Below, piece after piece: positions 1-64,000 of a stretch of 64,000 nt of DNA. The stretch is taken from positions 1 through 64,000 of the forward strand of contig PHDT01000001.1 in assembly GCA_002842695.1 (NCBI GenBank). The letters are read 5' to 3'. The DNA comes from Bacteroidetes bacterium HGW-Bacteroidetes-10. Lineage in GTDB: Bacteria; Bacteroidota; Bacteroidia; Bacteroidales; UBA932. The first letter of the stretch is position 1, and every line of letters begins with the position of its first letter. Position numbers and translations under genes: made by a program. The notes beneath the pieces are model-generated. The model searched no databases. It was not told the origin of the DNA and worked only from the letters and a program-made list of their open reading frames with translations.

Positions 1-107
1 CGCACGGCTGCAATTGACTGTGAATCAACGAGAGCCACTTTGTCCCCGCGGATGATCCGCGGGATTAAGTTCCTGTTCGTTGATAGTGTGTCAGTTACAG
101 CCGTGCG
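1..107. repeat. Imperfect inverted-repeat element with central palindrome
   Basis: Bases 1-18 pair with 90-107 at 16 of 18 positions. Bases 24-31 pair perfectly with 77-84, and a GC-rich palindrome (CCCGCGG / CCGCGGG, 45-63) sits at the centre. The outer arm carries the inverted copy of the 22-bp unit repeated just downstream. No gene is visible here. The element starts at the window edge and may extend beyond it. Its nature (REP-like repeat, structured RNA or mobile-element end) is unknown. Confidence 0.55.
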
Positions 108-159
108 GGCTCTAGGTTGCATTCGTACGGGCTCTCGGTTACAGCCGTACGGGCTTTGT
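94..159. repeat. Three tandem 22-bp repeats
   Basis: Units start at 94, 116 and 138, exactly 22 bp apart, and 17-18 of 22 positions agree between the first unit and each of the other two. The common core is GTTACAGCCGTACGGGCT, with the palindrome CCGTACGG inside it. The array ends 10 bp from the stop codon of the minus-strand regulator. There are no spacers, so it is not a CRISPR. Confidence 0.75.
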
Positions 160-169
160 TATAAGATTA

Positions 170-967
170 TTATTCCTGAACGATGGTTACTTCGATACCA
201 ATGTCATTGAGTTTCTCGATGATTTGTTTTGGTGCCTGACTGTCAGTTATTACCTGGTCTACTTCTGATATTTCACAAATTTTACTGAATCCGCGTAAGC
301 CAAACTTGGATGAATCGGCAAGAACAATTACCTTTTGGGCAGCTTTCATCATCATTTTATTGAGGTTTGCTTCCATCAGATTTGTTGTGGATAGGCCAAA
401 GTTTGTATCAAAACCATCTACACCAATGAAAAGTTTGCTGCAGGATACCTCTTCTATCATCTTTTCGGCATATGGCCCTACAACAGAGACGGAACTGTTT
501 CTAAGGATACCACCCAGCTGAATTACATCGATATTCTTGTCTCGGGAAAGTACAGATGATACACTTACAGATGCTGTAACAACTGTGAGGTGTGTTGATG
601 TCTTTATTTCTTTGGCTAAAGATAAAACAGTTGTTCCCGATGCAATAATTATTGAGTCGTTATCAGTAATAAGTTCTGCAGCTTTAATACCAATTGCTCT
701 CTTCTTCTCAGTGTTGATTTTTTCCTTTTCATTAATATGCCTGTCATTAATATATGGGTTTATGAGAATGGCATATCCATGCGCCCTGTATAATAAATCA
801 AGGGATTCAAGATAGCTGAGATCTTTTCTTATCGTTACTTCAGATACATTTAACTGACTGGCAAGAGACGTTACAGATACAGAACTCTGTTTTCTAAGAA
901 TTTCCAGAATGAATTCATGTCTTTCATTTAGTACGGGTGAATTCGCAATTTGTGTTGTACGTGCCAT
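170..967 (-). CDS. glpR: DeoR-family transcriptional regulator, GlpR-like
   Basis: A 265-aa cytoplasmic repressor of the DeoR family. The N-terminal winged helix-turn-helix lies at residues 17-65, with the recognition-helix signature SEVTIRKDLSYLE at 42-54. The rest is the DeoR sensor domain, a ribose-5-phosphate-isomerase-like fold that binds a phosphorylated effector. It contains IIASGTTV and the late VLADSSKFG motif typical of the family. It is divergent from a glycerol-3-phosphate dehydrogenase and glpT, so glycerol-3-phosphate is the likely effector and the 255-bp intergenic region the likely operator. The family call is secure. The GlpR assignment rests on gene context, because DeoR proteins sense many sugar phosphates. 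Confidence 0.85.
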   Translation of the reverse strand: MARTTQIANSPVLNERHEFILEILRKQSSVSVTSLASQLNVSEVTIRKDLSYLESLDLLYRAHGYAILINPYINDRHINEKEKINTEKKRAIGIKAAELITDNDSIIIASGTTVLSLAKEIKTSTHLTVVTASVSVSSVLSRDKNIDVIQLGGILRNSSVSVVGPYAEKMIEEVSCSKLFIGVDGFDTNFGLSTTNLMEANLNKMMMKAAQKVIVLADSSKFGLRGFSKICEISEVDQVITDSQAPKQIIEKLNDIGIEVTIVQE

Positions 968-1061
968 ATATGTTAAACATTTATTTTATACTAAGGTAAT
1001 AAAAAGTTTTAATATGAAATCAGAATTTGCTTTAAAATGGATATGTAAAGCAAATGATCTT

Positions 1062-1098
1062 TTGTAATGAAATAAAAATTGAAATTAATCCATTACAA
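1062..1098. promoter_or_regulatory. Inverted repeat, candidate GlpR operator
   Basis: TTGTAATG (1062-1069) and CATTACAA (1091-1098) form a perfect 8-bp inverted repeat with a 21-bp spacer. It lies between the divergent regulator and glp genes, about 35 bp upstream of the -33 element of the glp promoter. The rest of 968-1222 is AT-rich and shows no ORF. The operator role is inference. Confidence 0.35.
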
Positions 1099-1132
1099 TT
1101 GTTAAAACGAAAGCTAAAAATGCAAATAATTA

Positions 1133-1162
1133 TTTGTTTATAAAAATAACTTATTAAATTTG
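1133..1162 (+). promoter_or_regulatory. Bacteroidetes-type promoter for the glp operon
   Basis: TTTG at 1133-1136 and TAAATTTG at 1155-1162 match the Bacteroidetes sigma-ABfr consensus (TTTG / TAnnTTTG) with an 18-bp spacer. The predicted transcript starts about 50 bases before the ATG at 1223. This is the best two-box promoter match in the window. Confidence 0.6.
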
Positions 1163-1222
1163 TTTCGATAATATCATTGACAACTTACGAAAAGAAATTA
1201 TTAAGTTCATATACCTATATAA

Positions 1223-2047
1223 ATGAAACGCGAAGAATTAATTGAGAAAATATCTGACAAATCCAAGATTTGGGATATGGTTGTGATTGGTGGCGGGGCC
1301 ACAGGACTTGGAATAGCTCTTGATGCTGCATTGAGAGGATATAGTGTTGCATTGTTTGAATTGGATGATTTTGCAAAATCAACATCCAGCAGGAGTACCA
1401 AGCTGGTTCACGGAGGAGTAAGATATCTTCAGAAGGGTGATGTTGCGTTGGTTCGTGAAGCACTCACAGAAAGAGGCCGCTTAAGAAATAATGCGCCACA
1501 TCTGGTTAAGGATCAGTCATTCGTTATTCCTAATTACACACATCTTGACAATTTTATTTATACATGCGGTCTTACATTGTACGATATTCTCTCATGGGGC
1601 GGGCTTAGTCTGGGAAGATCACTGTTTATTCCTAAAAGGAAGACATCAAGATGTCTTCCAACCATTACAAAAAAAGGTTTAAAAGGTGGAGTAATTTACC
1701 ATGACGGACAGTTTGATGATTCGCGTCTTGCAATTAATATAGCACAGTCATGTGCAGAAAACGGGGGATGTCCAATTAACCACATGAAGGTTTCCGGTAT
1801 ACTTCACGATGAAAAGGGAAGAGTTGCAGGTGTTAAAGTAATTGATAACGAAACCGGAAAAGAATATTCCGTAAGGTCAAAAAGTACAATAAACGCTACA
1901 GGATGTTTTGTTGACGATATTATCAAAATGGATGTACCATCATCAACAAGAATGGTTAAGCCAAGTCAGGGAGTTCATCTTGTATTTGACAAGTCTTTTT
2001 TAAACAGTGATTATGCGCCGCGTTCTGTTTGCTGTTCCGTGGCATAA
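1223..2047 (+). pseudogene. glpD: Glycerol-3-phosphate dehydrogenase (FAD), N-terminal part, frameshifted
   Basis: The first half of an FAD-dependent glycerol-3-phosphate dehydrogenase (GlpD/GlpA), which oxidises glycerol-3-phosphate to DHAP at the membrane and passes electrons to quinone. The FAD-binding glycine motif IGGGATG is at residues 22-28, followed by the family signature STSSRSTKLVHGGVRYLQ. The frame stays typical up to SDYA (codons at 2006-2017), then runs into 10 unrelated residues and a stop. The rest of the enzyme continues in the next frame (2007-2765). Family members usually have about nine residues (roughly IMIPKTxDG) between DYA and RVLFAVPW that are absent here. A deletion of about 26 bases near 2018 would explain both the gap and the frame change. 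The enzyme is probably inactive, unless this is an assembly error. Confidence 0.8.
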
Positions 2048-2765
2048 TAAAATTGTTGTAGGTACCACTGATATTGTCAGAGATGAGCCTGAGCTCGAAC
2101 CTGTTGCCCTGGAAGAAGAGATCGAATTTATTCTCCAGACTGCCGGTTTATATATGGTAAGAAAACCTGAGAGAAAAGATATCCTTTCTGTATTCGCAGG
2201 TCAAAGACCACTAGCAGCACCAAAGAAAGAGGGCAAAAGCACAAAAGAGATTTCAAGAAGCCATAAGATTTTTGTATCGGATAATAATCTGATAACCATT
2301 ACAGGTGGTAAGTGGACCACTTATCGCCGAATGGCAGAAGATACTGTAGATAAGGCTATCAATCTCAATCTTATAGAGCCAAGAAAATGTGTTTCAAAAA
2401 ATTTCCGCATACACGGATATAAACCGAATCCAGATCTGAATAATCATTTATATGTTTATGGTTCTGATATGAAACTTATCGAAGATATTATCAAAAATAG
2501 TCCAGAGATGGGAGGCAAAATTCATCCTTCATACAATTATACACTGGCAGAGGTTGTTCTTGCAGTAAGGAATGAAATGGCAAGAAACGTAGAGGATGTG
2601 CTTGCAAGAAGAGTAAGACTTCTGTTTATAGATGCGAAAGCCTCTAAAGCAGCAGCACCTGTTGTTGCAAAAACAATTGCACAGGAACTGGGTTATGATA
2701 ATAATTGGATTGATAATCAGATAAAAACTTTCGAGACATTATCGGATCAGTATATTATTAACTAA
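2007..2765 (+). pseudogene. glpD: Glycerol-3-phosphate dehydrogenase (FAD), C-terminal part
   Basis: The continuation of the same dehydrogenase in frame +1. It begins with RVLFAVPWHNKIVVGTTD (from 2019), carries the TITGGKWTTYRRMAED motif near the end of the FAD domain, and ends with the helical DAO_C domain (ARRVRLLFIDAKA). The open frame begins with GTG at 2007 and overlaps the first frame by 41 bases, but those first codons do not look like a real start. It could not bind FAD alone because the Rossmann half is encoded upstream. glpT follows after 68 bp. Confidence 0.8.
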
Positions 2766-2784
2766 TTAGTCGTTTTTTTTAACA

Positions 2785-2812
2785 CTTGCTTAACATTACA
2801 ATAGTACTTTTG
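2785..2812 (+). promoter_or_regulatory. Possible internal promoter upstream of glpT
   Basis: TACTTTTG at 2805-2812 fits TAnnTTTG. The partner CTTG at 2785-2788 is a weak match at 16-bp spacing. It would let glpT and downstream genes be expressed despite the lesion in the dehydrogenase gene. Confidence 0.35.
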
Positions 2813-2833
2813 TTTTGTAATAAAACTTAAATT

Positions 2834-4291
2834 ATGTTTAACTTTTTTGATCCACCTACACCTAAACCTCTTATTCCTGCGGAAAGGATTGATTCTGAAT
2901 ACAAGAAAATGAGACTCAAAGTATTTATCGGAGCATTTCTTGGTTATGCAGGCTATTATTTGGTAAGGAAAAATCTTGCACTGGCTTCTCCCGGAATGAT
3001 CCAATCTATAGAAAACGGGGGACTCGGGTACACAAAGGCTGAGTTGGGTATAGCGATGTCTGCTCTATCGATAGCCTATGCTTTCAGTAAGTTTATAATG
3101 GGAAGTATTTCTGACAGGTCAGATGCTCGTAAATTTCTGGTTGTCGGGCTGATACTTTCATCGATAATAATGATGTCAGTTGGGATATTTCCGTTTGCCA
3201 CAAGTTCAATTCCTGTGATTTTCATGTTTATGTTCCTGATTGGCTGGCTTTCTGGAATGGGATGGCCTCCGTGCGGACGTATCATGGTGCACTGGTTTTC
3301 TCAGAATGAACGAAGTATGAAAATGTCAATCTGGAATACATCTCATACAGTTGGAAGCGGAATGTTAGGAAATCTGGCAGCTGTTGGAACAATGCTTCTT
3401 GGAGGTTTATTTATTGTCGATATAGGAGGCGGAATAATGGTTGAACAAACCTGGCGTTCCGTTTTCGTTTTTCCGGCAATTGTAGCATTAGCTATTGCCG
3501 TATTTTGCTGGTGGGCTTTAAGAGATACTCCGCTTTCCTGCGGATTGCCACCAATTGATAAATACAGAAATGATCTTACAGCAAAAGTTGACGCAAACGG
3601 AGGAGAGAAAATCCCTTTTTCAAAATTATTCGTTGACTATATATTCAAGAACAGGGTTTTATGGATTATTGCTATTGCCAATGCATTTGTATACCTCGTC
3701 AGATATGGGATTGGTGACTGGTCTGCCACTTATCTGCAGGAGACAGGTATCCTAAACAGTGAACAAAGCAAGATGGCATTTGCTCTCCACAATTATGCCG
3801 GTGTTCCGGGAACCATTCTTGGGGGAATAATCTCTGCGAAGTTCTTTAAAGGTAGATGTGCTCCTGCAAATGTAATATATATGATACTCGTACTGGTATC
3901 AATACTATTTTACTGGCAGGCTACACCTGTTGCTGAGTTTATTTCACAATCATTCAGTTTTGATTTTGTTGCCACAAGGGTAGCTGTGGTTTATTCTTCC
4001 CTTATTGCTGTCGGGTTCTTTATTTATGGCCCTGTAGCTCTTATTGGAGTTCAGGCAGTAAATCTCGTTCCAAAAAATGCTGCAGGAACAGCTGCCGGAT
4101 TTGTTGGCCTGTTTGGTTATCTGATTGGTGATGCCTTACTTTCGAAGATTGTTGTAGGTGCTGTGGCAAGCAACGAATCTCTGGGATGGAACGCTACATT
4201 CTGGCTGATGATTGCAGCAAGTATTATTGCGGCTGTATTTTCTGCAGCTACATGGAAGAGAGAGAAAGAGGCCTGCATAGTGCAAGGCTGA
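2834..4291 (+). CDS. glpT: Glycerol-3-phosphate transporter, MFS (OPA family)
   Basis: A 485-aa inner-membrane antiporter that imports glycerol-3-phosphate in exchange for phosphate. Twelve hydrophobic segments are readable. OPA-family marks include YAGYYLVRKNLALASPGM near residues 38-55, the substrate-loop segment GWPPCGRIMVHWFSQNERS near 146-164, and WRSVFVFPAIVALAIAVF in the central part. The length is normal for GlpT/UhpT proteins. It follows the dehydrogenase and is 16 bp from the next gene, a secreted phosphodiesterase whose product it could import. A related organophosphate such as hexose phosphate is possible, but the neighbours favour glycerol-3-phosphate. Confidence 0.88.
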   Translation: MFNFFDPPTPKPLIPAERIDSEYKKMRLKVFIGAFLGYAGYYLVRKNLALASPGMIQSIENGGLGYTKAELGIAMSALSIAYAFSKFIMGSISDRSDARKFLVVGLILSSIIMMSVGIFPFATSSIPVIFMFMFLIGWLSGMGWPPCGRIMVHWFSQNERSMKMSIWNTSHTVGSGMLGNLAAVGTMLLGGLFIVDIGGGIMVEQTWRSVFVFPAIVALAIAVFCWWALRDTPLSCGLPPIDKYRNDLTAKVDANGGEKIPFSKLFVDYIFKNRVLWIIAIANAFVYLVRYGIGDWSATYLQETGILNSEQSKMAFALHNYAGVPGTILGGIISAKFFKGRCAPANVIYMILVLVSILFYWQATPVAEFISQSFSFDFVATRVAVVYSSLIAVGFFIYGPVALIGVQAVNLVPKNAAGTAAGFVGLFGYLIGDALLSKIVVGAVASNESLGWNATFWLMIAASIIAAVFSAATWKREKEACIVQG

Positions 4292-4307
4292 TAATTAACT
4301 TAAGTTG

Positions 4308-6284
4308 ATGGAAATGAATAAAATATATAAATTTGTCTGCCTGTCCTGTCTGATAGTATTTGGTGCATTAGCTTCTGTGAGCTGTGAAAAGCCTGATACA
4401 CCCAAGCCTCCTGTCGATACTTTTGTTTTGACAGGAGTATCTATTCCCGGAACAATCTCTGTTACCCCTAATTCCAATGTGGAGATTACAGGTAAAGGGT
4501 TTGCTGCCGGAGATAAAATTGTGTTTACATTATCCGGAAATACAGCTCAAAAATTTGAGTTTAATGTTGCCAGTGTGACGGCAAATTCGGTTTCAATAAA
4601 TATTGGTTCTCTAATAACATCCGGAACATACAACATTTCTGCAGTAAGAGGCGCCAAATCAATATCTCTTGGATCTGCTATACTGAGAATTACTGCAAAT
4701 ACTACAATTCCTGATATTTCCGGAAAGAATATTAAGGGTGTTGTCTATTGTAATGGCAGGGGAGTAGCCGGAGTTGCAGTTTCGGATGGTGTCGAAGTGA
4801 CAACTACTAATGCCGATGGTGTATACTATCTGCAATCTGACAAGAGACATGGATATGTTTTTATCTCAATTCCTGCAAATTATGAAGTTCCTCAGAAAAA
4901 TAAACTTCCTTTCTTCTTTGACTATGTAACCTCAAGTACTGCCGTTGTAGATCAGCGAAATTTTGAACTTATTGAAGCAAACAATGAAAATCATGTTCTG
5001 ATTGCCATGCCTGATATGCACCTTTCAAACAGAAATAACGATATCAGCCAGTTCAGAGCTGGATTTTACGCAGAAGCCAAGGCATACAGCAATCAGCTTA
5101 AATCTGCCGGCACAAAATTTTATGGAATTGCTCTGGGAGATATGACATGGGACGTTTACTGGTATGAAAATTCTTATTTTCTGAATAACTATGTAAATGA
5201 AATCGACGGAATCGGCTTCCAGATCTTTAATATTATGGGTAACCATGACAATGATCCCTACAAAGTTATGGACTTCCAGGCAGAGTCTACTTATAAGTCC
5301 CTGATTGGGCCTTCTTATTATTCATTTAATCTAGGAAAGGTACATTATGTTGTACTAGATGATACAGAGTATATTAATACAGGAGGAGCACCAGGTGTTA
5401 TCGGAGCCAGAAACTACAACGACGCTGTAACATCTGAGCAATTAGCCTGGTTGCAGAAAGATCTGGCTCTTATCTCAGACAAGTCAACACCTGTTGTTGT
5501 AGCACTTCATATTCCGCTTTATTCTGCATCAGTTAACTCTTCCGGTCAGCAGGTGAATGCTGCCAACCTTACTAACACTGCACAGGTACAAGCTGCTTTA
5601 AATGCATTCTCAAATGTTAAATTTATCTCCGGACACACTCACATTAACTACAATGTAGAGATATCGGATAAGCTTTACGAACACAATATCGCAGCCATAA
5701 GTGCAACATGGTGGTGGACCGGAAAAACAGGCTACGCCGGAAATCATATTTGCAAAGATGGTTCACCCGGAGGTTACGGAATTTTTGAAATTACAGGAAA
5801 AGATATAAAATACAGATATAAAGGAATCGGGTATAATAAGAATAAGCAATTCCGGACTTATGACAGAAATACAATTGAAATAACAGCTGCTAAATATACA
5901 CCTTCTGCGAATTCAACATATCAGGCTAAAGTACAGACATATGCCGGTGAATATGCATTCCCGGGAACAGATAATACAGTACTAATCAATGTTTTTAATT
6001 ATGACAGTTTCTGCTCTCTTGAAGTAAAGGAAAATGGTGTTGTTCTTCCTGTAACCCGTAAACCAAAGAAAGACCCGCTGCATATCATCTCATACGAGAT
6101 GCAGAGACTTAATGTTAATGCTGAACCTACTTCATCATTTAATACAAGTAATTCTACTCATATTTTTGAAGTAACAGCTTCTTCTGCGAACTCTACTCTG
6201 GAGATTAAGTTAACAGACCGGTATGGTAATGTATATACTGAAACCATGACCAGACCTAAAACATTTTCAACATCAATGGAATAA
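4308..6284 (+). CDS. Calcineurin-like metallophosphodiesterase lipoprotein
   Basis: A secreted metallophosphoesterase of about 658 aa. A lipoprotein signal ends at the Cys of SVSCEKPD. A TIG/IPT-like beta domain follows (about 40-125), then a small carboxypeptidase-regulatory-like domain (about 138-215), the catalytic domain, and a beta-rich C-terminal domain of the kind found in bacterial 'metallophos_C' proteins. All metal-site motifs are visible: PDMH, GDMTWD, MGNHDND, ALHIP and SGHTHIN. Family members hydrolyse phosphomono- or diesters; its place between glpT and SusC suggests it releases glycerol-phosphate from a larger ester. I start at ATG 4308 (ATG 4314 is also possible). It resembles the gene at 11263 in architecture but has the extra TIG domain. 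Confidence 0.8.
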   Translation: MEMNKIYKFVCLSCLIVFGALASVSCEKPDTPKPPVDTFVLTGVSIPGTISVTPNSNVEITGKGFAAGDKIVFTLSGNTAQKFEFNVASVTANSVSINIGSLITSGTYNISAVRGAKSISLGSAILRITANTTIPDISGKNIKGVVYCNGRGVAGVAVSDGVEVTTTNADGVYYLQSDKRHGYVFISIPANYEVPQKNKLPFFFDYVTSSTAVVDQRNFELIEANNENHVLIAMPDMHLSNRNNDISQFRAGFYAEAKAYSNQLKSAGTKFYGIALGDMTWDVYWYENSYFLNNYVNEIDGIGFQIFNIMGNHDNDPYKVMDFQAESTYKSLIGPSYYSFNLGKVHYVVLDDTEYINTGGAPGVIGARNYNDAVTSEQLAWLQKDLALISDKSTPVVVALHIPLYSASVNSSGQQVNAANLTNTAQVQAALNAFSNVKFISGHTHINYNVEISDKLYEHNIAAISATWWWTGKTGYAGNHICKDGSPGGYGIFEITGKDIKYRYKGIGYNKNKQFRTYDRNTIEITAAKYTPSANSTYQAKVQTYAGEYAFPGTDNTVLINVFNYDSFCSLEVKENGVVLPVTRKPKKDPLHIISYEMQRLNVNAEPTSSFNTSNSTHIFEVTASSANSTLEIKLTDRYGNVYTETMTRPKTFSTSME

Positions 6285-6323
6285 CTGCTATACTATATAT
6301 AAACTTAACTAAATATTTAATCT

Positions 6324-9300
6324 ATGAATCTTAAAAATTACTTTAAAAAGTTCTTGGTTATGGTAACAGTGCTCTTGTTTGCAACGCAAACATGGGCTCA
6401 GACCACAATCAAAGGAACCGTTTATGAGTCAGACGGCAAGACACCTGTCATAGGGTGCGCAGTCATGGCTAAAGGTACTGCAAGAGGAACGACTACAGAT
6501 CTTAACGGAGCATACTCAATACTTGCTTCGGAAGGACAGGTGCTCGAGTTCATCAGCATGGGATATGTAACAAAAAGCATAACTGTTGGAAAACAGTCTG
6601 TTCTGGATGTTACACTTGAATTTTCTGCAAGAGAGCTAGAAGGTCTTGTTGTAACTGCTCTTGGTATTACTCGTCAGGAAAAATCTCTTGGATACTCGGT
6701 TACTAAGGTTGAGAGTGAAAAGCTGACACAGGTTACCTCGAGCAACTGGCTTAACGGAATGTCCGGAAAAGTTGCCGGTCTTACCTTTAATGGTGCGAGT
6801 TCAGGACCTATTGGTTCGATGAGGGTTACACTTCGTGGTGATCAGTCTTTGAACTATGGTGCAAATGAGGCTTTGTTTATTGTAGATGGTGTCCCTATCA
6901 GATCAGGTGCTACAGCAACAACCTCAAGCAGTAGTTATACAAACTCAGGTGCAGATTTTCCTGTGGATTTCGGGAATGGAGCAAGTGATATTAACCCTGA
7001 TGATATAGCTTCAGTTTCAGTACTGAAGGGACCGGCAGCAACTGCACTTTATGGTTCCAGAGCTGCAAATGGTGCAATTGTTATAACAACTAAATCTGGT
7101 CGTAAAAATAAAGGTATTGGTGTTACTTTTAATTCATCTGTTACAGTTGAAAGAGCAAGTTACTGGCCTGATTTTCAAACTGAATACGGCTCTGGTTCGG
7201 ATATGGGGAAAGATGAATATAATTTTTGGACACTTAATTCAGACATAGTTGGATCAAATGATTTTCCAAAAAGAAACCTGTCAAGATATGCATGGGGTGA
7301 GAAATTCAATGCAAATAATCTTCGTTACCAGTATGAAGGTAAAAATTGGGAAACTGGCGAGATTATTAAGACTCCTTTTGTATATCAGGACGATTGGTTT
7401 ACTGGTATTTTCCAATCTGGAGTAACTTATAATAATTCACTTTCAGTAAGTGGCAGCAATGGCGAGGGAACAAACGTCCGCTTTTCAATGACAGACACCA
7501 GAAATAAATGGATTCTTCCCAATACCGGTTTTGGAAAACAATCATACTCTTTCTCATTTGAATCCCCTCTGAATAAGTGGATTAAATTCAACGCCAAAGT
7601 AAACTATTACCGTACAGACAGCGACAATATGCCAATGGCAGGTTATCACGAGACAACTGTAATGTATGACCTTATGTGGGGATATAACTCAAATTCAATG
7701 AGTAACTGGAGAGATGAGTATTTTGAAGGCAGATTCAATGCTATCAACAGAAACTCGTTAACATCAGAAAATGGAAACAGCCTGGTTGTTGCTGGTCAAA
7801 GCTCTTACAACCCATACAGAATTCTTTATGAAGAATTGAACTCAATTAATAAAGACAGAGTATTTGGTTCAGCTGGTTTCACCATTAACCTTGCAAAGGG
7901 GCTTACACTTGATTTAAAGTCAGGTATGGATATGGGTATGGAGTTTCGTACTCAGCGTAAACCTAAACTCACAAGAGGCTGGGAAAATGGTTTTTACAGA
8001 GAGGAATCTGTAACCAACTATGAGTTCAACACAGACTTCATGATCAAGTATCAGAAAGATTTTCTTAAAGACAGACTTGGATTAATGGCTGCATTTGGTG
8101 GCAATAATATGGTGAGAGAGTACTTCAGAAATACGGTTCAGTTAAATGAACTTGATATTGATGGAGTATATCATATATCTAATGTTCCTTCAGGAATATT
8201 TCCCACACCTAATAATTACAGAAGCAAAAAATCAATCAACAGTCTTTACGGTCTGGTTTCACTAGACTTGGATGATACTTTCTTTTTGGATATTACAGGC
8301 AGAAATGACTGGTCGAGTACTCTTGCTCCAGGCAACTGGTCATATTTTTATCCGTCAGTCGCTGGAAGTGTCCTTTTAGATGAACTTCTTGATTTTAAAA
8401 CTAATGCTCCTGCAATTTCATTTGCCAAAGTAAGATTATCCTGGGCAAATGTAGGTAATGATACAGACCCATATTTCCTTGACCAATACTATTCTGCATC
8501 GGCAATCAATGGAGGTTACACACTCCCAGGAACTATTCCTGATCCAATGATTAAACCTGAAAACGTTGAAAGCTGGGAACTGGGTCTGGACACCAAATTT
8601 TTTATGAACCGACTTGGTATTGACCTTGCTGTTTATAGATCATCGACTACAAATCAGATTATCCCTGCAGCAATTGACCCAATTGTAGGTGCTTCTGCAA
8701 TGAGGATTAATGCAGGTGAAATTGCTAATAAGGGTATTGAGATTTCTTTGAACTCTACTCCTGTTATTACTAAAAATTTTAAATGGGATCTGAACTTTAA
8801 TATTTCTAGGAATATAAGTACCCTCGTTAGTTACAGGGATGGATGGGATCCTGCAAGCCCAATTGAAACTGACATGGGTACCACTATTGGCGGAAGATAC
8901 CATGTCTATTCATATGTTGGTCAGGAGATGCATCAAATCTACGGATTTGCACTTAAGAGAGCGCCTGAAGGTTCGTTCTATACAGATGAAAGTGGAAAGA
9001 AAATAGATGTTTCTGGCCAGATGATTCTTGATAAGAATACCGGACTTCCAGAGCTGATTAAAACGGCAGATAACTATTTGGGTAAAGTGAATCCAGACTG
9101 GAGGGGAGGTTTTAATACATCTTTGAAGTACAAGAACTTTACTCTTAATATGGCTTTCTCATATCAGCTTGGAGGAAAGCGATTTTCAGTGACAAATGGT
9201 ATTCTGTCATATCAGGGTAAACTCAAAAATTCATTACCAGGTCGTTATGATGGAATGGTTGCAGAAGGTGTTAACATTGTTTCATATAATGAAGATGGTT

Positions 9301-9650
9301 CACCGGTATATGGCAAGAATAATACTATTACATCAAGTATTTACAATTACTATCAGTCAATAGCCCTTGATCGTTACAATGGTGAGGCACATACTTTTGA
9401 CACATCATTCCTAAAATTCAAAGAGGCGAGACTAGAATACAACCTGCCTGAAAGCATTTGCAGCAAAATAGGCTTTATACAGGGAGCTAATATTGCGATT
9501 TTCGCTACCAATATCTTCTCACTTGATAACTGGCCACAGTTTGATCCGGAAGGTGGTATGCTTCAGGGATCCAATGTCTTCAATGGTATTGAAGTTGGAG
9601 CATTCCCAATGACCCGCTCATTTGGGTTTAACTTGAAATTATCATTCTAA
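6324..9650 (+). CDS. SusC/RagA-family TonB-linked outer-membrane transporter
   Basis: A 1108-aa outer-membrane beta-barrel. The signal peptide ends at TQTWAQ, and a CarboxypepD_reg-like domain covers about 28-110. The TonB-box/plug region begins near LEGLVVTALGITRQ, with plug motifs IVDGVPI and SVLKGPAATALYGSRAANGAI. The barrel ends with the aromatic terminus FNLKLSF. It imports oligomeric nutrients with its SusD partner using TonB energy. It lies 39 bp after a phosphodiesterase and 17 bp before SusD. The substrate is unknown, but the phosphodiesterases and glpT in the same run suggest a glycerol-phosphate-containing compound. Confidence 0.92.
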   Translation: MNLKNYFKKFLVMVTVLLFATQTWAQTTIKGTVYESDGKTPVIGCAVMAKGTARGTTTDLNGAYSILASEGQVLEFISMGYVTKSITVGKQSVLDVTLEFSARELEGLVVTALGITRQEKSLGYSVTKVESEKLTQVTSSNWLNGMSGKVAGLTFNGASSGPIGSMRVTLRGDQSLNYGANEALFIVDGVPIRSGATATTSSSSYTNSGADFPVDFGNGASDINPDDIASVSVLKGPAATALYGSRAANGAIVITTKSGRKNKGIGVTFNSSVTVERASYWPDFQTEYGSGSDMGKDEYNFWTLNSDIVGSNDFPKRNLSRYAWGEKFNANNLRYQYEGKNWETGEIIKTPFVYQDDWFTGIFQSGVTYNNSLSVSGSNGEGTNVRFSMTDTRNKWILPNTGFGKQSYSFSFESPLNKWIKFNAKVNYYRTDSDNMPMAGYHETTVMYDLMWGYNSNSMSNWRDEYFEGRFNAINRNSLTSENGNSLVVAGQSSYNPYRILYEELNSINKDRVFGSAGFTINLAKGLTLDLKSGMDMGMEFRTQRKPKLTRGWENGFYREESVTNYEFNTDFMIKYQKDFLKDRLGLMAAFGGNNMVREYFRNTVQLNELDIDGVYHISNVPSGIFPTPNNYRSKKSINSLYGLVSLDLDDTFFLDITGRNDWSSTLAPGNWSYFYPSVAGSVLLDELLDFKTNAPAISFAKVRLSWANVGNDTDPYFLDQYYSASAINGGYTLPGTIPDPMIKPENVESWELGLDTKFFMNRLGIDLAVYRSSTTNQIIPAAIDPIVGASAMRINAGEIANKGIEISLNSTPVITKNFKWDLNFNISRNISTLVSYRDGWDPASPIETDMGTTIGGRYHVYSYVGQEMHQIYGFALKRAPEGSFYTDESGKKIDVSGQMILDKNTGLPELIKTADNYLGKVNPDWRGGFNTSLKYKNFTLNMAFSYQLGGKRFSVTNGILSYQGKLKNSLPGRYDGMVAEGVNIVSYNEDGSPVYGKNNTITSSIYNYYQSIALDRYNGEAHTFDTSFLKFKEARLEYNLPESICSKIGFIQGANIAIFATNIFSLDNWPQFDPEGGMLQGSNVFNGIEVGAFPMTRSFGFNLKLSF

Positions 9651-9667
9651 TAAAACACTTACAAGAG

Positions 9668-11242
9668 ATGAAAAAATTGAAATTAATCATAATAAGTGTG
9701 TTTGTTCTTGGTCTCCTTAATTCATGCACAAAGGATTTCCAGGAGATTAACACAAATCCCAACAGAACGGTTGTTGGAATGATACAGCCTTCGGGTATGT
9801 TTGAACCTATACTGTACAATTCTGCTAATCAATGGCTCTATCGTACATGGTACTATAATAATGAGCTTATTCAGTTTACAGCTCACACAGGTGGTGTTAC
9901 CAGAAGAGAGCATCTTTATTTCCTGGAAGAGTCAAGAGACTGGGCCGGATTCTGGAACCATTATGCAAATTATGGCAAGAACATTGATCATATGCATGAG
10001 CTTTCGATTGAAAAAGGCGATAAATCCCTCGAGGCAATTGCTCTTACATTTAAGGCTCTGTTCTTCTCAAACATGACTGACATGTTTGGAAGTGTTCCTT
10101 ATGAGGATGCCTTCTCAGGAAGAAAAGTTGGAGGGACTTTAACTCCACGTTTCAATTCTCAAAAGGAGGTCTATCAATTTTTATTTCAGGTTCTGGAAGA
10201 GGCAAATGATATCTACGCAACCAATCCTGTTTTCCTAAATCCAAAAATGGATGGAATGTATGCTGGGAATATGGCTTCGTGGAGAAAATTCAACAACTCT
10301 CTTTATCTAAGACTCCTTTGCAGAGTAAGCGGAAGAACTGAAATGAATGTAGGAGCAAAGATGACCGAGATTCTTAATAACACTTCAAAATATCCGATTT
10401 TCACATCAAATCAGGATAATGCTACCGTTAAGTTCTCTGGTGTTGACCCATATCTTAGCGAATTTGGAGTAATGACAGAGGGTGAATTTAGTGCAAGTGG
10501 GCGTAAACTCACTCAACAGCTAATCAAAATGACTGTTCAGACAGATTTAAATGGAATTCAGGTATATGTTGATCCAAGACTCAATGTTATTGGCAAGAAA
10601 AACAACGTGGCTGCTGTAAATCCTCAAAACATCTGGATTGGCACAAAATCAGGCTGTACAGATCAGGAGAGAGCAACTGTAGACAGAGGAACTTCATGGC
10701 TTAACTATAAGGTTTTCTGCAGAAAGGATGCTCCCGCTACATATATGGACTATGCAGAAGTTAACTTTATTTTTGCCGAAGCGGCTCTTAAGGGCTGGAT
10801 CGCCGGAGGTGCAACAGCTGCCAAAACTTATTATGAAGCCGGTGTTAGAGCGTCAATGGAAAAATGGTCTGAGCAGGGCCAGTACTCAGAGCCAAAAGTT
10901 ACAATTTCAAACACTGATGTTAACACTTATCTTGCATCACCGCTGGGGTCGTGGGACCTTGCAGTAAATAAAGAGGAGTTTCTGGGGAACCAAAAATTTC
11001 TTGCTCTCTTCTGGGTAGGTATGGAAGCATATCATGAGTACAGAAGGACAGGATATCCGGTTCTTACAATAGGAGAGGGTACTATTTACAATGACCAGAT
11101 CCTTCCGACCAGAATGGGTTATCCTAATACGACAATCTCTACCAATATGGAGAATGCAAATGCAGCTCTCCAGCAAATGGGCGGGGAAAATAACATGAAG
11201 ACACCTGTGTGGTGGAGCAAACAAGCAATACAAGGAAACTGA
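9668..11242 (+). CDS. SusD/RagB-family nutrient-binding lipoprotein
   Basis: A 524-aa surface lipoprotein with lipobox LLNSC followed by TKDFQEINTNPN, the usual start of the SusD-like_2 branch. The tetratricopeptide-like helical scaffold is visible (ALTFKALFFSNMTDMFGSVPY, YMDYAEVNFIFAEAAL). It forms the lid of the preceding SusC transporter. Its immediate position after SusC, with similar size and codon use, supports a pair. No ligand can be inferred from the sequence alone. Confidence 0.9.
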   Translation: MKKLKLIIISVFVLGLLNSCTKDFQEINTNPNRTVVGMIQPSGMFEPILYNSANQWLYRTWYYNNELIQFTAHTGGVTRREHLYFLEESRDWAGFWNHYANYGKNIDHMHELSIEKGDKSLEAIALTFKALFFSNMTDMFGSVPYEDAFSGRKVGGTLTPRFNSQKEVYQFLFQVLEEANDIYATNPVFLNPKMDGMYAGNMASWRKFNNSLYLRLLCRVSGRTEMNVGAKMTEILNNTSKYPIFTSNQDNATVKFSGVDPYLSEFGVMTEGEFSASGRKLTQQLIKMTVQTDLNGIQVYVDPRLNVIGKKNNVAAVNPQNIWIGTKSGCTDQERATVDRGTSWLNYKVFCRKDAPATYMDYAEVNFIFAEAALKGWIAGGATAAKTYYEAGVRASMEKWSEQGQYSEPKVTISNTDVNTYLASPLGSWDLAVNKEEFLGNQKFLALFWVGMEAYHEYRRTGYPVLTIGEGTIYNDQILPTRMGYPNTTISTNMENANAALQQMGGENNMKTPVWWSKQAIQGN

Positions 11243-11262
11243 TTTAAATCAGAACCTTAACT

Positions 11263-12705
11263 ATGGTAAAGAAAAGATCAATAATAATATTTCTGTTTAT
11301 CCTGTTATCCTCTGCCGCCTTCGGCAGAGAGATAAAAGGAAGTGTATGTTCCGGTGAAAAAGGAATTGCAGGGATAGTTGTATCCGATGGGTTTAACTTT
11401 GCATTGACAGATAATTCAGGAGACTTCACTCTTGATATCTCACAAAAAGCAAAGTTTGTATTCATTATCACACCATCCGGCTTTACGGCTACCCGTGCTG
11501 ATGGAGTCTCTCAGTTCTTCAGAAGAATTTCAGATACTTCGGATAATTATCATTTTTCACTTAACACACTTACCGGCAAGAACGGATATGCAGTAATTGC
11601 TGTTGGTGATCCACAGACTAAAAATGATGCTCACTATTCAATATTCCAAAATGTTGCGCTTCCTGAAATAAAGAAATGTGCAGATTTTTATAAATCCATA
11701 AATATTTCTGCGATTTCAATTTATCTTGGAGATATTACATGGGATACAATGAGTCTTTTCGAAAGCCATAAAAAAGGTATGAAAAGCCTGGAGATTCCCG
11801 TATATACTACCATAGGAAATCATGACTATCAGAAAGAACTGGCGGGAGACAGTGAAGCTGCCGCTGCATACGAAGATAGTTTTGGTCCTTCTTATTACGG
11901 ATTTAATCTGGGTAACAATTACTTTATTGTTCTGGACAATATCATCTATGATACAAATAAAAAGTATACAGAAGATGTTGATGAAAAGCAGCTAAACTGG
12001 TTAAGAAAATATGCTGAGTTAATACCTGCAGGATCAAGAGTATATGTTGCAATGCACGCACCAATTAACAGATTCTGGATTAAGGATTATAAATTCACAA
12101 AAGGTCACAGCCAGCTGCTGGATATACTTTCCGGATTTAAACTCAGTTTTCTTACCGGACACACTCATATTAATACCAATATTGAATTTCTGCCTGCAGT
12201 TATGGAGCACAATGTTGCCTCCTCATGTGGTGCATGGTGGAACTCAACTTTGGCACCAGATGGAACTCCTTCCGGCTTTCAGGTTTTTGAACTGAAAGAT
12301 AAAGGGAATGAGTGGTACTACTGGTCGTTTGGTAAAGACCGGGATTATCAAATGGATATCTACTCTAAAGGTTCATTTAAATCATGCCCTGATGCACTTG
12401 TTGCAAAAATTTGGAACTGGGATAATAAATGGAAGGTAGAGTGGTTTTCTGATGATAAGTATATGGGTGAGATGAAACAATTCAGCTCAACTGATCCGGC
12501 TTATGAGAATGACATGGAACAACTTATGAGTAAAGGAAAAATTAAGAGGGCCGAATACGAAAGAGGTAATTTTTTAAAACCCCGGGAGTCATTCTTCTAT
12601 TTTTCAGCTGTCCCATCACCTTCTGCAAAACGGATACGAATTGTAGCAACTGACAGATTTGGCAGACAATACAGTAAAATAATCAAACTTGACAAAGATA
12701 TTTAA
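11263..12705 (+). CDS. Calcineurin-like metallophosphoesterase, secreted
   Basis: A 480-aa protein with a signal peptide (cleavage near AAFGR), a CarboxypepD_reg-like N-terminal domain (about 22-95), the catalytic domain and a C-terminal beta domain as in the gene at 4308, but no TIG domain. Metal motifs: GDPQ, GDITWD, GNHDYQ, AMHAP and TGHTHIN. The first motif has Gln where many relatives have His; GDPQ is also known in other calcineurin-like enzymes, so activity is likely. There is no lipobox, so it is probably periplasmic. This suggests successive cleavage: the lipoprotein acts outside and this enzyme after import. The exact substrate is not visible. Confidence 0.8.
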   Translation: MVKKRSIIIFLFILLSSAAFGREIKGSVCSGEKGIAGIVVSDGFNFALTDNSGDFTLDISQKAKFVFIITPSGFTATRADGVSQFFRRISDTSDNYHFSLNTLTGKNGYAVIAVGDPQTKNDAHYSIFQNVALPEIKKCADFYKSINISAISIYLGDITWDTMSLFESHKKGMKSLEIPVYTTIGNHDYQKELAGDSEAAAAYEDSFGPSYYGFNLGNNYFIVLDNIIYDTNKKYTEDVDEKQLNWLRKYAELIPAGSRVYVAMHAPINRFWIKDYKFTKGHSQLLDILSGFKLSFLTGHTHINTNIEFLPAVMEHNVASSCGAWWNSTLAPDGTPSGFQVFELKDKGNEWYYWSFGKDRDYQMDIYSKGSFKSCPDALVAKIWNWDNKWKVEWFSDDKYMGEMKQFSSTDPAYENDMEQLMSKGKIKRAEYERGNFLKPRESFFYFSAVPSPSAKRIRIVATDRFGRQYSKIIKLDKDI

Positions 12706-12730
12706 TAGCAAAATAATAAACTGATATCAT

Positions 12731-13972
12731 ATGAAAACGAACAAAATTTTTGTACTGATTCTCCTGGTATTTGCCGTGTTTACCTCATGCAAAAAGGAAC
12801 CGGTTGATACAGGCGATCCGTATTTCAACTTTAATGATGCTACAGAGCAAACTAGCCCTACCGGCTATAATGTAGATTACAAAGGCAATACTGCCGGAGA
12901 AAAATATATTATCAGATCAAACAGAAACTGGACAATTGTCGAGAATGGAACCAGTGACTGGGTTAGATTTTTCCCAAACGAAGGGGATGATGATGGAATC
13001 GTAAATGTAATCGTTTCTGAAAACAAAACTTTCGAAGACCGTACAACACAGTTCAAATTTATGGTTGCAGGTCAGGAGCAGCCTGTTATGTTCACAGTTA
13101 CACAGGCAAAGGCTACCCCATATCTCACAATAAAAGATGTGGAGAAGGTAAGGAATCTCAATCAGATTGAGCAGATACTTACAGTGCCTGTTCAGGCAAA
13201 TGTTCAGTACACCTATACGTCAAATGCATCATGGATGCAGTTTAGCAATGCTGTTGTTGGATCACTTGGAACAGATCTCAATTTCACCGTTTCCGAAAAT
13301 ACTGCATCTGCTTCTAGAACAGGTACAATTTCATTTACCTGTGCACAGTTTCCTGCTTTAAATGTAACTCTTACTGTTAAGCAAGAGGGTAAGAGCGAAG
13401 GAACAATTGTATTCTTTGAAGATTTCAGCTGGTTAGAATACGGAAGTCCGATCTTCTATACAACAACAGGTGAAACAAGGATGGACCTCTGGACAGAAGT
13501 TGAAAAAGGTAAGGGATGGACAAGTACGCCAAATCCTGGTTCTTCAATGCAACCACTGGTATATGCACGAAAAGGATTTATAAAACTAGGCAAAACAGGA
13601 TTTGGCGGAGATATTATAACTCCTAAGCTTACCGGAATAGTTGGCACAAAAAATGTTCTCGTTAAGTTTAAAGCTGTTCCTTATATGACAGCAGCCGGAA
13701 CAAAAGATGATACTGACTTGAAGATTAGTCTTAAAGGTCCAGGAACATTAAGTACTGCACAATTTAATATTACTAACTGGCCTAATTATACAGAAGATCC
13801 AACTTGTACAGCAATCTGGGAAGCACAGGGAACAGAACGCAACTTTACAATTACCGGAGCAACTTCTGAAACTCAGATAGTATTTCTGGGTGGAGCGTTA
13901 AACCTTACTGGTATTGGAGCCGGCAAGAACAGAATCTTCCTTGATGATATTAAAGTTTTAATTCCGAATTAA
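12731..13972 (+). CDS. BACON-domain lipoprotein, putative surface binding protein
   Basis: A 413-aa lipoprotein (lipobox FTSC, then KKEPVDTGDP). Two BACON-like beta domains cover about 35-115 and 120-205, recognisable from the repeated NWTIVENGTSDWVRFFP and ASWMQF patterns with FTVTQA and LTVKQEG ends. A C-terminal jelly-roll-like domain (about 215-413) ends in NRIFLDDIKVLIPN. BACON proteins at this position in Bacteroidetes uptake loci act as surface binding or spacer proteins. It is the last gene of the glp-Sus run before a strong terminator. No catalytic motif is seen. Confidence 0.75.
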   Translation: MKTNKIFVLILLVFAVFTSCKKEPVDTGDPYFNFNDATEQTSPTGYNVDYKGNTAGEKYIIRSNRNWTIVENGTSDWVRFFPNEGDDDGIVNVIVSENKTFEDRTTQFKFMVAGQEQPVMFTVTQAKATPYLTIKDVEKVRNLNQIEQILTVPVQANVQYTYTSNASWMQFSNAVVGSLGTDLNFTVSENTASASRTGTISFTCAQFPALNVTLTVKQEGKSEGTIVFFEDFSWLEYGSPIFYTTTGETRMDLWTEVEKGKGWTSTPNPGSSMQPLVYARKGFIKLGKTGFGGDIITPKLTGIVGTKNVLVKFKAVPYMTAAGTKDDTDLKISLKGPGTLSTAQFNITNWPNYTEDPTCTAIWEAQGTERNFTITGATSETQIVFLGGALNLTGIGAGKNRIFLDDIKVLIPN

Positions 13973-13993
13973 AACATTAATATGTTATATATA

Positions 13994-14030
13994 AAGGAGT
14001 TGTCATAATTATTATGGCAGCTCCTTTTTT
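13994..14030 (+). terminator. Rho-independent terminator of the glp-Sus operon
   Basis: A 15-bp stem (13994-14008 with 14012-14026, two G-U pairs in RNA), a 3-base loop and a run of six T. It follows the BACON lipoprotein stop by 22 bases. Confidence 0.85.
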
Positions 14031-14052
14031 AATGTTAAAAAATTAATTTTGG

Positions 14053-15306
14053 TTATTGTTTTGGGGTAAAGTACTTGACAAGCTGTGGAGATTTTCCTGC
14101 AATCAGAAGGTCTCTCATATACTCCATATATGGCCATGAATTATTAAAAAAGAACTTGAAACCTTCGCAGAGAGAGTTTCGATTACCATCATTTAATTTC
14201 GACGTTTCAAATCTGTGTTTCGGGCATTCTCCCCTGCAAACAGACAGATATTTACACGATTTGCATTCTGAAGGCAAAGAGTTTTTCTTATTAAGTCCAA
14301 AATCAAATCTTTTCTGAGATCTGTAAATATCCAAAAGAGAAGATTCCAGTATGTTACCAAGTTTGAAATCAGGATATACAAAATGATCGCAGGGGTATAC
14401 ATCACCATTATGTTCAACAACTAATGCTTCTCCGCATGTATCGTTCATTGAGCATAAACCGGGAGCAACATTGCTATGCTGTGCCAGTGTCGAGTCAAAC
14501 AGCTGAACAAAGTAGTCACCGATATCATTTTTAACCCAATATTTGAAAATGTCAAACATGAACTCTCCGTAAGCAAGTGAAGATACGCTCCATGGTGCAT
14601 AAACTGCTCCTGCAGTTCCGGGATTAACTATAAGTGGCCTCTTGCCATCTCTTTCAATGATATGCTCTGAAGCAGGCAGAAACTGCATATAGTGGCTGCC
14701 TGTACTTTTCAAGAACTGATAAACTTCAAGACCTCTGCCTTCAGATACCTTATTTACAACACTTAAAGTATTAAATTGAGTATTGTGTTTCTTTAGAATA
14801 TTGAGGCCATTCATTACATTTTTAAACGTTGGTTTCCCGGCTTTGTTCACTCTGGATGAGTTGTGAATATCTTCAGGCCCGTCAACAGAAATGCCAATAA
14901 GAAAATTATTTTCAGAGAAGAAATCTGCCCACTCATCTGTCAATAAAATACCATTAGTTTGTAATGAATTATTAATCTCTTTGCCCAGTGCATATTTATT
15001 CTGAAGTGCCAGAGCCTTTTTATAAAAATCAATTCCAAGAAGAAGGGGCTCTCCGCCATGCCAGAGAAATGATACCTCAGGTACATCATTTGCCGTAATA
15101 TATTGCTTTATATACTCTTCAAGCAAAGATTCAGACATTACAGGCTGATTATGGGCATACTGTTCAGATTTATCAAGATAGTAGCAATAGTTGCAATCCA
15201 GATTGCACATTGATCCAGCAGGTTTAACCATCGTTGAAAAGGCAACAGGTCCGGACTGTTTAAGAGCATATTCAAATGAAATAGACTGGGGTTTCCTCAT
15301 AATCAT
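14053..15306 (-). CDS. Radical SAM/SPASM protein, anaerobic sulfatase-maturating enzyme family
   Basis: A 417-aa radical SAM enzyme. The 4Fe-4S/SAM motif CNLDCNYCYYLDK is near residue 33, and the WHGGEPLLLG motif follows. The C-terminal SPASM region holds the auxiliary-cluster cysteines (CSMNDTC, CDHF, CKSCKYLSVCRGECPKHRF). This matches anSME proteins, which convert Cys or Ser in sulfatases to formylglycine. No sulfatase is present in the window, so the partner is elsewhere or this is another peptide-modifying SPASM enzyme. The start may be ATG 15306 or 15300. It is divergent from the asparaginase gene. Confidence 0.8.
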   Translation of the reverse strand: MIMRKPQSISFEYALKQSGPVAFSTMVKPAGSMCNLDCNYCYYLDKSEQYAHNQPVMSESLLEEYIKQYITANDVPEVSFLWHGGEPLLLGIDFYKKALALQNKYALGKEINNSLQTNGILLTDEWADFFSENNFLIGISVDGPEDIHNSSRVNKAGKPTFKNVMNGLNILKKHNTQFNTLSVVNKVSEGRGLEVYQFLKSTGSHYMQFLPASEHIIERDGKRPLIVNPGTAGAVYAPWSVSSLAYGEFMFDIFKYWVKNDIGDYFVQLFDSTLAQHSNVAPGLCSMNDTCGEALVVEHNGDVYPCDHFVYPDFKLGNILESSLLDIYRSQKRFDFGLNKKNSLPSECKSCKYLSVCRGECPKHRFETSKLNDGNRNSLCEGFKFFFNNSWPYMEYMRDLLIAGKSPQLVKYFTPKQ

Positions 15307-15352
15307 TAATCTTGGTAAGCATTCCTGTTGGATATTTACTGTAGATTATTGA

Positions 15353-15360
15353 CAAATTTA
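15353..15360 (-). promoter_or_regulatory. Promoter -7 element for the radical SAM gene
   Basis: On the minus strand TAAATTTG fits TAnnTTTG and lies about 46 bases before the start codon. No clear TTTG -33 box is seen. It lies 13 bp from the divergent + strand element. Confidence 0.4.
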
Positions 15361-15373
15361 CGGAATACAATGC

Positions 15374-15381
15374 TATTTTTG
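15374..15381 (+). promoter_or_regulatory. Promoter -7 element for the asparaginase operon
   Basis: TATTTTTG fits TAnnTTTG, 41 bases before ATG 15423. A TTG at 15349-15351 is a poor -33 candidate with a long spacer. Confidence 0.4.
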
Positions 15382-15422
15382 TATAATTGTCAGGAGAATT
15401 TATAATTAATACATTTCAAAAA

Positions 15423-16442
15423 ATGAAATTCAGATTATTTGCAACGCTGATTCTAACACTTGCCTGCGGTCAGCTTATTTATTCTCAGAGTAGTTTTCAG
15501 CCTCGTAAATGGTCAATAGTTATCCACGGTGGGGCAGGAGGAGCTCCAAAGTCAATGACTCCTGAGAGGAAAGCATTGTATGAGAAACATTTGCTGGAAG
15601 CTCTGGAAATTGGCAGAAAAATGCTGAGTGAAGGAAAAAGTAGTCTTGACGTTGTCCAAAAGGTTGTTAACTACATGGAGGACTGCCCTCTGTTTAACGC
15701 AGGAAAAGGTGCAGTAATGAATATTGATGGAATTCATGAACTCGATGCTGCAATAATGGACGGTTCAAATCTCAAAGCCGGCGCTATAGCAGGAGTAAGA
15801 GATGTAAGGAATCCGGTTAACGCAGCCCGACTGGTCATGGACAGCACTGCTCATGTTCTGTTAATTGGAGAGGGCGCATCAGCCTTTGCAAAAGAGATGA
15901 AGCTGGAAATTGTAGATAATTCATATTTTTCAACACAGGCCAGAACTAATCAGCTCAACAGTATTAAAAAGGGAGAAGAGACAAAAGACCCCCGTGGTAC
16001 TGTTGGTTGTGTTGCTCTCGATATAAACGGGAACCTTTCTGCTGCTACATCAACGGGTGGAATGTCAGGAAAAAAATGGGGAAGAGTAGGAGATGTCCCT
16101 GTAATTGGTGCAGGTACTTATGCAAACAATGCAACAGCTGCAATTTCATGTACAGGCCATGGAGAATACTGGATAAGAAGGGTAGTTGCGTTTGATATTT
16201 CGGCATTGATGGAATACAGGGGTTATTCTCTTGAAAAGGCAACCAATTCTGTTTTATTCGACAAAATTGATCCTATGGGAGGATCAGGAGGCGGTATTAT
16301 TGCCGTTGACCATGATGGTAATATTACAATGGCATTTAATACCGGTTTAATGCACAGAGCATGGGCGAAGTCAACCGGAGAGTATGGTGTAGGTGTACTC
16401 AAAGGCGAGGAGAAAGTATTCAGATCAAACAATGAAAAATAA
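15423..16442 (+). CDS. Isoaspartyl peptidase / L-asparaginase (Ntn hydrolase)
   Basis: A 339-aa plant-type asparaginase that removes beta-aspartyl residues from dipeptides and can deamidate asparagine. A signal peptide ends near LIYSQS, so it works in the periplasm. Family motifs: IHGGAGG, NAGKGAVMN, LDAAIMDG, and GTVGCVALD, where the Thr becomes the N-terminal nucleophile after self-cleavage; GGMSGKKWGRVGD follows. I start at ATG 15423, because the upstream TTG start would put 12 extra residues before a normal signal peptide. It overlaps or abuts a dicarboxylate-type transporter gene, which fits release and uptake of aspartate. Confidence 0.9.
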   Translation: MKFRLFATLILTLACGQLIYSQSSFQPRKWSIVIHGGAGGAPKSMTPERKALYEKHLLEALEIGRKMLSEGKSSLDVVQKVVNYMEDCPLFNAGKGAVMNIDGIHELDAAIMDGSNLKAGAIAGVRDVRNPVNAARLVMDSTAHVLLIGEGASAFAKEMKLEIVDNSYFSTQARTNQLNSIKKGEETKDPRGTVGCVALDINGNLSAATSTGGMSGKKWGRVGDVPVIGAGTYANNATAAISCTGHGEYWIRRVVAFDISALMEYRGYSLEKATNSVLFDKIDPMGGSGGGIIAVDHDGNITMAFNTGLMHRAWAKSTGEYGVGVLKGEEKVFRSNNEK

Positions 16443-17625
16443 AATGAAACACAAACCGGGACTTCTTTTAAAGATAGTTATAGCCATACTGCTTGGAATT
16501 CTTTCTTCGTTTATACTTCCAATTCCTGTTGTCCGAGTTTTCGTAACTTTTAATTCAATATTCAGCAATTTTCTGGGTTTTATAATACCTCTGATAATCC
16601 TTGGTCTTGTAGCTCCAGGTATCGCAGACCTGGGTAAAGGAGCCGGACGGTTGTTAGGAATAACTACTGCATTAGCATATGGATCGACTCTTCTTGCCGG
16701 ATTCTTTTCGTACTTTACTACCAGATGGTCAATGCCTTTAATTATTGATAAAAATAGCAGTTTTACCTCACTTGAAACTTTGACAGGAACAGAAATAAGT
16801 CCATTTTTTTCTGTTGATATGCCTCCTTTAATGACGGTAACTACAGCTTTGATTTTTGCTTTTGTACTGGGACTTGGAATTGCCAGTATAAGTGGCTCTG
16901 CCTTAAAGAGCTCACTATCTGAATTCAGGGATCTCGTGACTGTTGTTATAGTTAAAGTAATTATTCCATTCCTTCCACTTTACATTTTTGGCATTTTTCT
17001 AAAAATTGCAGAAGAGGGTCAGGCGGTGATGATTATGAACCTGTTTTTTAAGGTTATAATCGTAATTTTTGCCATGCACATTCTATTGCTCTTATTCCAG
17101 TACAGTTTAGCAGGAATGATTACAAAAAGGAATCCTGTAAAGGCGTTAATTACAATGCTTCCCGCATATATGACCGCCCTGGGAACACAGTCATCTGCAG
17201 CCACAATTCCTGTAACGCTCGCTCAGGCAAAGAAAAACGGAGTTGACGAAGAGCTGGCAGATTTTGTGATTCCTCTTTGCGCAACAATTCACCTTGCAGG
17301 AAGTATGCTCAAGATTGTTGCATGTGCATTTGCAATTATGTGGATGCTTGATATGCCTGCGGGGCTTGATTTATTCACAGGGTTTATATTTATGCTTGGT
17401 ATCACAATGGTGGCAGCTCCGGGAGTACCGGGAGGCGCAATTATGGCAGCAGTAGGAGTTTTACAGTCAATGCTCGGATTTGATCAATATGCAATAGGAC
17501 TTATGATTGCCTTGTATATAGCAATGGATAGTTTTGGCACCGCTGCAAATGTGACAGGCGACGGGGCGATTGCTCTTATAGTTAATAAGATACACTCAAA
17601 AGGCAAGAAAAATAAAGAAAGTTAG
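16432..17625 (+). CDS. SLC1/DAACS-family dicarboxylate or amino-acid:cation symporter
   Basis: A 397-aa inner-membrane transporter. Signature motifs: the hairpin QSSAATIPVTLAQ, CATIHLAGSM, and the substrate/Na+ region GTAANVTGDGAIALIVNKI near the C-terminus, with PGVPGGAIMAA in hairpin 2. These match SstT/GltP-like secondary transporters for aspartate, glutamate, serine or dicarboxylates. ATG 16432 overlaps the asparaginase gene by 11 bases; ATG 16444 lies one base after its stop and is as good. The pairing suggests import of aspartate released in the periplasm. The substrate is inferred. Confidence 0.85.
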   Translation: MKNKMKHKPGLLLKIVIAILLGILSSFILPIPVVRVFVTFNSIFSNFLGFIIPLIILGLVAPGIADLGKGAGRLLGITTALAYGSTLLAGFFSYFTTRWSMPLIIDKNSSFTSLETLTGTEISPFFSVDMPPLMTVTTALIFAFVLGLGIASISGSALKSSLSEFRDLVTVVIVKVIIPFLPLYIFGIFLKIAEEGQAVMIMNLFFKVIIVIFAMHILLLLFQYSLAGMITKRNPVKALITMLPAYMTALGTQSSAATIPVTLAQAKKNGVDEELADFVIPLCATIHLAGSMLKIVACAFAIMWMLDMPAGLDLFTGFIFMLGITMVAAPGVPGGAIMAAVGVLQSMLGFDQYAIGLMIALYIAMDSFGTAANVTGDGAIALIVNKIHSKGKKNKES

Positions 17626-17631
17626 AATAGT

Positions 17632-20307
17632 TCAGCCTCTTGAACTCTCCACTATCATCTTCTTAACCTCCGTAACAAATTCATTGTCTGAAATCAAATC
17701 TTCGGTCTTAATGTGCATTCTGTATCTCCAGTAATGTTTTGGGTTAGAAGGAATGTTGATTCTCTCACGGGAAGGGTCCTCTCTTCTCAGAGCCGGAAAG
17801 ATTGACAGCCAGTCCTGCAGAGGGAATATAGCTAGCATCGACATTGAATTAAGGTGGTTTAGCATAATTTTCCTGCAAATCCACGGTTCGCAAAAGTGCG
17901 GTGCATTTCCTGATCCATTAATAACCTCTTTATAGAAAGAACTTGTTACATCCTTGTTCTCTTCCCACCAACCTCTTAATGTGCTGGTATCATGAGTGCC
18001 GGTAGTACAAACAGATAAATATGGGTATTTTTCAGTGTCCCCGAATTTTACTTTAGGGTCTTTTGGCATCCTTTGAATTTCAAGAGATAAGATACTTAGT
18101 GAACTCATTGCAGATGGGACACATGACGGAATCATGCCCAGATCCTCTCCGCAAACAAGCATACCTGTTGAAGAGATGAGAGAAGGCAGTTTCTTCATGG
18201 CATTATTGTACCAGTATCCGTCATTTCTATGATAAAAGAAATTATTGTATATTTTATTGAAGCTATCCTTTTGGCTGCTATCAAGTGCTTGATAGGATTT
18301 AGTAAATTGAGCAGATATTCTTGGATGGTATTTAAAATTATCTGAAGGATCTTGAATAAATAGTATTTCTGTTACCAGAGCAAACAAAGATTCCTTAAAA
18401 TTAATCAAATGATGTGAGGGGTTCTCATTGAAATAATTTTCGATACTGATTTGGGTCCCAAAATTTGATTTTAATCTGTAACTATCCCAGCCAATACTAT
18501 CAAGAAACTGATCTTTAATATCTTTTTTACTTTGACCGAATAATTCATCCAGCACCCACTCCCTGATATATGGTGTGCAATCTCTTTCATAATTAAAACT
18601 ATATCCCATTGCCCTGATTTCATCTGCCGTGAATGGTAACGATGGGTTGAAACAGCCTGGCAATCCTTCAACAGCATTAGATGGGATTTCCCAGATTCTA
18701 AAAAAACCCAGTATGTGATCTATCCGGTATGCATCAAAGTATTCTTCCATTTTACGGAACCTTTTTTTCCACCATGAGTATCCGTCCTTTTCCATAATAT
18801 CCCAGTTATAAGTTGGAAATCCCCAGTTTTGTCCCTTAACGGAAAAATCATCAGGTGGAGCGCCGGCTTGTCCAGAGAAATTGAAATAGTGAGGCTCACT
18901 CCAGGCTTCAACTGAATTTCTGTTTATCCCAATAGGAATATCTCCCTTAAGAATGATTCCTCTGGAATTTGCATACTTATGAGCATCTTCAAGCTGCAGA
19001 TGAAGATGATACTGCAAGAAATAATGAATCGAAATTTCTCTGAATAATGAATTGTCAGGAGATGTAAGGCGGCCTATCTCTGTTGGGTCAAATCTGGAAT
19101 ATTCTGGCCATTCATCAAATTTAGGCGTATTATACTTATCCCTAAGGTAACAGAAAGCTGCATAGGGAATCAGCCATGATTTATTAGCTTCAAAGTAGTT
19201 TTTGAAACCAATACTATCCATTGTTGTATCGCCTGCCTGAAGAAATATCCGTTTTATGTAATCCCACTTAAGTTTGTCAACTGAATCATAGTCAATCTCT
19301 TCAAGCGCTTCTAATCTTGCAGACTCCTCTTTGAAGTATTTCATAAAAGTCTTATCTTCAACTAGCCCTATCTCTTTAAGATTAACATAGAGTGGATGAA
19401 GTGCAAAAATGGAAATGGCGCCATAGGGATATGAATCTGTCCATGTATGACTCATTGTTGTGTCATTAACAGGTAAAATCTGAAGAACTCTTTGCCTGGT
19501 TACAAATAATAAGTCAGCAAGTTTTTTTAAAGAAGAAAACTCACCAATACCACATCCATCATTGGTACGAATTGAAAATACAGGAATTGCTGTTCCGGAA
19601 AACTTAGGTTTACCGGCAGAGAGGTTTAGAGAGAAATTGTTTATAATGACAGAGGTGTTTGCCGGCGATTTATGAACAACTTCAGAGATTTGACGATTTA
19701 AACCTTCTTCCCACTTGTAATTAAAAGTATTGCCTTTTTTGGATTTAACAATAAATTTATATTCAATATCGCCATAAAAATCTCTTTTATGAAATGATGC
19801 GTACCAGATTCCTTTATCTCCCCTGGACATTTCAAAAGCATTATTTTCATCCCATTTTCCTAATATTGCAGCGTTTCCTGAGATAATTATTGATTCGTCT
19901 TCAGAAATATTGTTCGCAGAGCATGAAATTATCAATTCTTCAGGCTCAAAAATTTTCTCAATAGCAGATTTATAAAAAACATTCCTAAATGCATTTGACA
20001 GAAAGGGAGATTCGTCGCTGAACGGTCTCCACTGGTCGTGGATATAATAATTTAAAAATTTACCCGGTAAAAATGTTCTTGCAGGACCTGCTTCACTTAA
20101 TAATCCGGAATAATCATCCTTTAAAAAATATGAGTAATTAAATGAGGTTGTATTATCAAATAACACTTCACAAATCCAGACCCCGTTTGAAAAATGCATG
20201 GGAATTGCCTTACCTGTCTCAAAATTACCCAACTCAACTAATGACCCTGATACATATATGTTTTGACCGGGTTGAGTGTTGTATGGCAGGAAAAATTTTA
20301 TCTTCAT
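17632..20307 (-). CDS. malQ: 4-alpha-glucanotransferase with starch-binding domains (GH77)
   Basis: An 891-aa amylomaltase that moves glucan segments between maltooligosaccharides. Two N-terminal CBM20-like domains are seen (about 1-100 and 125-225; the second has ISGNAAILGKWDENNAFEM). The GH77 catalytic domain fills the rest. Catalytic regions: YRIDHILGFFR (nucleophile Asp), CGEDLGMIP (acid/base Glu) and TGTHDTSTLRGWW (third Asp). The long two-CBM form is the one usual in Bacteroidetes and related to plant DPE2. No signal peptide, so cytoplasmic. It ends 6 bp from the convergent transporter gene. It would process maltodextrins imported by the starch locus. Confidence 0.93.
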   Translation of the reverse strand: MKIKFFLPYNTQPGQNIYVSGSLVELGNFETGKAIPMHFSNGVWICEVLFDNTTSFNYSYFLKDDYSGLLSEAGPARTFLPGKFLNYYIHDQWRPFSDESPFLSNAFRNVFYKSAIEKIFEPEELIISCSANNISEDESIIISGNAAILGKWDENNAFEMSRGDKGIWYASFHKRDFYGDIEYKFIVKSKKGNTFNYKWEEGLNRQISEVVHKSPANTSVIINNFSLNLSAGKPKFSGTAIPVFSIRTNDGCGIGEFSSLKKLADLLFVTRQRVLQILPVNDTTMSHTWTDSYPYGAISIFALHPLYVNLKEIGLVEDKTFMKYFKEESARLEALEEIDYDSVDKLKWDYIKRIFLQAGDTTMDSIGFKNYFEANKSWLIPYAAFCYLRDKYNTPKFDEWPEYSRFDPTEIGRLTSPDNSLFREISIHYFLQYHLHLQLEDAHKYANSRGIILKGDIPIGINRNSVEAWSEPHYFNFSGQAGAPPDDFSVKGQNWGFPTYNWDIMEKDGYSWWKKRFRKMEEYFDAYRIDHILGFFRIWEIPSNAVEGLPGCFNPSLPFTADEIRAMGYSFNYERDCTPYIREWVLDELFGQSKKDIKDQFLDSIGWDSYRLKSNFGTQISIENYFNENPSHHLINFKESLFALVTEILFIQDPSDNFKYHPRISAQFTKSYQALDSSQKDSFNKIYNNFFYHRNDGYWYNNAMKKLPSLISSTGMLVCGEDLGMIPSCVPSAMSSLSILSLEIQRMPKDPKVKFGDTEKYPYLSVCTTGTHDTSTLRGWWEENKDVTSSFYKEVINGSGNAPHFCEPWICRKIMLNHLNSMSMLAIFPLQDWLSIFPALRREDPSRERINIPSNPKHYWRYRMHIKTEDLISDNEFVTEVKKMIVESSRG

Positions 20308-20413
20308 AAGATGCTGAATTTTAAAATCAAATAGTATGACAAACCTAATTTATTTTTTTTAATTTTCATTAAGACGATTATATTTTATAAATTTACAGAT
20401 AGTTAACTATTTT

Positions 20414-20806
20414 ATGAAAACTTCAGTCTTCAAAACCAATGGTGAAAAAGGAAGAGATTTGCAGTTTGTAAATTTCACCGTTCATCTGTTCGCTTTTATT
20501 CATGCCACAGTATGTTTCTTACTGAGATATTATAATCTTGACGACGGACTTTTCCTGACAATTCTCACTCTAGCCATGATAATCCTGCTTATCAACTTCT
20601 TTTATGGTACAACGGATGTTTTTTTGTCACTCTCTTTACTTTCAATTCTTGCAGGGTTTTATTTAGGTACAAAAGGGGCAGACCTCATTTCTCTTGTTAT
20701 TCCTGACTTTCCAATTTTAACTCATGTATTTGCAACAATTATTGTTACAGAGTTTCTTGGTTGGATGGTATATTTTATTTTAAGAAAAGGCCTTAAAAAG
20801 CGATGA
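20414..20806 (+). CDS. Small integral membrane protein in a LytS/LytTR operon
   Basis: A 130-aa protein with about four hydrophobic segments (near 23-43, 47-64, 69-86 and 101-124) and a basic C-terminus (RKGLKKR). I do not recognise a named family. Its stop overlaps the kinase start (ATGA), so it is translationally coupled to the two-component pair. It may be an accessory sensor or modulator of the kinase, whose own N-terminus is also membrane-embedded. Confidence 0.7.
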   Translation: MKTSVFKTNGEKGRDLQFVNFTVHLFAFIHATVCFLLRYYNLDDGLFLTILTLAMIILLINFFYGTTDVFLSLSLLSILAGFYLGTKGADLISLVIPDFPILTHVFATIIVTEFLGWMVYFILRKGLKKR

Positions 20807-21843
20807 AACAATTAAGCATAAAAAGAATTGTTGAGTTTACACTTCTTGCATTGCTTGTTTTTGGATTCCGTGTCCTTATACAGGAGTTCATGCCTCTTTT
20901 TGAGGAAAACCTAAATCTGACTTTTGGCAGATTTCTAATTAAGCTGCTTTCAAATTATCCTCTGACTCTCGTTATGCTATTCATTGATATTTCAATGGTA
21001 GTAGTACTTAACAGATATGTTAAAGATGACTGGACTTTTTTAAAAATTTTTCTGATAGTAGTTTCCTCAGTTGTTATTGCATTCTTATCGGCATTATGGA
21101 TTAGAGTCCCAATATGGAATGATGTTTATGGAGCTACATTTTTTAAAGACATTTTTTTTAATCTGACTCTCTTTTCAAGTTTCGTTTTCAATTTGATAGT
21201 AATATCTCTTTTACACGTTTACTCATATTATTCCAGAAAGCAGGAGAAGGCACTTAATCTTGAAATTGGTAAAAAAAACAGAGCGAGATATCAGTATCAG
21301 CAGCTTAAAAATCAGCTAAATCCTCATTTTCTCTTTAACAGCCTAAACGTACTCGATTATCTTATCTATACAGATCAGCAAAGGGCCAGCGATTTTGTCA
21401 GAAAACTATCATCTGTTTACAGATATCTGCTCAGAAAAGAAGATTTGCCGGTAGTTACTATCAGGGAGGAGGTAGATTTTGTGAATTTATATGTTGATCT
21501 TCTGAGGGAAAGATTCAGTGACGGGTTGTCAATAGAGATTAGAATTGATAAAGAATTTGAAGATTACTGTATCGTACCGGGAGGATTACAGATGCTCGTA
21601 GAAAACGCAATAAAACATAATATTATTTCAGTCGAAACTCCACTCAAAATTGAGGTATATATTGAAAATAACATGATTGCTGTAAGAAATAACCTTCAGC
21701 TAAGGTTTACTACAATTGATTCCAGTGGTGTGGGTCTTAGTAATATCAAAGGGCAATATATGTTTCTTTTCAGAAAAAATATTAAAATTATTTCTTCCGA
21801 AAATTATTTTGAAGTACAATTGCCGTTAATAGACAAGTCATGA
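20803..21843 (+). CDS. LytS/YpdA-family sensor histidine kinase
   Basis: A 346-aa membrane kinase with about four transmembrane segments in residues 1-145. The His_kinase domain has the phospho-acceptor in NQLNPHFLFNSLNVLDYLI (His175), an N box LQMLVENAIKHNI and a glycine box SSGVGLSNIKG. It overlaps its neighbours by 4 bases on both sides. It phosphorylates the following LytTR regulator. The signal is unknown. Its position between malQ and the sugar transporter suggests a role in starch use, as no SusR-type regulator is present. Confidence 0.9.
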   Translation: MKQLSIKRIVEFTLLALLVFGFRVLIQEFMPLFEENLNLTFGRFLIKLLSNYPLTLVMLFIDISMVVVLNRYVKDDWTFLKIFLIVVSSVVIAFLSALWIRVPIWNDVYGATFFKDIFFNLTLFSSFVFNLIVISLLHVYSYYSRKQEKALNLEIGKKNRARYQYQQLKNQLNPHFLFNSLNVLDYLIYTDQQRASDFVRKLSSVYRYLLRKEDLPVVTIREEVDFVNLYVDLLRERFSDGLSIEIRIDKEFEDYCIVPGGLQMLVENAIKHNIISVETPLKIEVYIENNMIAVRNNLQLRFTTIDSSGVGLSNIKGQYMFLFRKNIKIISSENYFEVQLPLIDKS

Positions 21844-22598
21844 AAATTTTGATACTCGAAGATGAAATTCCAGCTCAGATGCAGATAAAACGTCTGTTGG
21901 CCAAGCGGTATCCGGAATATGAAGTGCTTGCGACACTTGGCTCTGTTGTTAATGCTGCTGCCTGGCTTAAAGAACATGAAGTTGATATTATTTTCATGGA
22001 TGTAGAGTTGGCTGACGGAATTTGTTTTGAGCTATTTAATATGGTTAACATAACTTCTAGCGTAATTATTACAACCGCTTATGAGAGCTATGCACTAGAA
22101 GCATTTAAGGTTAACAGTATTGACTATTTACTAAAACCACTTGAAGAGAAGGCTTTTGTCAAGGCTGTTGACCGATGTGTTAAAATGAAAGAGAATTATA
22201 TCTATTCTCAGGATATTGTAACTAAAATTATCACATCTTCTAAAGTTTACAAACAAAGATTCACTGTTCGCCTGGGAACACAAATTTTTGTTATTAACAT
22301 CACAGATGTAGCTTACTTTTATGCAGAGAACAAATCGACGTACATTGTAACCAAAGACAAAAAAACGCTGCTAACTGACCTTACTCTGGAGGGAATTGAA
22401 GGGCAACTTAATCCGGAAATATTTTTCAAGCTTTCCAGGTCTTGTATAGCTAGTATCTCATCTATTGATCATATTACCAAACATTTCAACTCAAGACTTA
22501 AAGTCCAGCTTAATCCATCTTTTAAGGAAGAAATATTTGTGAGCAGAGCCAGGGTTCCCGATTTTATGGAGTGGCTTGAAGGAAATACATCAACCTAA
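21840..22598 (+). CDS. LytTR-family response regulator
   Basis: A 252-aa regulator. The receiver domain (1-120) has acidic pocket E7/D8, phospho-acceptor D54 in IIFMDVEL, and the switch and lysine motif TAYESYALEAFKVNSIDYLLKP. The LytTR DNA-binding domain covers about 140-248 (VAYFYAENKSTYIVT, FFKLSRSCIASISSI). Such proteins bind direct repeats upstream of targets. The stop is followed by 111 bp and the transporter gene, a likely target region. Confidence 0.92.
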   Translation: MKILILEDEIPAQMQIKRLLAKRYPEYEVLATLGSVVNAAAWLKEHEVDIIFMDVELADGICFELFNMVNITSSVIITTAYESYALEAFKVNSIDYLLKPLEEKAFVKAVDRCVKMKENYIYSQDIVTKIITSSKVYKQRFTVRLGTQIFVINITDVAYFYAENKSTYIVTKDKKTLLTDLTLEGIEGQLNPEIFFKLSRSCIASISSIDHITKHFNSRLKVQLNPSFKEEIFVSRARVPDFMEWLEGNTST

Positions 22599-22709
22599 AT
22601 TCATTTAATTTGCATATTTATGCAATTCATCCTGAAAATTCTGCAATTCGTCAGTTCTTAATAATATTGTGTTTCAGATAATCGTACTTTTAGTCAAAAT
22701 TGTATCGAA

Positions 22710-24053
22710 ATGAAACAACAAAAGATGTCTTTCTGGGATATCTGGAATATGACCTTCGGGTTTTTAGGTATTCAGTTTGGTTTTGCATTACAGAATGCAA
22801 ATGCCAGCAGGATTCTTCAAACCTTTGGAGCAGATGTTGAGCATTTGTCTTGGTTCTGGATAGCTGCGCCGCTTACGGGTATGATTGTTCAACCACTTGT
22901 AGGCCATTTCAGTGATAAAACCTGGACAAAACTAGGCAGAAGAAAGCCATATTTTCTTGTTGGTGCAATATTAGCTTCCATTGCTTTGATTTTTATGCCC
23001 AATTCTGCCATGCTTGCTCATCTTATGCCTGCAATGATGGTTGGAGCAGGAATGCTTATGATTATGGATGCTTCATTTAATATTGCAATGGAGCCATTTC
23101 GTGCTTTAGTTGCAGATTTACTGCCTTCAGACCAGCGAACTCTTGGATTTTCAATTCAGACATTTTTAATTGGTACCGGTGCTGTAATTGGATCCTGGTT
23201 ACCATATATACTTGCAGAATGGATGGGTGTCGAAAAAATATCTGCAGAGGGAAATGTGCCGGATAATGTAATTATCTCATTTTATGTTGGGGCGGCTGTA
23301 CTGATCTCTTCGATTATATGGACTATTACAAAAACAAAAGAATATCCACCGGAAAATTCTATAAATGAAGAGAATAAGAAGAAAACAAACGGGTTAATTG
23401 AGATATTCCATGATTTTGCAGCAATGCCCAAGACAATGAAGCAGCTTGGAATTGTTCAGTTCTTTTCCTGGTTTGCTCTCTTTTCCATGTGGGTTTTTAC
23501 AACTCCGGCAGTTGCTGTACATATTTATGGTACAGATATAAACGATACTTCTTCTGAACTCTATCAGGATGCAGGTAACTGGGTGGGGATTATATTTGGA
23601 GTATACAATCTCGTTGCAGCTGTATATGCCCTGCTTCTACCAGCAATAGCAAAAAAGATTGGAAGAAAGTTAACTCACTCGGTCTCTCTTCTTCTTGGCG
23701 GAATAAGCCTTATGTCAATTTACCTGATTCAAGATCCAAAAATGCTACTTGTCCCAATGATTGGGATTGGTATAGCATGGGGTAGTATACTGGCTATGCC
23801 GTATGCAATTCTGGCAGGATCACTTCCTGCGAAGAAAATGGGTATATATATGGGAATATTCAACTTTTTTATAACAATACCTCAAATACTTAACGGAATT
23901 GTAGGCGGGCCAATTGTTAAACGATTTTACGAATCGCAGGCAATATATGCCATCATCTTCGCCGGGATATGCTTGTTGATTGCAGCTGTATCAGTTGTAT
24001 TTGTTGATGACAAGGATGACATTATCCAACTTAAAATATTTAACAGAGAATAA
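22710..24053 (+). CDS. MFS sugar transporter, SLC45/maltose type
   Basis: A 447-aa inner-membrane major-facilitator protein of the sucrose/maltose (SLC45-like) group. Twelve hydrophobic segments are readable. Marks include FGFLGIQFGFALQNANASRI in the first segment, the loop VGHFSDKTWTKLGRRKPYF (about 69-87) and EPFRALVADLLPSDQRTLGFS. Similar proteins import maltose and maltodextrins in Bacteroidetes starch loci. A possible -7 element TACTTTTA lies at 22685-22692. The SusC gene follows after 30 bp. Confidence 0.87.
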   Translation: MKQQKMSFWDIWNMTFGFLGIQFGFALQNANASRILQTFGADVEHLSWFWIAAPLTGMIVQPLVGHFSDKTWTKLGRRKPYFLVGAILASIALIFMPNSAMLAHLMPAMMVGAGMLMIMDASFNIAMEPFRALVADLLPSDQRTLGFSIQTFLIGTGAVIGSWLPYILAEWMGVEKISAEGNVPDNVIISFYVGAAVLISSIIWTITKTKEYPPENSINEENKKKTNGLIEIFHDFAAMPKTMKQLGIVQFFSWFALFSMWVFTTPAVAVHIYGTDINDTSSELYQDAGNWVGIIFGVYNLVAAVYALLLPAIAKKIGRKLTHSVSLLLGGISLMSIYLIQDPKMLLVPMIGIGIAWGSILAMPYAILAGSLPAKKMGIYMGIFNFFITIPQILNGIVGGPIVKRFYESQAIYAIIFAGICLLIAAVSVVFVDDKDDIIQLKIFNRE

Positions 24054-24083
24054 ACCAATTATTAATTACTTAAACTAAAATTT

Positions 24084-27080
24084 ATGAAGCGATTATTTTT
24101 GCTGATATCCATTCTGTTCATTGCAACAGGCATGGATATTTATGCTCAACAGAAGTTTCCTGTTTCGGGAACTGTTGTTGATGCCAAAAACGCTCCATTA
24201 ATTGGTGTTGCCGTCATAGAAAAAGGGACCTCAAACGGAACCGAAACAAATATGGACGGTAAGTTCACCCTTAATGTAGCTTCTCAGAATTCCGTACTGT
24301 TGATCTCATATATGGGATTTATAACCAGAGAGGTTCCTGCTTCTCAGGCGAATAACGTTGTTCTCTCTGAGGATACTCAGTTCCTCTCTGAGATTGTGGT
24401 TATAGGATACGGTCAGGTGAGAAAAGAGGACGCAACAGGATCGATTGTTGCAATCAAACCTGAAGTTCTCAACAGAGGTGCGGTAACTTCACCACAAGAA
24501 CTCCTGGTTGGAAAGGTTGCCGGAGTACAAATTACACCTGGTGATGGTAGCCCGGGTTCAGGATCACAGATCAGAATCCGTGGAGGTGCTTCTCTCAGGG
24601 CAAGCAACGATCCTCTAATTGTAATTGATGGTGTTCCTACATCAAATGATGCTGCTCCTGGTATGAGAAACGGACTGGCATCAATTAACCCTGCAGATAT
24701 CGAAACCTTTACTGTTCTCAAAGATGCTTCTGCAACTGCGATTTATGGTGCGAGGGCATCTAATGGTGTTATCATAATTACCACAAAGAAAGGTACAAAG
24801 AAATTTGCAGTAGATTATAATTCAACTTATTCTGTAAATCAAAACACAAAAACAATTAACTCCCTTACAGCAGATGAGTACATAACAAAGCTGACAGAAG
24901 CTTATCCGCTTTCTACTTCAACAGGTCTTGCAGCTCACTATCTGATAGGAGGTTATGAGACAGACTGGCAGAAAGAAATTTATCAGCTTGGACTTACAAC
25001 AGACCAGAATCTGTCAGTTTCAGGTACTCTTGCTAATGTCCCTTACAGAGTTTCAGTAGGTTATAACAGTCAGAGAGGTACACTTAAAACTTCAGGATAT
25101 GAAAGGGTTACTGCTGGACTTAACCTTACTCCAAGTTTTTTTGATAATCACTTAAAAGTAGTTGCAAATGTAAAGGCAGTAATAAACAACAATGACTATG
25201 CAGATGGCGGTGCTGTAGGTGCTGCTGCATTTTATGACCCAACTCAGCCTGTATATAATTTTAAGAGCGATGGCTCAATTAACTACAATATGTTCAACGG
25301 CTTCAGAAACTGGGGCACAACTACACTTCCTAATACCCTGAGCGGAACTAATCCTTTGTCTTTGCTTTATGACAAGTATGACAATTCCAGGTCAGACAGA
25401 GCACTTGGTAACATTGAGCTTGATTATAAAATGCATTTTCTTCCTGAACTAAAGGCACACCTGAACCTTGGCTTTGATATTGCTCAGGGCAAAGGAACAA
25501 ATGGTGTATATCAGAATTCATTCCAGGCCTGGAAAGACGCTGACTTTAAAGGCATAGGCAGAAAAACAGAGTGGAATAACAAAAGACAAAATACAGTTCT
25601 CGATTTCTATCTGAACTATACTAAGGAATTACCTTCTTTAAGCAGCAAGATTGATGTTATGGGCGGATACTCATGGCAGCATTTCTACTCAGAAGATTAC
25701 AGCAAGGAACTTTCTAACCATGCAACAAATCCGGTTATTAAAAAGGAGACAACATTCCCTACTGAGAACTACCTGATTTCCTTCTATGGTCGTTTGAACT
25801 ACACACTTCTTAATAGATATATCCTTACACTGACTCTCAGAGATGATGCTTCTTCAAGATTCTCTCCTGAAACAAGATGGGGTTTGTTCCCATCAGCCGC
25901 ATTTGCATGGCAGATAAACAAGGAATCATTCCTGAGCGATTCCAAAGTAATAAGTGATATGAAACTTCGCCTGAGCTACGGAGTAACTGGTCAGCAGGAC
26001 CTTGGTCTTAATGATTATCCTTATATTGCTCTGTACAATCAGTCAACTATTTATTCTAACTATCTGTTCGGATCAACATTTTATCCTCTGCTTAAACCAA
26101 CTGGTTATGATGAAAATATTAAGTGGGAAGAGACAGCCTCATATAACGTAGGTATGGATTTCGGATTCCTTAAAAACAGAATAACAGCATCGGTTGATGG
26201 ATATTTTAAGAAAACGAGCGACCTCCTTAATGAAATTGATGTTGCAGCAGGTACTAACTTTGCGAACAGAATTGTAACTAACGTAGGTAATCTCGAGAAC
26301 AAAGGTATTGAGGTTAATATTAATGCTGTTCCTGTAGACAATGGCGACTTTGTATGGGAAATTGGTCTTAACGGAACATGGAATGAAACTATAATTACTA
26401 AGCTTACTGCTAACAATAATCCATCTTATGTGGGTATTCCAACTGGAGGTGTTTCTTCGGGAACAGGCGGAACAATACAGATGCACAGTGTGGGTCATGC
26501 ACCTAATACCTTCTATGCATACAAACAGGTTTATGACCTGGATGGAAAGCCAATTCAGAATTTGGTGGCAGATCTAAACAAAGATGGTCAAATTACTGAA
26601 GCAGACCGTTATCTTACAGAATACAGTCCTGCTCCAAAATACTATTTTGGTTTCAGTAATATGTTTACTTACAAAAAAATTGACCTTGGTTTCAATATAA
26701 GAGCGAATCTTGGAAACTATATGTTTAATGACTTTGCGGCGGGTAACTCAACCTCTTACAATTTCTCAAATCAGGGATTCCTTACAAACATGGTTGATGT
26801 TGTAAACAGAACTGGATTTACAAGAGGAAATTCACCTCAACAAATCAAGTCAGATTACTTCATTGAAAATGCCTCTTTCCTGAGAATGGATAACATTACA
26901 CTAGGCTATAACTTTAGCAAGCTTTTCAAGAGCAGCATAAAGGGAAGATTAGCCTTCTCGGTACAAAACGTGTTCGTAATAACCAAATATTCAGGTCTTG
27001 ATCCTGAAGGATGGGGTATAGATAATAATATCTGGCCTAGACCGCGGGTTTATACATTAGGTTTAAACTTAACTTTCTAA
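24084..27080 (+). CDS. susC: SusC-like TonB-dependent transporter, starch locus
   Basis: A 998-aa outer-membrane transporter. The signal peptide ends at DIYAQ, and the CarboxypepD_reg-like domain covers about 28-105. A TonB-box-like segment LSEIVVIGYG is followed by the plug with QIRIRGGASLRASNDPLIVIDG and TVLKDASATAIYGARASNGVI. The C-terminus is VYTLGLNLTF. It is followed by SusD, SusE and alpha-amylase genes, which makes import of maltooligosaccharides from starch the likely job. It is shorter than the SusC at 6324 and clearly a different subfamily. Confidence 0.93.
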   Translation: MKRLFLLISILFIATGMDIYAQQKFPVSGTVVDAKNAPLIGVAVIEKGTSNGTETNMDGKFTLNVASQNSVLLISYMGFITREVPASQANNVVLSEDTQFLSEIVVIGYGQVRKEDATGSIVAIKPEVLNRGAVTSPQELLVGKVAGVQITPGDGSPGSGSQIRIRGGASLRASNDPLIVIDGVPTSNDAAPGMRNGLASINPADIETFTVLKDASATAIYGARASNGVIIITTKKGTKKFAVDYNSTYSVNQNTKTINSLTADEYITKLTEAYPLSTSTGLAAHYLIGGYETDWQKEIYQLGLTTDQNLSVSGTLANVPYRVSVGYNSQRGTLKTSGYERVTAGLNLTPSFFDNHLKVVANVKAVINNNDYADGGAVGAAAFYDPTQPVYNFKSDGSINYNMFNGFRNWGTTTLPNTLSGTNPLSLLYDKYDNSRSDRALGNIELDYKMHFLPELKAHLNLGFDIAQGKGTNGVYQNSFQAWKDADFKGIGRKTEWNNKRQNTVLDFYLNYTKELPSLSSKIDVMGGYSWQHFYSEDYSKELSNHATNPVIKKETTFPTENYLISFYGRLNYTLLNRYILTLTLRDDASSRFSPETRWGLFPSAAFAWQINKESFLSDSKVISDMKLRLSYGVTGQQDLGLNDYPYIALYNQSTIYSNYLFGSTFYPLLKPTGYDENIKWEETASYNVGMDFGFLKNRITASVDGYFKKTSDLLNEIDVAAGTNFANRIVTNVGNLENKGIEVNINAVPVDNGDFVWEIGLNGTWNETIITKLTANNNPSYVGIPTGGVSSGTGGTIQMHSVGHAPNTFYAYKQVYDLDGKPIQNLVADLNKDGQITEADRYLTEYSPAPKYYFGFSNMFTYKKIDLGFNIRANLGNYMFNDFAAGNSTSYNFSNQGFLTNMVDVVNRTGFTRGNSPQQIKSDYFIENASFLRMDNITLGYNFSKLFKSSIKGRLAFSVQNVFVITKYSGLDPEGWGIDNNIWPRPRVYTLGLNLTF

Positions 27081-27093
27081 AACACGATTTAAG

Positions 27094-28710
27094 ATGAAAA
27101 AAATTACAATTATATTATCAGTTTTGTCCCTTTCTATTCTGGCGACCTCGTGTTTGAAAGATCTAGACACAAGACCGCTTGATGAGAAAACTTTTACAGT
27201 TGACAAAGCTTATGCAGACCAGGCAGCATATAAGCAGGGTCTTGCAAAAATCTACTCTGTTATGGCTGTTTCGGGCCAGGATGGTGCAGGTAGTACAGAT
27301 ATCACCGGCCTGGATCCGGGCAACTCTCAGTTTCTGAGAAGTCTGTGGAATGTTCAAGTTGTTACAACAGATGAGTGCAAGAATGGCTGGGGAAATGACT
27401 CCTGGGTTCCTGAACTCAATAACAACACCTGGAGCAATATTAAAAATGAGTCAATTGACGGAGTATATTACAGATCAATGTTTATAGTTGCTCTAGCAAA
27501 TGAATATCTTAAACAAACAACAGACGAAAAACTCGACGAAAGAGGCCATACTGCTATTAAGGCAGAGGTTGCCAAATTCAGATTAGAGGCTCGATTTATG
27601 AGAGCTCTTGCTTATAGTATTCTTCTTGATGTATACGGCAATCCGCCATTCATTACAGAGGAACACCCAATAGGGGGTTATATGCCTTCTCAGATTGGAA
27701 GAAAAGCAATGTTTGAATACATAGAATCTGAACTAAAAGCAATTGAACCTCAGATGGCAGCTCCAAGAACAAATGAATATGCCAGGGCAGATCAGGGTGC
27801 AGCATGGACTTTGCTTGCAAGATTGTACCTGAATGCAGAAGTATATACTGGAACAGCAAGATACACTGATGTAATAACCTATGCTAAAAAGGTTATCGGC
27901 GGAGGTTATGTTCTCTCTCCAGCATATTCTCACCTGTTTATGGCAGACAATAACACTTCGGCTGCCAAAAATGAAATTATTTTCCCGATAGCATTTGACG
28001 GAAACAAAATTCAAACCTGGGGAGGCATGACATATCTTATTGCTTCATCGAGATCTGGCAGTGAGAAAGATATCGTAGACAATGGCACACAGCAGGCATG
28101 GGACGGAAACAGAGCTACTGAAAAGCTGGTTGACAAGTTTACATACTCAGATCTTTCGGGTGATTATCCTATCAGCTCAGATAAACGTGCAATTTTCTTT
28201 AAGAAAGGAAGAAGCAAGGAGATTACAAATCCGCTTAACACTTTCACAACTCAGGGATGGTCTGTATTTAAGTTCACAAATAAAACATCAACTGGTGGCA
28301 AAGGTGCACATAATGACTTTCCTGATACTGATTTTCCATATTTCAGACTGGCAGATGTTTATCTTATGTTTGCTGAAGCGGTTGTAAGAGGAGGAACTGG
28401 GGCAACAACTTCAGAAGCAATTGGCTATTTTAATCAGCTTAGAGTAAGAGCATATGGAAACGAATCAGGAAATATTGCAACGCTAACGCTTCCAACGATT
28501 ATAGATGAGCGTGCAAGAGAGCTGTACTGGGAAGGAACACGCAGAACAGACCTTATAAGGTTTGGTCAATATACCGGATCTTCTTACCTGTGGCCAATGA
28601 AAGGTGGTCAGCCATCAGGCGTGGCAATCGATGCAAAATACAATGTATTTCCTATTCCGGTAGCTGACCTGATGTCAAATCCTAATCTAGTTCAAAACTC
28701 CGGATATTAA
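27094..28710 (+). CDS. susD: SusD-like starch-binding lipoprotein
   Basis: A 538-aa surface lipoprotein (lipobox LATSC, then LKDLDTRPLDE). The TPR-like helices are visible (FRLEARFMRALAYSILLDVYG), and the RagB/SusD C-terminal motif IDERARELYWEGTRRTDLIRFG sits near residue 470, with the usual end KYNVFPIPVADLMSNPNL. It partners the SusC encoded 13 bp upstream and binds alpha-glucan. Confidence 0.93.
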   Translation: MKKITIILSVLSLSILATSCLKDLDTRPLDEKTFTVDKAYADQAAYKQGLAKIYSVMAVSGQDGAGSTDITGLDPGNSQFLRSLWNVQVVTTDECKNGWGNDSWVPELNNNTWSNIKNESIDGVYYRSMFIVALANEYLKQTTDEKLDERGHTAIKAEVAKFRLEARFMRALAYSILLDVYGNPPFITEEHPIGGYMPSQIGRKAMFEYIESELKAIEPQMAAPRTNEYARADQGAAWTLLARLYLNAEVYTGTARYTDVITYAKKVIGGGYVLSPAYSHLFMADNNTSAAKNEIIFPIAFDGNKIQTWGGMTYLIASSRSGSEKDIVDNGTQQAWDGNRATEKLVDKFTYSDLSGDYPISSDKRAIFFKKGRSKEITNPLNTFTTQGWSVFKFTNKTSTGGKGAHNDFPDTDFPYFRLADVYLMFAEAVVRGGTGATTSEAIGYFNQLRVRAYGNESGNIATLTLPTIIDERARELYWEGTRRTDLIRFGQYTGSSYLWPMKGGQPSGVAIDAKYNVFPIPVADLMSNPNLVQNSGY

Positions 28711-28721
28711 TATTTAAGAAT

Positions 28722-29816
28722 ATGAAAATTGTAAAGTATACATTATCAATTCTGGCCATGGTTATTGCTTTTGCAGCATGTACCAAGGATAGCAGTTCAA
28801 ATGTGGTCTATGACCCTGCAGATGCTGCTTCCGGAACTTTGGCCACTCCGGCAGCTGTAGTGCTGACCGATGAAACAAAAGGAAACGACCTTCCTGCTTT
28901 TACCTGGACAAAAAGCAGTTTCGGCTTTGATGCCGCAGTTACATATACTGTTGAACTTGCCCTGGAAAACAGTGATTTTTCTCCAATGAGAGTTATTGGT
29001 TCTGTTTCTGCAAACCAGCTTGTAATTAAGCAAATTGATTTACAGTCGGCACTTGAAAAACTCAAAGTAGTGCTTGGAAACACCTACAAAGTTGAAATGA
29101 GAGTTAAGTCCCAGATGGTAGATCAGATTGATCCCATTATTTCAAATGTGGTTAAGTTCAACGTAACAACTTTCAAACCTGCAGAGAAGCAATATGCCAA
29201 AGTTTGGATTGTTGGTGATTATTGCGGATGGAACCATTCAAGATCACAATTCCTCTATGATGCAGCAGGTGAGGGTGAATATTTTGAAGGTTGGGTAGCC
29301 TTCAACGGAAAAGCACAGAATGGATTCAAGATCACCTATACAGGGGGTTGGAACGGCGACGATATTGGAACAAACGACGCAGCTGTTGTTAATAACAAAA
29401 TTAAGGTTGAACCAGGTGGTAACATATCTCTTTTTGACGGATCAATTATGTATCTGAAGCTTGACAACAGAGATCCAAACAACAGAACTCTTGAAAGAGT
29501 GAAAACAATTTCAAGAATTGGCCTTATTGGAAGTGCAACACCAAATGAATGGAACTCTCCGGACACAGAGCTTGTCTTCAACGAAAATACCAATAAGTTT
29601 GAAGCAACTGTTACACTTAAAGATGGCGAAATTAAGTTCCGTGCAGACAATGACTGGGGACTGAACTGGGGAAAATTTGATGCCAGTGCAGGCAAAAATC
29701 CAGACCAGCTTAATCCTGGTGGCGGCAATATTGCAGTTACAGCGGGCACGTATAAGATTACATTCACCCTAAACAAGGTTGATCCTACATACGAACTGAT
29801 TCTTCTGGATAATTAA
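28722..29816 (+). CDS. susE: SusE-like outer-membrane starch-binding lipoprotein
   Basis: A 364-aa lipoprotein (lipobox AFAAC). An N-terminal SusE domain (about 40-145) is followed by two beta-sandwich starch-binding modules with the SusE/SusF pattern: KVWIVGDYCGWNHSR with FNGKAQNGFKITYTGGW, then RIGLIGSATPNEWNSPDTEL with GEIKFRADNDWGLNWGKF. Aromatic residues in these loops stack on glucose. It lies 11 bp after susD. A hairpin terminator follows. Confidence 0.88.
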   Translation: MKIVKYTLSILAMVIAFAACTKDSSSNVVYDPADAASGTLATPAAVVLTDETKGNDLPAFTWTKSSFGFDAAVTYTVELALENSDFSPMRVIGSVSANQLVIKQIDLQSALEKLKVVLGNTYKVEMRVKSQMVDQIDPIISNVVKFNVTTFKPAEKQYAKVWIVGDYCGWNHSRSQFLYDAAGEGEYFEGWVAFNGKAQNGFKITYTGGWNGDDIGTNDAAVVNNKIKVEPGGNISLFDGSIMYLKLDNRDPNNRTLERVKTISRIGLIGSATPNEWNSPDTELVFNENTNKFEATVTLKDGEIKFRADNDWGLNWGKFDASAGKNPDQLNPGGGNIAVTAGTYKITFTLNKVDPTYELILLDN

Positions 29817-29826
29817 TATTTACTTT

Positions 29827-29863
29827 AGAGGGAGTTACCTTTTACAGGATAACTCCCTCTTTT
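29827..29863 (+). terminator. Hairpin terminator between susE and the GH13 genes
   Basis: An 11-bp perfect stem (AGAGGGAGTTA / TAACTCCCTCT, 29827-29837 with 29850-29860), a 12-base loop and a short T-rich tail. The next GH13 start codon is only 12 bp downstream and no promoter lies between, so read-through probably feeds the enzyme genes. It may set SusCDE expression above that of the amylases. Confidence 0.7.
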
Positions 29864-29874
29864 ATATTTTTAAG

Positions 29875-31530
29875 ATGAAAAGATTCCTTTATATAATAAT
29901 TTTACTCATTGGCTTTACAGGCTGCGAGAAAAACCCCATACCTGATCCTGATCCGGATCCTCCTGTTGTACCCAGGGATGATATATCAAGATACGATGCC
30001 CGCGCATGGGACGGAGTTAAAAGGGGAGGAGTCTATTATGAGATTTTTGTGAGATCCTTTGCAGATTCTAACAATGACGGCATTGGCGATATAAAGGGTA
30101 TAACAGACAAACTGGATTATCTTAGTGAACTGGGGATTTCTGGTATCTGGTTAACACCAGTTCATCCATCTCCATCATATCATGGTTATGATGTAGACAA
30201 TTACAAAGCAATTAAAAGCGAATATGGTACTATGGCAGACTTTGAAGCTATGGTTACTAAGGCCCGTTCACTTGGAATAAAAGTAATTCTAGATCTGGTA
30301 ATGAATCACACATCCAAGTTTCACCCATGGTTTACAACATCAATAAGCAGCACAGACAATCAGTACCGGAACTACTTTTTGTTTGCTCCCTCAACTGATG
30401 TGCCGGGCTGGATATCTTCCGGCAAAGTACCAATGACAAACAGTTACTATTCAGGTCAATGGCATAATGTACCTTCAGGTACAACTTCATATAAATATAT
30501 GGGCATGTTTTCTGACTGGATGCCTGATTTAAATTACGGGACAATAGATACTTGTCAAAATTCTGAACCATTTAGAGAAATGACAGAAATTGCAACTTTC
30601 TGGATTGGTAAAGGAGTAGACGGATTTAGACTGGATGCAGTAAAACATATATACCAGAGCGAAGATTCAGACGAGAATCCTCGTTTTCTGGAGAAATATT
30701 TCAATGAATTAAAAAAAATTAAACCAGACATTTATATGGTTGGAGAAAATCTGACCGGTGATTACAATAAAGTGGCGCCTTATTACAGGGGTTTACCTGC
30801 CTTATTCAACTTTGATGCCTGGTACAAACTCATATATGTCCTTGAAAATTCTCATGCCAAGTGGTACCCAAAAGACATATCAGACATGTCTGCAAAGTTT
30901 GAATCATACAGGACAGGTGCCATAAACGCCACCAAACTTTCCAATCACGACGAAGACAGAACACTATCAAGACTTGGAAATAACAGGGATTTGGCAAAAA
31001 TGGCAGCTTCAATATTACTTACAATGTCAGGTTCTCCATATTTGTATTACGGAGAAGAAATTGGAATGATGGGTATGAAGTCAACTGGTGATGAGAATGT
31101 CAGAGAGCCATTTCTCTGGGATTCATCTGCATCTGACACTTACAGAACAAAATGGAGAACACCTCAATATTCAACAGACGCTTCAGTACCTCCTTTATCT
31201 GTTCAGAAAAAGGATCTGACCTCCATTTACAGAGTTTACGAAAAGTTTATTAAACTGAGAAATACATATCCCTCGCTTGCCTCAGGAACACTTACATATC
31301 CATCAAACCTTGAAACTTATTCAAAAAACTTCATGGTATTTTACCGGGAAGTTCCAGGAGAGAGGTTAATGATAATACATAACGTTTCCTCAACTACATC
31401 CACATATGCATTTGAGCATTCAGTCCGGAATGCAATCGCAGACATGGGTAATGTTACTTACACAAAGATTAATGCAACCAGTATATCAGTAACAATGCCT
31501 CCATATTCAACAATAATATTTGAATTATGA
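29875..31530 (+). CDS. GH13 alpha-amylase-family lipoprotein
   Basis: A 551-aa lipoprotein (lipobox FTGC, then EKNPIPDPDPDPP, an acidic linker fitting surface export). A GH13 barrel starts near residue 48 (GGVYYEIFVRSFADSNNDGIGD). The four GH13 regions are intact: DLVMNHTS, GFRLDAVKHI with nucleophile Asp, MVGEN with acid/base Glu, and LSNHDEDR with transition-state Asp. The C-terminal beta domain ends TMPPYSTIIFEL. It fills the place of SusG as surface amylase but has no recognisable CBM insertion in the barrel. The next gene overlaps by 4 bases. Confidence 0.9.
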   Translation: MKRFLYIIILLIGFTGCEKNPIPDPDPDPPVVPRDDISRYDARAWDGVKRGGVYYEIFVRSFADSNNDGIGDIKGITDKLDYLSELGISGIWLTPVHPSPSYHGYDVDNYKAIKSEYGTMADFEAMVTKARSLGIKVILDLVMNHTSKFHPWFTTSISSTDNQYRNYFLFAPSTDVPGWISSGKVPMTNSYYSGQWHNVPSGTTSYKYMGMFSDWMPDLNYGTIDTCQNSEPFREMTEIATFWIGKGVDGFRLDAVKHIYQSEDSDENPRFLEKYFNELKKIKPDIYMVGENLTGDYNKVAPYYRGLPALFNFDAWYKLIYVLENSHAKWYPKDISDMSAKFESYRTGAINATKLSNHDEDRTLSRLGNNRDLAKMAASILLTMSGSPYLYYGEEIGMMGMKSTGDENVREPFLWDSSASDTYRTKWRTPQYSTDASVPPLSVQKKDLTSIYRVYEKFIKLRNTYPSLASGTLTYPSNLETYSKNFMVFYREVPGERLMIIHNVSSTTSTYAFEHSVRNAIADMGNVTYTKINATSISVTMPPYSTIIFEL

Positions 31531-33659
31531 GAAATTTTGGATTGTTTTTGTTGCTTTTAATGATAACACTGTCATCTTGTATTAAAAGAGACATATCAAC
31601 AATATTTGATACATATGATCCTGCAGAACCGGTAAGAATTACAGGCGATACTACATTTGTAGTAATTAAGGACCACTTCACTCTATGCGGAGTAATTGAT
31701 ACAGTTTTTTCTCAAACATTGAAAATCCAGAAAGTATCCAGCTTTGACACAATTAAAGTAATCAGAAATTCATCGTCAAAACTTCTTAATGTTTTGACTG
31801 TAAAATCTGAGGGCGAAATAGCTTCGCTGATAGTTCTTGATATTACCAGAAATTCAGGGATGCCTGAGCTCAACCCGGTAATAACAGTCTCAACTGGTGC
31901 AAGACAAAATAAAATCAGTGCGGATATATACGGAAGAGATGCAGATTATATAGTATTATGGCAAAACACTATAATCGATCCATTCTACATTGAAGAGGTT
32001 AACGATAAATCTCATCCAAATGGACGAAAAATCATTACAATTGAAATTCCATCTATTGCAGCAAAAATTGACAGATCCTATATCAGGTTATTTTCTGCAA
32101 ATAAACAATCTCTTTCAAACGATCTTCTGATTCCCCTAGCAAATGGCAATCCAGTGATCAGTACTGCAGCTCTAGTACGCGGAGATAAGCATGCCCAGAT
32201 ACTATATTCTCTATTAATTGACAGGTTTGCTGACGGAAACCCGGCTAATACACAGAAGCTGAACAGTCCGGATGTTCTTCCAAAGGTTGACTATTACGGG
32301 GGAGATCTGGAAGGAGTACTGGAAAAAATAAAAAGCGGATTCTTTAACAACCTGGGGATATCAACAATATGGCTTTCACCGGTCACTCAAAATCCATACG
32401 ATGCATGGGGACAGTACACAGATCCTTCAACAAAATTTAGCGGATATCATGGATACTGGCCAATATACATTACCCGGGTGGATAAGAGATTTGGTTCAGA
32501 AAAAGTATTAAAAGAACTTTTAGATGAAGCTCATAAAAGAGGTCTAAATGTTATACTTGATTATGTTGCCAATCATATGCACATAAACAGTCCAACTCTT
32601 CGGGCTCATCCGGACTGGACGACTCCGCAATTTACTCCAGATGGCAGACCCAATTTTGAACTTTGGGATGAATTCAGGCTTACAACATGGTTTGACAAGC
32701 ATATACCCTCTCTTGATCTTGAAAAGGAGCCGGTATATAAAGCACTTACAGATTCAGCATTATTCTGGGCAGAAAATTTCGATATTGATGGTTTCAGACA
32801 TGATGCTACAAAACACATTCCTGAAGTTTACTGGAGAACTCTTACAAGAAAAATTAAGCAATCTTTACCAGGAAAATCCCTGTTTCAGATTGGAGAAACA
32901 TATGGCTCTCCTGAGCTGATAAGTTCATATGTCCGGAATGGAATGCTGGACGGACAGTTCGATTTCAATGTATATGACGCAGCAATATGGAGTCTGATCA
33001 ATAATGATGGTTCATATGAAGATGTTGCGAAGGTTTTGCTCACCAGTCTGAGAACCTATGGCTATCATAATTTAATGGGATATATAACGGGGAATCATGA
33101 CAGGCCAAGATTTATTTCACTTGCAGGAGGTGCTTTAAGCCCGAATGAAGACTGGAAACGGGCAGGATGGAAAAGAGAAATTGGGGTAGGGGATACAACG
33201 GCCTACCGGAAGTTGTCATTACTGCATGCCTTTTTATTTACAATTCCTGGAATCCCTACTGTTTATTATGGAGATGAATACGGGGACCCGGGCGCAAATG
33301 ATCCAGATAACAGAAGATGGATGCGCTTTGATGGTTATAGTAAAAATGAACAAATTATTTACAATACATTCAGGAAGCTGACATCGTTGCGAAAAACGCA
33401 TATTCAGCTTATATACGGAGACTTTATACCATTGTTGGTTCAGAAGGATGTATTTGTATATATGAGAATATACATGGGTAAAAGTGTTATTGTTGCCTTG
33501 AATAAATCAGATAGCAAACAAATTTTTGAATTAGATTTACCTTTGAAAACAGTTTTTGAAAACCCGGAGGTTCCATTTGGCAGATTGATTTCTGCTCTAA
33601 ACAATAAATTAGTTCTTGAAGTAGAGGCTGAGTCCTTTACAATAATCAATAACAGATAA
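31527..33659 (+). CDS. GH13 glycosidase lipoprotein with long N-terminal beta region
   Basis: A 710-aa lipoprotein (lipobox LSSC) whose first 215 residues are beta-rich and of no family I can name. The GH13 domain follows (LYSLLIDRFADGNP). Catalytic regions: LDYVANHMH, GFRHDATKHI, QIGETYG and YITGNHDRPRF. The metal/insertion part DNRRWMRF lies after GIPTVYYGDEYG. It resembles neopullulanase or alpha-amylase types. It starts inside the previous gene (ATGA), so the two are made together. It probably attacks starch at the surface or in the periplasm. Confidence 0.87.
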   Translation: MRNFGLFLLLLMITLSSCIKRDISTIFDTYDPAEPVRITGDTTFVVIKDHFTLCGVIDTVFSQTLKIQKVSSFDTIKVIRNSSSKLLNVLTVKSEGEIASLIVLDITRNSGMPELNPVITVSTGARQNKISADIYGRDADYIVLWQNTIIDPFYIEEVNDKSHPNGRKIITIEIPSIAAKIDRSYIRLFSANKQSLSNDLLIPLANGNPVISTAALVRGDKHAQILYSLLIDRFADGNPANTQKLNSPDVLPKVDYYGGDLEGVLEKIKSGFFNNLGISTIWLSPVTQNPYDAWGQYTDPSTKFSGYHGYWPIYITRVDKRFGSEKVLKELLDEAHKRGLNVILDYVANHMHINSPTLRAHPDWTTPQFTPDGRPNFELWDEFRLTTWFDKHIPSLDLEKEPVYKALTDSALFWAENFDIDGFRHDATKHIPEVYWRTLTRKIKQSLPGKSLFQIGETYGSPELISSYVRNGMLDGQFDFNVYDAAIWSLINNDGSYEDVAKVLLTSLRTYGYHNLMGYITGNHDRPRFISLAGGALSPNEDWKRAGWKREIGVGDTTAYRKLSLLHAFLFTIPGIPTVYYGDEYGDPGANDPDNRRWMRFDGYSKNEQIIYNTFRKLTSLRKTHIQLIYGDFIPLLVQKDVFVYMRIYMGKSVIVALNKSDSKQIFELDLPLKTVFENPEVPFGRLISALNNKLVLEVEAESFTIINNR

Positions 33660-33675
33660 ACTAAATACACTGAAT

Positions 33676-35034
33676 ATGAAAAAATCAACCCTTTTATCAT
33701 TATTGTTTGCTACAGGTCTGATGTTCGGATGCAAAGCAGACATTAATAATGTGGCAATATCAGAGGCCATACACCCTGAATGGAGCAAAAATGCTGTAAT
33801 TTATGAAGTTAACGTCAGACAGTTTACTAAAGAAGGTACATTTGAATCATTTATGGGTCACCTTCCAAGATTAAAAGAATTGGGCGTTGATATTCTATGG
33901 TTTATGCCCGTTCATCCAATTGGAGAGATTGACAGAAAGGGTACTCTTGGCAGTTATTACTCAATCAAAGATTATAAAGCAGTAAATCCGGAATTCGGAG
34001 ACATTGAAAGTTTCAGGGCAGTTGTTAATGTCGCTCATATTCTTGGAATGAAGGTAATAATTGACTGGGTTGCAAATCATACTTCAAGAGATGCTGTTTG
34101 GCTTACTGAACATCCGGATTGGTATATTATTGACACGCTGACAAATAAACCAGTTGCTCCCTTCGACTGGTCAGATGTCGCAAAGCTTGATTACAGCAAA
34201 CCTGAAATGAGGGAGGCTATGCTGGATGCAATGATATATTGGGTAAAAGAGACTGGTATAGATGGTTTCAGATGTGATGTAGCCGCAGAAGTACCGGTTG
34301 ATTTCTGGGAAAATGCAGTTAATAAACTCAGAGAGATTCAGCCGGAGTTATTCATGCTCGCCGAAGGAGAATCACCTGAACTGCAGATGAAGGCATTCAA
34401 TATGTATTACTCATGGACATTTCATCACATCATGAATAATATGGCACAAGGCAAGTCAAATCTGGATTCTCTTAGAAGCTATATTAACAAGGGAATGTCC
34501 CGTTTTCCGATGAATACCATATCAATGAACTTTACATCAAATCATGACGAGAATTCCTGGAACGGAACAGAGTTTGAGAGACTAGGGTCACAAGTTTCTC
34601 AAATGGCAGCCCTTACTTTTATTATGCCTGGTATGCCTCTCATTTATAATGGTCAGGAGGCCGGCTTCAACAGAAGACTTCAGTTTTTTGAAAAGGATTC
34701 AATCTCATGGCAGGGAGACAAAAGCTTTACTGAATTATACAAAGGACTCATTTCATTGAAAAAAAGCAATATTGCTCTTGATGCTCCATATGAATTTAAA
34801 CCCCAGGAACTATTAACAGATAAGGGAGAATCAATATTAGTCATTAAAAGAGTTAAAGAAGAAAACATAGTAATTGCAATGTTTAACTTCTCTTCCGAAA
34901 GTGTCTCTTTCTCTGTTAATGATGGATTTGATGAAGGTACATATAAACAGTTTAACCAATCAGAGACAATAGATCTGAAAACTCAAGCGATTTTTGAAAT
35001 TGAACCATTCGGATTCAAAATATTCTATAAATAA
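33676..35034 (+). CDS. GH13 alpha-amylase-family enzyme, short form
   Basis: A 452-aa GH13 enzyme with a lipoprotein-like signal (LMFGC, an imperfect lipobox). The barrel starts almost at once (NAVIYEVNVRQFTKEG). Catalytic regions: IDWVANHTS, GFRCDVAAEVP, LAEGESPE and FTSNHDENSW. The C-terminal beta domain ends EIEPFGFKIFYK. Compact single-domain enzymes like this act on maltooligosaccharides. It lies 16 bp after the previous GH13 gene. Confidence 0.87.
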   Translation: MKKSTLLSLLFATGLMFGCKADINNVAISEAIHPEWSKNAVIYEVNVRQFTKEGTFESFMGHLPRLKELGVDILWFMPVHPIGEIDRKGTLGSYYSIKDYKAVNPEFGDIESFRAVVNVAHILGMKVIIDWVANHTSRDAVWLTEHPDWYIIDTLTNKPVAPFDWSDVAKLDYSKPEMREAMLDAMIYWVKETGIDGFRCDVAAEVPVDFWENAVNKLREIQPELFMLAEGESPELQMKAFNMYYSWTFHHIMNNMAQGKSNLDSLRSYINKGMSRFPMNTISMNFTSNHDENSWNGTEFERLGSQVSQMAALTFIMPGMPLIYNGQEAGFNRRLQFFEKDSISWQGDKSFTELYKGLISLKKSNIALDAPYEFKPQELLTDKGESILVIKRVKEENIVIAMFNFSSESVSFSVNDGFDEGTYKQFNQSETIDLKTQAIFEIEPFGFKIFYK

Positions 35035-35044
35035 ACAGAGCTAA

Positions 35045-36862
35045 ATGAGAAAAAACATTTCACTTTTACTCCTTTTGCTGTTACTTACCTCTTCAATATC
35101 AGCAATAGAAATATCCAGGATTGAGCCGCCTTCATGGTGGGTTGGCATGAAGAATACATCTCTGCAGATTATGCTATATGGCAAAGAGCTTAAAGGAGGA
35201 AGAGTAACAACTAAAGAAAAAGGGATCAGGATTATTTCTGTAACTTACGGAGATAGTGATAATTATATATTTGTAGAGGCTGAAATACTCCCCCGGCTAA
35301 AACCAGGTGAGTATTCTTTTACAGTTACTAAAGAGAATGCATCGACTGAATTCAAATATATATTTGAGAAGAAAGGGAATGGAGGTAAGTTAACAGGAAA
35401 AGGTTTCGGACCTCAGGACATGGTATACCTTCTAATGCCCGATCGCTTTTCAAATGGAGATTTGTCAAACGATTCACATCCGGATGCAATTGAAAGAGCT
35501 GCATACGATAAACCTTACGGAAGACACGGAGGTGATATTAAGGGCATAATAAATTCTCTTGATTACCTGAAGAATCTGGGAGTTACTGCAATCTGGTCGA
35601 CCCCGCTTCTATTTGATAACGAATCCTCGGCTTCTTATCATGGCTATGCATGCGCAGATTATTACAGAATTGATCCCCGTTTCGGGAGCAATGAGCTTTT
35701 TAAGGAATATGTTAACGAAGCGGCCAGGAGAGATATTGGTATAATAATGGATATGGTTCCTAACCATTCAGGAACAGCCCACTGGTGGTACAACGATCTA
35801 CCTTTCAATGACTGGATACACAAATTTCCAAAATATACACAGTCAAATTTTGCGATGTCATCTCATGCAGATATTCATGCATCTGCAGCTGATAATTTAA
35901 GATGCATAACCGGATGGTTTGACACTTCAATGCCAGATATGAATCTTGGGAATCCGCTGTTACTGAAATATTTTATTCAAAATGCAGTTTGGTGGACTGA
36001 ATGGGCCGGACTTTCAGGAATAAGAGTTGACACATATCCATATTCAGACAAATATGCTGTAGCAGAATGGATTTCGGGGATTCTGAGTGAATACCCTTTC
36101 ATGAATATTGTTGGAGAATGCTGGTTTTCCACACCGGCAGAGGTTGCTTACTGGGAAGGATCTGCAATTAACAAAGATGGATACAGCAGCAAATTGCCAT
36201 CAGTAATGGATTTCCCGCTTCAGGAGGCGATGGGAGGTGCCTTAATGCAAGAGGGACATCCGGGCTGGGGTGAAGGAATGTTCAGAATCTACCGCTCCCT
36301 CTCCCTGGATTTTGTATACACAAATCCATACTCTCTGCTAATATTTGCAGACAACCATGATACAAACAGAATTTCAGAAACACTTAAAGGTGACGTTTCC
36401 AAAATGAAGATGATGCTGGCAATTCTTGCAACAATGCGGGGGACTCCTCAGCTATATTACGGAACAGAAATAATGCTGAAAACCAAAGACGGAAAACTGG
36501 GTCATGGAGAAGAGAGGCTTAATATGCCTTCAGAAGGTGAATTTAATTCAGAGCAAAAAGAGATGGCAGACTTTACATCTAAGTTATTTCAATGGAGAAA
36601 AAGCTCAAAAGCAATTCATTATGGCAATATGAAACATTTCTGGCCAAATAATAATTTATATGTATACTTCAGGGAATATGCCGATGAGAAGGTTATGGTA
36701 ATTATAAACAATAATACAAAACCACTTGAGCTTAACTGGGATCTGTACAAGGAAGCAGTTAATGGTTCAGAACGGGGAACAGATTTATTTTCCGGCAAAG
36801 AGATTATAACCGGAGCATTGTTTAATGTTATGCCGCAGTCGGCATACATTGTAAGTTTTTAA
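35045..36862 (+). CDS. susA: Periplasmic neopullulanase / cyclomaltodextrinase (SusA-like, GH13)
   Basis: A 605-aa enzyme with a Sec signal peptide ending near SISA and no lipobox, so periplasmic. The N-terminal Cyc-maltodext_N-type beta domain is about 22-110 (IEPPSWWVGMKNTSLQIMLYG). The barrel has MVPNHSG, GIRVDTYPYSD, IVGECWF and FADNHDTNR. A short C-terminal domain ends AYIVSF. This matches SusA, which cuts imported maltodextrins before transport across the inner membrane. It is the last gene of the starch run. Confidence 0.9.
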   Translation: MRKNISLLLLLLLLTSSISAIEISRIEPPSWWVGMKNTSLQIMLYGKELKGGRVTTKEKGIRIISVTYGDSDNYIFVEAEILPRLKPGEYSFTVTKENASTEFKYIFEKKGNGGKLTGKGFGPQDMVYLLMPDRFSNGDLSNDSHPDAIERAAYDKPYGRHGGDIKGIINSLDYLKNLGVTAIWSTPLLFDNESSASYHGYACADYYRIDPRFGSNELFKEYVNEAARRDIGIIMDMVPNHSGTAHWWYNDLPFNDWIHKFPKYTQSNFAMSSHADIHASAADNLRCITGWFDTSMPDMNLGNPLLLKYFIQNAVWWTEWAGLSGIRVDTYPYSDKYAVAEWISGILSEYPFMNIVGECWFSTPAEVAYWEGSAINKDGYSSKLPSVMDFPLQEAMGGALMQEGHPGWGEGMFRIYRSLSLDFVYTNPYSLLIFADNHDTNRISETLKGDVSKMKMMLAILATMRGTPQLYYGTEIMLKTKDGKLGHGEERLNMPSEGEFNSEQKEMADFTSKLFQWRKSSKAIHYGNMKHFWPNNNLYVYFREYADEKVMVIINNNTKPLELNWDLYKEAVNGSERGTDLFSGKEIITGALFNVMPQSAYIVSF

Positions 36863-36909
36863 TCAGAATATTTGTATATTGTGACCACTTTTTTCCAGTG
36901 GAGCATAAT

Positions 36910-37686
36910 ATGAAAATAGCACTTTGCCACATACCTGTTGAATGGGAGTCTCCGGAGTTAAATCTAAAAAACTGCTCAAGGTTGTGTAACAGAATAATTA
37001 ATGAAGATTCCGGAACAGACTTGATTGTCTTTCCGGAATTCTTTACTTACGGATTCTCTATGAATGACTCAAATGCAGAGTCTGAAGAAGGCAAAACCAT
37101 AACATGGTTAAAGGAGACCTCTTCGAAGTTGAATATTGCTATTCTGGGAGGCGTGCCAGTTATATCAGGTGGAAAACTTTTTAACAGGGCAGTGTTTGCT
37201 TTACCTGACGGAAATCTTCATTATTACGACAAGAGACATCTGTTCAGTTATGGAAAAGAGGATAAAGTATTCTCTCCGGGAAATGAACGAGTTATAGTCG
37301 AATTCAAAGGCTGGAATATTCTCCTGCAGATTTGTTACGATCTTCGTTTTCCGGTTTGGAGCAGAAATGTAAATCTCGAATACGACCTTGTAATTAATAT
37401 AGCAAGCTGGCCCACTTCAAGGGCTGGAGTTGTTGAACCAATGGTCCGTTCAAGAGCAATAGAAAATCTCTCTTATTATGCTTTTCTTAACCGGGCAGGA
37501 TCTGATCCTGAATCTGATTATATGGGAGAGAGATATATTTCTGACTTCCGGGGAAACCTCTTGTTACCGTTCTTAAATGATCCGGATGATATGTTCACAA
37601 TATTTACACTTCACAAAGAGAGTCTTGCAGATTACAGAGAAAAATTCTGCGCATGGAAAGATGCAGACTCCTTTACAATTGATTAA
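36910..37686 (+). CDS. Carbon-nitrogen hydrolase, omega-amidase (YafV) like
   Basis: A 258-aa nitrilase-superfamily enzyme. The catalytic triad is readable: Glu43 in VFPEFF, Lys in YYDKRHLF, and Cys in LLQICYDLRFP. The order and the RHLF segment match omega-amidase/YafV, which deamidates alpha-ketoglutaramate and alpha-ketosuccinamate formed by glutamine and methionine transaminases. I start at ATG 36910; an upstream GTG at 36898 is in frame but less convincing. It is cytoplasmic. The nucleotidase gene follows after 20 bp. A link to methionine salvage is possible, as genes for that lie later in the window. Confidence 0.85.
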   Translation: MKIALCHIPVEWESPELNLKNCSRLCNRIINEDSGTDLIVFPEFFTYGFSMNDSNAESEEGKTITWLKETSSKLNIAILGGVPVISGGKLFNRAVFALPDGNLHYYDKRHLFSYGKEDKVFSPGNERVIVEFKGWNILLQICYDLRFPVWSRNVNLEYDLVINIASWPTSRAGVVEPMVRSRAIENLSYYAFLNRAGSDPESDYMGERYISDFRGNLLLPFLNDPDDMFTIFTLHKESLADYREKFCAWKDADSFTID

Positions 37687-37706
37687 TCATAAATTACAGA
37701 TATTAT

Positions 37707-39428
37707 ATGCGTTTAAAATTACTGCTGATTCTACCTCTTATAGCCGCCCTGTCATCATGCGGCTCTCCCAAAGCCGCCAATGGGGATTATGTTTTTGAAA
37801 TCTACTCTACCAATGATGTACATGGTAAAGTCTTTGACATTAGTTACACAGATTCGGCTCCGCTTAGATACTCCCTGGCATCAGCTGCCACAATCCTCAC
37901 AGAAGCAAGAGAGAGAGCCGGAGAGGAGCGAATTATACTTATTGATAACGGAGATCATCTTCAGGGTGATAACTCAGTATTTTACTATAACTATATCGAT
38001 ACCTCATCAAAACACATATTCAGTGAAATTGTTAAATACATGAAATATGATGCTGTTACTGTCGGAAACCACGACATTGAGGCGGGTCATGATGTTTACG
38101 ATAGGCTTTTCAGGAAGGAATCAGTTCCTTACCTGGCAGCTAATGCAATAAATCTCAAAAAGGGCAGACCCTACTTTGAACCTTACAAAATAATTGAGCG
38201 CGATGGAGTGAAAATTGCGATTATTGGTATGACTAATCCCAATATTAAAAAATGGCTGTCACAAGATTTATGGCTCGGAATGGATTTTGAAGAAATTGTA
38301 CCTTCACTTGAAACATGGGTTAAGAGGGTAAGGGAAATTGAAAACCCTCATCTAGTTATTGCTGCACTCCATGTTGGACTTGGTGAAACGGACAAATATG
38401 AAATGGAAAATCCTGCCAGATATGTGGCAGCAAATGTTCCTGGCATTGATGTAGTTTTTGCTGCACATGATCATAAAACAACATCTGAGTACATTTATAA
38501 TGGAAAAGATTCCGTTTTGCTGATAGAGGGAGGCGGAAGAGTATCGTCACTGTCAAAAGTAACAGCGAGTATTACAATTCAGGATGGGAAGGTTGTTTCC
38601 AGTCAATTTAAAGGCCAAACAATTCCAATTGAAGGAGTAACTCCGGATTCAGGTTATGTGGCTTATTTCGCGCCTTATTTTAAAGCTGTCAGAGATTTTA
38701 CTGTTCAGAAAGTTGGCAGACTCAATAATTCGTTATCGACCAGAGATGCTTTTTTTGGACCATCTGCTTATATTGACATGATTCATTCACTTCAGCTAAA
38801 AGCATCAGGAGCACAAATTTCTTTTGCCGCTCCACTCTCTTTTGATGTTACAATTGAACCAAAGGATCTTAATTACCAAGATTTGCTGAATCTTTATCCG
38901 TTTGAAAACCAACTTTTTGTAATTGAATTATCTGGTAAAGAAATTCAGAAATACCTTGAATTTTCATATGGCAGATGGATAAACACGATGAACTCCAAGT
39001 CAGATGATTTTCTTATGCTTAACCATGGTGGTAAGGGCGAAAGAGGAAAATTCAAAAATCATTTTTTTAACTTTGATTCAGCTGCAGGCATTCTTTATGA
39101 AGTCGATGTAAGAAAGCCTGAAGGGTCCAAAGTAAATATTATTTCAATGGCAGACGGAAGCAAATTTGATAAAGAGCATAATTATTCAGTAGCTCTTTCA
39201 TCATACAGAGCAAACGGGGGAGGAGATCACCTTGAAATTGGCTGCGGAATTGAAAAGGCCGATTTGGACAAACGTGTACTGAATCGTTTTTCTGATATCA
39301 GAGAAATTTTGTACAATCAGATAAAAGCCGATGGCTCAATTAATGCCATTGTGTTAAATCACTGGAAATTTATCCCTTCGGAAATGATTTCCGGTGCAAT
39401 TGAAAGAGACAAAAAAGAGCTCTTTTAG
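37707..39428 (+). CDS. 5'-nucleotidase / UshA-family metallophosphatase lipoprotein
   Basis: A 573-aa lipoprotein (lipobox LSSC, then GSPKAANG). The catalytic half has STNDVHG, DNGDHLQGD, VGNHDIE, ALHVGLGE and AAHDHK, the metal motifs of the UshA/CpdB group. The C-terminal 5'-nucleotidase domain (from about 340) has FGPSAYIDMIH and YPFENQLFVIELSG. It hydrolyses nucleotides, UDP-sugars or 2',3'-cyclic nucleotides outside the inner membrane; which of these cannot be told. It ends at a bidirectional terminator. Confidence 0.87.
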   Translation: MRLKLLLILPLIAALSSCGSPKAANGDYVFEIYSTNDVHGKVFDISYTDSAPLRYSLASAATILTEARERAGEERIILIDNGDHLQGDNSVFYYNYIDTSSKHIFSEIVKYMKYDAVTVGNHDIEAGHDVYDRLFRKESVPYLAANAINLKKGRPYFEPYKIIERDGVKIAIIGMTNPNIKKWLSQDLWLGMDFEEIVPSLETWVKRVREIENPHLVIAALHVGLGETDKYEMENPARYVAANVPGIDVVFAAHDHKTTSEYIYNGKDSVLLIEGGGRVSSLSKVTASITIQDGKVVSSQFKGQTIPIEGVTPDSGYVAYFAPYFKAVRDFTVQKVGRLNNSLSTRDAFFGPSAYIDMIHSLQLKASGAQISFAAPLSFDVTIEPKDLNYQDLLNLYPFENQLFVIELSGKEIQKYLEFSYGRWINTMNSKSDDFLMLNHGGKGERGKFKNHFFNFDSAAGILYEVDVRKPEGSKVNIISMADGSKFDKEHNYSVALSSYRANGGGDHLEIGCGIEKADLDKRVLNRFSDIREILYNQIKADGSINAIVLNHWKFIPSEMISGAIERDKKELF

Positions 39429-39461
39429 AGACAAATAATTATTAAAGAGTTTACATGCATA

Positions 39462-39496
39462 AAAAAGAGCTGCCTTTTCAGACAGCTCTTTTTTTA
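39462..39496. terminator. Bidirectional terminator between the nucleotidase and rny
   Basis: A hairpin with stem AAAAAAGAGCTG / CAGCTCTTTTTT, so it has a U-tract on either strand. It lies between two convergent stop codons (39428 and 39513). Confidence 0.85.
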
Positions 39497-39512
39497 TAAA
39501 GAATAACAGTTT

Positions 39513-41048
39513 CTATTTTGCGAAACTAACAGATCTGGTCTCCCTGATAACGGTAATCTTAACCTGTCCTGGATAAACGAGTTCATCCTGAATCTTTTTA
39601 GCTATCTCAAGAGATAGTTTCTCAGAGTCCTGATCTGTAACCTGCTCACTTCCGACAATAACTCTTAGTTCACGACCAGCCTGTATTGCGTAAGTTTTGG
39701 TAACACCGGGGTAGGAGAGCGCCAAATCTTCCATCTCCTTAAGTCTCTTGATATATGACTCGATAACCTCCCTTCTTGCTCCTGGTCTTGCTCCTGAAAT
39801 GGCGTCGCTGACAAGAACAAGAGGTGCAATGAGTGAAGTCATTTCAACCTCTTCGTGGTGTGAACCAATTGCATTGCAAATTTCCGGTTTTTCCTTGTAC
39901 TTCTCTGCCAGCTTCATACCCAGAACAGCGTGCGGAAGCTCAGGATCTTCGTCAGATACTTTTCCTATATCGTGAAGCAAACCAGCTCTTTTGGCAACTT
40001 TCGGATTGAGGCCAAGTTCTGAAGCCATTGTAGCACAAATATTTGCAACCTCTCTGGAGTGTTGAAGAAGATTTTGTCCATAAGAAGAACGATACTTCAT
40101 TCTGCCGATTAGTCTGATCAGTTCCGGATGAAGGCCGTGAACTCCAAGGTCAATACAGGTTCTTTTACCTGTCTCCATTATCTCGTCGTCCAGTTGTTTC
40201 TGAACCTTTGCAACAACCTCTTCAATTCTGGCCGGGTGAATACGACCATCTGTAACCAATTGGTGAAGTGCAAGCCTGGCAACCTCTCTTCTGACAGGAT
40301 CGAATGCAGAGAGAAGAATTGCCTCCGGAGTGTCGTCCACAACAATTTCAACTCCTGTGGCTGCTTCAAGTGCCCTGATATTTCTTCCTTCGCGGCCAAT
40401 GATACGGCCTTTAATTTCGTCGCTTTCGATATTGAATACCGTTACCGCATTTTCAATTGCAGTTTCGGGTGCTATACGCTGAATAGTGTTAATTACAATT
40501 CGTTTTGCCTCTTTACTTGCGGTAAGCCTTGCTTCGTCCATCACTTCACTGATATAAGACATAGCCTGAGATTTAGCCTCATTCTTCATAGTCTCAATCA
40601 ACTGGTTTCTGGCGTCAACAGCAGACATGCCAGCAATATTTTCAATCTTCTGTATTGCCTCCTGCCTCAACTTGTCGTACTCCTCTGCCTTTTTTTCAAT
40701 CATCTCCTGCTGAAGTCTGGCATTCTCCTTTATTTGTTCAGCCTCTTTTTGTTTTCTCTGAAGTTCCTGCAATTGCTGATTAAGAGTGAGTTCCTTTTGT
40801 TTGATTCTGTTTTCCTGCTGAATTATTACGTTACTCTTTTCAAGAATTTGCTGTTCGTGGTCTGTTTTTAGTTGTAAAAACTTCTCTTTAGCCTGAAATA
40901 TTTTCTCTTTCTTGATGTTTTCGCCGTCCTGTTCGGCGCATTTCAGAATTTCTTCTCGTTTTTTCTTTAGGACGATATTGTTTCCCACATAATAAGCTAA
41001 TCCAAAGGCAGCTATCGCGGGCAAAATGATAGATAAAATGATCTCCAT
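39513..41048 (-). CDS. rny: Ribonuclease Y
   Basis: A 511-aa membrane-anchored endoribonuclease that starts mRNA decay. One N-terminal transmembrane segment (about 3-22) is followed by a long coiled coil rich in Glu, Lys and Gln (about 30-150). The KH domain has [17 protein letters not shown], and the HD domain has [13 protein letters not shown] and [11 protein letters not shown]. The C-terminus [17 protein letters not shown]...VRVI type region is normal. It lies downstream of zapA and a probable 6S RNA on the same strand. Confidence 0.96.
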
Positions 41049-41077
41049 GTGCGTGTATGTATATATAGTTGTGTGTC

Positions 41078-41266
41078 AAAAAAAGCCGCTGGTTGCTGTT
41101 TAGTCAAAACCTTAATAAATTAAGATTTGAGCTCCGGCACTTTGTCGCAAACGTCCAACGTCCTGCATGCAGAATCCCCCGAAGGGTAAATAGGCCTGTT
41201 TTTGACTGCCGAGTAGGCTCGGTATTGTTTTAATGTTGATTTTGGCAAAGAGCTAAACCAACGGCT
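41078..41266 (-). ncRNA. ssrS: Probable 6S RNA
   Basis: The 236-bp gap between zapA and rny has no ORF but can form one closed RNA of about 189 nt on the minus strand. Its 5' end (41266-41256) pairs with its 3' end (41094-41084) over 11 bp with one G-U. The 3' arm runs straight into seven U, a terminator-like end. Inside are hairpins with a UUCG loop (41176-41187) and CCGAG/CTCGG (41209-41222). Size, terminal closing helix and the place next to zapA (as in many bacteria) fit 6S RNA, which binds RNA polymerase. I could not fold it fully or test it against the family model. Confidence 0.6.
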
Positions 41267-41284
41267 ATGCTAAATCTGCTGAGA

Positions 41285-41581
41285 TCAGGCAAGATTTACA
41301 TTGATATACTCGTCAAGAAGTGTGTTAAGATTCTGCAATTCGTCAACTATATGAGTGCTCTCTTCACGCTGTTCAGCCTCAATAAGGCGTATAACAAACT
41401 GGAGTAATGCCATAGAGAGGGCATCCTGTATGTCTCTGTTTGCATACCTTTTGCGGTAAAGATCTACCTTTTCATTGATAATCTTAACTGCAGCACGAAT
41501 TTTCTCTTCGTCCTGAACAGCAATTTTCAACGGATAGTATCTGTCCGCAATGCTTATCTGTATGGATTGAAATTCACTCAT
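41285..41581 (-). CDS. zapA: Cell division protein ZapA
   Basis: A 98-aa protein that binds and bundles FtsZ. The N-terminal domain has the typical ISIADRYYPLKIAVQDEEKIRAA, and the long C-terminal helix (about 60-98) has QREESTHIVDELQNLNTLLDEY. I start at ATG 41581, MSEFQSIQ. The longer frame would overlap the upstream stop. It follows a coiled-coil gene by 11 bp and precedes the probable 6S RNA. Confidence 0.9.
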   Translation of the reverse strand: MSEFQSIQISIADRYYPLKIAVQDEEKIRAAVKIINEKVDLYRKRYANRDIQDALSMALLQFVIRLIEAEQREESTHIVDELQNLNTLLDEYINVNLA

Positions 41582-41592
41582 TATCAGTTGCA

Positions 41593-41886
41593 CTAATCAT
41601 TTAGCAAAGCTATGCACTTATCTATCTCCTTCACGATTTTACCAATCTTCTGTTTTGCCTCTTTAACATCTGTTGAAGATGTCTTGAAAGCCTCAGCAAG
41701 TTGTAAGTTGCTTATTTTAAGTTCTAGTTCTTTTACTCGGTTATTACTAATTTCAAGGGCATTTTTACATGAGTCAAACTCTTCAGAAAGTTTCTTGTTC
41801 TCTGATGCAACCTGCTCATATTTAGATATGATGAGCTCTATTTTGCTCTTTAGGCTGTTAATTACTGATTGATAGTCTTTACTCAT
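41593..41886 (-). CDS. Small coiled-coil protein upstream of zapA
   Basis: A 97-aa protein starting at ATG 41886 (MSKDYQSVINSLKSKIELI). Nearly all of it is predicted alpha-helix with heptad-like spacing (KISNLQL, ENKKLSEEFDSC), ending in a second helix KQKIGKIVKEIDKCIALLND. No membrane segment. I do not recognise a named family. Its size, coiled coil and coupling to zapA suggest a ZapB-like division partner. Confidence 0.75.
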   Translation of the reverse strand: MSKDYQSVINSLKSKIELIISKYEQVASENKKLSEEFDSCKNALEISNNRVKELELKISNLQLAEAFKTSSTDVKEAKQKIGKIVKEIDKCIALLND

Positions 41887-41903
41887 TTTTAAATGCTCTA
41901 TTG

Positions 41904-41911
41904 CAAAGATA
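41904..41911 (-). promoter_or_regulatory. Promoter -7 element for the zapA-rny run
   Basis: TATCTTTG on the minus strand fits TAnnTTTG, 17 bases before ATG 41886. No clean -33 TTTG is seen at the right spacing. Confidence 0.45.
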
Positions 41912-41937
41912 ATTATTTTCCTAAAATAATGGAAAAT

Positions 41938-41970
41938 AAAAAAAGGAGCCAAAATTACTTTTGACTCCTT
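41938..41970 (-). terminator. Terminator of the korDABC operon
   Basis: On the minus strand AAGGAGTCAAAA pairs with TTTTGGCTCCTT (41970-41959 with 41954-41943) and is followed by a U-run (T-rich to 41938). It lies 20 bases past the korC stop and just upstream of the next minus-strand promoter. Confidence 0.85.
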
Positions 41971-41990
41971 AAATCTATTATTCAGCTTGG

Positions 41991-42542
41991 TTAGAGGCTG
42001 TTTTTTATCTCTATCTTCTCCATTCCTGCTGCAATTGCCTTTTCATTCATTGGAATGAGAGAGTGGTGCCTTTCAGGAATTGATTTCTTAAGACCTTTGA
42101 TTACATTCTCCAGAGTAACAACCGGTCTCATTTTCAGGTATGCACCCAGAACTACCATGTTATAACCTTTTGAATTGCCTATTTCAGCCGCAATATCAAC
42201 TGCAGCAATAGAGCATACGGTAATGTCTTTTCTGGATGGGATGCGTGTAATTCCATTTGGGTCGTATATGAGAACTCCTCCAGGTTTAACACTCTCCTCA
42301 AATTTATCCAGCGATTGCTGGTTGAGAATTATTGCCACATCACATTTACTCAGAATTGGAGAGCTGATTTTCTTGTCACTAAGAATTACAGTAACATTTG
42401 CTGTTCCACCTCTCATTTCCGGTCCGTATGAAGGCATCCAGGTAACCTCCTGATCCTGCATGATTCCTGAATATGCGAGAATTTTTCCCATGGAGAGTAC
42501 TCCCTGACCTCCAAAACCTGCTATAATTATCTCTTCTTTCAT
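41991..42542 (-). CDS. korC: 2-oxoacid:ferredoxin oxidoreductase, gamma subunit
   Basis: A 183-aa subunit with the typical N-terminus IIIAGFGGQGVLSMGKILAYSG and PSYGPEMRGGTANVTV. In this enzyme family it helps bind the substrate and cofactors with the alpha and beta subunits. It is last in the order D-A-B-C, 14 bp after beta. Whether the complex prefers 2-oxoglutarate or branched-chain 2-oxoacids (VOR) cannot be settled from motifs. Confidence 0.88.
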   Translation of the reverse strand: MKEEIIIAGFGGQGVLSMGKILAYSGIMQDQEVTWMPSYGPEMRGGTANVTVILSDKKISSPILSKCDVAIILNQQSLDKFEESVKPGGVLIYDPNGITRIPSRKDITVCSIAAVDIAAEIGNSKGYNMVVLGAYLKMRPVVTLENVIKGLKKSIPERHHSLIPMNEKAIAAGMEKIEIKNSL

Positions 42543-42556
42543 AATTTAATGCTTTT

Positions 42557-43318
42557 TTACCTGTCTTTAAGATCTCCCATAGGATATTCAGGGAACATAT
42601 TTTCTACCATCCATTCGTTTGCAGCTACAGGTGAGAGTTTCCATCCGGAGTTGCAGGTACTTACTACCTCAACAAATGATGTACCCTTACCCAGCGCTGA
42701 ATTTTCAAATGCCTTGCGGATAGCTCTCTTGGTTTTTCTGGCTGCTGCTGCATTGTGAACAGCCTGTCTTGTAACATAGCATGTTCCTTCAAGCTGAGCT
42801 ATAAGATTTGTAATCTTAAGAGGCATTCCATGAAGCTTTGCATCTCTTCCGTAAGGGCTTGTTGCAGTTTTCATACCTATTAAGGTTGTAGGTGCCATCT
42901 GACCACCTGTCATACCATATATACCGTTGTTGATAAATATGACAACAATATTTTCTCCTCTGTTGCAGGCATGCATAATTTCAGCAGTACCAATTGACGC
43001 GAGGTCACCGTCTCCCTGATATGTAAATACATATTTTTCAGGGTGAAGTCTCTTGGTAGCAGTTGCAAGAGCCGGAGCGCGTCCGTGAGCTGCCTGCTGC
43101 CAGTCAATGTCAATATAGTTGTATGCAAACACAGCGCAACCTACCGGAGAAACACCAATAGTTTTCTCCTGAATTCCCATCTCTTCAATAACTTCAGCTA
43201 TTAGCTTATGAACTGTACCATGCGAACAGCCCGGGCAGTAGTGCATTGTTGTACTGGTGAGAACAGGTGTCTTTGAATAGACCATGTTCTCGGGTTTAAT
43301 TATATCTTTAACATCCAT
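42557..43318 (-). CDS. korB: 2-oxoacid:ferredoxin oxidoreductase, beta subunit (TPP-binding)
   Basis: A 253-aa subunit carrying thiamine diphosphate. The TPP signature is GDGDLASIGTAEIMHACNRG followed by NNGIYGMTGGQMAPTT. The early CPGCSHG motif is typical of KorB/VorA-type proteins and contributes to an iron-sulfur or structural site in relatives. It oxidatively decarboxylates a 2-oxoacid to acyl-CoA and reduces ferredoxin. 12 bp after alpha. Confidence 0.92.
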   Translation of the reverse strand: MDVKDIIKPENMVYSKTPVLTSTTMHYCPGCSHGTVHKLIAEVIEEMGIQEKTIGVSPVGCAVFAYNYIDIDWQQAAHGRAPALATATKRLHPEKYVFTYQGDGDLASIGTAEIMHACNRGENIVVIFINNGIYGMTGGQMAPTTLIGMKTATSPYGRDAKLHGMPLKITNLIAQLEGTCYVTRQAVHNAAAARKTKRAIRKAFENSALGKGTSFVEVVSTCNSGWKLSPVAANEWMVENMFPEYPMGDLKDR

Positions 43319-43330
43319 GATATGCCTTGT

Positions 43331-44410
43331 TTATTTATTGATAGAGTTTTTAAACGCTTCAAGAACCTCTTCAGGAGATGGAACAATTCCTCCAAGTCTT
43401 CCAAAGAAATTCACAGGAATGCGACCATTTACAGCAAGCTGAACATCCTCAAGCATTTGTCCTGTGCTAAGCTCTACAGACATCATAGATTTGAGGTGAG
43501 GGACAAGCCTGTTAATCTCTTTTTTAGGGAATGGGAAGAGTGTAATAGGACGGAGAAGGCCTAACTTAATGCCCTCTTTTCGTGCCATTTCAATTGTGCT
43601 TTCGCATATACGTGCCATACATCCGTATGCAACAATAACATGCTCTGCATCTTCACACTGAACGTTCTCGAATCTGACATCCTCATCTTCCATTTGCTTG
43701 TATTTAGCTATAAGAGTATGGTTAAGTCTTTCGTGAACAGCAGCATCAAGAGCCAGAGATGTAATAACATTCTGCTTCCTGTCAGGAGTTTTCCCAGTTG
43801 TTGCCCAAGGCATATTTTTGATAATCTCCTCATTTGTCCACCTTGGTTTCATTGGGCGAAGCTCAACTTTTTCCATCATCTGGCCAATTACACCATCCGA
43901 AAGAATCATGGCCGGATTGCGGTATTTGAATGCAAGTTCAAAGGAGAGATCAACGAAGTCGTACATCTCCTGAGCCGAAGCCGGAGCAAGCACAATCATC
44001 CTGTAGTCACCATGTCCGCCACCCTTGCAAGCCTGGAAATAGTCTCCCTGACCCGGCTGAATTGTACCCAGACCCGGACCACCGCGAACAACGTTTACGA
44101 CAAGACAAGGAAGCTCAGCACCTGCCAGGTAGCTCAAACCCTCACACATAAGACTGAGTCCCGGACTGCTCGAAGATGTCATTACTTTTTTACCGCATGA
44201 AGCTCCGCCATACAGCATATTAATTGACGATGTCTCGCTCTCTGCCTGAAGAACCACCATGCCGGTAGTCTCCCATGGCTGCTCCTCCATAAGGGTCTCC
44301 ATGACCTCAGATTGTGGAGTAATTGGGTATCCGAAGTAGCCGTCACATCCGCATCTGATTGCAGCATGGGCAATGGCTTCGTTACCTTTCATTAAAATTT
44401 TCTCTGCCAT
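43331..44410 (-). CDS. korA: 2-oxoacid:ferredoxin oxidoreductase, alpha subunit
   Basis: A 359-aa subunit. The pyrimidine-binding domain starts at residue 5 with MKGNEAIAHAAIRCGCDGYFGYPITPQSE-type sequence, and TSSSSPGLSLMCEGLSYLAG and RGGPGLGTIQPGQGDYFQ follow. The C-terminal transketolase-like domain has VIVAYGCMARICEST and LLRPITLFPFP. Length and order fit the VorB/KorA form common in Bacteroidetes. It works with the ferredoxin-like subunit 24 bp upstream. Confidence 0.92.
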   Translation of the reverse strand: MAEKILMKGNEAIAHAAIRCGCDGYFGYPITPQSEVMETLMEEQPWETTGMVVLQAESETSSINMLYGGASCGKKVMTSSSSPGLSLMCEGLSYLAGAELPCLVVNVVRGGPGLGTIQPGQGDYFQACKGGGHGDYRMIVLAPASAQEMYDFVDLSFELAFKYRNPAMILSDGVIGQMMEKVELRPMKPRWTNEEIIKNMPWATTGKTPDRKQNVITSLALDAAVHERLNHTLIAKYKQMEDEDVRFENVQCEDAEHVIVAYGCMARICESTIEMARKEGIKLGLLRPITLFPFPKKEINRLVPHLKSMMSVELSTGQMLEDVQLAVNGRIPVNFFGRLGGIVPSPEEVLEAFKNSINK

Positions 44411-44434
44411 ATTGATTCTCTTATTATTTTACAA

Positions 44435-44656
44435 TCAGACTTTGATCCTGTATACAGTGATGCAGGTATCCGGACATACTGTCGCGCAGTTTGTGCAACC
44501 TGTGCAACTTTCAGGTGATGCCATATAGGCGTAGTTGTAGCCCTTGCTGTTAACCTCTCTGGCCAGCGCAATGGTCTGAGTGGGACAGTTGACAACACAA
44601 ACGCTGCAGCCTTTGCATTTCTCTGTGTCCACCACGATAGCTCCTCTTAATGCCAT
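44435..44656 (-). CDS. korD: 2-oxoacid:ferredoxin oxidoreductase, 4Fe-4S delta subunit
   Basis: A 73-aa ferredoxin-like subunit with two complete 4Fe-4S motifs, CKGCSVCVVNCP and CTGCTNCATVCP. It carries electrons from the TPP site to soluble ferredoxin. It is the first kor gene and has a possible promoter just upstream, but is also within reach of transcription from the acyl-CoA synthetase gene. Confidence 0.92.
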   Translation of the reverse strand: MALRGAIVVDTEKCKGCSVCVVNCPTQTIALAREVNSKGYNYAYMASPESCTGCTNCATVCPDTCITVYRIKV

Positions 44657-44687
44657 ATTTATCTGTTTTAAGTTTTTAGAATTTGTA

Positions 44688-44695
44688 CAAATTTA
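44688..44695 (-). promoter_or_regulatory. Possible promoter -7 element upstream of korD
   Basis: TAAATTTG on the minus strand, 31 bases before the korD ATG. The -33 region has only TTTTC. It would allow kor genes to be expressed apart from the acyl-CoA synthetase. Confidence 0.35.
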
Positions 44696-44743
44696 TAAGA
44701 AATAATTGAAAAGTGAAAGAAAAAACTTATAAATATTATATAA

Positions 44744-44905
44744 TTATTTAGAAAAGTAGCTAAATCCTTTTATAATGTTATCAATAATGTAATTCCACCT
44801 TAAAATAATACCCAAAATCAGAAGAAGGATTAAAAGCACATATCCCTTCTGCGTTTCAGGTAAATTCACAAACCACTCTTTAAGTTTTCTTAAGATCCTT
44901 TTCAT
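44744..44905 (-). CDS. 53-aa membrane protein coupled to the acyl-CoA synthetase gene
   Basis: An unannotated-size ORF read directly from the minus strand. Its ATG (44905-44903) overlaps the synthetase stop codon as TAATG, a classic coupling arrangement. The product starts MKRILRKLKEWFVNLPETQK, has one strongly hydrophobic segment GYVLLILLLILGIILRW (about 21-37), and ends in a short soluble tail FSYFSK. The basic N-terminus predicts a cytoplasmic amino end. I recognise no family. Lying between an ATP-forming synthetase and a ferredoxin-reducing enzyme, it may anchor one of them at the membrane; that is speculation. Confidence 0.65.
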   Translation of the reverse strand: MKRILRKLKEWFVNLPETQKGYVLLILLLILGIILRWNYIIDNIIKGFSYFSK

Positions 44906-46959
44906 TACTCCTTCTCTATCCTGATTCTGGCATCAACAGCAATAACCTGCCTTGAATTTCCCAATAAAGGATTGATATCCATTTCAAAAATTTCAGGAGC
45001 GACTTTGCAAAGCGCAGATAGTCTTCTTAATGTTTCGTTATAAAGAACTTCATTTACTCCTTCCTGTCCTCTGGTACCCTGGATGATTTTATATCCGCGA
45101 AGTGAAGTAATCATATCTGAAGCCTCATGTTTTGAAACAGGAGCAAGAGCCGTGCTTATATCTCCCAGTGCCTCAACAAAAATTCCTCCTAAACCACACA
45201 TTATAAGATGACCAAAGCCTCCCTCTCTTTTTGCACCGGCAAAAAGCTGTGTACCTGAAAGCATAGGCTGAAGAAGAATTGAGGTTGTATCTTTTATCTT
45301 CATCATTCTGTTAAACTCAGTCAAAAGAGTCTCATCATCAGTCACATTCAGAACTACTCCGCCAACATCAGATTTGTGAACTGGTCCAATTACCTTCATT
45401 ACCAAAGGGTAACCAAGATCCTTTGCAGCTCTGCGAAGAGAAATTTCATCTGCAGCAACTGCCTCTTTTGCTCTGCTGATTCCCGCAGCATCGAGCAACT
45501 TTTGAACTTTTTCAGGAGATAGATATCCGTTGGCTGACTCATCAATCACCTTTCTAATCATCTTTTTATCAACCGGCGGAAGCTGAAAATCCAATTCAGG
45601 CTCTTTTGTGCTTATTACCCTGGATAGGGCCTGACCAAAAGTGACTTCATCCGGGAAGCTAATTCCTCCCCTGGATTGAAAAACTTCTATCTCATCCTTT
45701 ACATTAACTACTGAAGGCAAAACAGGATAGACTGGTTTACTGCATTTTGCAATTTTTTCCAGCAGAACATCATACACATCATATACGGTGGTCAAACCCG
45801 GAGAACCAAAAATTACAGCCATTGAGTCTACATCAAAATCTTTTTCGCAGGCATCAATGATATCAGACAACTGAGCCGCTGTACCGGTTGCAAGAAAATC
45901 AACAGGATTGGCAACTGAAGAACCCGGATAGAGCTTTGCCAGCAATTTGTCTGCCTGAGCACCCTTGAAATGAGGTATTTTTATTCCATTTACTGAAAGG
46001 ACATCGGTGAGCATAACCGCAGGACCACCGGCATGTGTAATGATTGCTACTTTATCTCCTTTAGGTTTAGGATACATTAGCACAGATGCTACGGTAACAA
46101 GTTCATTTCGGCTGAAACATCTGATAATTCCGGCTTTTTTGAAGAGTGCAGAAACAGCCTTGTCAGGGCTTGCAAGTGCTCCGGTGTGTGAAGAAGCGGC
46201 TCTGCTTCCTGCTTCGCTGTAACCTGATTTTATTGCCGCAATTTTAGCTCCCTTTTTAATAAGAGAAGAGGCGTGTTTCAGAAGCATTTCAGGCTTGCCG
46301 ATATTTTCAATATATAGTAACTTTACAGGTGAACTTACTCCATGTTCATATGTCTCATCCATGTGCTTTAAAATCTCCTCAACACCCAGCTGAGCACTGT
46401 TTCCTACAGAATATACAGATGAAAACTTCAGCCCCAGCTGCATTGCAGCTTCCATTATAAAAACTACGGTTGCACCTGAGCCAGAAATAATATCAACTCC
46501 ATCTCTGCTTAGTTTTGGGATTGGCTTCGTAAAGAGCCCAGAGTATTCAGGTGTAAGAACGCCAATGCAATTTGGTCCTATCAGGGAAGCGCCTGCTTTG
46601 TTAACGATTTTCACAATTTTCTCCTCAAGCTGAGCACCAGCTTCACTATCTTCATGAAAACCGGCAGAGAATATTATTACAGCTTTACACCCTTTTTTGG
46701 AACACAGGATATCTACAGCATCGGGACAAGAGTTAGCAGGGATAGCCAGAATTGCAAGATCAACCTGAGGCAGCTCTTCCACTGAAGGGTAACTTTTAAT
46801 TCCCTGAACATTCTCAGCTTTTGGATTTACGACCATAAGTTTGCCTCTGAAACCAGTGTCAATAAGGTTCTTTAAGGCACTTCCGCCTGTTTTGCGGGTG
46901 TCGTCAGACCCTCCGACTATAACTATACTCTTTGGAGATAATAGCTCTTTTGTTATCAT
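44905..46959 (-). CDS. Acyl-CoA synthetase (ADP-forming), alpha-beta fusion
   Basis: A 684-aa enzyme that converts acyl-CoA, ADP and phosphate to acid, CoA and ATP. The CoA-binding domain (about 5-130) begins with SIVIVGGSDDTRKTGG. Succinyl-CoA-ligase-like domains follow, with IITHAGGPAVMLTD holding the phospho-histidine. The C-terminal ATP-grasp domain (about 460-684) has LVMKVIGPVHKSDVGGVVLN and MDINPLL. In the alpha-beta fused form the whole enzyme is on one chain. With korDABC it forms an energy-conserving route for 2-oxoacids from amino acids. Confidence 0.92.
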   Translation of the reverse strand: MITKELLSPKSIVIVGGSDDTRKTGGSALKNLIDTGFRGKLMVVNPKAENVQGIKSYPSVEELPQVDLAILAIPANSCPDAVDILCSKKGCKAVIIFSAGFHEDSEAGAQLEEKIVKIVNKAGASLIGPNCIGVLTPEYSGLFTKPIPKLSRDGVDIISGSGATVVFIMEAAMQLGLKFSSVYSVGNSAQLGVEEILKHMDETYEHGVSSPVKLLYIENIGKPEMLLKHASSLIKKGAKIAAIKSGYSEAGSRAASSHTGALASPDKAVSALFKKAGIIRCFSRNELVTVASVLMYPKPKGDKVAIITHAGGPAVMLTDVLSVNGIKIPHFKGAQADKLLAKLYPGSSVANPVDFLATGTAAQLSDIIDACEKDFDVDSMAVIFGSPGLTTVYDVYDVLLEKIAKCSKPVYPVLPSVVNVKDEIEVFQSRGGISFPDEVTFGQALSRVISTKEPELDFQLPPVDKKMIRKVIDESANGYLSPEKVQKLLDAAGISRAKEAVAADEISLRRAAKDLGYPLVMKVIGPVHKSDVGGVVLNVTDDETLLTEFNRMMKIKDTTSILLQPMLSGTQLFAGAKREGGFGHLIMCGLGGIFVEALGDISTALAPVSKHEASDMITSLRGYKIIQGTRGQEGVNEVLYNETLRRLSALCKVAPEIFEMDINPLLGNSRQVIAVDARIRIEKE

Positions 46960-46978
46960 ATTTTAATCAATTTGAGCG

Positions 46979-46986
46979 CAAATATA
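46979..46986 (-). promoter_or_regulatory. Promoter -7 element for the acyl-CoA synthetase operon
   Basis: TATATTTG on the minus strand fits TAnnTTTG, 19 bases before ATG 46959. No convincing -33 box. Confidence 0.45.
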
Positions 46987-47040
46987 ATAAAAGTCAATAA
47001 AATTAATGAAAATACTTATTTATTGTAACTTATCATGAGG

Positions 47041-48669
47041 TTATTTAATTATTGTATTTTCGGGAGGTAAATTTTTTAATCCTTTTCTGAAAGAGTACCA
47101 AATAATCCCAGAGCTTACCTCAAGATAATAGTATGAATACTCATCAGTTATATTATCGAATGGATTTATAAGACCGCTGAATCCTATTTCCCATTTTCGA
47201 ATATTCCCTGCAGGCTTTTTATTAAGTGCCAAGCCGCTGACTATCCACGCATGGCTTACAATTTCTTTTCCGTCAGGAAAGAAACAGGAGCAAAAGTCAA
47301 AAAGAATCGATCCGGCTCTTTCTGGTTTTATTAAAGACAGAGACACATCAGATAAATAATCAATAAACCGTGACAGAAAATTTTCATATTTAGCGATTAA
47401 TATTCTGAAAGCACCCTGCCATCTTTTGTCGTTATACCAGATATCAGAGATTCTTGATAATCGAATTGCCATTATCATCTCCTGTGGAGTCATACAATCA
47501 GTTTGAAGAACTTCATAAGGTGGAACAGGGGAGTACTTCAGCCCCAATTCAGATGCATTGCGTCTGAATTCTGTGCCGGGAAGAACCTTAAGTAATTCTG
47601 TCTGAATTTCATCAGGAGCAGTTCCGGCCAGATTTATATAGTCTTCCAGTAATCTGTTGAAGGAATAGCCGGGTAATCCTGCAATGAGATCTGCATGGAC
47701 TTCAAATAGTTTAAGAGAAAGAAGAAACTTAAGCCCTTCCATAGAATTATAAGAGTTACCTGCACGTCCAGATTTAATCAGGACGGTGTCATCAAGTGAC
47801 TGAATACCTGCTTCAACATGAAGCAAATCTGCAGGCATACTTTTTAATATCTCTCTTAACTCCTCCTTTATAATAGCAGGATGGATCTCGAGGTGGAATT
47901 TCATGCCTGCGGAAAAATCAGAAAATATTTTCAGCAAAGCTTTGGCATGCTTTTCATTTCCATTGAATGTTCTGTCAAGGATCCTTACATCTTTCACTCC
48001 TTTAGACTTTAGAAAAATAAGCCTTTGACGGATTATTTCCGGAGGCAGGAACTGAACTCTGGAGCAATTACTTCCACTTACGCAGAAAGCGCATGTATTA
48101 AAGCAGCCCCTGGAGGTCTCAAACTGAATGAATGGTTTGTCAAAACGAAAAAAAACCGAATATTCTGCAGGCACGAGGGAGAGAAAATCGCCAACAGAAG
48201 AGTGTCCGTTGTCTTTGTACTCACTTTTATTGTTCAGATAACAAAATCCGGGAATAGAGAAGTCAGGATTGTTATCAAGTATTGATTGGATAAAATGTGG
48301 AAACATCTCTTCGGCTTCACCTCTGAAAACCGCAGATACTTCAGTGTTGGTTTCAAGAAACCTTCTGTTTTCTCCAAGAAATTCAGGACCTCCGAGTATT
48401 ATTGAAACATGGGGCAATAAAGATTTAATCCTCTTTAGAACAGATAATGAATAATCTGAATTAAAGAGCCATAGAGTTGAAAAAATGAAATCTGGTTTAA
48501 GTGATGCAGCCTCTGAGGTAATAACATTTTTGTCACTTTTGAGGGTAGCTGAGATTATATTCCAGCAAGAGCGTTCTCTCTGATTATCTGACAACTGCGC
48601 TTCCAGTGCAGGGAATGCAAGAGATGAGTGAGAATAGGAGGAATTTATGTCGAGCCAGAGAAATCGCAT
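47041..48669 (-). CDS. B12-binding-domain radical SAM protein (DUF4080 type)
   Basis: A 542-aa protein. The N-terminal cobalamin-binding-like Rossmann domain (about 1-140) has ILGGPEFLGENRRFL. The radical SAM motif is CFNTCAFC near residue 190, with the barrel running to about 390, and a C-terminal DUF4080-like part follows. The reaction is unknown. I start at ATG 48669 (MRFLWLDINSSYSHSS), typical of the family; an upstream in-frame ATG adds seven residues. Rubredoxin lies 24 bp upstream on the same strand and may share its mRNA. Confidence 0.85.
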   Translation of the reverse strand: MRFLWLDINSSYSHSSLAFPALEAQLSDNQRERSCWNIISATLKSDKNVITSEAASLKPDFIFSTLWLFNSDYSLSVLKRIKSLLPHVSIILGGPEFLGENRRFLETNTEVSAVFRGEAEEMFPHFIQSILDNNPDFSIPGFCYLNNKSEYKDNGHSSVGDFLSLVPAEYSVFFRFDKPFIQFETSRGCFNTCAFCVSGSNCSRVQFLPPEIIRQRLIFLKSKGVKDVRILDRTFNGNEKHAKALLKIFSDFSAGMKFHLEIHPAIIKEELREILKSMPADLLHVEAGIQSLDDTVLIKSGRAGNSYNSMEGLKFLLSLKLFEVHADLIAGLPGYSFNRLLEDYINLAGTAPDEIQTELLKVLPGTEFRRNASELGLKYSPVPPYEVLQTDCMTPQEMIMAIRLSRISDIWYNDKRWQGAFRILIAKYENFLSRFIDYLSDVSLSLIKPERAGSILFDFCSCFFPDGKEIVSHAWIVSGLALNKKPAGNIRKWEIGFSGLINPFDNITDEYSYYYLEVSSGIIWYSFRKGLKNLPPENTIIK

Positions 48670-48693
48670 TTTTGCGACAAAAATAGTCAATTA

Positions 48694-48855
48694 TCAGTCG
48701 ATAGGCTCAAAATCTTCTTTTCCTACTCCGCAAACAGGGCAAAGCCAGTCTTCAGGTATATCTTCGAAAGATGTTCCGGGAGCGATTCCTCCGTCAGGAT
48801 CTCCCTGTACAGGATCATAAACATAATCACAAACGATGCAAACATATTTTTTCAT
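48694..48855 (-). CDS. Rubredoxin
   Basis: A 53-aa electron carrier read directly from the minus strand (ATG 48855, stop TGA 48696-48694). The two iron-binding knuckles are intact: [12 protein letters not shown] and [11 protein letters not shown], with [15 protein letters not shown] between, the standard rubredoxin pattern and length. It could serve oxygen or peroxide reductases or feed electrons to the neighbouring radical SAM protein. Confidence 0.95.
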
Positions 48856-48964
48856 AACTCACCTGATTTAGATTAGGATTTTTATTATCACAATATTAGC
48901 ATATTTTTTTCAATTAAAATTGAATTTGTCGTATAATTGTAAGAATAAATGAAGCAACTATAAT

Positions 48965-50218
48965 ATGTATTCCATACTTATAAAAAACACACAGCTGGAA
49001 GGGAGAGAGATTGATCTGCTCATTAAAGGAGATCGAATTGCAAAAATTGGTCATAACATTGAATTTCAGGCAGACAGAGTAATTGATGGCAAAGGGAAAA
49101 GCATTATTCCTGGATTTATAAATATGCATACACATTCTGCGATGACACTAATGCGGGGAATAGGGGAGGATATGCACCTTATGGAGTGGCTGGAAGAAAA
49201 AATCTGGCCAGTGGAGAAAAGACTTGACGATGAGATGATTTATTGGGGAACCAGGCTTGCTTGCCTGGAAATGATTAAGTCCGGAACTACCACATTTAAT
49301 GATCAGTACTGGAGAGTTCCTGTAGCAGTGAAGGCGGTAAAAGAGGCCGGTTTACGTTCAGTTCAGCCATATGTAATTCTCGATCTGATGGACAAATCAA
49401 GGTCTGAAGAGATTAAACGAGAGTGTGCAGAGATGTACGAACAGTCTAAAGAGTGGGGAGATGTTAACAGGTTTGCTGTTGGAATTCACTCTCCTTACAG
49501 TGTTTCTGAGGAGATGATTGTGTGGGCTTCCCGTTTTGCGCGAGAGAGAGGTCTTCTTGTTCACCTGCATTTGTCTGAAACTGAGGGTGAAAATATTCGC
49601 TCAATCAAGAAACATGGACTTACTCCTACTGAATATCTTGAGAAACTGGGAGTTCTTGGGCCTGAAGTAATTGCTGCACATTGTCTCTGGATGAGTGACA
49701 GTGATATTGAGATACTTTCAAAATATGATGTAAAAATTGTGCATAACATAAATTCAAATCTTAAAATTGCTTCTGGTTACAAATTCAGATACAATGAATT
49801 CAGGGATGCAGGATTGACAGTTACACTTGGAACTGATGGCTGTGCTTCTTCAAATAATCTTGATATGATTGAGACTATGAAGATTTCTGCTCTTGTCCAG
49901 AAAGCATGGAGAGACGATCCCACATCAATGCCACTTGATGAATTAATGAAGCTGGCAACTCTTAACGGAGCCAGGGCGCTTGGTATTGAGGCAGGCGAAA
50001 TAAGGGAGGGCTTACTTGCAGACCTCTCTCTTATTAATACCGATATTTTTGAATTTACTCCCAATATAAATTTTCTGGCAAACCTTATCTATTCTGCTAA
50101 CAGTTCATGTGTTGATACTGTTATTTGCAATGGTAAGATTGTAATGGAAAACAGAGTAGTTAAAGGTGAAAGAGAGATTATCGATAATGTTAACAGATTG
50201 TACAAAAAATTATTATAA
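48965..50218 (+). CDS. mtaD: 5-methylthioadenosine / S-adenosylhomocysteine deaminase
   Basis: A 417-aa zinc amidohydrolase. Metal and active-site motifs: PGFINMHTHSAMTLMRG (HxH), HLHLSETEGE, AAHCLWMSD and LGTDGCASSNNLDM. The MTLMRG and MEWLEEKIWP segments fit the MtaD subgroup, which deaminates methylthioadenosine, S-adenosylhomocysteine or 5'-deoxyadenosine to the inosine forms. No signal peptide. It is first in a tight run with a nucleoside phosphorylase, aldolase and MtnA, all spaced by 6 bp or less, which strongly supports a salvage role. Confidence 0.88.
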   Translation: MYSILIKNTQLEGREIDLLIKGDRIAKIGHNIEFQADRVIDGKGKSIIPGFINMHTHSAMTLMRGIGEDMHLMEWLEEKIWPVEKRLDDEMIYWGTRLACLEMIKSGTTTFNDQYWRVPVAVKAVKEAGLRSVQPYVILDLMDKSRSEEIKRECAEMYEQSKEWGDVNRFAVGIHSPYSVSEEMIVWASRFARERGLLVHLHLSETEGENIRSIKKHGLTPTEYLEKLGVLGPEVIAAHCLWMSDSDIEILSKYDVKIVHNINSNLKIASGYKFRYNEFRDAGLTVTLGTDGCASSNNLDMIETMKISALVQKAWRDDPTSMPLDELMKLATLNGARALGIEAGEIREGLLADLSLINTDIFEFTPNINFLANLIYSANSSCVDTVICNGKIVMENRVVKGEREIIDNVNRLYKKLL

Positions 50219-50224
50219 ATAATC

Positions 50225-51052
50225 ATGGATATATTGAAGAGAATAAATGAAGCCGCAGCTTATATTTCTGACAAAACGGGCAATGTAAAACCTTTTGCAG
50301 GTATTGTACTGGGAAGCGGTCTGGGTGAACTTGGCGAAAAGATTCAAAACAGAACAGTAATACCTTATGGAGAAATCCCTCATTTCCCTCAGTCAACAGC
50401 TATGGGACATAAAGGAAATCTGATTTTTGGCGAGCTGGGAGGAAAGAAAGTTGTCGCAATGCAGGGAAGATTCCACTATTATGAGGGATACGGCATGGAT
50501 CAGGTTACTTTGCCTATAAGAGTTATGAAGGTACTTGGCATATCTTGTCTCTTTGTTTCAAATGCTGCAGGAGGAGTTAATCCTTCTTTCAGAGTAGGAG
50601 ACCTTATGATAATTAAAGACCATATCAATTTAATGCCTAACCCTTTGATTGGCAAAAACCTCGATGAATTTGGCCCCAGATTCCCTGATATGACCAGACC
50701 ATACGATCTGAAGATTATAAAAATGGCCGAAGATATTGCTCTCTCAATGGAGATTAAGCTTCAAAAGGGAGTTTATCTTGCGGGCACTGGTCCCACTTAC
50801 GAAACTCCTGCAGAATATGGATATTTTGGAAAAATTGGAGCAGATGCAGTTGGAATGTCAACAGTTCCTGAGGTAATTGTGGCCCGTCACTCTTCAATCC
50901 CTGTATTTGGGATGTCTGTAATTACAAATGAGGCATTCAGCTTTACAGAGGATTATGTAAACGACGGTGACGATGTAGTTATTGCTGCAAACAAGGCTGC
51001 CGACAGGATGACAAAACTGTTTACCGCAATTATCAAATCACTGGAAATCTAA
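50225..51052 (+). CDS. punA: Purine-nucleoside phosphorylase
   Basis: A 275-aa class I (trimeric) phosphorylase. Motifs: [54 protein letters not shown]-type region, [24 protein letters not shown], and ITNEA with the purine-contacting Asn. It phosphorolyses inosine or guanosine nucleosides. Placed after MtaD, it is suited to split methylthioinosine or 5'-deoxyinosine into hypoxanthine and a 5-substituted ribose-1-phosphate, the MtnA substrate. General purine salvage is the alternative. Confidence 0.9.
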
Positions 51053-51057
51053 AAAAT

Positions 51058-51729
51058 ATGAATGAGTTCAGACCAATACCAAAGCAATATTTTGATCAGG
51101 CTTTTGCGCTGACATACTATTCTGAAGTTCTTTGGCAGAAATCTTTTGTTGATGGGAATGGTGGCAATCTGTCAATGAGACTGGATGAGGATCTCTTCAT
51201 GATTACTCCTACACTTCATTCTAAAAGTGGTCTGAATGAAGCAGATCTGGTTGTAATAGATGGTAGCGGCAATCAGATATACGGCTCAAAACGGGCCTCT
51301 TCTGAGCTGCATGCCCACCTTGCCATTTATAAACAACGTCCGGAAATTGGCGGGGTTGTGCATTCGCATCCTCCTTATACCTGCTCTTATGCTTTTACTG
51401 ATTCTGTCCCAACTGTTCCGCTAAGTGCAGAATCGGCTATCTGGATGGGCGAACTTGTACTTGCCCCTTATAACACACCAGGTTCAACTGAGATTAGCGA
51501 GCAGATTGCTTCAATGTCCCGGGGAAGAAATGTTTTGGTATTACAAAACCACGGATTGATGACCTGGGGCAAAACCCTTGAAGAGGCATACTGGCGTACA
51601 GAGGTAGTAGAAGCACACTGCAAAATATATCACATGATGGAATCGCGGGGAGCAAAGCCAAGGCATTTCACTTACAAGCAGATGACACAACTGAACGATC
51701 TCCGCTCAAGATTTCTTAAAAATGACTAG
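51058..51729 (+). CDS. Class II aldolase, probable 5-(methylthio)ribulose-1-phosphate aldolase
   Basis: A 223-aa zinc aldolase of the AraD/FucA fold. The catalytic Glu83 lies in ASSELHAHLAIY, and the zinc ligands are His102 and His104 (VVHSHPPY) and His165 (QNHGL). The SSE motif resembles aldolases such as FucA and Ald2 more than the MtnB dehydratase. Between a phosphorylase and MtnA, the fitting reaction is cleavage of 5-methylthioribulose- or 5-deoxyribulose-1-phosphate to DHAP and an aldehyde. MtnB or fuculose-phosphate aldolase remain possible. It overlaps mtnA by 8 bases. Confidence 0.8.
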   Translation: MNEFRPIPKQYFDQAFALTYYSEVLWQKSFVDGNGGNLSMRLDEDLFMITPTLHSKSGLNEADLVVIDGSGNQIYGSKRASSELHAHLAIYKQRPEIGGVVHSHPPYTCSYAFTDSVPTVPLSAESAIWMGELVLAPYNTPGSTEISEQIASMSRGRNVLVLQNHGLMTWGKTLEEAYWRTEVVEAHCKIYHMMESRGAKPRHFTYKQMTQLNDLRSRFLKND

Positions 51730-52786
51730 AAGACCTATTGATTTTGATTCTGTCGAAATTGATCCTGATGGTAAATTCATTAAGATTATTGATCAGACAC
51801 AACTCCCGCAGAAAGAGGTCTTTCTGTTTCTCTCAGAGGAAAATGAAATTGCCGAAGCAATTTCTTCACTAAGAGTAAGAGGTGCTCCGGCAATTGGTAT
51901 TGCTGCTGCAGCCGGACTGGCTGTTGTGTTAAACTGTTCCGGATCTGAGACAATAGAAGAGAGTACAAGGGTGCTTGAAAGAGCCTGCGAAAAACTTGAA
52001 TTCACAAGGCCTACTGCGGTCAATCTCAGATGGGCACTTCAAAGGATGAGAAATAAATTCAATTCCTTAAAGGGAGAATATGCAAATAATATTGAGAAGC
52101 TGCATAAACTGATGACAGAAGAGGCAACCAGAATTAAATCTGAAGATATTTCAATGTCGCTCTCCATTGCAGAAAACGGGCTTACTTTAATTAAGGAAGG
52201 TGCAAAAATTCTCACATACTGTAATGCAGGACACCTTGCAACCGGAAGATACGGAACAGCACTTGCGCCAATATATCTGGGAATTGAAAAAGGTCTGAAT
52301 CTGAAAATCTATTCCTGCGAAACAAGGCCTTTGTTACAGGGAGCCCGGCTTACAACCTATGAGTTACAAAAGGGTGGCGCAGATGTAACCCTTATATGTG
52401 ACAACATGGCTGCAACACTTATGCAGCAGGGAATGATTGACGCCGTTTTTGCCGGATGTGACAGAGTAGCTGCCAATGGTGATACAGCTAATAAAATTGG
52501 GACATTATCTCTTGCGATTCTCGCCAAATATCACTCAGTTCCATTTTATATTCTTGGTCCGGTGTCTACAATTGATCCTTCAGCAGAAGACGGATCACAT
52601 ATTGTAATTGAGGAGAGAAACGGAAAAGAAATAACCGAACCTTTTCCGGGGATAAAAATTGCTCCTGCTGAAGTTAAGACATATAATCCTGCATTCGATA
52701 TAACTCCAGCTGAACTAATTACGGCAATAATAACAGACAAGGGAATATTCAGATATCCTTTCCATTTTCCTTTCCGAGTTAATTGA
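51722..52786 (+). CDS. mtnA: S-methyl-5-thioribose-1-phosphate isomerase
   Basis: A 354-aa aldose-ketose isomerase converting 5-methylthioribose-1-phosphate to the ribulose form; relatives also accept 5-deoxyribose-1-phosphate. Motifs: VRGAPAIGIAAAAG, the catalytic Cys in LTYCNAGHLATGRYGTAL, ETRPLLQGARLTTYEL, and the catalytic Asp in GCDRVAANGDTANKIGT. The Cys and early RGAPAIG separate it from eIF2B-type relatives. It starts within the aldolase gene. Confidence 0.93.
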   Translation: MTRRPIDFDSVEIDPDGKFIKIIDQTQLPQKEVFLFLSEENEIAEAISSLRVRGAPAIGIAAAAGLAVVLNCSGSETIEESTRVLERACEKLEFTRPTAVNLRWALQRMRNKFNSLKGEYANNIEKLHKLMTEEATRIKSEDISMSLSIAENGLTLIKEGAKILTYCNAGHLATGRYGTALAPIYLGIEKGLNLKIYSCETRPLLQGARLTTYELQKGGADVTLICDNMAATLMQQGMIDAVFAGCDRVAANGDTANKIGTLSLAILAKYHSVPFYILGPVSTIDPSAEDGSHIVIEERNGKEITEPFPGIKIAPAEVKTYNPAFDITPAELITAIITDKGIFRYPFHFPFRVN

Positions 52787-52810
52787 ACGATATTTGTACA
52801 AAATTTGAAT

Positions 52811-53425
52811 ATGATTAAGAATATAATTTTTGACCTTGGCGGAGTGCTTGTAAGACTCGACAAACAGAGATGTATTGCCGCTTTTACACAAATTGGGCAT
52901 GAAGACTTCGGGCGAATAATAAATGAATATTTTCAGGAAGGTTTTTTCATGGATTATGAAAAAGGAACAATAAACACAGATGAGTTCAGGGCATATGTCA
53001 GAAAGGGAATTGTCGGCATTGCGACTGATGCTCAGATTGACGAAGCCATGGCTGCTTTTCTTCCCGAAATTCCGATTGAAAAACTAAATGCATTACTCGA
53101 TTATAAAAAGTCTTACAGAGTTTTTTTACTTAGTAATACAAATCCAGTTGCAATTGATACTGTTAAGCCAATGTTTGAAAAGGGGGGATTCAAAATGGAG
53201 GAGTATTTTGAAAAAATGTATCTCTCGTATGAAATGAAGCTTGCAAAACCTGATATCCGTATTTTTGAAAAAGTGCTCGAAGATTCGGTGCTGATTCCTG
53301 AGGAGACTCTTTTTGTAGACGATTCTCCGGTTAATCTTGAAGCTGCGCAGACTCTTGGCATTAAGACAGCACTTATACTGCAGGAAAATGACCTGGCAAG
53401 GGACCTTGAACCTTTTTTATGTTAA
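52811..53425 (+). CDS. HAD-family phosphatase (subfamily IA)
   Basis: A 204-aa haloacid-dehalogenase-type hydrolase. Motif I is IFDLGGVLV, motif II LLSNTN, the Lys is in KLAKPDIRIF, and motif III is LFVDDSPVNLEAAQ. The second acidic residue of motif I is replaced by Gly, as in YihX-type sugar-phosphate phosphatases. I start at ATG 52811. It lies 24 bp after mtnA and overlaps the next gene by 7 bases. It may dephosphorylate a side product of the salvage route, but the substrate is unknown. Confidence 0.82.
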   Translation: MIKNIIFDLGGVLVRLDKQRCIAAFTQIGHEDFGRIINEYFQEGFFMDYEKGTINTDEFRAYVRKGIVGIATDAQIDEAMAAFLPEIPIEKLNALLDYKKSYRVFLLSNTNPVAIDTVKPMFEKGGFKMEEYFEKMYLSYEMKLAKPDIRIFEKVLEDSVLIPEETLFVDDSPVNLEAAQTLGIKTALILQENDLARDLEPFLC

Positions 53426-54246
53426 TATTTGATAAAGAGGAGGAGAAAGTCAGATTCTTGTCTCTGTCAAGTGGCAGTAATGGTAATTGCTATTACCTGA
53501 GTAATGGAATTGTATCTTTGATAATCGACTTTGGAATTGGAGTCAGAACTGCAAAGAAAAGACTTACTGAACACGGAATTGATATTAATGAGATAGATCT
53601 TGTTCTGGTAACCCATGACCACATTGACCATATCAAGCATTTAGGCTCATTCGCAGAGAGATATATGAAACCCGTTTATGCAACGGAATCACTGCACAAA
53701 GCATTGTCTGATCATTTTGTAACAAGAGGCAAGATTGGTGCATTCAAAAAAATAATTGAGGCTGAAACACCTAGTGAATATAAGGGTGTAAAAATCACAC
53801 CTTTTCCAGTTCCCCATGACGGTACAGACAATTATGGCTACCACATAGAAATATCTGGAATTAGGGTTACCCTTGCAACAGATGTTGGGGCTGTTACAGA
53901 GACAGTTCTAAAGTATGCTTCAATGGCAAATCACCTTGTTTTTGAATCTAATTATGATTGCGAAATGTTACAGGGAGGATCATATCCAAAAATGCTGATT
54001 GAACGCATCAGTAATGGTAAAGGTCACCTTAGCAACAAACAGAGTGCAGAGGCGATAGGCAAAATTTACCACAAGGGCATGAAGTCACTGCTTCTTTGCC
54101 ATCTTAGCGCAAACAACAACAATCCTGAACTTGCATACAAGACAGCTTCGCAATCTCTTGTATCTGCCGGTGCAACACCGGGTGAAAATATTCTGCTGGA
54201 GTGCCTTCCAAGAGGTGCCTCTTCAAAAATGTATATCCTTGACTGA
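53419..54246 (+). CDS. MBL-fold metallohydrolase (YycJ/WalJ-like)
   Basis: A 275-aa metallo-beta-lactamase-fold protein. The N-terminal RFLSLSSGSNGNCYYL and metal motif VTHDHIDHIKHL are those of the YycJ/WalJ group of exonuclease-like proteins. Later ligands are in PVPHDG, ATDVG and LLCHLS. Its start overlaps the HAD gene end. A strong terminator follows, so it is the last gene of the run. Confidence 0.85.
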   Translation: MLIFDKEEEKVRFLSLSSGSNGNCYYLSNGIVSLIIDFGIGVRTAKKRLTEHGIDINEIDLVLVTHDHIDHIKHLGSFAERYMKPVYATESLHKALSDHFVTRGKIGAFKKIIEAETPSEYKGVKITPFPVPHDGTDNYGYHIEISGIRVTLATDVGAVTETVLKYASMANHLVFESNYDCEMLQGGSYPKMLIERISNGKGHLSNKQSAEAIGKIYHKGMKSLLLCHLSANNNNPELAYKTASQSLVSAGATPGENILLECLPRGASSKMYILD

Positions 54247-54267
54247 TTTTTTACTTTTTTGTATCAA

Positions 54268-54306
54268 AAAAAATGTGCCGGTAGTTTTTTACCGGCACAT
54301 TTTTTA
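54268..54306. terminator. Bidirectional terminator
   Basis: A 13-bp perfect stem (54271-54283 with 54290-54302, containing ATGTGCCGGTA) and 6-base loop, flanked by A-run and T-run, between the convergent MBL-fold and peptidase genes. Confidence 0.88.
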
Positions 54307-54321
54307 TTAAATATCTGCTGC

Positions 54322-55992
54322 TTAATCAACAAACTGCCTTGCAAAGTATCTTGCCGTTAGCTTTTCACCAGTCGCCTTTTCTATCATCTCATTCCACTCA
54401 TATCTCATGCCAGGATTAAATACATTTTTTGTCATCCATGTACCTACCTCTTTATTACCAACATAAGACTCATTACGAAAATCTCCGGACTTGGTTATGT
54501 TCTCAACTATGTAATAGTGCATTTGAGATGCAAACAATTCACCAAGCTGATAGTTATGATAATAGCAGGGGTACAATGCAATATGTATTTTTGTTGCCCA
54601 GTCCGGAGAATTTCTGCCTTCCGGTCTTTTAAGCATCTGGTATTGCTCGACCATATCCCACCAAAGTTTATTCAGGTCCTGATCTGGGTTTGCATACATA
54701 GATTTCTCGAATCTGTAAACAACCTGCACCCATCTGCTAAACACAAGCTGCTGTAATTTCAGTGATTTAAAACAATCTTCAGCAATAAGGTTTTTCTCCT
54801 CTTCGGTGATCCCAAGATTTTGCATCATCCACTGAGGGTTACGGGAGAGGCGTCCGAAAATCATTGCTACAGCTTCTGTTGTAAAAGTGTGTGCAGCATT
54901 CCTCAGAAAATACGGATTTTCAGGAATGTCGTGTCCCTGTGAGTAGACAGCATGACCAAACTCATGAAGCATAGTTCCCATCCAGGATTCATTATCACTA
55001 ATATTGCAAAGAACTCTTACATCTCCGTCGCCATCAATATCTATGCAATATGCATGCTGATTCTTCTTCTCTTTTTCATACAGGTCGCTGTTTGCCATTA
55101 TCTTGCTTACATCAAGTCCAATTCCCATATAGAAATCAGTTGTAAGCTGCTCCAGATTCTTACCTTTGTAATACTTGTCAAGGTCTACAGGGTAGAGCTG
55201 AGGAGACTCCTGAAAATAACGGCCCTGATAATGCCAGGGCATTAATTTTTCTTCAGGAATGTTGTACCTTATCGAAAATGAAGAGTCCATATCTGCTTTA
55301 AGAGATGAGAATTCCCCCCTTGTAAGAGAGTCCAGTTCATCAAACAGAGCTGAAATCTCTTCTGGATTCTGACCGGACAGCTCAAGAGACATTGTATGAA
55401 AATTATCATAACCAAGAGATGATGCAACCTGGTTTCTAAGTTTAATTATTTCAATAACATCTGCCGCCACAAATGGTCCAATCTCCTTATGTGCTTTCCA
55501 AACATCCTCGAGCTCCTTATTGTCTCTGGAACTTTGCAGAATTTTCTCTACCTCATTGTCTGATATTGTTTTTCCTCTGTAATTTGCACGAAATTCTGCA
55601 TATTTCTGCTCAAGAGCAGTGGATTTCATAATAATGCTGTTCAGCAATGCTGTATCAACCTGATTTGACAGGAATGCATTATATAAAATATCCAGTTGTC
55701 TTGCCAGTGCAGGGTCTTTAATATTTCCGTTCTCTTTAATCTCCTTTAGCGAGGCAAAAGTCACAGAATCAGAATAAATTTTTGTGATCGCAATATTTGC
55801 CTGAGAATACTTTTCGAATTCTGCTGCATCGCCGGTGATAGTTCCGTTCCAGTATGCAAGTGCAGCCTCCTTATTAAGTGGCCTTACCTGATTTTCTGTT
55901 TGAGTTATTATCTCCTGAAGTTTCATTTCATCTTTGTTTCCGCAGCTTGCCAGCATTGCTACAGCTGCTGTTATTAAAAGAAGTTTTTTCAT
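54322..55992 (-). CDS. M2/M3-type zinc metallopeptidase lipoprotein
   Basis: A 556-aa lipoprotein (MKKLLLITAAVAMLASC, start ATG 55992). The largely helical peptidase fold has the zinc motif HEFGH at residues 343-347, with the third ligand probably in TEAVAMIFGR. It matches bacterial relatives of dipeptidyl carboxypeptidase and ACE. It should act outside the inner membrane on small peptides. It lies 11 bp after the cyclophilin gene. Confidence 0.85.
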   Translation of the reverse strand: MKKLLLITAAVAMLASCGNKDEMKLQEIITQTENQVRPLNKEAALAYWNGTITGDAAEFEKYSQANIAITKIYSDSVTFASLKEIKENGNIKDPALARQLDILYNAFLSNQVDTALLNSIIMKSTALEQKYAEFRANYRGKTISDNEVEKILQSSRDNKELEDVWKAHKEIGPFVAADVIEIIKLRNQVASSLGYDNFHTMSLELSGQNPEEISALFDELDSLTRGEFSSLKADMDSSFSIRYNIPEEKLMPWHYQGRYFQESPQLYPVDLDKYYKGKNLEQLTTDFYMGIGLDVSKIMANSDLYEKEKKNQHAYCIDIDGDGDVRVLCNISDNESWMGTMLHEFGHAVYSQGHDIPENPYFLRNAAHTFTTEAVAMIFGRLSRNPQWMMQNLGITEEEKNLIAEDCFKSLKLQQLVFSRWVQVVYRFEKSMYANPDQDLNKLWWDMVEQYQMLKRPEGRNSPDWATKIHIALYPCYYHNYQLGELFASQMHYYIVENITKSGDFRNESYVGNKEVGTWMTKNVFNPGMRYEWNEMIEKATGEKLTARYFARQFVD

Positions 55993-56003
55993 ATTAAGTT
56001 TAT

Positions 56004-56726
56004 TTAGTTTCTTTTTTTGAAAGCTTTTGCTGAAATAATCCATATATCCTCAACCGGCCGGTCATTAGAGTCGGTTTTAACATCTGAGATGGCCTCAACG
56101 ACCTCCATTCCGCTTACAACCTCACCATAAACTGTATATTGAGTATCAAGGTGCGGTGTTCCGCCAATACTTTTATAAACAGCTCTTCTCTCAGGTGATA
56201 TTTTATAGGGGATGTTGATATTATTATCGCTGTTGCGCTTGTCAACTCTTTTTTCAACAGCATCCAGGGCTTCATCGTCAAGAATCTTCCCTTCAACTAT
56301 ATAAAACTGAGAAGCAGATGATTCCCTGTTTGGGTTAATATCGTCTCCCTCTCTTGCAGAAGCCAGTACACCTCTTTTGTGAAAAATATGCGGTTTGATC
56401 TCTGCAGGTAAGTTTTGTGAAGGGCCTCCGTCTCCGTAAAGTTTGCCGGGTTCTCTCTGTTTTGAATCAGGGTCTCCTGACTGAATCATAAAATTGTTTA
56501 TTACCCTGTGAAACAAAATACCTTCGTAATAGCCACTTTTAACAAGTTTCACAAAGTTATCCCTGTGAATTGGGGTCTCATCATAGAGTTTTACAACAAT
56601 TTCTCCTTTAGTTGTAACAATCCTGACATTCCAGCTTCTTCCCCTGCCTGCAGAGAAAGCGCTAACCGAAATCACAAAAGTGAGAACGGAGAGAGCCAGT
56701 AAAGACTTTAAAAAAGATCTGATCAT
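56004..56726 (-). CDS. Cyclophilin-type peptidyl-prolyl isomerase, secreted
   Basis: A 240-aa protein with a signal peptide ending near SAFSAG. The cyclophilin core has FHRVINNFMIQSGDP, RGVLASAR, SSASQFYIVEG, and YTVYGEVVSGMEVVEAI. An insertion of about 35 residues (DDEALDAVEKR...) is a common feature of Bacteroidetes members. It aids folding in the periplasm. It follows pckA by 6 bp. Confidence 0.92.
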   Translation of the reverse strand: MIRSFLKSLLALSVLTFVISVSAFSAGRGRSWNVRIVTTKGEIVVKLYDETPIHRDNFVKLVKSGYYEGILFHRVINNFMIQSGDPDSKQREPGKLYGDGGPSQNLPAEIKPHIFHKRGVLASAREGDDINPNRESSASQFYIVEGKILDDEALDAVEKRVDKRNSDNNINIPYKISPERRAVYKSIGGTPHLDTQYTVYGEVVSGMEVVEAISDVKTDSNDRPVEDIWIISAKAFKKRN

Positions 56727-56732
56727 AACAGC

Positions 56733-58325
56733 TTAAATTTGCGGACCTGAAGCAACCAGTGCTCTTGCAGCATCGTTGTCGCAATATTGCTCAAAGTTCT
56801 TAATGTATTTTGCAGCAAGGGACTTTGCCTTTTCATTCCACTCCTCTGAGTTTTTATAGGTATCCCTCGGGTCAAGAATTCCTTCAGATACATTATTAAG
56901 TGAAACCGGTACATTAAGATTAAGAACCGGAATGTGTTTTCTCTGAGCAGTTTCAATTGAGCCGTCAATTATTGCATCAATAATCGCTCTTGTATCTTTT
57001 ATAGAAATGCGTTTTCCAGTTCCGTTCCAGCCTGTGTTAACCAGATAGGCCTTTGCTCCGTGCTCATCCATTTTCTTTGCCAGAGTTTGTGCATAGATTG
57101 TTGGATGAAGAGTCAGAAAAGCCTCACCAAATGCAGGGGAGAATGATGGAACCGGTTCTGTAATTCCCCGCTCTGTTCCGGCCAGCTTAGAAGTGTATCC
57201 GCAGAGGAAGTGATATTGCGCCTGGTTTCTGTCAAGAATGGAAACAGGAGGCAATACGCCAAAAGCATCAGCAGATAGGTAAATAATCTTTTTCGCATGA
57301 CCTGCTTTTGAAGGGAGCACAATTTTGTTTATGTGATAAATAGGATAGGAGACACGAGTATTTTCTGTTACTGAAGCATCTGAAAAGTCAATGCTGCCAT
57401 CTTTGTTAACAGTGACATTTTCAAGGAGCGCATCTCTTTTTATTGCTCTCCAGATATCAGGCTCATTTTCCTCACTGAGATTGATAGTTTTTGCATAACA
57501 TCCCCCTTCAAAGTTGAAAACTCCCTGATTATCCCATCCATGTTCGTCATCACCGATAAGATAACGTTTTGGGTCTGCCGAAAGAGTAGTTTTTCCGGTT
57601 CCGGAAAGGCCAAAGAATACAGCCACATCGCCATCTTTACCGACATTTGCCGAACAGTGCATAGCTGCTATTCCTTTTAACGGCAGATAATAGTTCATCA
57701 TTGAAAAAATACCTTTTTTCATCTCACCGCCATACCAGGTTCCGCCGCAAACCGACATTTTCTCAGTTAAATTGAAAAGAACAAAAACATCTGAGTGAAG
57801 GTTATGTTCTTTCCATTTTGGATTAGTTGCTTTTGAAGCATTTATGAACACAAAATCTGGTTCCCCGTAGTTTTCCAGTTCATATTTAGATGGGCGTATA
57901 AACATATTCGTCACGAAATGTGCCTGCCATGCCACCTCCATTATAAAGCGAACTTTCATTCTAGTATCTTCATTTGTACCGCAATATGCATCGACAACAT
58001 AAAGAAGATCCTTGCCTGAAAGCTGGTCCTGAGCAATTTTCTTGCAATCATCCCAGACTTTATTGTCAATAGGCTTGTTTATATTGCCATCCCACCATAT
58101 TGTACTTTCAGTAACAGAATCTTTGACAATGTATTTGTCTTTTGGCGATCTTCCGGTAAAAATTCCTGTCATAACTGAAACGGCTCCAGTATTAGTTATC
58201 ACTCCTTTTTCGAACCCTTCGTTCTTTTCTGAAATTTCGGCCTGAAACATTACTTCGTACGATGGATTATGCAATACTTTGCCGACATTTGCAATGCCAT
58301 ACTTTGAGAGATCTAAGGCTACCAT
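56733..58325 (-). CDS. pckA: Phosphoenolpyruvate carboxykinase (ATP)
   Basis: A 530-aa cytoplasmic enzyme interconverting oxaloacetate and PEP with ATP/ADP. Motifs: [12 protein letters not shown], the substrate-site Lys/His region [17 protein letters not shown], kinase P-loop [11 protein letters not shown], and metal-binding IGDDEHGWD. In fermenting Bacteroidales it often runs in the PEP-carboxylating direction towards succinate. It is the first gene of a three-gene run. Confidence 0.96.
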
Positions 58326-58366
58326 ATCTTTTTGATATTATTTTGTTAGGATTTTGTATATTGAAA

Positions 58367-58385
58367 CAAATTTAGATAATTATCT
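58367..58385 (-). promoter_or_regulatory. pckA promoter -7 element next to a 12-bp palindrome
   Basis: TAAATTTG on the minus strand (58374-58367), 41 bases before ATG 58325, with TTTG 15 bp upstream as a possible -33 box. The perfect palindrome AGATAATTATCT (58374-58385) lies in the spacer and touches the -7 element, a position suited to a repressor. The 107-bp gap also serves recQ. Confidence 0.4.
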
Positions 58386-58432
58386 CTAACAAAATTTATT
58401 AGTTTTTCAACACTTTCAAAGTTTTTTCAACA

Positions 58433-60337
58433 ATGACGACACCTCTTGAGATATTAAAACAGTACTGGGGATATGATAGTTTCCGCCTTAACCAGGAAGA
58501 GATTATCAATTCTGTGCTTGCCGGCAGGGAGACACTGGCCCTTATGCCAACCGGAGGGGGTAAGTCGCTGACATTCCAGATTCCTGCTCTTATGACAGAG
58601 GGAATTACCATTGTTGTAACACCATTAATTGCCTTAATTAAGGATCAGGCGGAATCTCTGAGGGATAAGGGAATCCCTGTAATTGCAATATATTCCGGTA
58701 TGGGAAAGGACGAAATTGACGCTGCCATAGACAATGCAATTAATGGTGATTATAAGTTTCTATATCTCTCACCTGAAAGGCTGGGAAGTGAAATTTTCAG
58801 GGCGAGGGCACCAAAAATGAATGTAAGCTATCTTGTAATTGATGAAGCTCATTGTATTTCCCAGTGGGGTCACGACTTTAGACCTGACTATCTTAAAATA
58901 AAGGAAATTAAAGAGATAGTATCTCCTCTCGCAACAATAGCTTTAACTGCAACAGCAACTGAAAAGGTAGTTCACGAAATTGTACATCAGCTTGATCTGA
59001 AAAATGTTAATATCGTTAAATCAAGTTTTGGCAGAGATAACCTCTCTTATGTCTGCAGGGAGGACGAAGACAAGAATGGTCAGCTTTTAAGAATTGCAAA
59101 ATCTGTAAACGGATCCGGTATAGTATATGTACGGGAGCGGAAAAAGGCAGAAGAAATAGCTCATTTTTTGCAGTCTCAGGGTATTCTTGCTGAACCTTAT
59201 CATGCCGGAATTGGTTCTGCACTGCGATCTTCAAGACAGGATGACTGGAAAAGCGGAGCAATAAGGATAATTGTCGCCACCAATGCTTTTGGGATGGGAA
59301 TTGACAAGGCTGATGTAAGGTTTGTCTGTCATCTGGATCCGCCTGAATCTCTTGAAGCTTACTACCAGGAGGCCGGAAGAGCCGGAAGGGACGGAAAGAG
59401 GTCATATGCTGTTCTTTTATGGAGCCGGTCAGATTCAGGCAGGTTAAGAAAGATACTTGCCTCTACATTCCCTCCTGTAGAATATATCGCCTCAGTTTAT
59501 CAGAAGATTTTTATTTACTATGGAATTGCTTTTGGAGCAGGGAAAGAGCGAGTTTTAAAATTCAGCCTTGCAGACTTTGCTGCCAATACCAAATTGCACC
59601 CTGTTCCGGCATATCATGCACTAAAATATATTTCAAAAGAGGGATATCTGGATGTTACAGAAGAGATTGACAATCCTTCAAGAATTAAATTTCTTATTAA
59701 CCGTGATGAGCTATATAATATTCAGCTCAAAAACAACTCTCTTGACGCATTCATTAAAACCCTCCTCAGGCTCTATTCAGGGCTGTTTTCGGCACTTACT
59801 CCCATAGATGAAGAGTATGTAGCCAAAATAACACGAAACAGCAAAGCGGCCATTACATCAAGTCTTGTGACCCTCTCAAGAATGGGAGTAATTTCTTATG
59901 TACCATCAGTAAGGTCACCCTTGCTTATTTTAAAAATCGAGAGGCTTGACGAAAAGAACTTCAGGATTACACAAAGTATGTATGATCAGCTAAGGGGAAG
60001 CATGGAGGAGAAGATTGAGGGTGTGATTGAGTATTTTTCAGGCAGAGACAAATGCCGCCAGTCTGTGCTGCTGGAATATTTCGGAGAGTTTGGAACTCCC
60101 GATTGCGGAAGTTGTGATATTTGTCTTTCAAGAAAAAGCCGTAAAGAGAGTAATGACTATTACGGAGAAATTGAAAAAAGGCTAATTGAACTTCTTCTGG
60201 ACGGGCCGAAAAATATTGCTGAAATTTCTCTGGAAATTGATGACGAATCAAGAACATATGTTCAGATTCTCAGAGATCTGACAGACAGGGGAGGGGTCGA
60301 GATTAAAGATGAACTTTACTATCTGATCCCGGATTGA
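58433..60337 (+). CDS. recQ: RecQ-type ATP-dependent DNA helicase
   Basis: A 634-aa helicase. Walker A MPTGGGKSLTFQIP, DEAH box VIDEAHCISQWGHDFRPDY, motif III ALTATAT, and motif VI QEAGRAGRDGKRS are complete. The RecQ zinc domain has CRQSVLLEYFGE and CGSCDIC. The C-terminal tail is winged-helix-like. No clear HRDC domain, so it is the short form. It ends base-to-base against the convergent maf gene. Confidence 0.92.
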   Translation: MTTPLEILKQYWGYDSFRLNQEEIINSVLAGRETLALMPTGGGKSLTFQIPALMTEGITIVVTPLIALIKDQAESLRDKGIPVIAIYSGMGKDEIDAAIDNAINGDYKFLYLSPERLGSEIFRARAPKMNVSYLVIDEAHCISQWGHDFRPDYLKIKEIKEIVSPLATIALTATATEKVVHEIVHQLDLKNVNIVKSSFGRDNLSYVCREDEDKNGQLLRIAKSVNGSGIVYVRERKKAEEIAHFLQSQGILAEPYHAGIGSALRSSRQDDWKSGAIRIIVATNAFGMGIDKADVRFVCHLDPPESLEAYYQEAGRAGRDGKRSYAVLLWSRSDSGRLRKILASTFPPVEYIASVYQKIFIYYGIAFGAGKERVLKFSLADFAANTKLHPVPAYHALKYISKEGYLDVTEEIDNPSRIKFLINRDELYNIQLKNNSLDAFIKTLLRLYSGLFSALTPIDEEYVAKITRNSKAAITSSLVTLSRMGVISYVPSVRSPLLILKIERLDEKNFRITQSMYDQLRGSMEEKIEGVIEYFSGRDKCRQSVLLEYFGEFGTPDCGSCDICLSRKSRKESNDYYGEIEKRLIELLLDGPKNIAEISLEIDDESRTYVQILRDLTDRGGVEIKDELYYLIPD

Positions 60338-60937
60338 TTACAAATTCTCTTCAATAAATCTGCTTAACTCAGTGTATAATTTCTGAACCGGCAGCCCCAT
60401 TACATTGAAGTAGGATCCCTCAATCTTTTCAATAGCGACAAAACCTATCCAGTCCTGAGCTCCATATGCACCTGCTTTGTCATATGGTTTGTAATTGTCA
60501 ATATAATATTCAATTTCCTGAATATTCAAATCTCTGAACCAGACTTGAGTTGTAGCGGAGAAATTCTTAACTTTTTCATTACTTCTGAGAGTAACTCCGG
60601 TAATTACAGTATGTTTATTACCCGATAATTTCATAAGAATCTTAACTGCATCATCTCTGTCTGCCGGCTTGCCAAGTATCTCTCCGTTACACAGAACCAT
60701 TGTATCTGCCGTGATTAGTATTTCATCACTCCTGAGTTCTCTGCCAAATCCTTTTGACTTAAGAAGTGAAAGATATTCAGGTACTTTGACAGGGTCAATG
60801 CTTTGATCCCATATCTCGTCTACATCACCGTTAAGTTCCACAACAAAATCAATGTCAAGGCCACTGATAAGCTGTTCTCTTCTTGGTGAAGCCGATGCTA
60901 GAATTACTTTTTTGTTTTGTAATAACTCTTTTAACAT
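60338..60937 (-). CDS. maf: Maf-like nucleotide pyrophosphatase
   Basis: A 199-aa house-cleaning NTP pyrophosphatase. Motifs: ILASASPRREQLISGL, ITADTMVLCNGEILGKPADRDDAV-type region, TGVTL and YDKAGAYGAQDW, ending GLPVQKLYTEL. I start at ATG 60937, whose A is the last base of the kdsC stop codon (TGATG). Its stop abuts the recQ stop with no base between. Confidence 0.93.
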   Translation of the reverse strand: MLKELLQNKKVILASASPRREQLISGLDIDFVVELNGDVDEIWDQSIDPVKVPEYLSLLKSKGFGRELRSDEILITADTMVLCNGEILGKPADRDDAVKILMKLSGNKHTVITGVTLRSNEKVKNFSATTQVWFRDLNIQEIEYYIDNYKPYDKAGAYGAQDWIGFVAIEKIEGSYFNVMGLPVQKLYTELSRFIEENL

Positions 60938-61470
60938 CACAGACCTGAATAAATTTCCTGATCAAATGACCAGTTATCCTGTACCTTAAGCGTTTGCTCT
61001 ATAACATCTCTTACACTTCCCCTTCCGCCCGGATAGAGAGAGATGTATTCACAAACCTCCTTTACCTCAGTAACTGCATCAGATGGGCAGGTTGCTATTC
61101 CGCATGATTTAAGTACCTCAATATCCGGTATGTCATCTCCCATATAAAGCACCTCTTCGTGTTTGAGTCCGTTTCTGGAGCAGAAATCATCAAAATCGGG
61201 CATTTTATTCAGAGAGCGAAGATAGATGTCCTCATTTTGCACTCCAACCTGAAGGAATCGCTTTCTGATGGATTCAGATGAACCACCGGTAATAATTGCA
61301 ACCGGATAGTTTTTTAGAACAGCGATTCTGACAGCAAAACCATCCTTTGCATTGTGAGATCTTAATAAATCTCCAGTTTCGGTCGCAATTACAAGACCAT
61401 CTGTAAATACACCATCAACATCAAAGGCAAAAGCCTTAATAGTATGTAACTTAGTTTTAAAATTGGACAT
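60937..61470 (-). CDS. kdsC: 3-deoxy-D-manno-octulosonate-8-phosphate phosphatase (KdsC-like HAD)
   Basis: A 177-aa HAD phosphatase without a cap domain. Motif I AFDVDGVFTDG, motif II ITGGSSESI, and motif III YMGDDIPDIEVLKSCGIATCP-type region are those of KdsC. It makes Kdo for lipopolysaccharide. It is coupled to maf and lies 3 bp after the DUF2520 gene. Confidence 0.9.
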   Translation of the reverse strand: MSNFKTKLHTIKAFAFDVDGVFTDGLVIATETGDLLRSHNAKDGFAVRIAVLKNYPVAIITGGSSESIRKRFLQVGVQNEDIYLRSLNKMPDFDDFCSRNGLKHEEVLYMGDDIPDIEVLKSCGIATCPSDAVTEVKEVCEYISLYPGGRGSVRDVIEQTLKVQDNWSFDQEIYSGL

Positions 61471-61473
61471 GAG

Positions 61474-62298
61474 TTATCTTTGCTTTTTTGCCTCAGAGGC
61501 AATTAGTTTTGTTAACATTTCATATACTGCATGATGTTCCGGTACATCTTTAAGAATCTCAAGATGTTTTTTGATAGTTGATACATCTCCTCTTACAGCA
61601 GGACCAGTCTGTACAAGTGAGGGATGACCGTAAAGAAATGCCTTTCTTACTGTTTCTATGGCAAGAGGGAGAAGAAAGACATGATTTGGTGCAGAAATAT
61701 CGTAGGCCAGAGCAATCATATAATTTACAAAATTGCTTACAAACACTGCTGCAACATGCATTCTCATCCTTTCGTCAGTATCACAGACCATATACTCTGC
61801 TCCAAGTCTGGTGGCCATCTCTGTGAGTGTTTGTTTAGTTTTGTCGTCTGATGCCTCAAGGAGAAAAGGGACAATATTCATATCAACAGGTTTAGCCTTG
61901 CTGAGCGTCATTAGAGGGTAAAAGACCCCGTGAGAGGGGACAGAAGAGATAATGTCAACAGATGTTGCTCCACTGGTATGACAGACAATAGTCCTGCCTG
62001 ATACAACAGAGGGGATTCTGGCAACTATTGTAAAGATCTCTGCTATTGCATCATCTGAAAGGGCCAAAATAATTACATCACTTCCATCAAGCGACACAAT
62101 ATCCTCAGCATACATAGTATCAGGAAGTAAGTGAGGATTGTATTCATGCTTGTTTAGTATTGAAACAAGCTGAGAAGCACTTTGCCGGCTTCTGTTCCAG
62201 ATAAAGGGAATTTCAAAACCGGCAGATTTGAGCGCAAGAGATAATCTGAAAGCAGCATTACCGGCACCTGCAAATGAAATTCTGAGAGTAGAACTCAT
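61474..62298 (-). CDS. Rossmann-fold DUF2520 protein
   Basis: A 274-aa protein. The N-terminal dinucleotide-binding domain has SFAGAGNAAFRLSLALKSAG, and the C-terminal helical DUF2520 part has HVAAVFVSNFVNYM and QTGPAVRGD. The fold resembles 6-phosphogluconate/ketopantoate-type dehydrogenases and F420-linked NADP reductases. The substrate is unknown. It overlaps the M28 peptidase by 4 bases. Confidence 0.88.
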   Translation of the reverse strand: MSSTLRISFAGAGNAAFRLSLALKSAGFEIPFIWNRSRQSASQLVSILNKHEYNPHLLPDTMYAEDIVSLDGSDVIILALSDDAIAEIFTIVARIPSVVSGRTIVCHTSGATSVDIISSVPSHGVFYPLMTLSKAKPVDMNIVPFLLEASDDKTKQTLTEMATRLGAEYMVCDTDERMRMHVAAVFVSNFVNYMIALAYDISAPNHVFLLPLAIETVRKAFLYGHPSLVQTGPAVRGDVSTIKKHLEILKDVPEHHAVYEMLTKLIASEAKKQR

Positions 62299-63671
62299 CG
62301 CTGCGCACCTCCTGTTGCATATACAGCCAGACTTTCGTGACCATCAGAATCAACACTTTGAACAGCAAACAGATAATTATCCTTACTTATATCAATATCG
62401 AAAGTAGTTGACGTTACAAATATTTTTCTTTCCCAGTTAGATTTATCGGTTTCTCTGATAAGAACATAGTATCCGGCTGGTTTAGCTCCCTTTTCAGGCG
62501 CCTTCCAGCTTATTTTTGTACTGCTTGAGAGTCCCGCTATATCAATTTTTACATTTTCAGGCATATCCGGAGCCATTGCAAGGTTCATTACAGAGGTAAG
62601 ATTGACTGCAGCATTTTTCCTTACATATTCAAGGTCTACGCCCTTTTTAACATCACCCATCTCCAGCCCGTCAACAACCTCTACAACCTGATGTGTCCTG
62701 TCATAATTTTCATGATATTCGCATAACCTTACGGCAGTAAATCCCTCTTTTGTAAAAGGAGTGTGGTCTCCGCCCCTGCCAAATCTGTCATTTCTGTAAA
62801 TCAGCTTAACCTCAAGATTGTCTACATATCTCTCACCAATCTCCTTAATGTATCTGGCCAGTTGACGTGATTTACTGTCGTTTTCCGCAGAGTTGAAGAT
62901 TCGCTCCTTTTTCATCTGATCGGTTTCAAATACAGGAATATTTTCTGAAAATACTCTGAGTTTTGTATTATTGGAAATTTCGGTTGCACTTGATCTGGAA
63001 TTTCCAATCATGTCGTTGTTCATTACAGCAGTTAAATTCCAGTTATCTTTCCTGGCAACTGCAGCCATATGGGCAGCTCCAAGTAAACCATGCTCTTCAC
63101 CTGAAAGAAACATCAGTTTTACGGTAACCGGAAGTGGGGTTTTCGCAAGAATTCTTGCAATCTCCATCAGAGCAGAAACTCCGCTTCCATTATCATTTGC
63201 ACCAGGGGCAAAAATGAGTGAGTCATTATTGTCAAAGGATCTGCTGTCATAGTGAGCCAAAAGGGCAATCACCCTGTCATCACTTTTATTAGTTCCTTCA
63301 ATTGTAAAAACAATATTCTCCAGAGATATCTCCCTGCCCAGACGTGTCCCTTTTCCTCCGGCCAGAAATTTTACTCTTTCGGCATAACACCTTGAAACAG
63401 AAGATTTAGAATATCTTTCCAGAGAATTAAACAAAAACGATGCAGCGGAACCAATTCCGAAGTCTTTTCCATTTCTGGTACTTAAATTGTGTCTTGTTGT
63501 AAATGATACAAGAGTATCTATTGTTGCTGAAATGTTTTGAACTGAAATTGAAGAGGCAGCCTGAGAAATCTTAATATCCTTTCTGATAATCTGCTGTGAT
63601 AAAGCAGAGCTTGATACTCCTGCAGCAAGAAGCAGTGTACAGGCAAATATTCTTAATCTAAAAGCTGTCAT
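62295..63671 (-). CDS. M28-family zinc aminopeptidase with C-terminal Fn3 domain
   Basis: A 458-aa secreted peptidase with a signal peptide ending near SALSQ. The two-zinc ligands are readable: LAHYDSR, GANDNGSG, SGEEHGLLG, MNNDMIGN and RGGDHTPF. A fibronectin type III domain covers about 370-455 (ISWKAPEKGAKPAGYYVLIRE-type strand pattern). It releases N-terminal amino acids from peptides outside the inner membrane. It follows the isomerase-like gene by 22 bp. Confidence 0.9.
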   Translation of the reverse strand: MTAFRLRIFACTLLLAAGVSSSALSQQIIRKDIKISQAASSISVQNISATIDTLVSFTTRHNLSTRNGKDFGIGSAASFLFNSLERYSKSSVSRCYAERVKFLAGGKGTRLGREISLENIVFTIEGTNKSDDRVIALLAHYDSRSFDNNDSLIFAPGANDNGSGVSALMEIARILAKTPLPVTVKLMFLSGEEHGLLGAAHMAAVARKDNWNLTAVMNNDMIGNSRSSATEISNNTKLRVFSENIPVFETDQMKKERIFNSAENDSKSRQLARYIKEIGERYVDNLEVKLIYRNDRFGRGGDHTPFTKEGFTAVRLCEYHENYDRTHQVVEVVDGLEMGDVKKGVDLEYVRKNAAVNLTSVMNLAMAPDMPENVKIDIAGLSSSTKISWKAPEKGAKPAGYYVLIRETDKSNWERKIFVTSTTFDIDISKDNYLFAVQSVDSDGHESLAVYATGGAQR

Positions 63672-63693
63672 GAGTTTCTTTGGTTAAATGAGG

Positions 63694-64000
63694 TTAATAA
63701 AGTTCAAAGAACGAAGTAATCTCTTTTTTGTGCTTACCCGGAATTAGGATTATATGGTTTCCAAGATGAGAGTTAAGGAAGTTGTCCAAATCCTCAGTTG
63801 ACTTAAAGCGAAACTTCACCTGAGTTCTGCATCTTTCTGTAACATTGGTGTTTTCAATAATTTCACCATGAGCAACAAAGAATTTATCCAGCTTCTCTCC
63901 TCCGCATTTAAAGATCGTATATTTGCCAAGAATAAGTTTTGCAGAAACACCAATTCCCGATTTAGACTCATAATGGGAAGGCAAATTAAATGACTCAGAA
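63694..64000 (-). CDS. L-fucose/L-arabinose isomerase-like protein, C-terminal fragment
   Basis: The reading frame is open to the window edge, so only about the last 101 residues are seen; the start is outside. The visible part has LPSHYESKSGIGVSAK, YTIFKCGGEKLDKFF and RCRTQVKFRF, then LGNHIILIPGKHKKEI. This is the pattern of the C-terminal domain of FucI-like isomerases, whose late His binds metal or substrate. A TTG at 63984 is not a real start because the similarity continues before it. The substrate is unknown. Confidence 0.65.
   Translation of the reverse strand, partial: SESFNLPSHYESKSGIGVSAKLILGKYTIFKCGGEKLDKFFVAHGEIIENTNVTERCRTQVKFRFKSTEDLDNFLNSHLGNHIILIPGKHKKEITSFFELY

Follow-up and report, generated by a model that had tools for sequence, protein, structure and literature searches.

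What would a Sus importer take up when its genes stand in one array with those for a glycerol-3-phosphate antiporter, a glycerol-3-phosphate dehydrogenase and two metallophosphoesterases? Most Sus importers have glycans as their assigned cargo. Such a locus occupies positions 170-13972 of the window, by which we mean the whole 64,000-nucleotide stretch of DNA from Bacteroidetes bacterium HGW-Bacteroidetes-10 that was analysed. It consists of a divergent DeoR regulator and a one-strand array, glpD (frameshifted)-glpT-MPE1-SusC-SusD-MPE2-BACON, with the following features.

170..967, minus strand: divergent DeoR-family repressor (PF00455, PF08220), GlpR-like by position
1107..1114, plus strand: operator-like word ACGAAAGC (pattern AYGAAAGY)
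1134-1162, plus strand: presumed Bacteroidetes-type promoter, TTG ... TAAATTTG (TTG at 1134, TAnnTTTG box at 1155-1162)
1223..2765, plus strand: glpD, glycerol-3-phosphate dehydrogenase, divided between frames 1223-2047 and 2007-2765, which overlap
2834..4291, plus strand: glpT, glycerol-3-phosphate:phosphate antiporter (TIGR00712, match to 1pw4)
4305..6284, plus strand: MPE1, lipoprotein metallophosphoesterase, motif I D-x-H (PF16371, PF16370)
6324..9650, plus strand: SusC-type TonB-dependent importer (TIGR04056, 574.6 bits, above cut-off)
9668..11242, plus strand: SusD-type lipoprotein lid (PF12771, PF12741)
11263..12705, plus strand: MPE2, predicted exported metallophosphoesterase, motif I D-P-Q (PF16371, PF00149, PF16370)
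12731..13972, plus strand: BACON-domain lipoprotein (PF13004)
13993-14027, plus strand: intrinsic terminator, a stem of 16 pairs with a run of T behind it, closing the array

The seven same-strand genes and the divergent regulator reported in an earlier note on this DNA were all recovered at the positions it gave, with the expected domains. The intergenic gaps from glpD to the BACON gene measured 68, 13, 39, 17, 20 and 25 bp; the earlier note had given 16-68 bp for most of them. The hairpin at 13993-14027 was the strongest plus-strand terminator-like site, and the terminator scan gave no such site on that strand in the internal gaps. The sequence TAnnTTTG, which we take to be the Bacteroidetes-type promoter consensus, occurred at the same aligned place in four of six other DeoR-glpD intergenic regions (genomes G010, G012, G056 and G055) and was absent from the G064 and G024 regions within the limits at which these were cut. 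A sigma-70 scan was uninformative: it gave 59 sites where shuffled sequences gave 49.8 (sd 7.8), and the top-scoring site (11 of 12) lay at 12689-12717, 5' of the BACON gene.

The regulator certainly belongs to the DeoR family, and its assignment as GlpR fits its position and relatives; the best NCBIfam model was AgaR (232.7 bits, under its cut-off of 260), and no subfamily model passed its cut-off. Homologues with 65-85% identity adjoin glpD in G010, G056, G064 and G012, and G055 (65%) and G024 (53%) have theirs at glpD-glpT-GDPD loci. The word AYGAAAGY was found in six of seven DeoR-glpD intergenic regions against 0.28 expected, a flattering contrast because the word was selected after inspection. 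In G055 it forms a perfect inverted repeat; a conserved palindromic operator was considered and rejected, as the regions have in common only a half-site-like word.

The two frames of glpD, which match PF01266 in the first part and PF16901 in the second, overlap at 2007-2047; a frameshift within this overlap splits the gene, as had been reported, and reflects either genuine loss or an assembly error. Its relatives in G010, G056 and G064 are single open frames of 521-542 aa, and the window gene is the sole PF16901 match in its own genome. No FGGY kinase match was obtained in that genome (93.5% complete), and thus no glycerol kinase of the FGGY family was found to feed GlpD; FGGY kinases are present in four of the six relatives tested. 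GlpT scored 503.1 bits with TIGR00712, below the curated cut-off of 632.55, and aligned with 1pw4 at E=1.2e-116 with conserved counterparts of R45, K80, H165 and R269, which we take, by number and role, to be GlpT contacts; the protein is accordingly of the GlpT type.

SusC and SusD are encoded by adjacent genes, with TIGR04056 above its cut-off and a PF12771 match, which identifies a Sus-type pair; SusD matched solved SusD homologues with E from 9.4e-36, and the BACON lipoprotein is a probable surface binding protein. A Pfam search of the array gave no glycoside hydrolase domain or other carbohydrate-active enzyme domain, in agreement with the earlier statement that no glycosidase is present, and the array is therefore not a glycan polysaccharide utilisation locus in the sense of having a carbohydrate-active enzyme in the operon. 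The same search gave no PF03009 (GDPD) domain in the array. Elsewhere in the window, at 22710-36862, lies a starch Sus locus with three alpha-amylase genes.

The phosphoesterases were compared by sequence and by predicted structures of moderate quality (pLDDT 70.7 and 62.6). In MPE1, PF00149 fell below threshold in the Pfam search, and a lipobox-like Cys was seen by eye in all ten homologues whose N-termini were printed. Its best fold match was Rv0805, a cyclic-nucleotide PDE, and GpdQ was not among the best 50 matches listed; viral contigs, when scanned, contained no MPE1 match. MPE2 appears, by eye, to carry a type I signal. Among its fold matches GpdQ ranked first, with an E-value tied with that of a 5'-nucleotidase (4.2e-05 each). 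It has the calcineurin-like fold and the metal-binding motifs of GpdQ-type metallophosphoesterases, with D-P-Q where D-x-H is expected. PDB sequence searches turned up no relative that could be used (the best E was 0.47 with MPE2 and 0.054 with MPE1). Orthologues of MPE2 carry a C-terminal GDPD domain that the window protein lacks: such fusions were found in five loci (G056, G039, G012, G041 and the horse-faeces MAG locus L005), each with the stretch HRG...PENT, which we take to be the GDPD motif.

The order glpT-phosphatase-SusCD, which the earlier note had proposed to look for in other genomes, was present in relatives. All eight genes stand in order in G010 (51-85% protein identity) and in G056 (SusC 48% identity); G064 and G078 keep the order without MPE2 in the locus, G002 and G090 have pieces of the array at contig ends, and the piece in G012 has its MPE1 beyond the DeoR gene. 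For these maps the comparison was with window proteins alone, which limits what they show to the array itself. The earlier note had named homologous loci without glpT as evidence against its reading, and the outcome was divided. A glpT gene lies in the fetched stretch for 8 of 16 MPE1 rows. MPE1-SusC is present in G039 and G043, and a search of these genomes at E<=1e-60 found no glpT; upstream of the arrays, 20 kb were read in G039, and a 246-aa ORF lies in G043. Sus loci of G041 (two of them), G122, G205 and L005 likewise contain MPE1 with no glpT beside it. Conversely, in G004, G041 and G096 glpT is accompanied by MPE2 and by no adjoining Sus genes. A 905-aa ORF near glpT-MPE2 in G004 was considered as a GH31 like that of G041 and rejected, being a topoisomerase.

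Linkage was counted for 26 glpT loci in 99 same-family genomes, with distances measured between match starts and genome sizes rounded. An MPE lay within 5 kb of glpT at 11 loci (0.18 expected), a count that includes a fragment in G032 (138-aa frame) and omits three weak or second-piece MPE rows from genomes without glpT; a GDPD lay within 5 kb at 9 loci (0.22 expected), GDPD rows being complete only for glpT-bearing genomes. One or the other was found at 19 of the 26 and neither at 7. A same-strand SusC within 2.7 kb of glpT was counted at 7 of the 26 (0.58 expected for 2.5 kb), leaving aside G034, whose TonB-type match is weak (E 3.7e-8, 785 aa), and G014 and G028, whose matches are on the opposite strand; SusC-signature matches are common, at 4-54 per genome. 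Other families have separate glpT-Sus assemblies: G305 has DeoR and glpD-glpT-SusC-SusD-593 aa-NAGPA-EEP, which includes a phosphodiester glycosidase, and G385 has glpT-GDPD-449 aa-ECF-FecR-SusC-SusD. Outside the family an MPE adjoins glpT in 1 of 17 loci, that of G104 (alpha-amylase, SusC-SusD-glpT-MPE2-GH31-MPE2); the G041 arrangement is GH31-glpT-MPE2/GDPD.

In a tree built from MPE rows longer than 330 aa with at least 90 bits, one duplicate G002 gene being dropped, a single clade of 11 (97/95) among 47 MPE2-type rows held all seven glpT-linked MPE2 and all five fusions fetched by then. Two MPE2-type genes of G104 (28-30% identity), fetched later, adjoin glpT outside this tree, and glpT linkage is therefore not confined to the clade. 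At the level of the order, MPE2-type genes lie mostly in Sus loci without glpT in the stretch (SusC match in 14 of 20 stretches), and some are fused to GH16 or GHL10; MPE2-type genes in general were considered as a marker of glycerophosphodiester use and rejected, as these order-level relatives stand in other contexts.

Considering these results, we regard the array as a likely operon for the catabolism of some glycerol-phosphodiester, one that requires an outer-membrane importer. The operon joins a Sus importer, two phosphoester-cutting enzymes and the import and burning of glycerol-3-phosphate, so that its food is probably lipid headgroups or bacterial wall polymers and not glycans. The analysis shows the gene content, its order and conservation, the protein families, the GDPD fusions and the linkage to glpT; the enzyme activities, locations, regulation and substrate in the following route are inferred. 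SusD and SusC would bind the ester and import it across the outer membrane, assisted by the BACON lipoprotein, and MPE1, probably on the surface, would trim the ester outside. Periplasmic MPE2, joined to GDPD in relatives, would complete the cut to sn-glycerol-3-phosphate, which GlpT would bring through the inner membrane in exchange for phosphate; GlpD would then oxidise it to dihydroxyacetone phosphate. Until glycerol-3-phosphate appears, the operon is probably kept off by the DeoR regulator. The core of the earlier reading, from Sus system to glycerol-3-phosphate, GlpT and GlpD, is well supported by the order kept in relatives and the MPE2-GDPD fusions, and is also backed by the GDPD or MPE at most glpT loci of the family, the DeoR relatives at glpD-glpT-GDPD loci and the first rank of GpdQ for MPE2. 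As a whole that reading is partly supported: its weaker parts are the suggestion that the ester would be too large for porins, the claim of novelty, and the loci with MPE1 and no glpT.

The same genes could serve phosphorus scavenging, as in the phosphate utilisation systems (PUS) of Flavobacterium, with mixed phosphodiesters including nucleic-acid fragments cut for their phosphate, and glpT and glpD using one product. PUSI has PusCD and two predicted periplasmic PDEs, with lipid headgroups and nucleic acids as presumed targets (PMC8115612). The resemblance of MPE1 to Rv0805 and the MPE1-SusC loci of G039 and G043, where no glpT was found, also agree with this explanation; we nevertheless consider it improbable, since a DeoR-type regulator, whose relatives occur at glpD-glpT-GDPD loci, adjoins the array, the Pfam search recognised no phosphate regulator in the array, and the GDPD fusions point to glycerol esters. 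GlpT, moreover, is an antiporter that gives phosphate out.

A phosphorylated glycan, such as a capsule or phosphoglycerol-decorated glucan from whose sugars the enzymes strip phosphoglycerol, would account for the alpha-amylase and GH31 beside glpT-MPE2 in G104, the GH31 in G041 and the phosphodiester glycosidase in G305. It fits poorly with the window locus, which has no glycosidase domain, and with G010, G056 and G064, where every array gene matches a window gene and no room is left for a glycosidase; the one extra gene of the G078 array is a 179-aa ORF with no Pfam match. A glycan-directed locus is thus quite unlikely. That the Sus-MPE and glpD-glpT blocks are unrelated neighbours appears more unlikely still: the blocks do occur apart (Sus-MPE without glpD-glpT in G039 and G043, glpT and MPE2 with no adjoining Sus in G004, G041 and G096) and SusC-signature matches are frequent, but in the window the gaps are short and the genes on one strand, the order is held in a relative at 48% SusC identity, and other families have separate glpT-Sus assemblies.

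On the preferred reading of a glycerol-phosphodiester operon, a conserved operon tying a Sus importer to glycerol-3-phosphate catabolism widens the known Sus cargo and yields a prediction checkable with purified enzymes. A glpT or GDPD gene beside SusCD may then serve as a marker for loci in microbial communities through which phospholipid headgroups or teichoic acids are recycled. A more specific and tentative suggestion, on balance doubtful, is that this is the first recognised member of a class of Bacteroidales-type loci grazing polyglycerol-phosphate, with SusCD capturing fragments of Gram-positive wall teichoic acid or a similar capsule. If so, surface and periplasmic phosphodiesterases would shorten the polymer to sn-glycerol-3-phosphate, burned via GlpT and GlpD, and the versions with GH31 or phosphodiester glycosidase would handle sugar-decorated forms.

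The glp regulon of E. coli (glpTQ, glpD and glpR) brings together in a single circuit the parts that the window locus appears to combine: a glycerophosphodiesterase, GlpT, GlpD and a repressor of the DeoR type. The regulon has no Sus importer, and its GDPD-family GlpQ is here replaced by or joined to metallophosphoesterases. GlpQ of Bacillus subtilis also belongs to the GDPD family. This teichoicase releases sn-glycerol-3-phosphate from polyglycerol-phosphate wall polymer and does not degrade intact lipoteichoic acid, and it acts in Gram-positive self-turnover as opposed to the import by a Gram-negative proposed here (PMC7086022). GpdQ of Enterobacter aerogenes (2zo9, 2dxl), the first fold match of MPE2, is a calcineurin-like glycerophosphodiesterase with 13% identity and 271 vs 480 residues, and the 5'-nucleotidase had the same E-value. 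Starch Sus and polysaccharide utilisation loci have the SusC-SusD pair and surface lipoproteins in common with the window locus and differ from it in their glycosidases. In the sus cluster of Flavobacterium IR1 a GDPD gene is drawn with susC, susD and susE; the text available describes a polysaccharide locus containing GH65, GH97 and GH13 and does not mention glpT (PMC9131120).

A search of the open-licence PMC literature, with most subscription papers and all bioRxiv preprints outside its scope, found no description of a glpT-SusCD locus. The PUS loci of Flavobacterium, which respond to phosphate starvation, already have phosphodiesterases coupled to SusCD-like pairs (PMC8115612). PUSI and PUSII of Flavobacterium johnsoniae are induced by phosphate depletion, and the accessible part of that paper names no glpT, glpD or DeoR regulator for them (PMC8115612). 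As in the window locus, their SusCD-like pair stands beside phosphodiesterases and not glycosidases; PUSI includes a pf00149 enzyme, a further likeness, and PhoA1 of PUSII bears the small domain pf13653 (PMC8115612), whose Pfam name is GDPD_2. The window locus has the gene content of a PUS, a SusCD-like pair with phosphatase or phosphodiesterase genes, in that MPE1 and MPE2 flank SusC-SusD. The claim that a phosphodiester-directed Sus locus would be new was cut back because the Flavobacterium loci, described in 2020, are of the same general kind; what may be new is the coupling of such a system to glpT and glpD.

The gene map and domain searches confirmed the array described in the earlier note. 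Window positions 170–13972 hold seven genes on one strand, namely glpD and glpT, then MPE1 (a metallophosphoesterase of lipoprotein type), the SusC–SusD pair, MPE2 (a second metallophosphoesterase, exported) and a lipoprotein with a BACON domain, and a DeoR-family regulator in the opposite direction. The Pfam search of the array proteins recognized no glycosidase domain, in contrast to the starch Sus locus at 22710–36862, which has three alpha-amylase genes. That locus is of the textbook type (MFS, SusC, SusD, SusE and alpha-amylases), and a 5'-nucleotidase-type metallophosphoesterase lies directly past it (37707–39428). Within the array, the gaps of 68, 13, 39, 17, 20 and 25 bp hold no plus-strand terminator-like site in the terminator scan, and a strong one lies directly 3' of the array (13993–14027). 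Upstream of glpD, a TTG at 1134 and TAAATTTG at 1155–1162 fit the Bacteroidetes promoter type. The sigma-70 scan of the window scored no higher than shuffles (59 sites versus 49.8, sd 7.8); its best match sits ahead of the BACON gene, so there may be an additional promoter inside the array at this point. The window glpD forms two overlapping frames, a frameshift that may reflect assembly error or loss. A Radical SAM/SPASM protein, of the kind that matures sulfatases, is encoded convergently with the operon at 14053–15306.

In a sample of 99 genomes of the family of the window's genome (G000, 2.41 Mb), the proposed glpT–phosphatase–SusCD order was indeed present in relatives. All eight genes occurred in identical order in two of them, G010 of the same genus and G056 of another genus, where the BACON protein shares only 27% identity with that of the window. 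Two further genomes, G064 and G078, carried the array without MPE2; G078 had no recognized DeoR neighbor and a 179-aa ORF between glpT and MPE1. Portions of the array stood at contig ends in G002 and G090, and in G012 MPE1 lay past DeoR, followed by glpD-glpT-SusC-SusD running to the contig end. SusC identity to the window was 79% (G064), 74% (G010), 57% (G078) and 48% (G056), and thus the gene order outlived much sequence divergence. DeoR homologues in the same divergent position (65–85% identity) were found in G010, G056, G064 and G012, and others at the glpD-glpT-GDPD loci of G055 (65%) and G024 (53%), where the fetched stretches held no SusC match; G055 has an ECF-FecR pair 4–6 kb past DeoR. 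The word AYGAAAGY, picked post hoc, occurred in six of seven DeoR–glpD intergenic regions versus 0.28 expected.

The enzymes beside glpT gave further evidence. The MPE2 orthologue ran on into a glycerophosphodiesterase domain (GDPD, PF03009) in five loci, as seen by Pfam (G056, G041), same-frame PF03009 matches (G039, G012) or BLAST (L005, from a horse-faeces MAG), and all five fusions retained the HRG...PENT stretch that an active GDPD enzyme should have. glpT was found in 25 of the 99 family genomes (26 loci). Within 5 kb of it, a MetallophosC gene stood at 11/26 loci (0.18 expected), GDPD at 9/26 (0.22 expected) and one or both at 19/26, so that GDPD and MPE occupy the same place next to glpT. 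Neither was present at seven loci, including those of G090 and G085, whose contigs are short (6.1 and 5.5 kb). SusC genes are common, 3.7 of the 26 loci being expected to have one within 8 kb on either strand by chance; a same-strand SusC lay no more than 2.7 kb away at 7/26 loci, with the window's own taken from the gene map, versus 0.58 expected for 2.5 kb.

A tree of 63 metallophosphoesterases (16 MPE1-type, 47 MPE2-type), built without the two glpT-adjacent MPE2-type genes of G104, which were fetched later, placed all seven glpT-linked MPE2 and all five GDPD fusions in one MPE2 clade (n = 11, support 97/95), whose eleventh member is a Sus-linked gene of G002. Named MPE2 relatives come from a Bacteroidales MAG and Chitinophagaceae. 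Among PDB folds, the first match to the MPE2 model was GpdQ, a metallophosphoesterase-type glycerophosphodiesterase (E 4.2e-5, TM 0.64 by target), equaled in E-value by E. coli 5'-nucleotidase, and the best match to MPE1 was Rv0805 (E 2.0e-9); these models, of moderate confidence, settle the fold class and not the substrate. By eye, ten printed MPE1 homologues had lipoprotein-like signals and seven printed MPE2 homologues plain ones. Motif I reads D-P-Q or a variant in MPE2-type enzymes (window 11263–12705) versus D-x-H in MPE1; the Q is kept in most aligned MPE2 rows, and the G002 rows have D-x-H.

The earlier note had made its reading depend on glpT in homologous loci, and this held for half of them. 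glpT was in the fetched stretch for 8 of 16 MPE1 rows, and MPE1–SusC arrays without a glpT neighbor were as common (8/16, some at contig ends). Among the latter, G039 (MPE1-SusC-SusD-MPE2/GDPD-BACON) and G043 (MPE1-SusC) had no glpT in the genome at E<=1e-60. The two arrays without MPE2, the seven glpT loci with neither MPE nor GDPD and the frameshifted window glpD also count against it. MPE2-type genes occur in other settings as well (31 of 393 genomes of the order, E<=1e-60); 20 such stretches had a SusC match in 14 and a glpT match in none. Both order-level fusions that were domain-scanned carried glycosidase domains, GH16 in L157:9001-11187 and a GHL10-like one in L154:8969-11644, each in a stretch with SusC and SusD matches, and such fusions hint at phosphorylated glycans. 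In the window's own genome, L057:8542-11772 (G000:C35) fuses an MPE2-type phosphoesterase to an FAD-dependent oxidoreductase (PF12831), near a GDSL/CE2 esterase and a DUF5018 protein on the same strand; a 1078-aa gene of G064 is similar.

Across the order, probably Bacteroidales, which spans >100 families in our samples, glpT was found in 18 of 295 genomes (19 loci, E<=1e-80). Leaving aside G000 and G010, 17 loci remained; a GDPD match adjoined glpT in nine of them (one a 90-aa piece), an MPE in one (G104) and a same-strand Sus pair in three.

Assemblies with a same-strand Sus pair adjoining glpT
G305 (L182:2348-7478 with L179): DeoR, glpD-glpT-SusC-SusD-593 aa-phosphodiester glycosidase (NAGPA)-EEP phosphatase (861 aa)
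G385: glpT-GDPD-449 aa-ECF-FecR-SusC-SusD
G104: alpha-amylase, SusC-SusD-glpT-MPE2-GH31-MPE2

The G305 glpT, overlapped by a longer antisense frame, was positioned by the order-wide search and its domain identified separately. Inside the family, G002 has GDPD-glpT-ECF-FecR-SusC-SusD-MPE2-422 aa-MPE1; its SusC spans two frames, and its MPE1 is truncated at the contig end. Given the differing Sus genes, regulators and enzymes, glpT and Sus were probably brought together more than once.

Considering the observed gene content, order, conservation and linkage, the best reading of the locus is uptake, cleavage and catabolism of a glycerol-phosphodiester. With activities and locations as predicted, SusCD would take up the diester, MPE1 would cleave outside the cell and MPE2 in the periplasm, GlpT would transport the resulting glycerol-3-phosphate, GlpD would oxidize it, and the DeoR repressor would control the operon and its presumed induction. 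Window GlpT aligns to the solved E. coli protein across nearly its full length and retains counterparts of its R45, K80, H165 and R269. The only PF16901 (GlpD-type C-terminal domain) copy in the genome is the operon's glpD. No FGGY kinase match was found in G000, and four of six relatives tested had one or more; the family also covers other sugar kinases. Small headgroups should pass porins, and an importer therefore argues for a larger or scarce substrate. Since GlpQ of B. subtilis releases sn-glycerol-3-phosphate from wall teichoic acid (PMC7086022), polyglycerol-phosphate would be a fair candidate. The GH31 or NAGPA genes of some assemblies are consistent with substrate forms that carry sugars.

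Gene order, GDPD fusions and glpT linkage thus support the core of the uptake reading, while its substrate and novelty claims had to be narrowed. The pairing of SusCD with phosphodiesterases is already known: text in PMC8115612 describes phosphate utilization system (PUS) loci of Flavobacterium with PusCD pairs and phosphodiesterases, and suggests that these loci target the headgroups of lipids, as well as nucleic acids, when phosphate is depleted. A GDPD gene is also drawn in a Flavobacterium sus cluster that, in a portion of PMC9131120, is treated as a polysaccharide locus. For the glpT–SusCD combination, no published account was found in the open-access library searched. Compared with these Flavobacterium loci, as far as those portions describe them, the window locus is distinguished by its own glpT–glpD end, by the DeoR regulator and by relatives that carry GDPD fusions.
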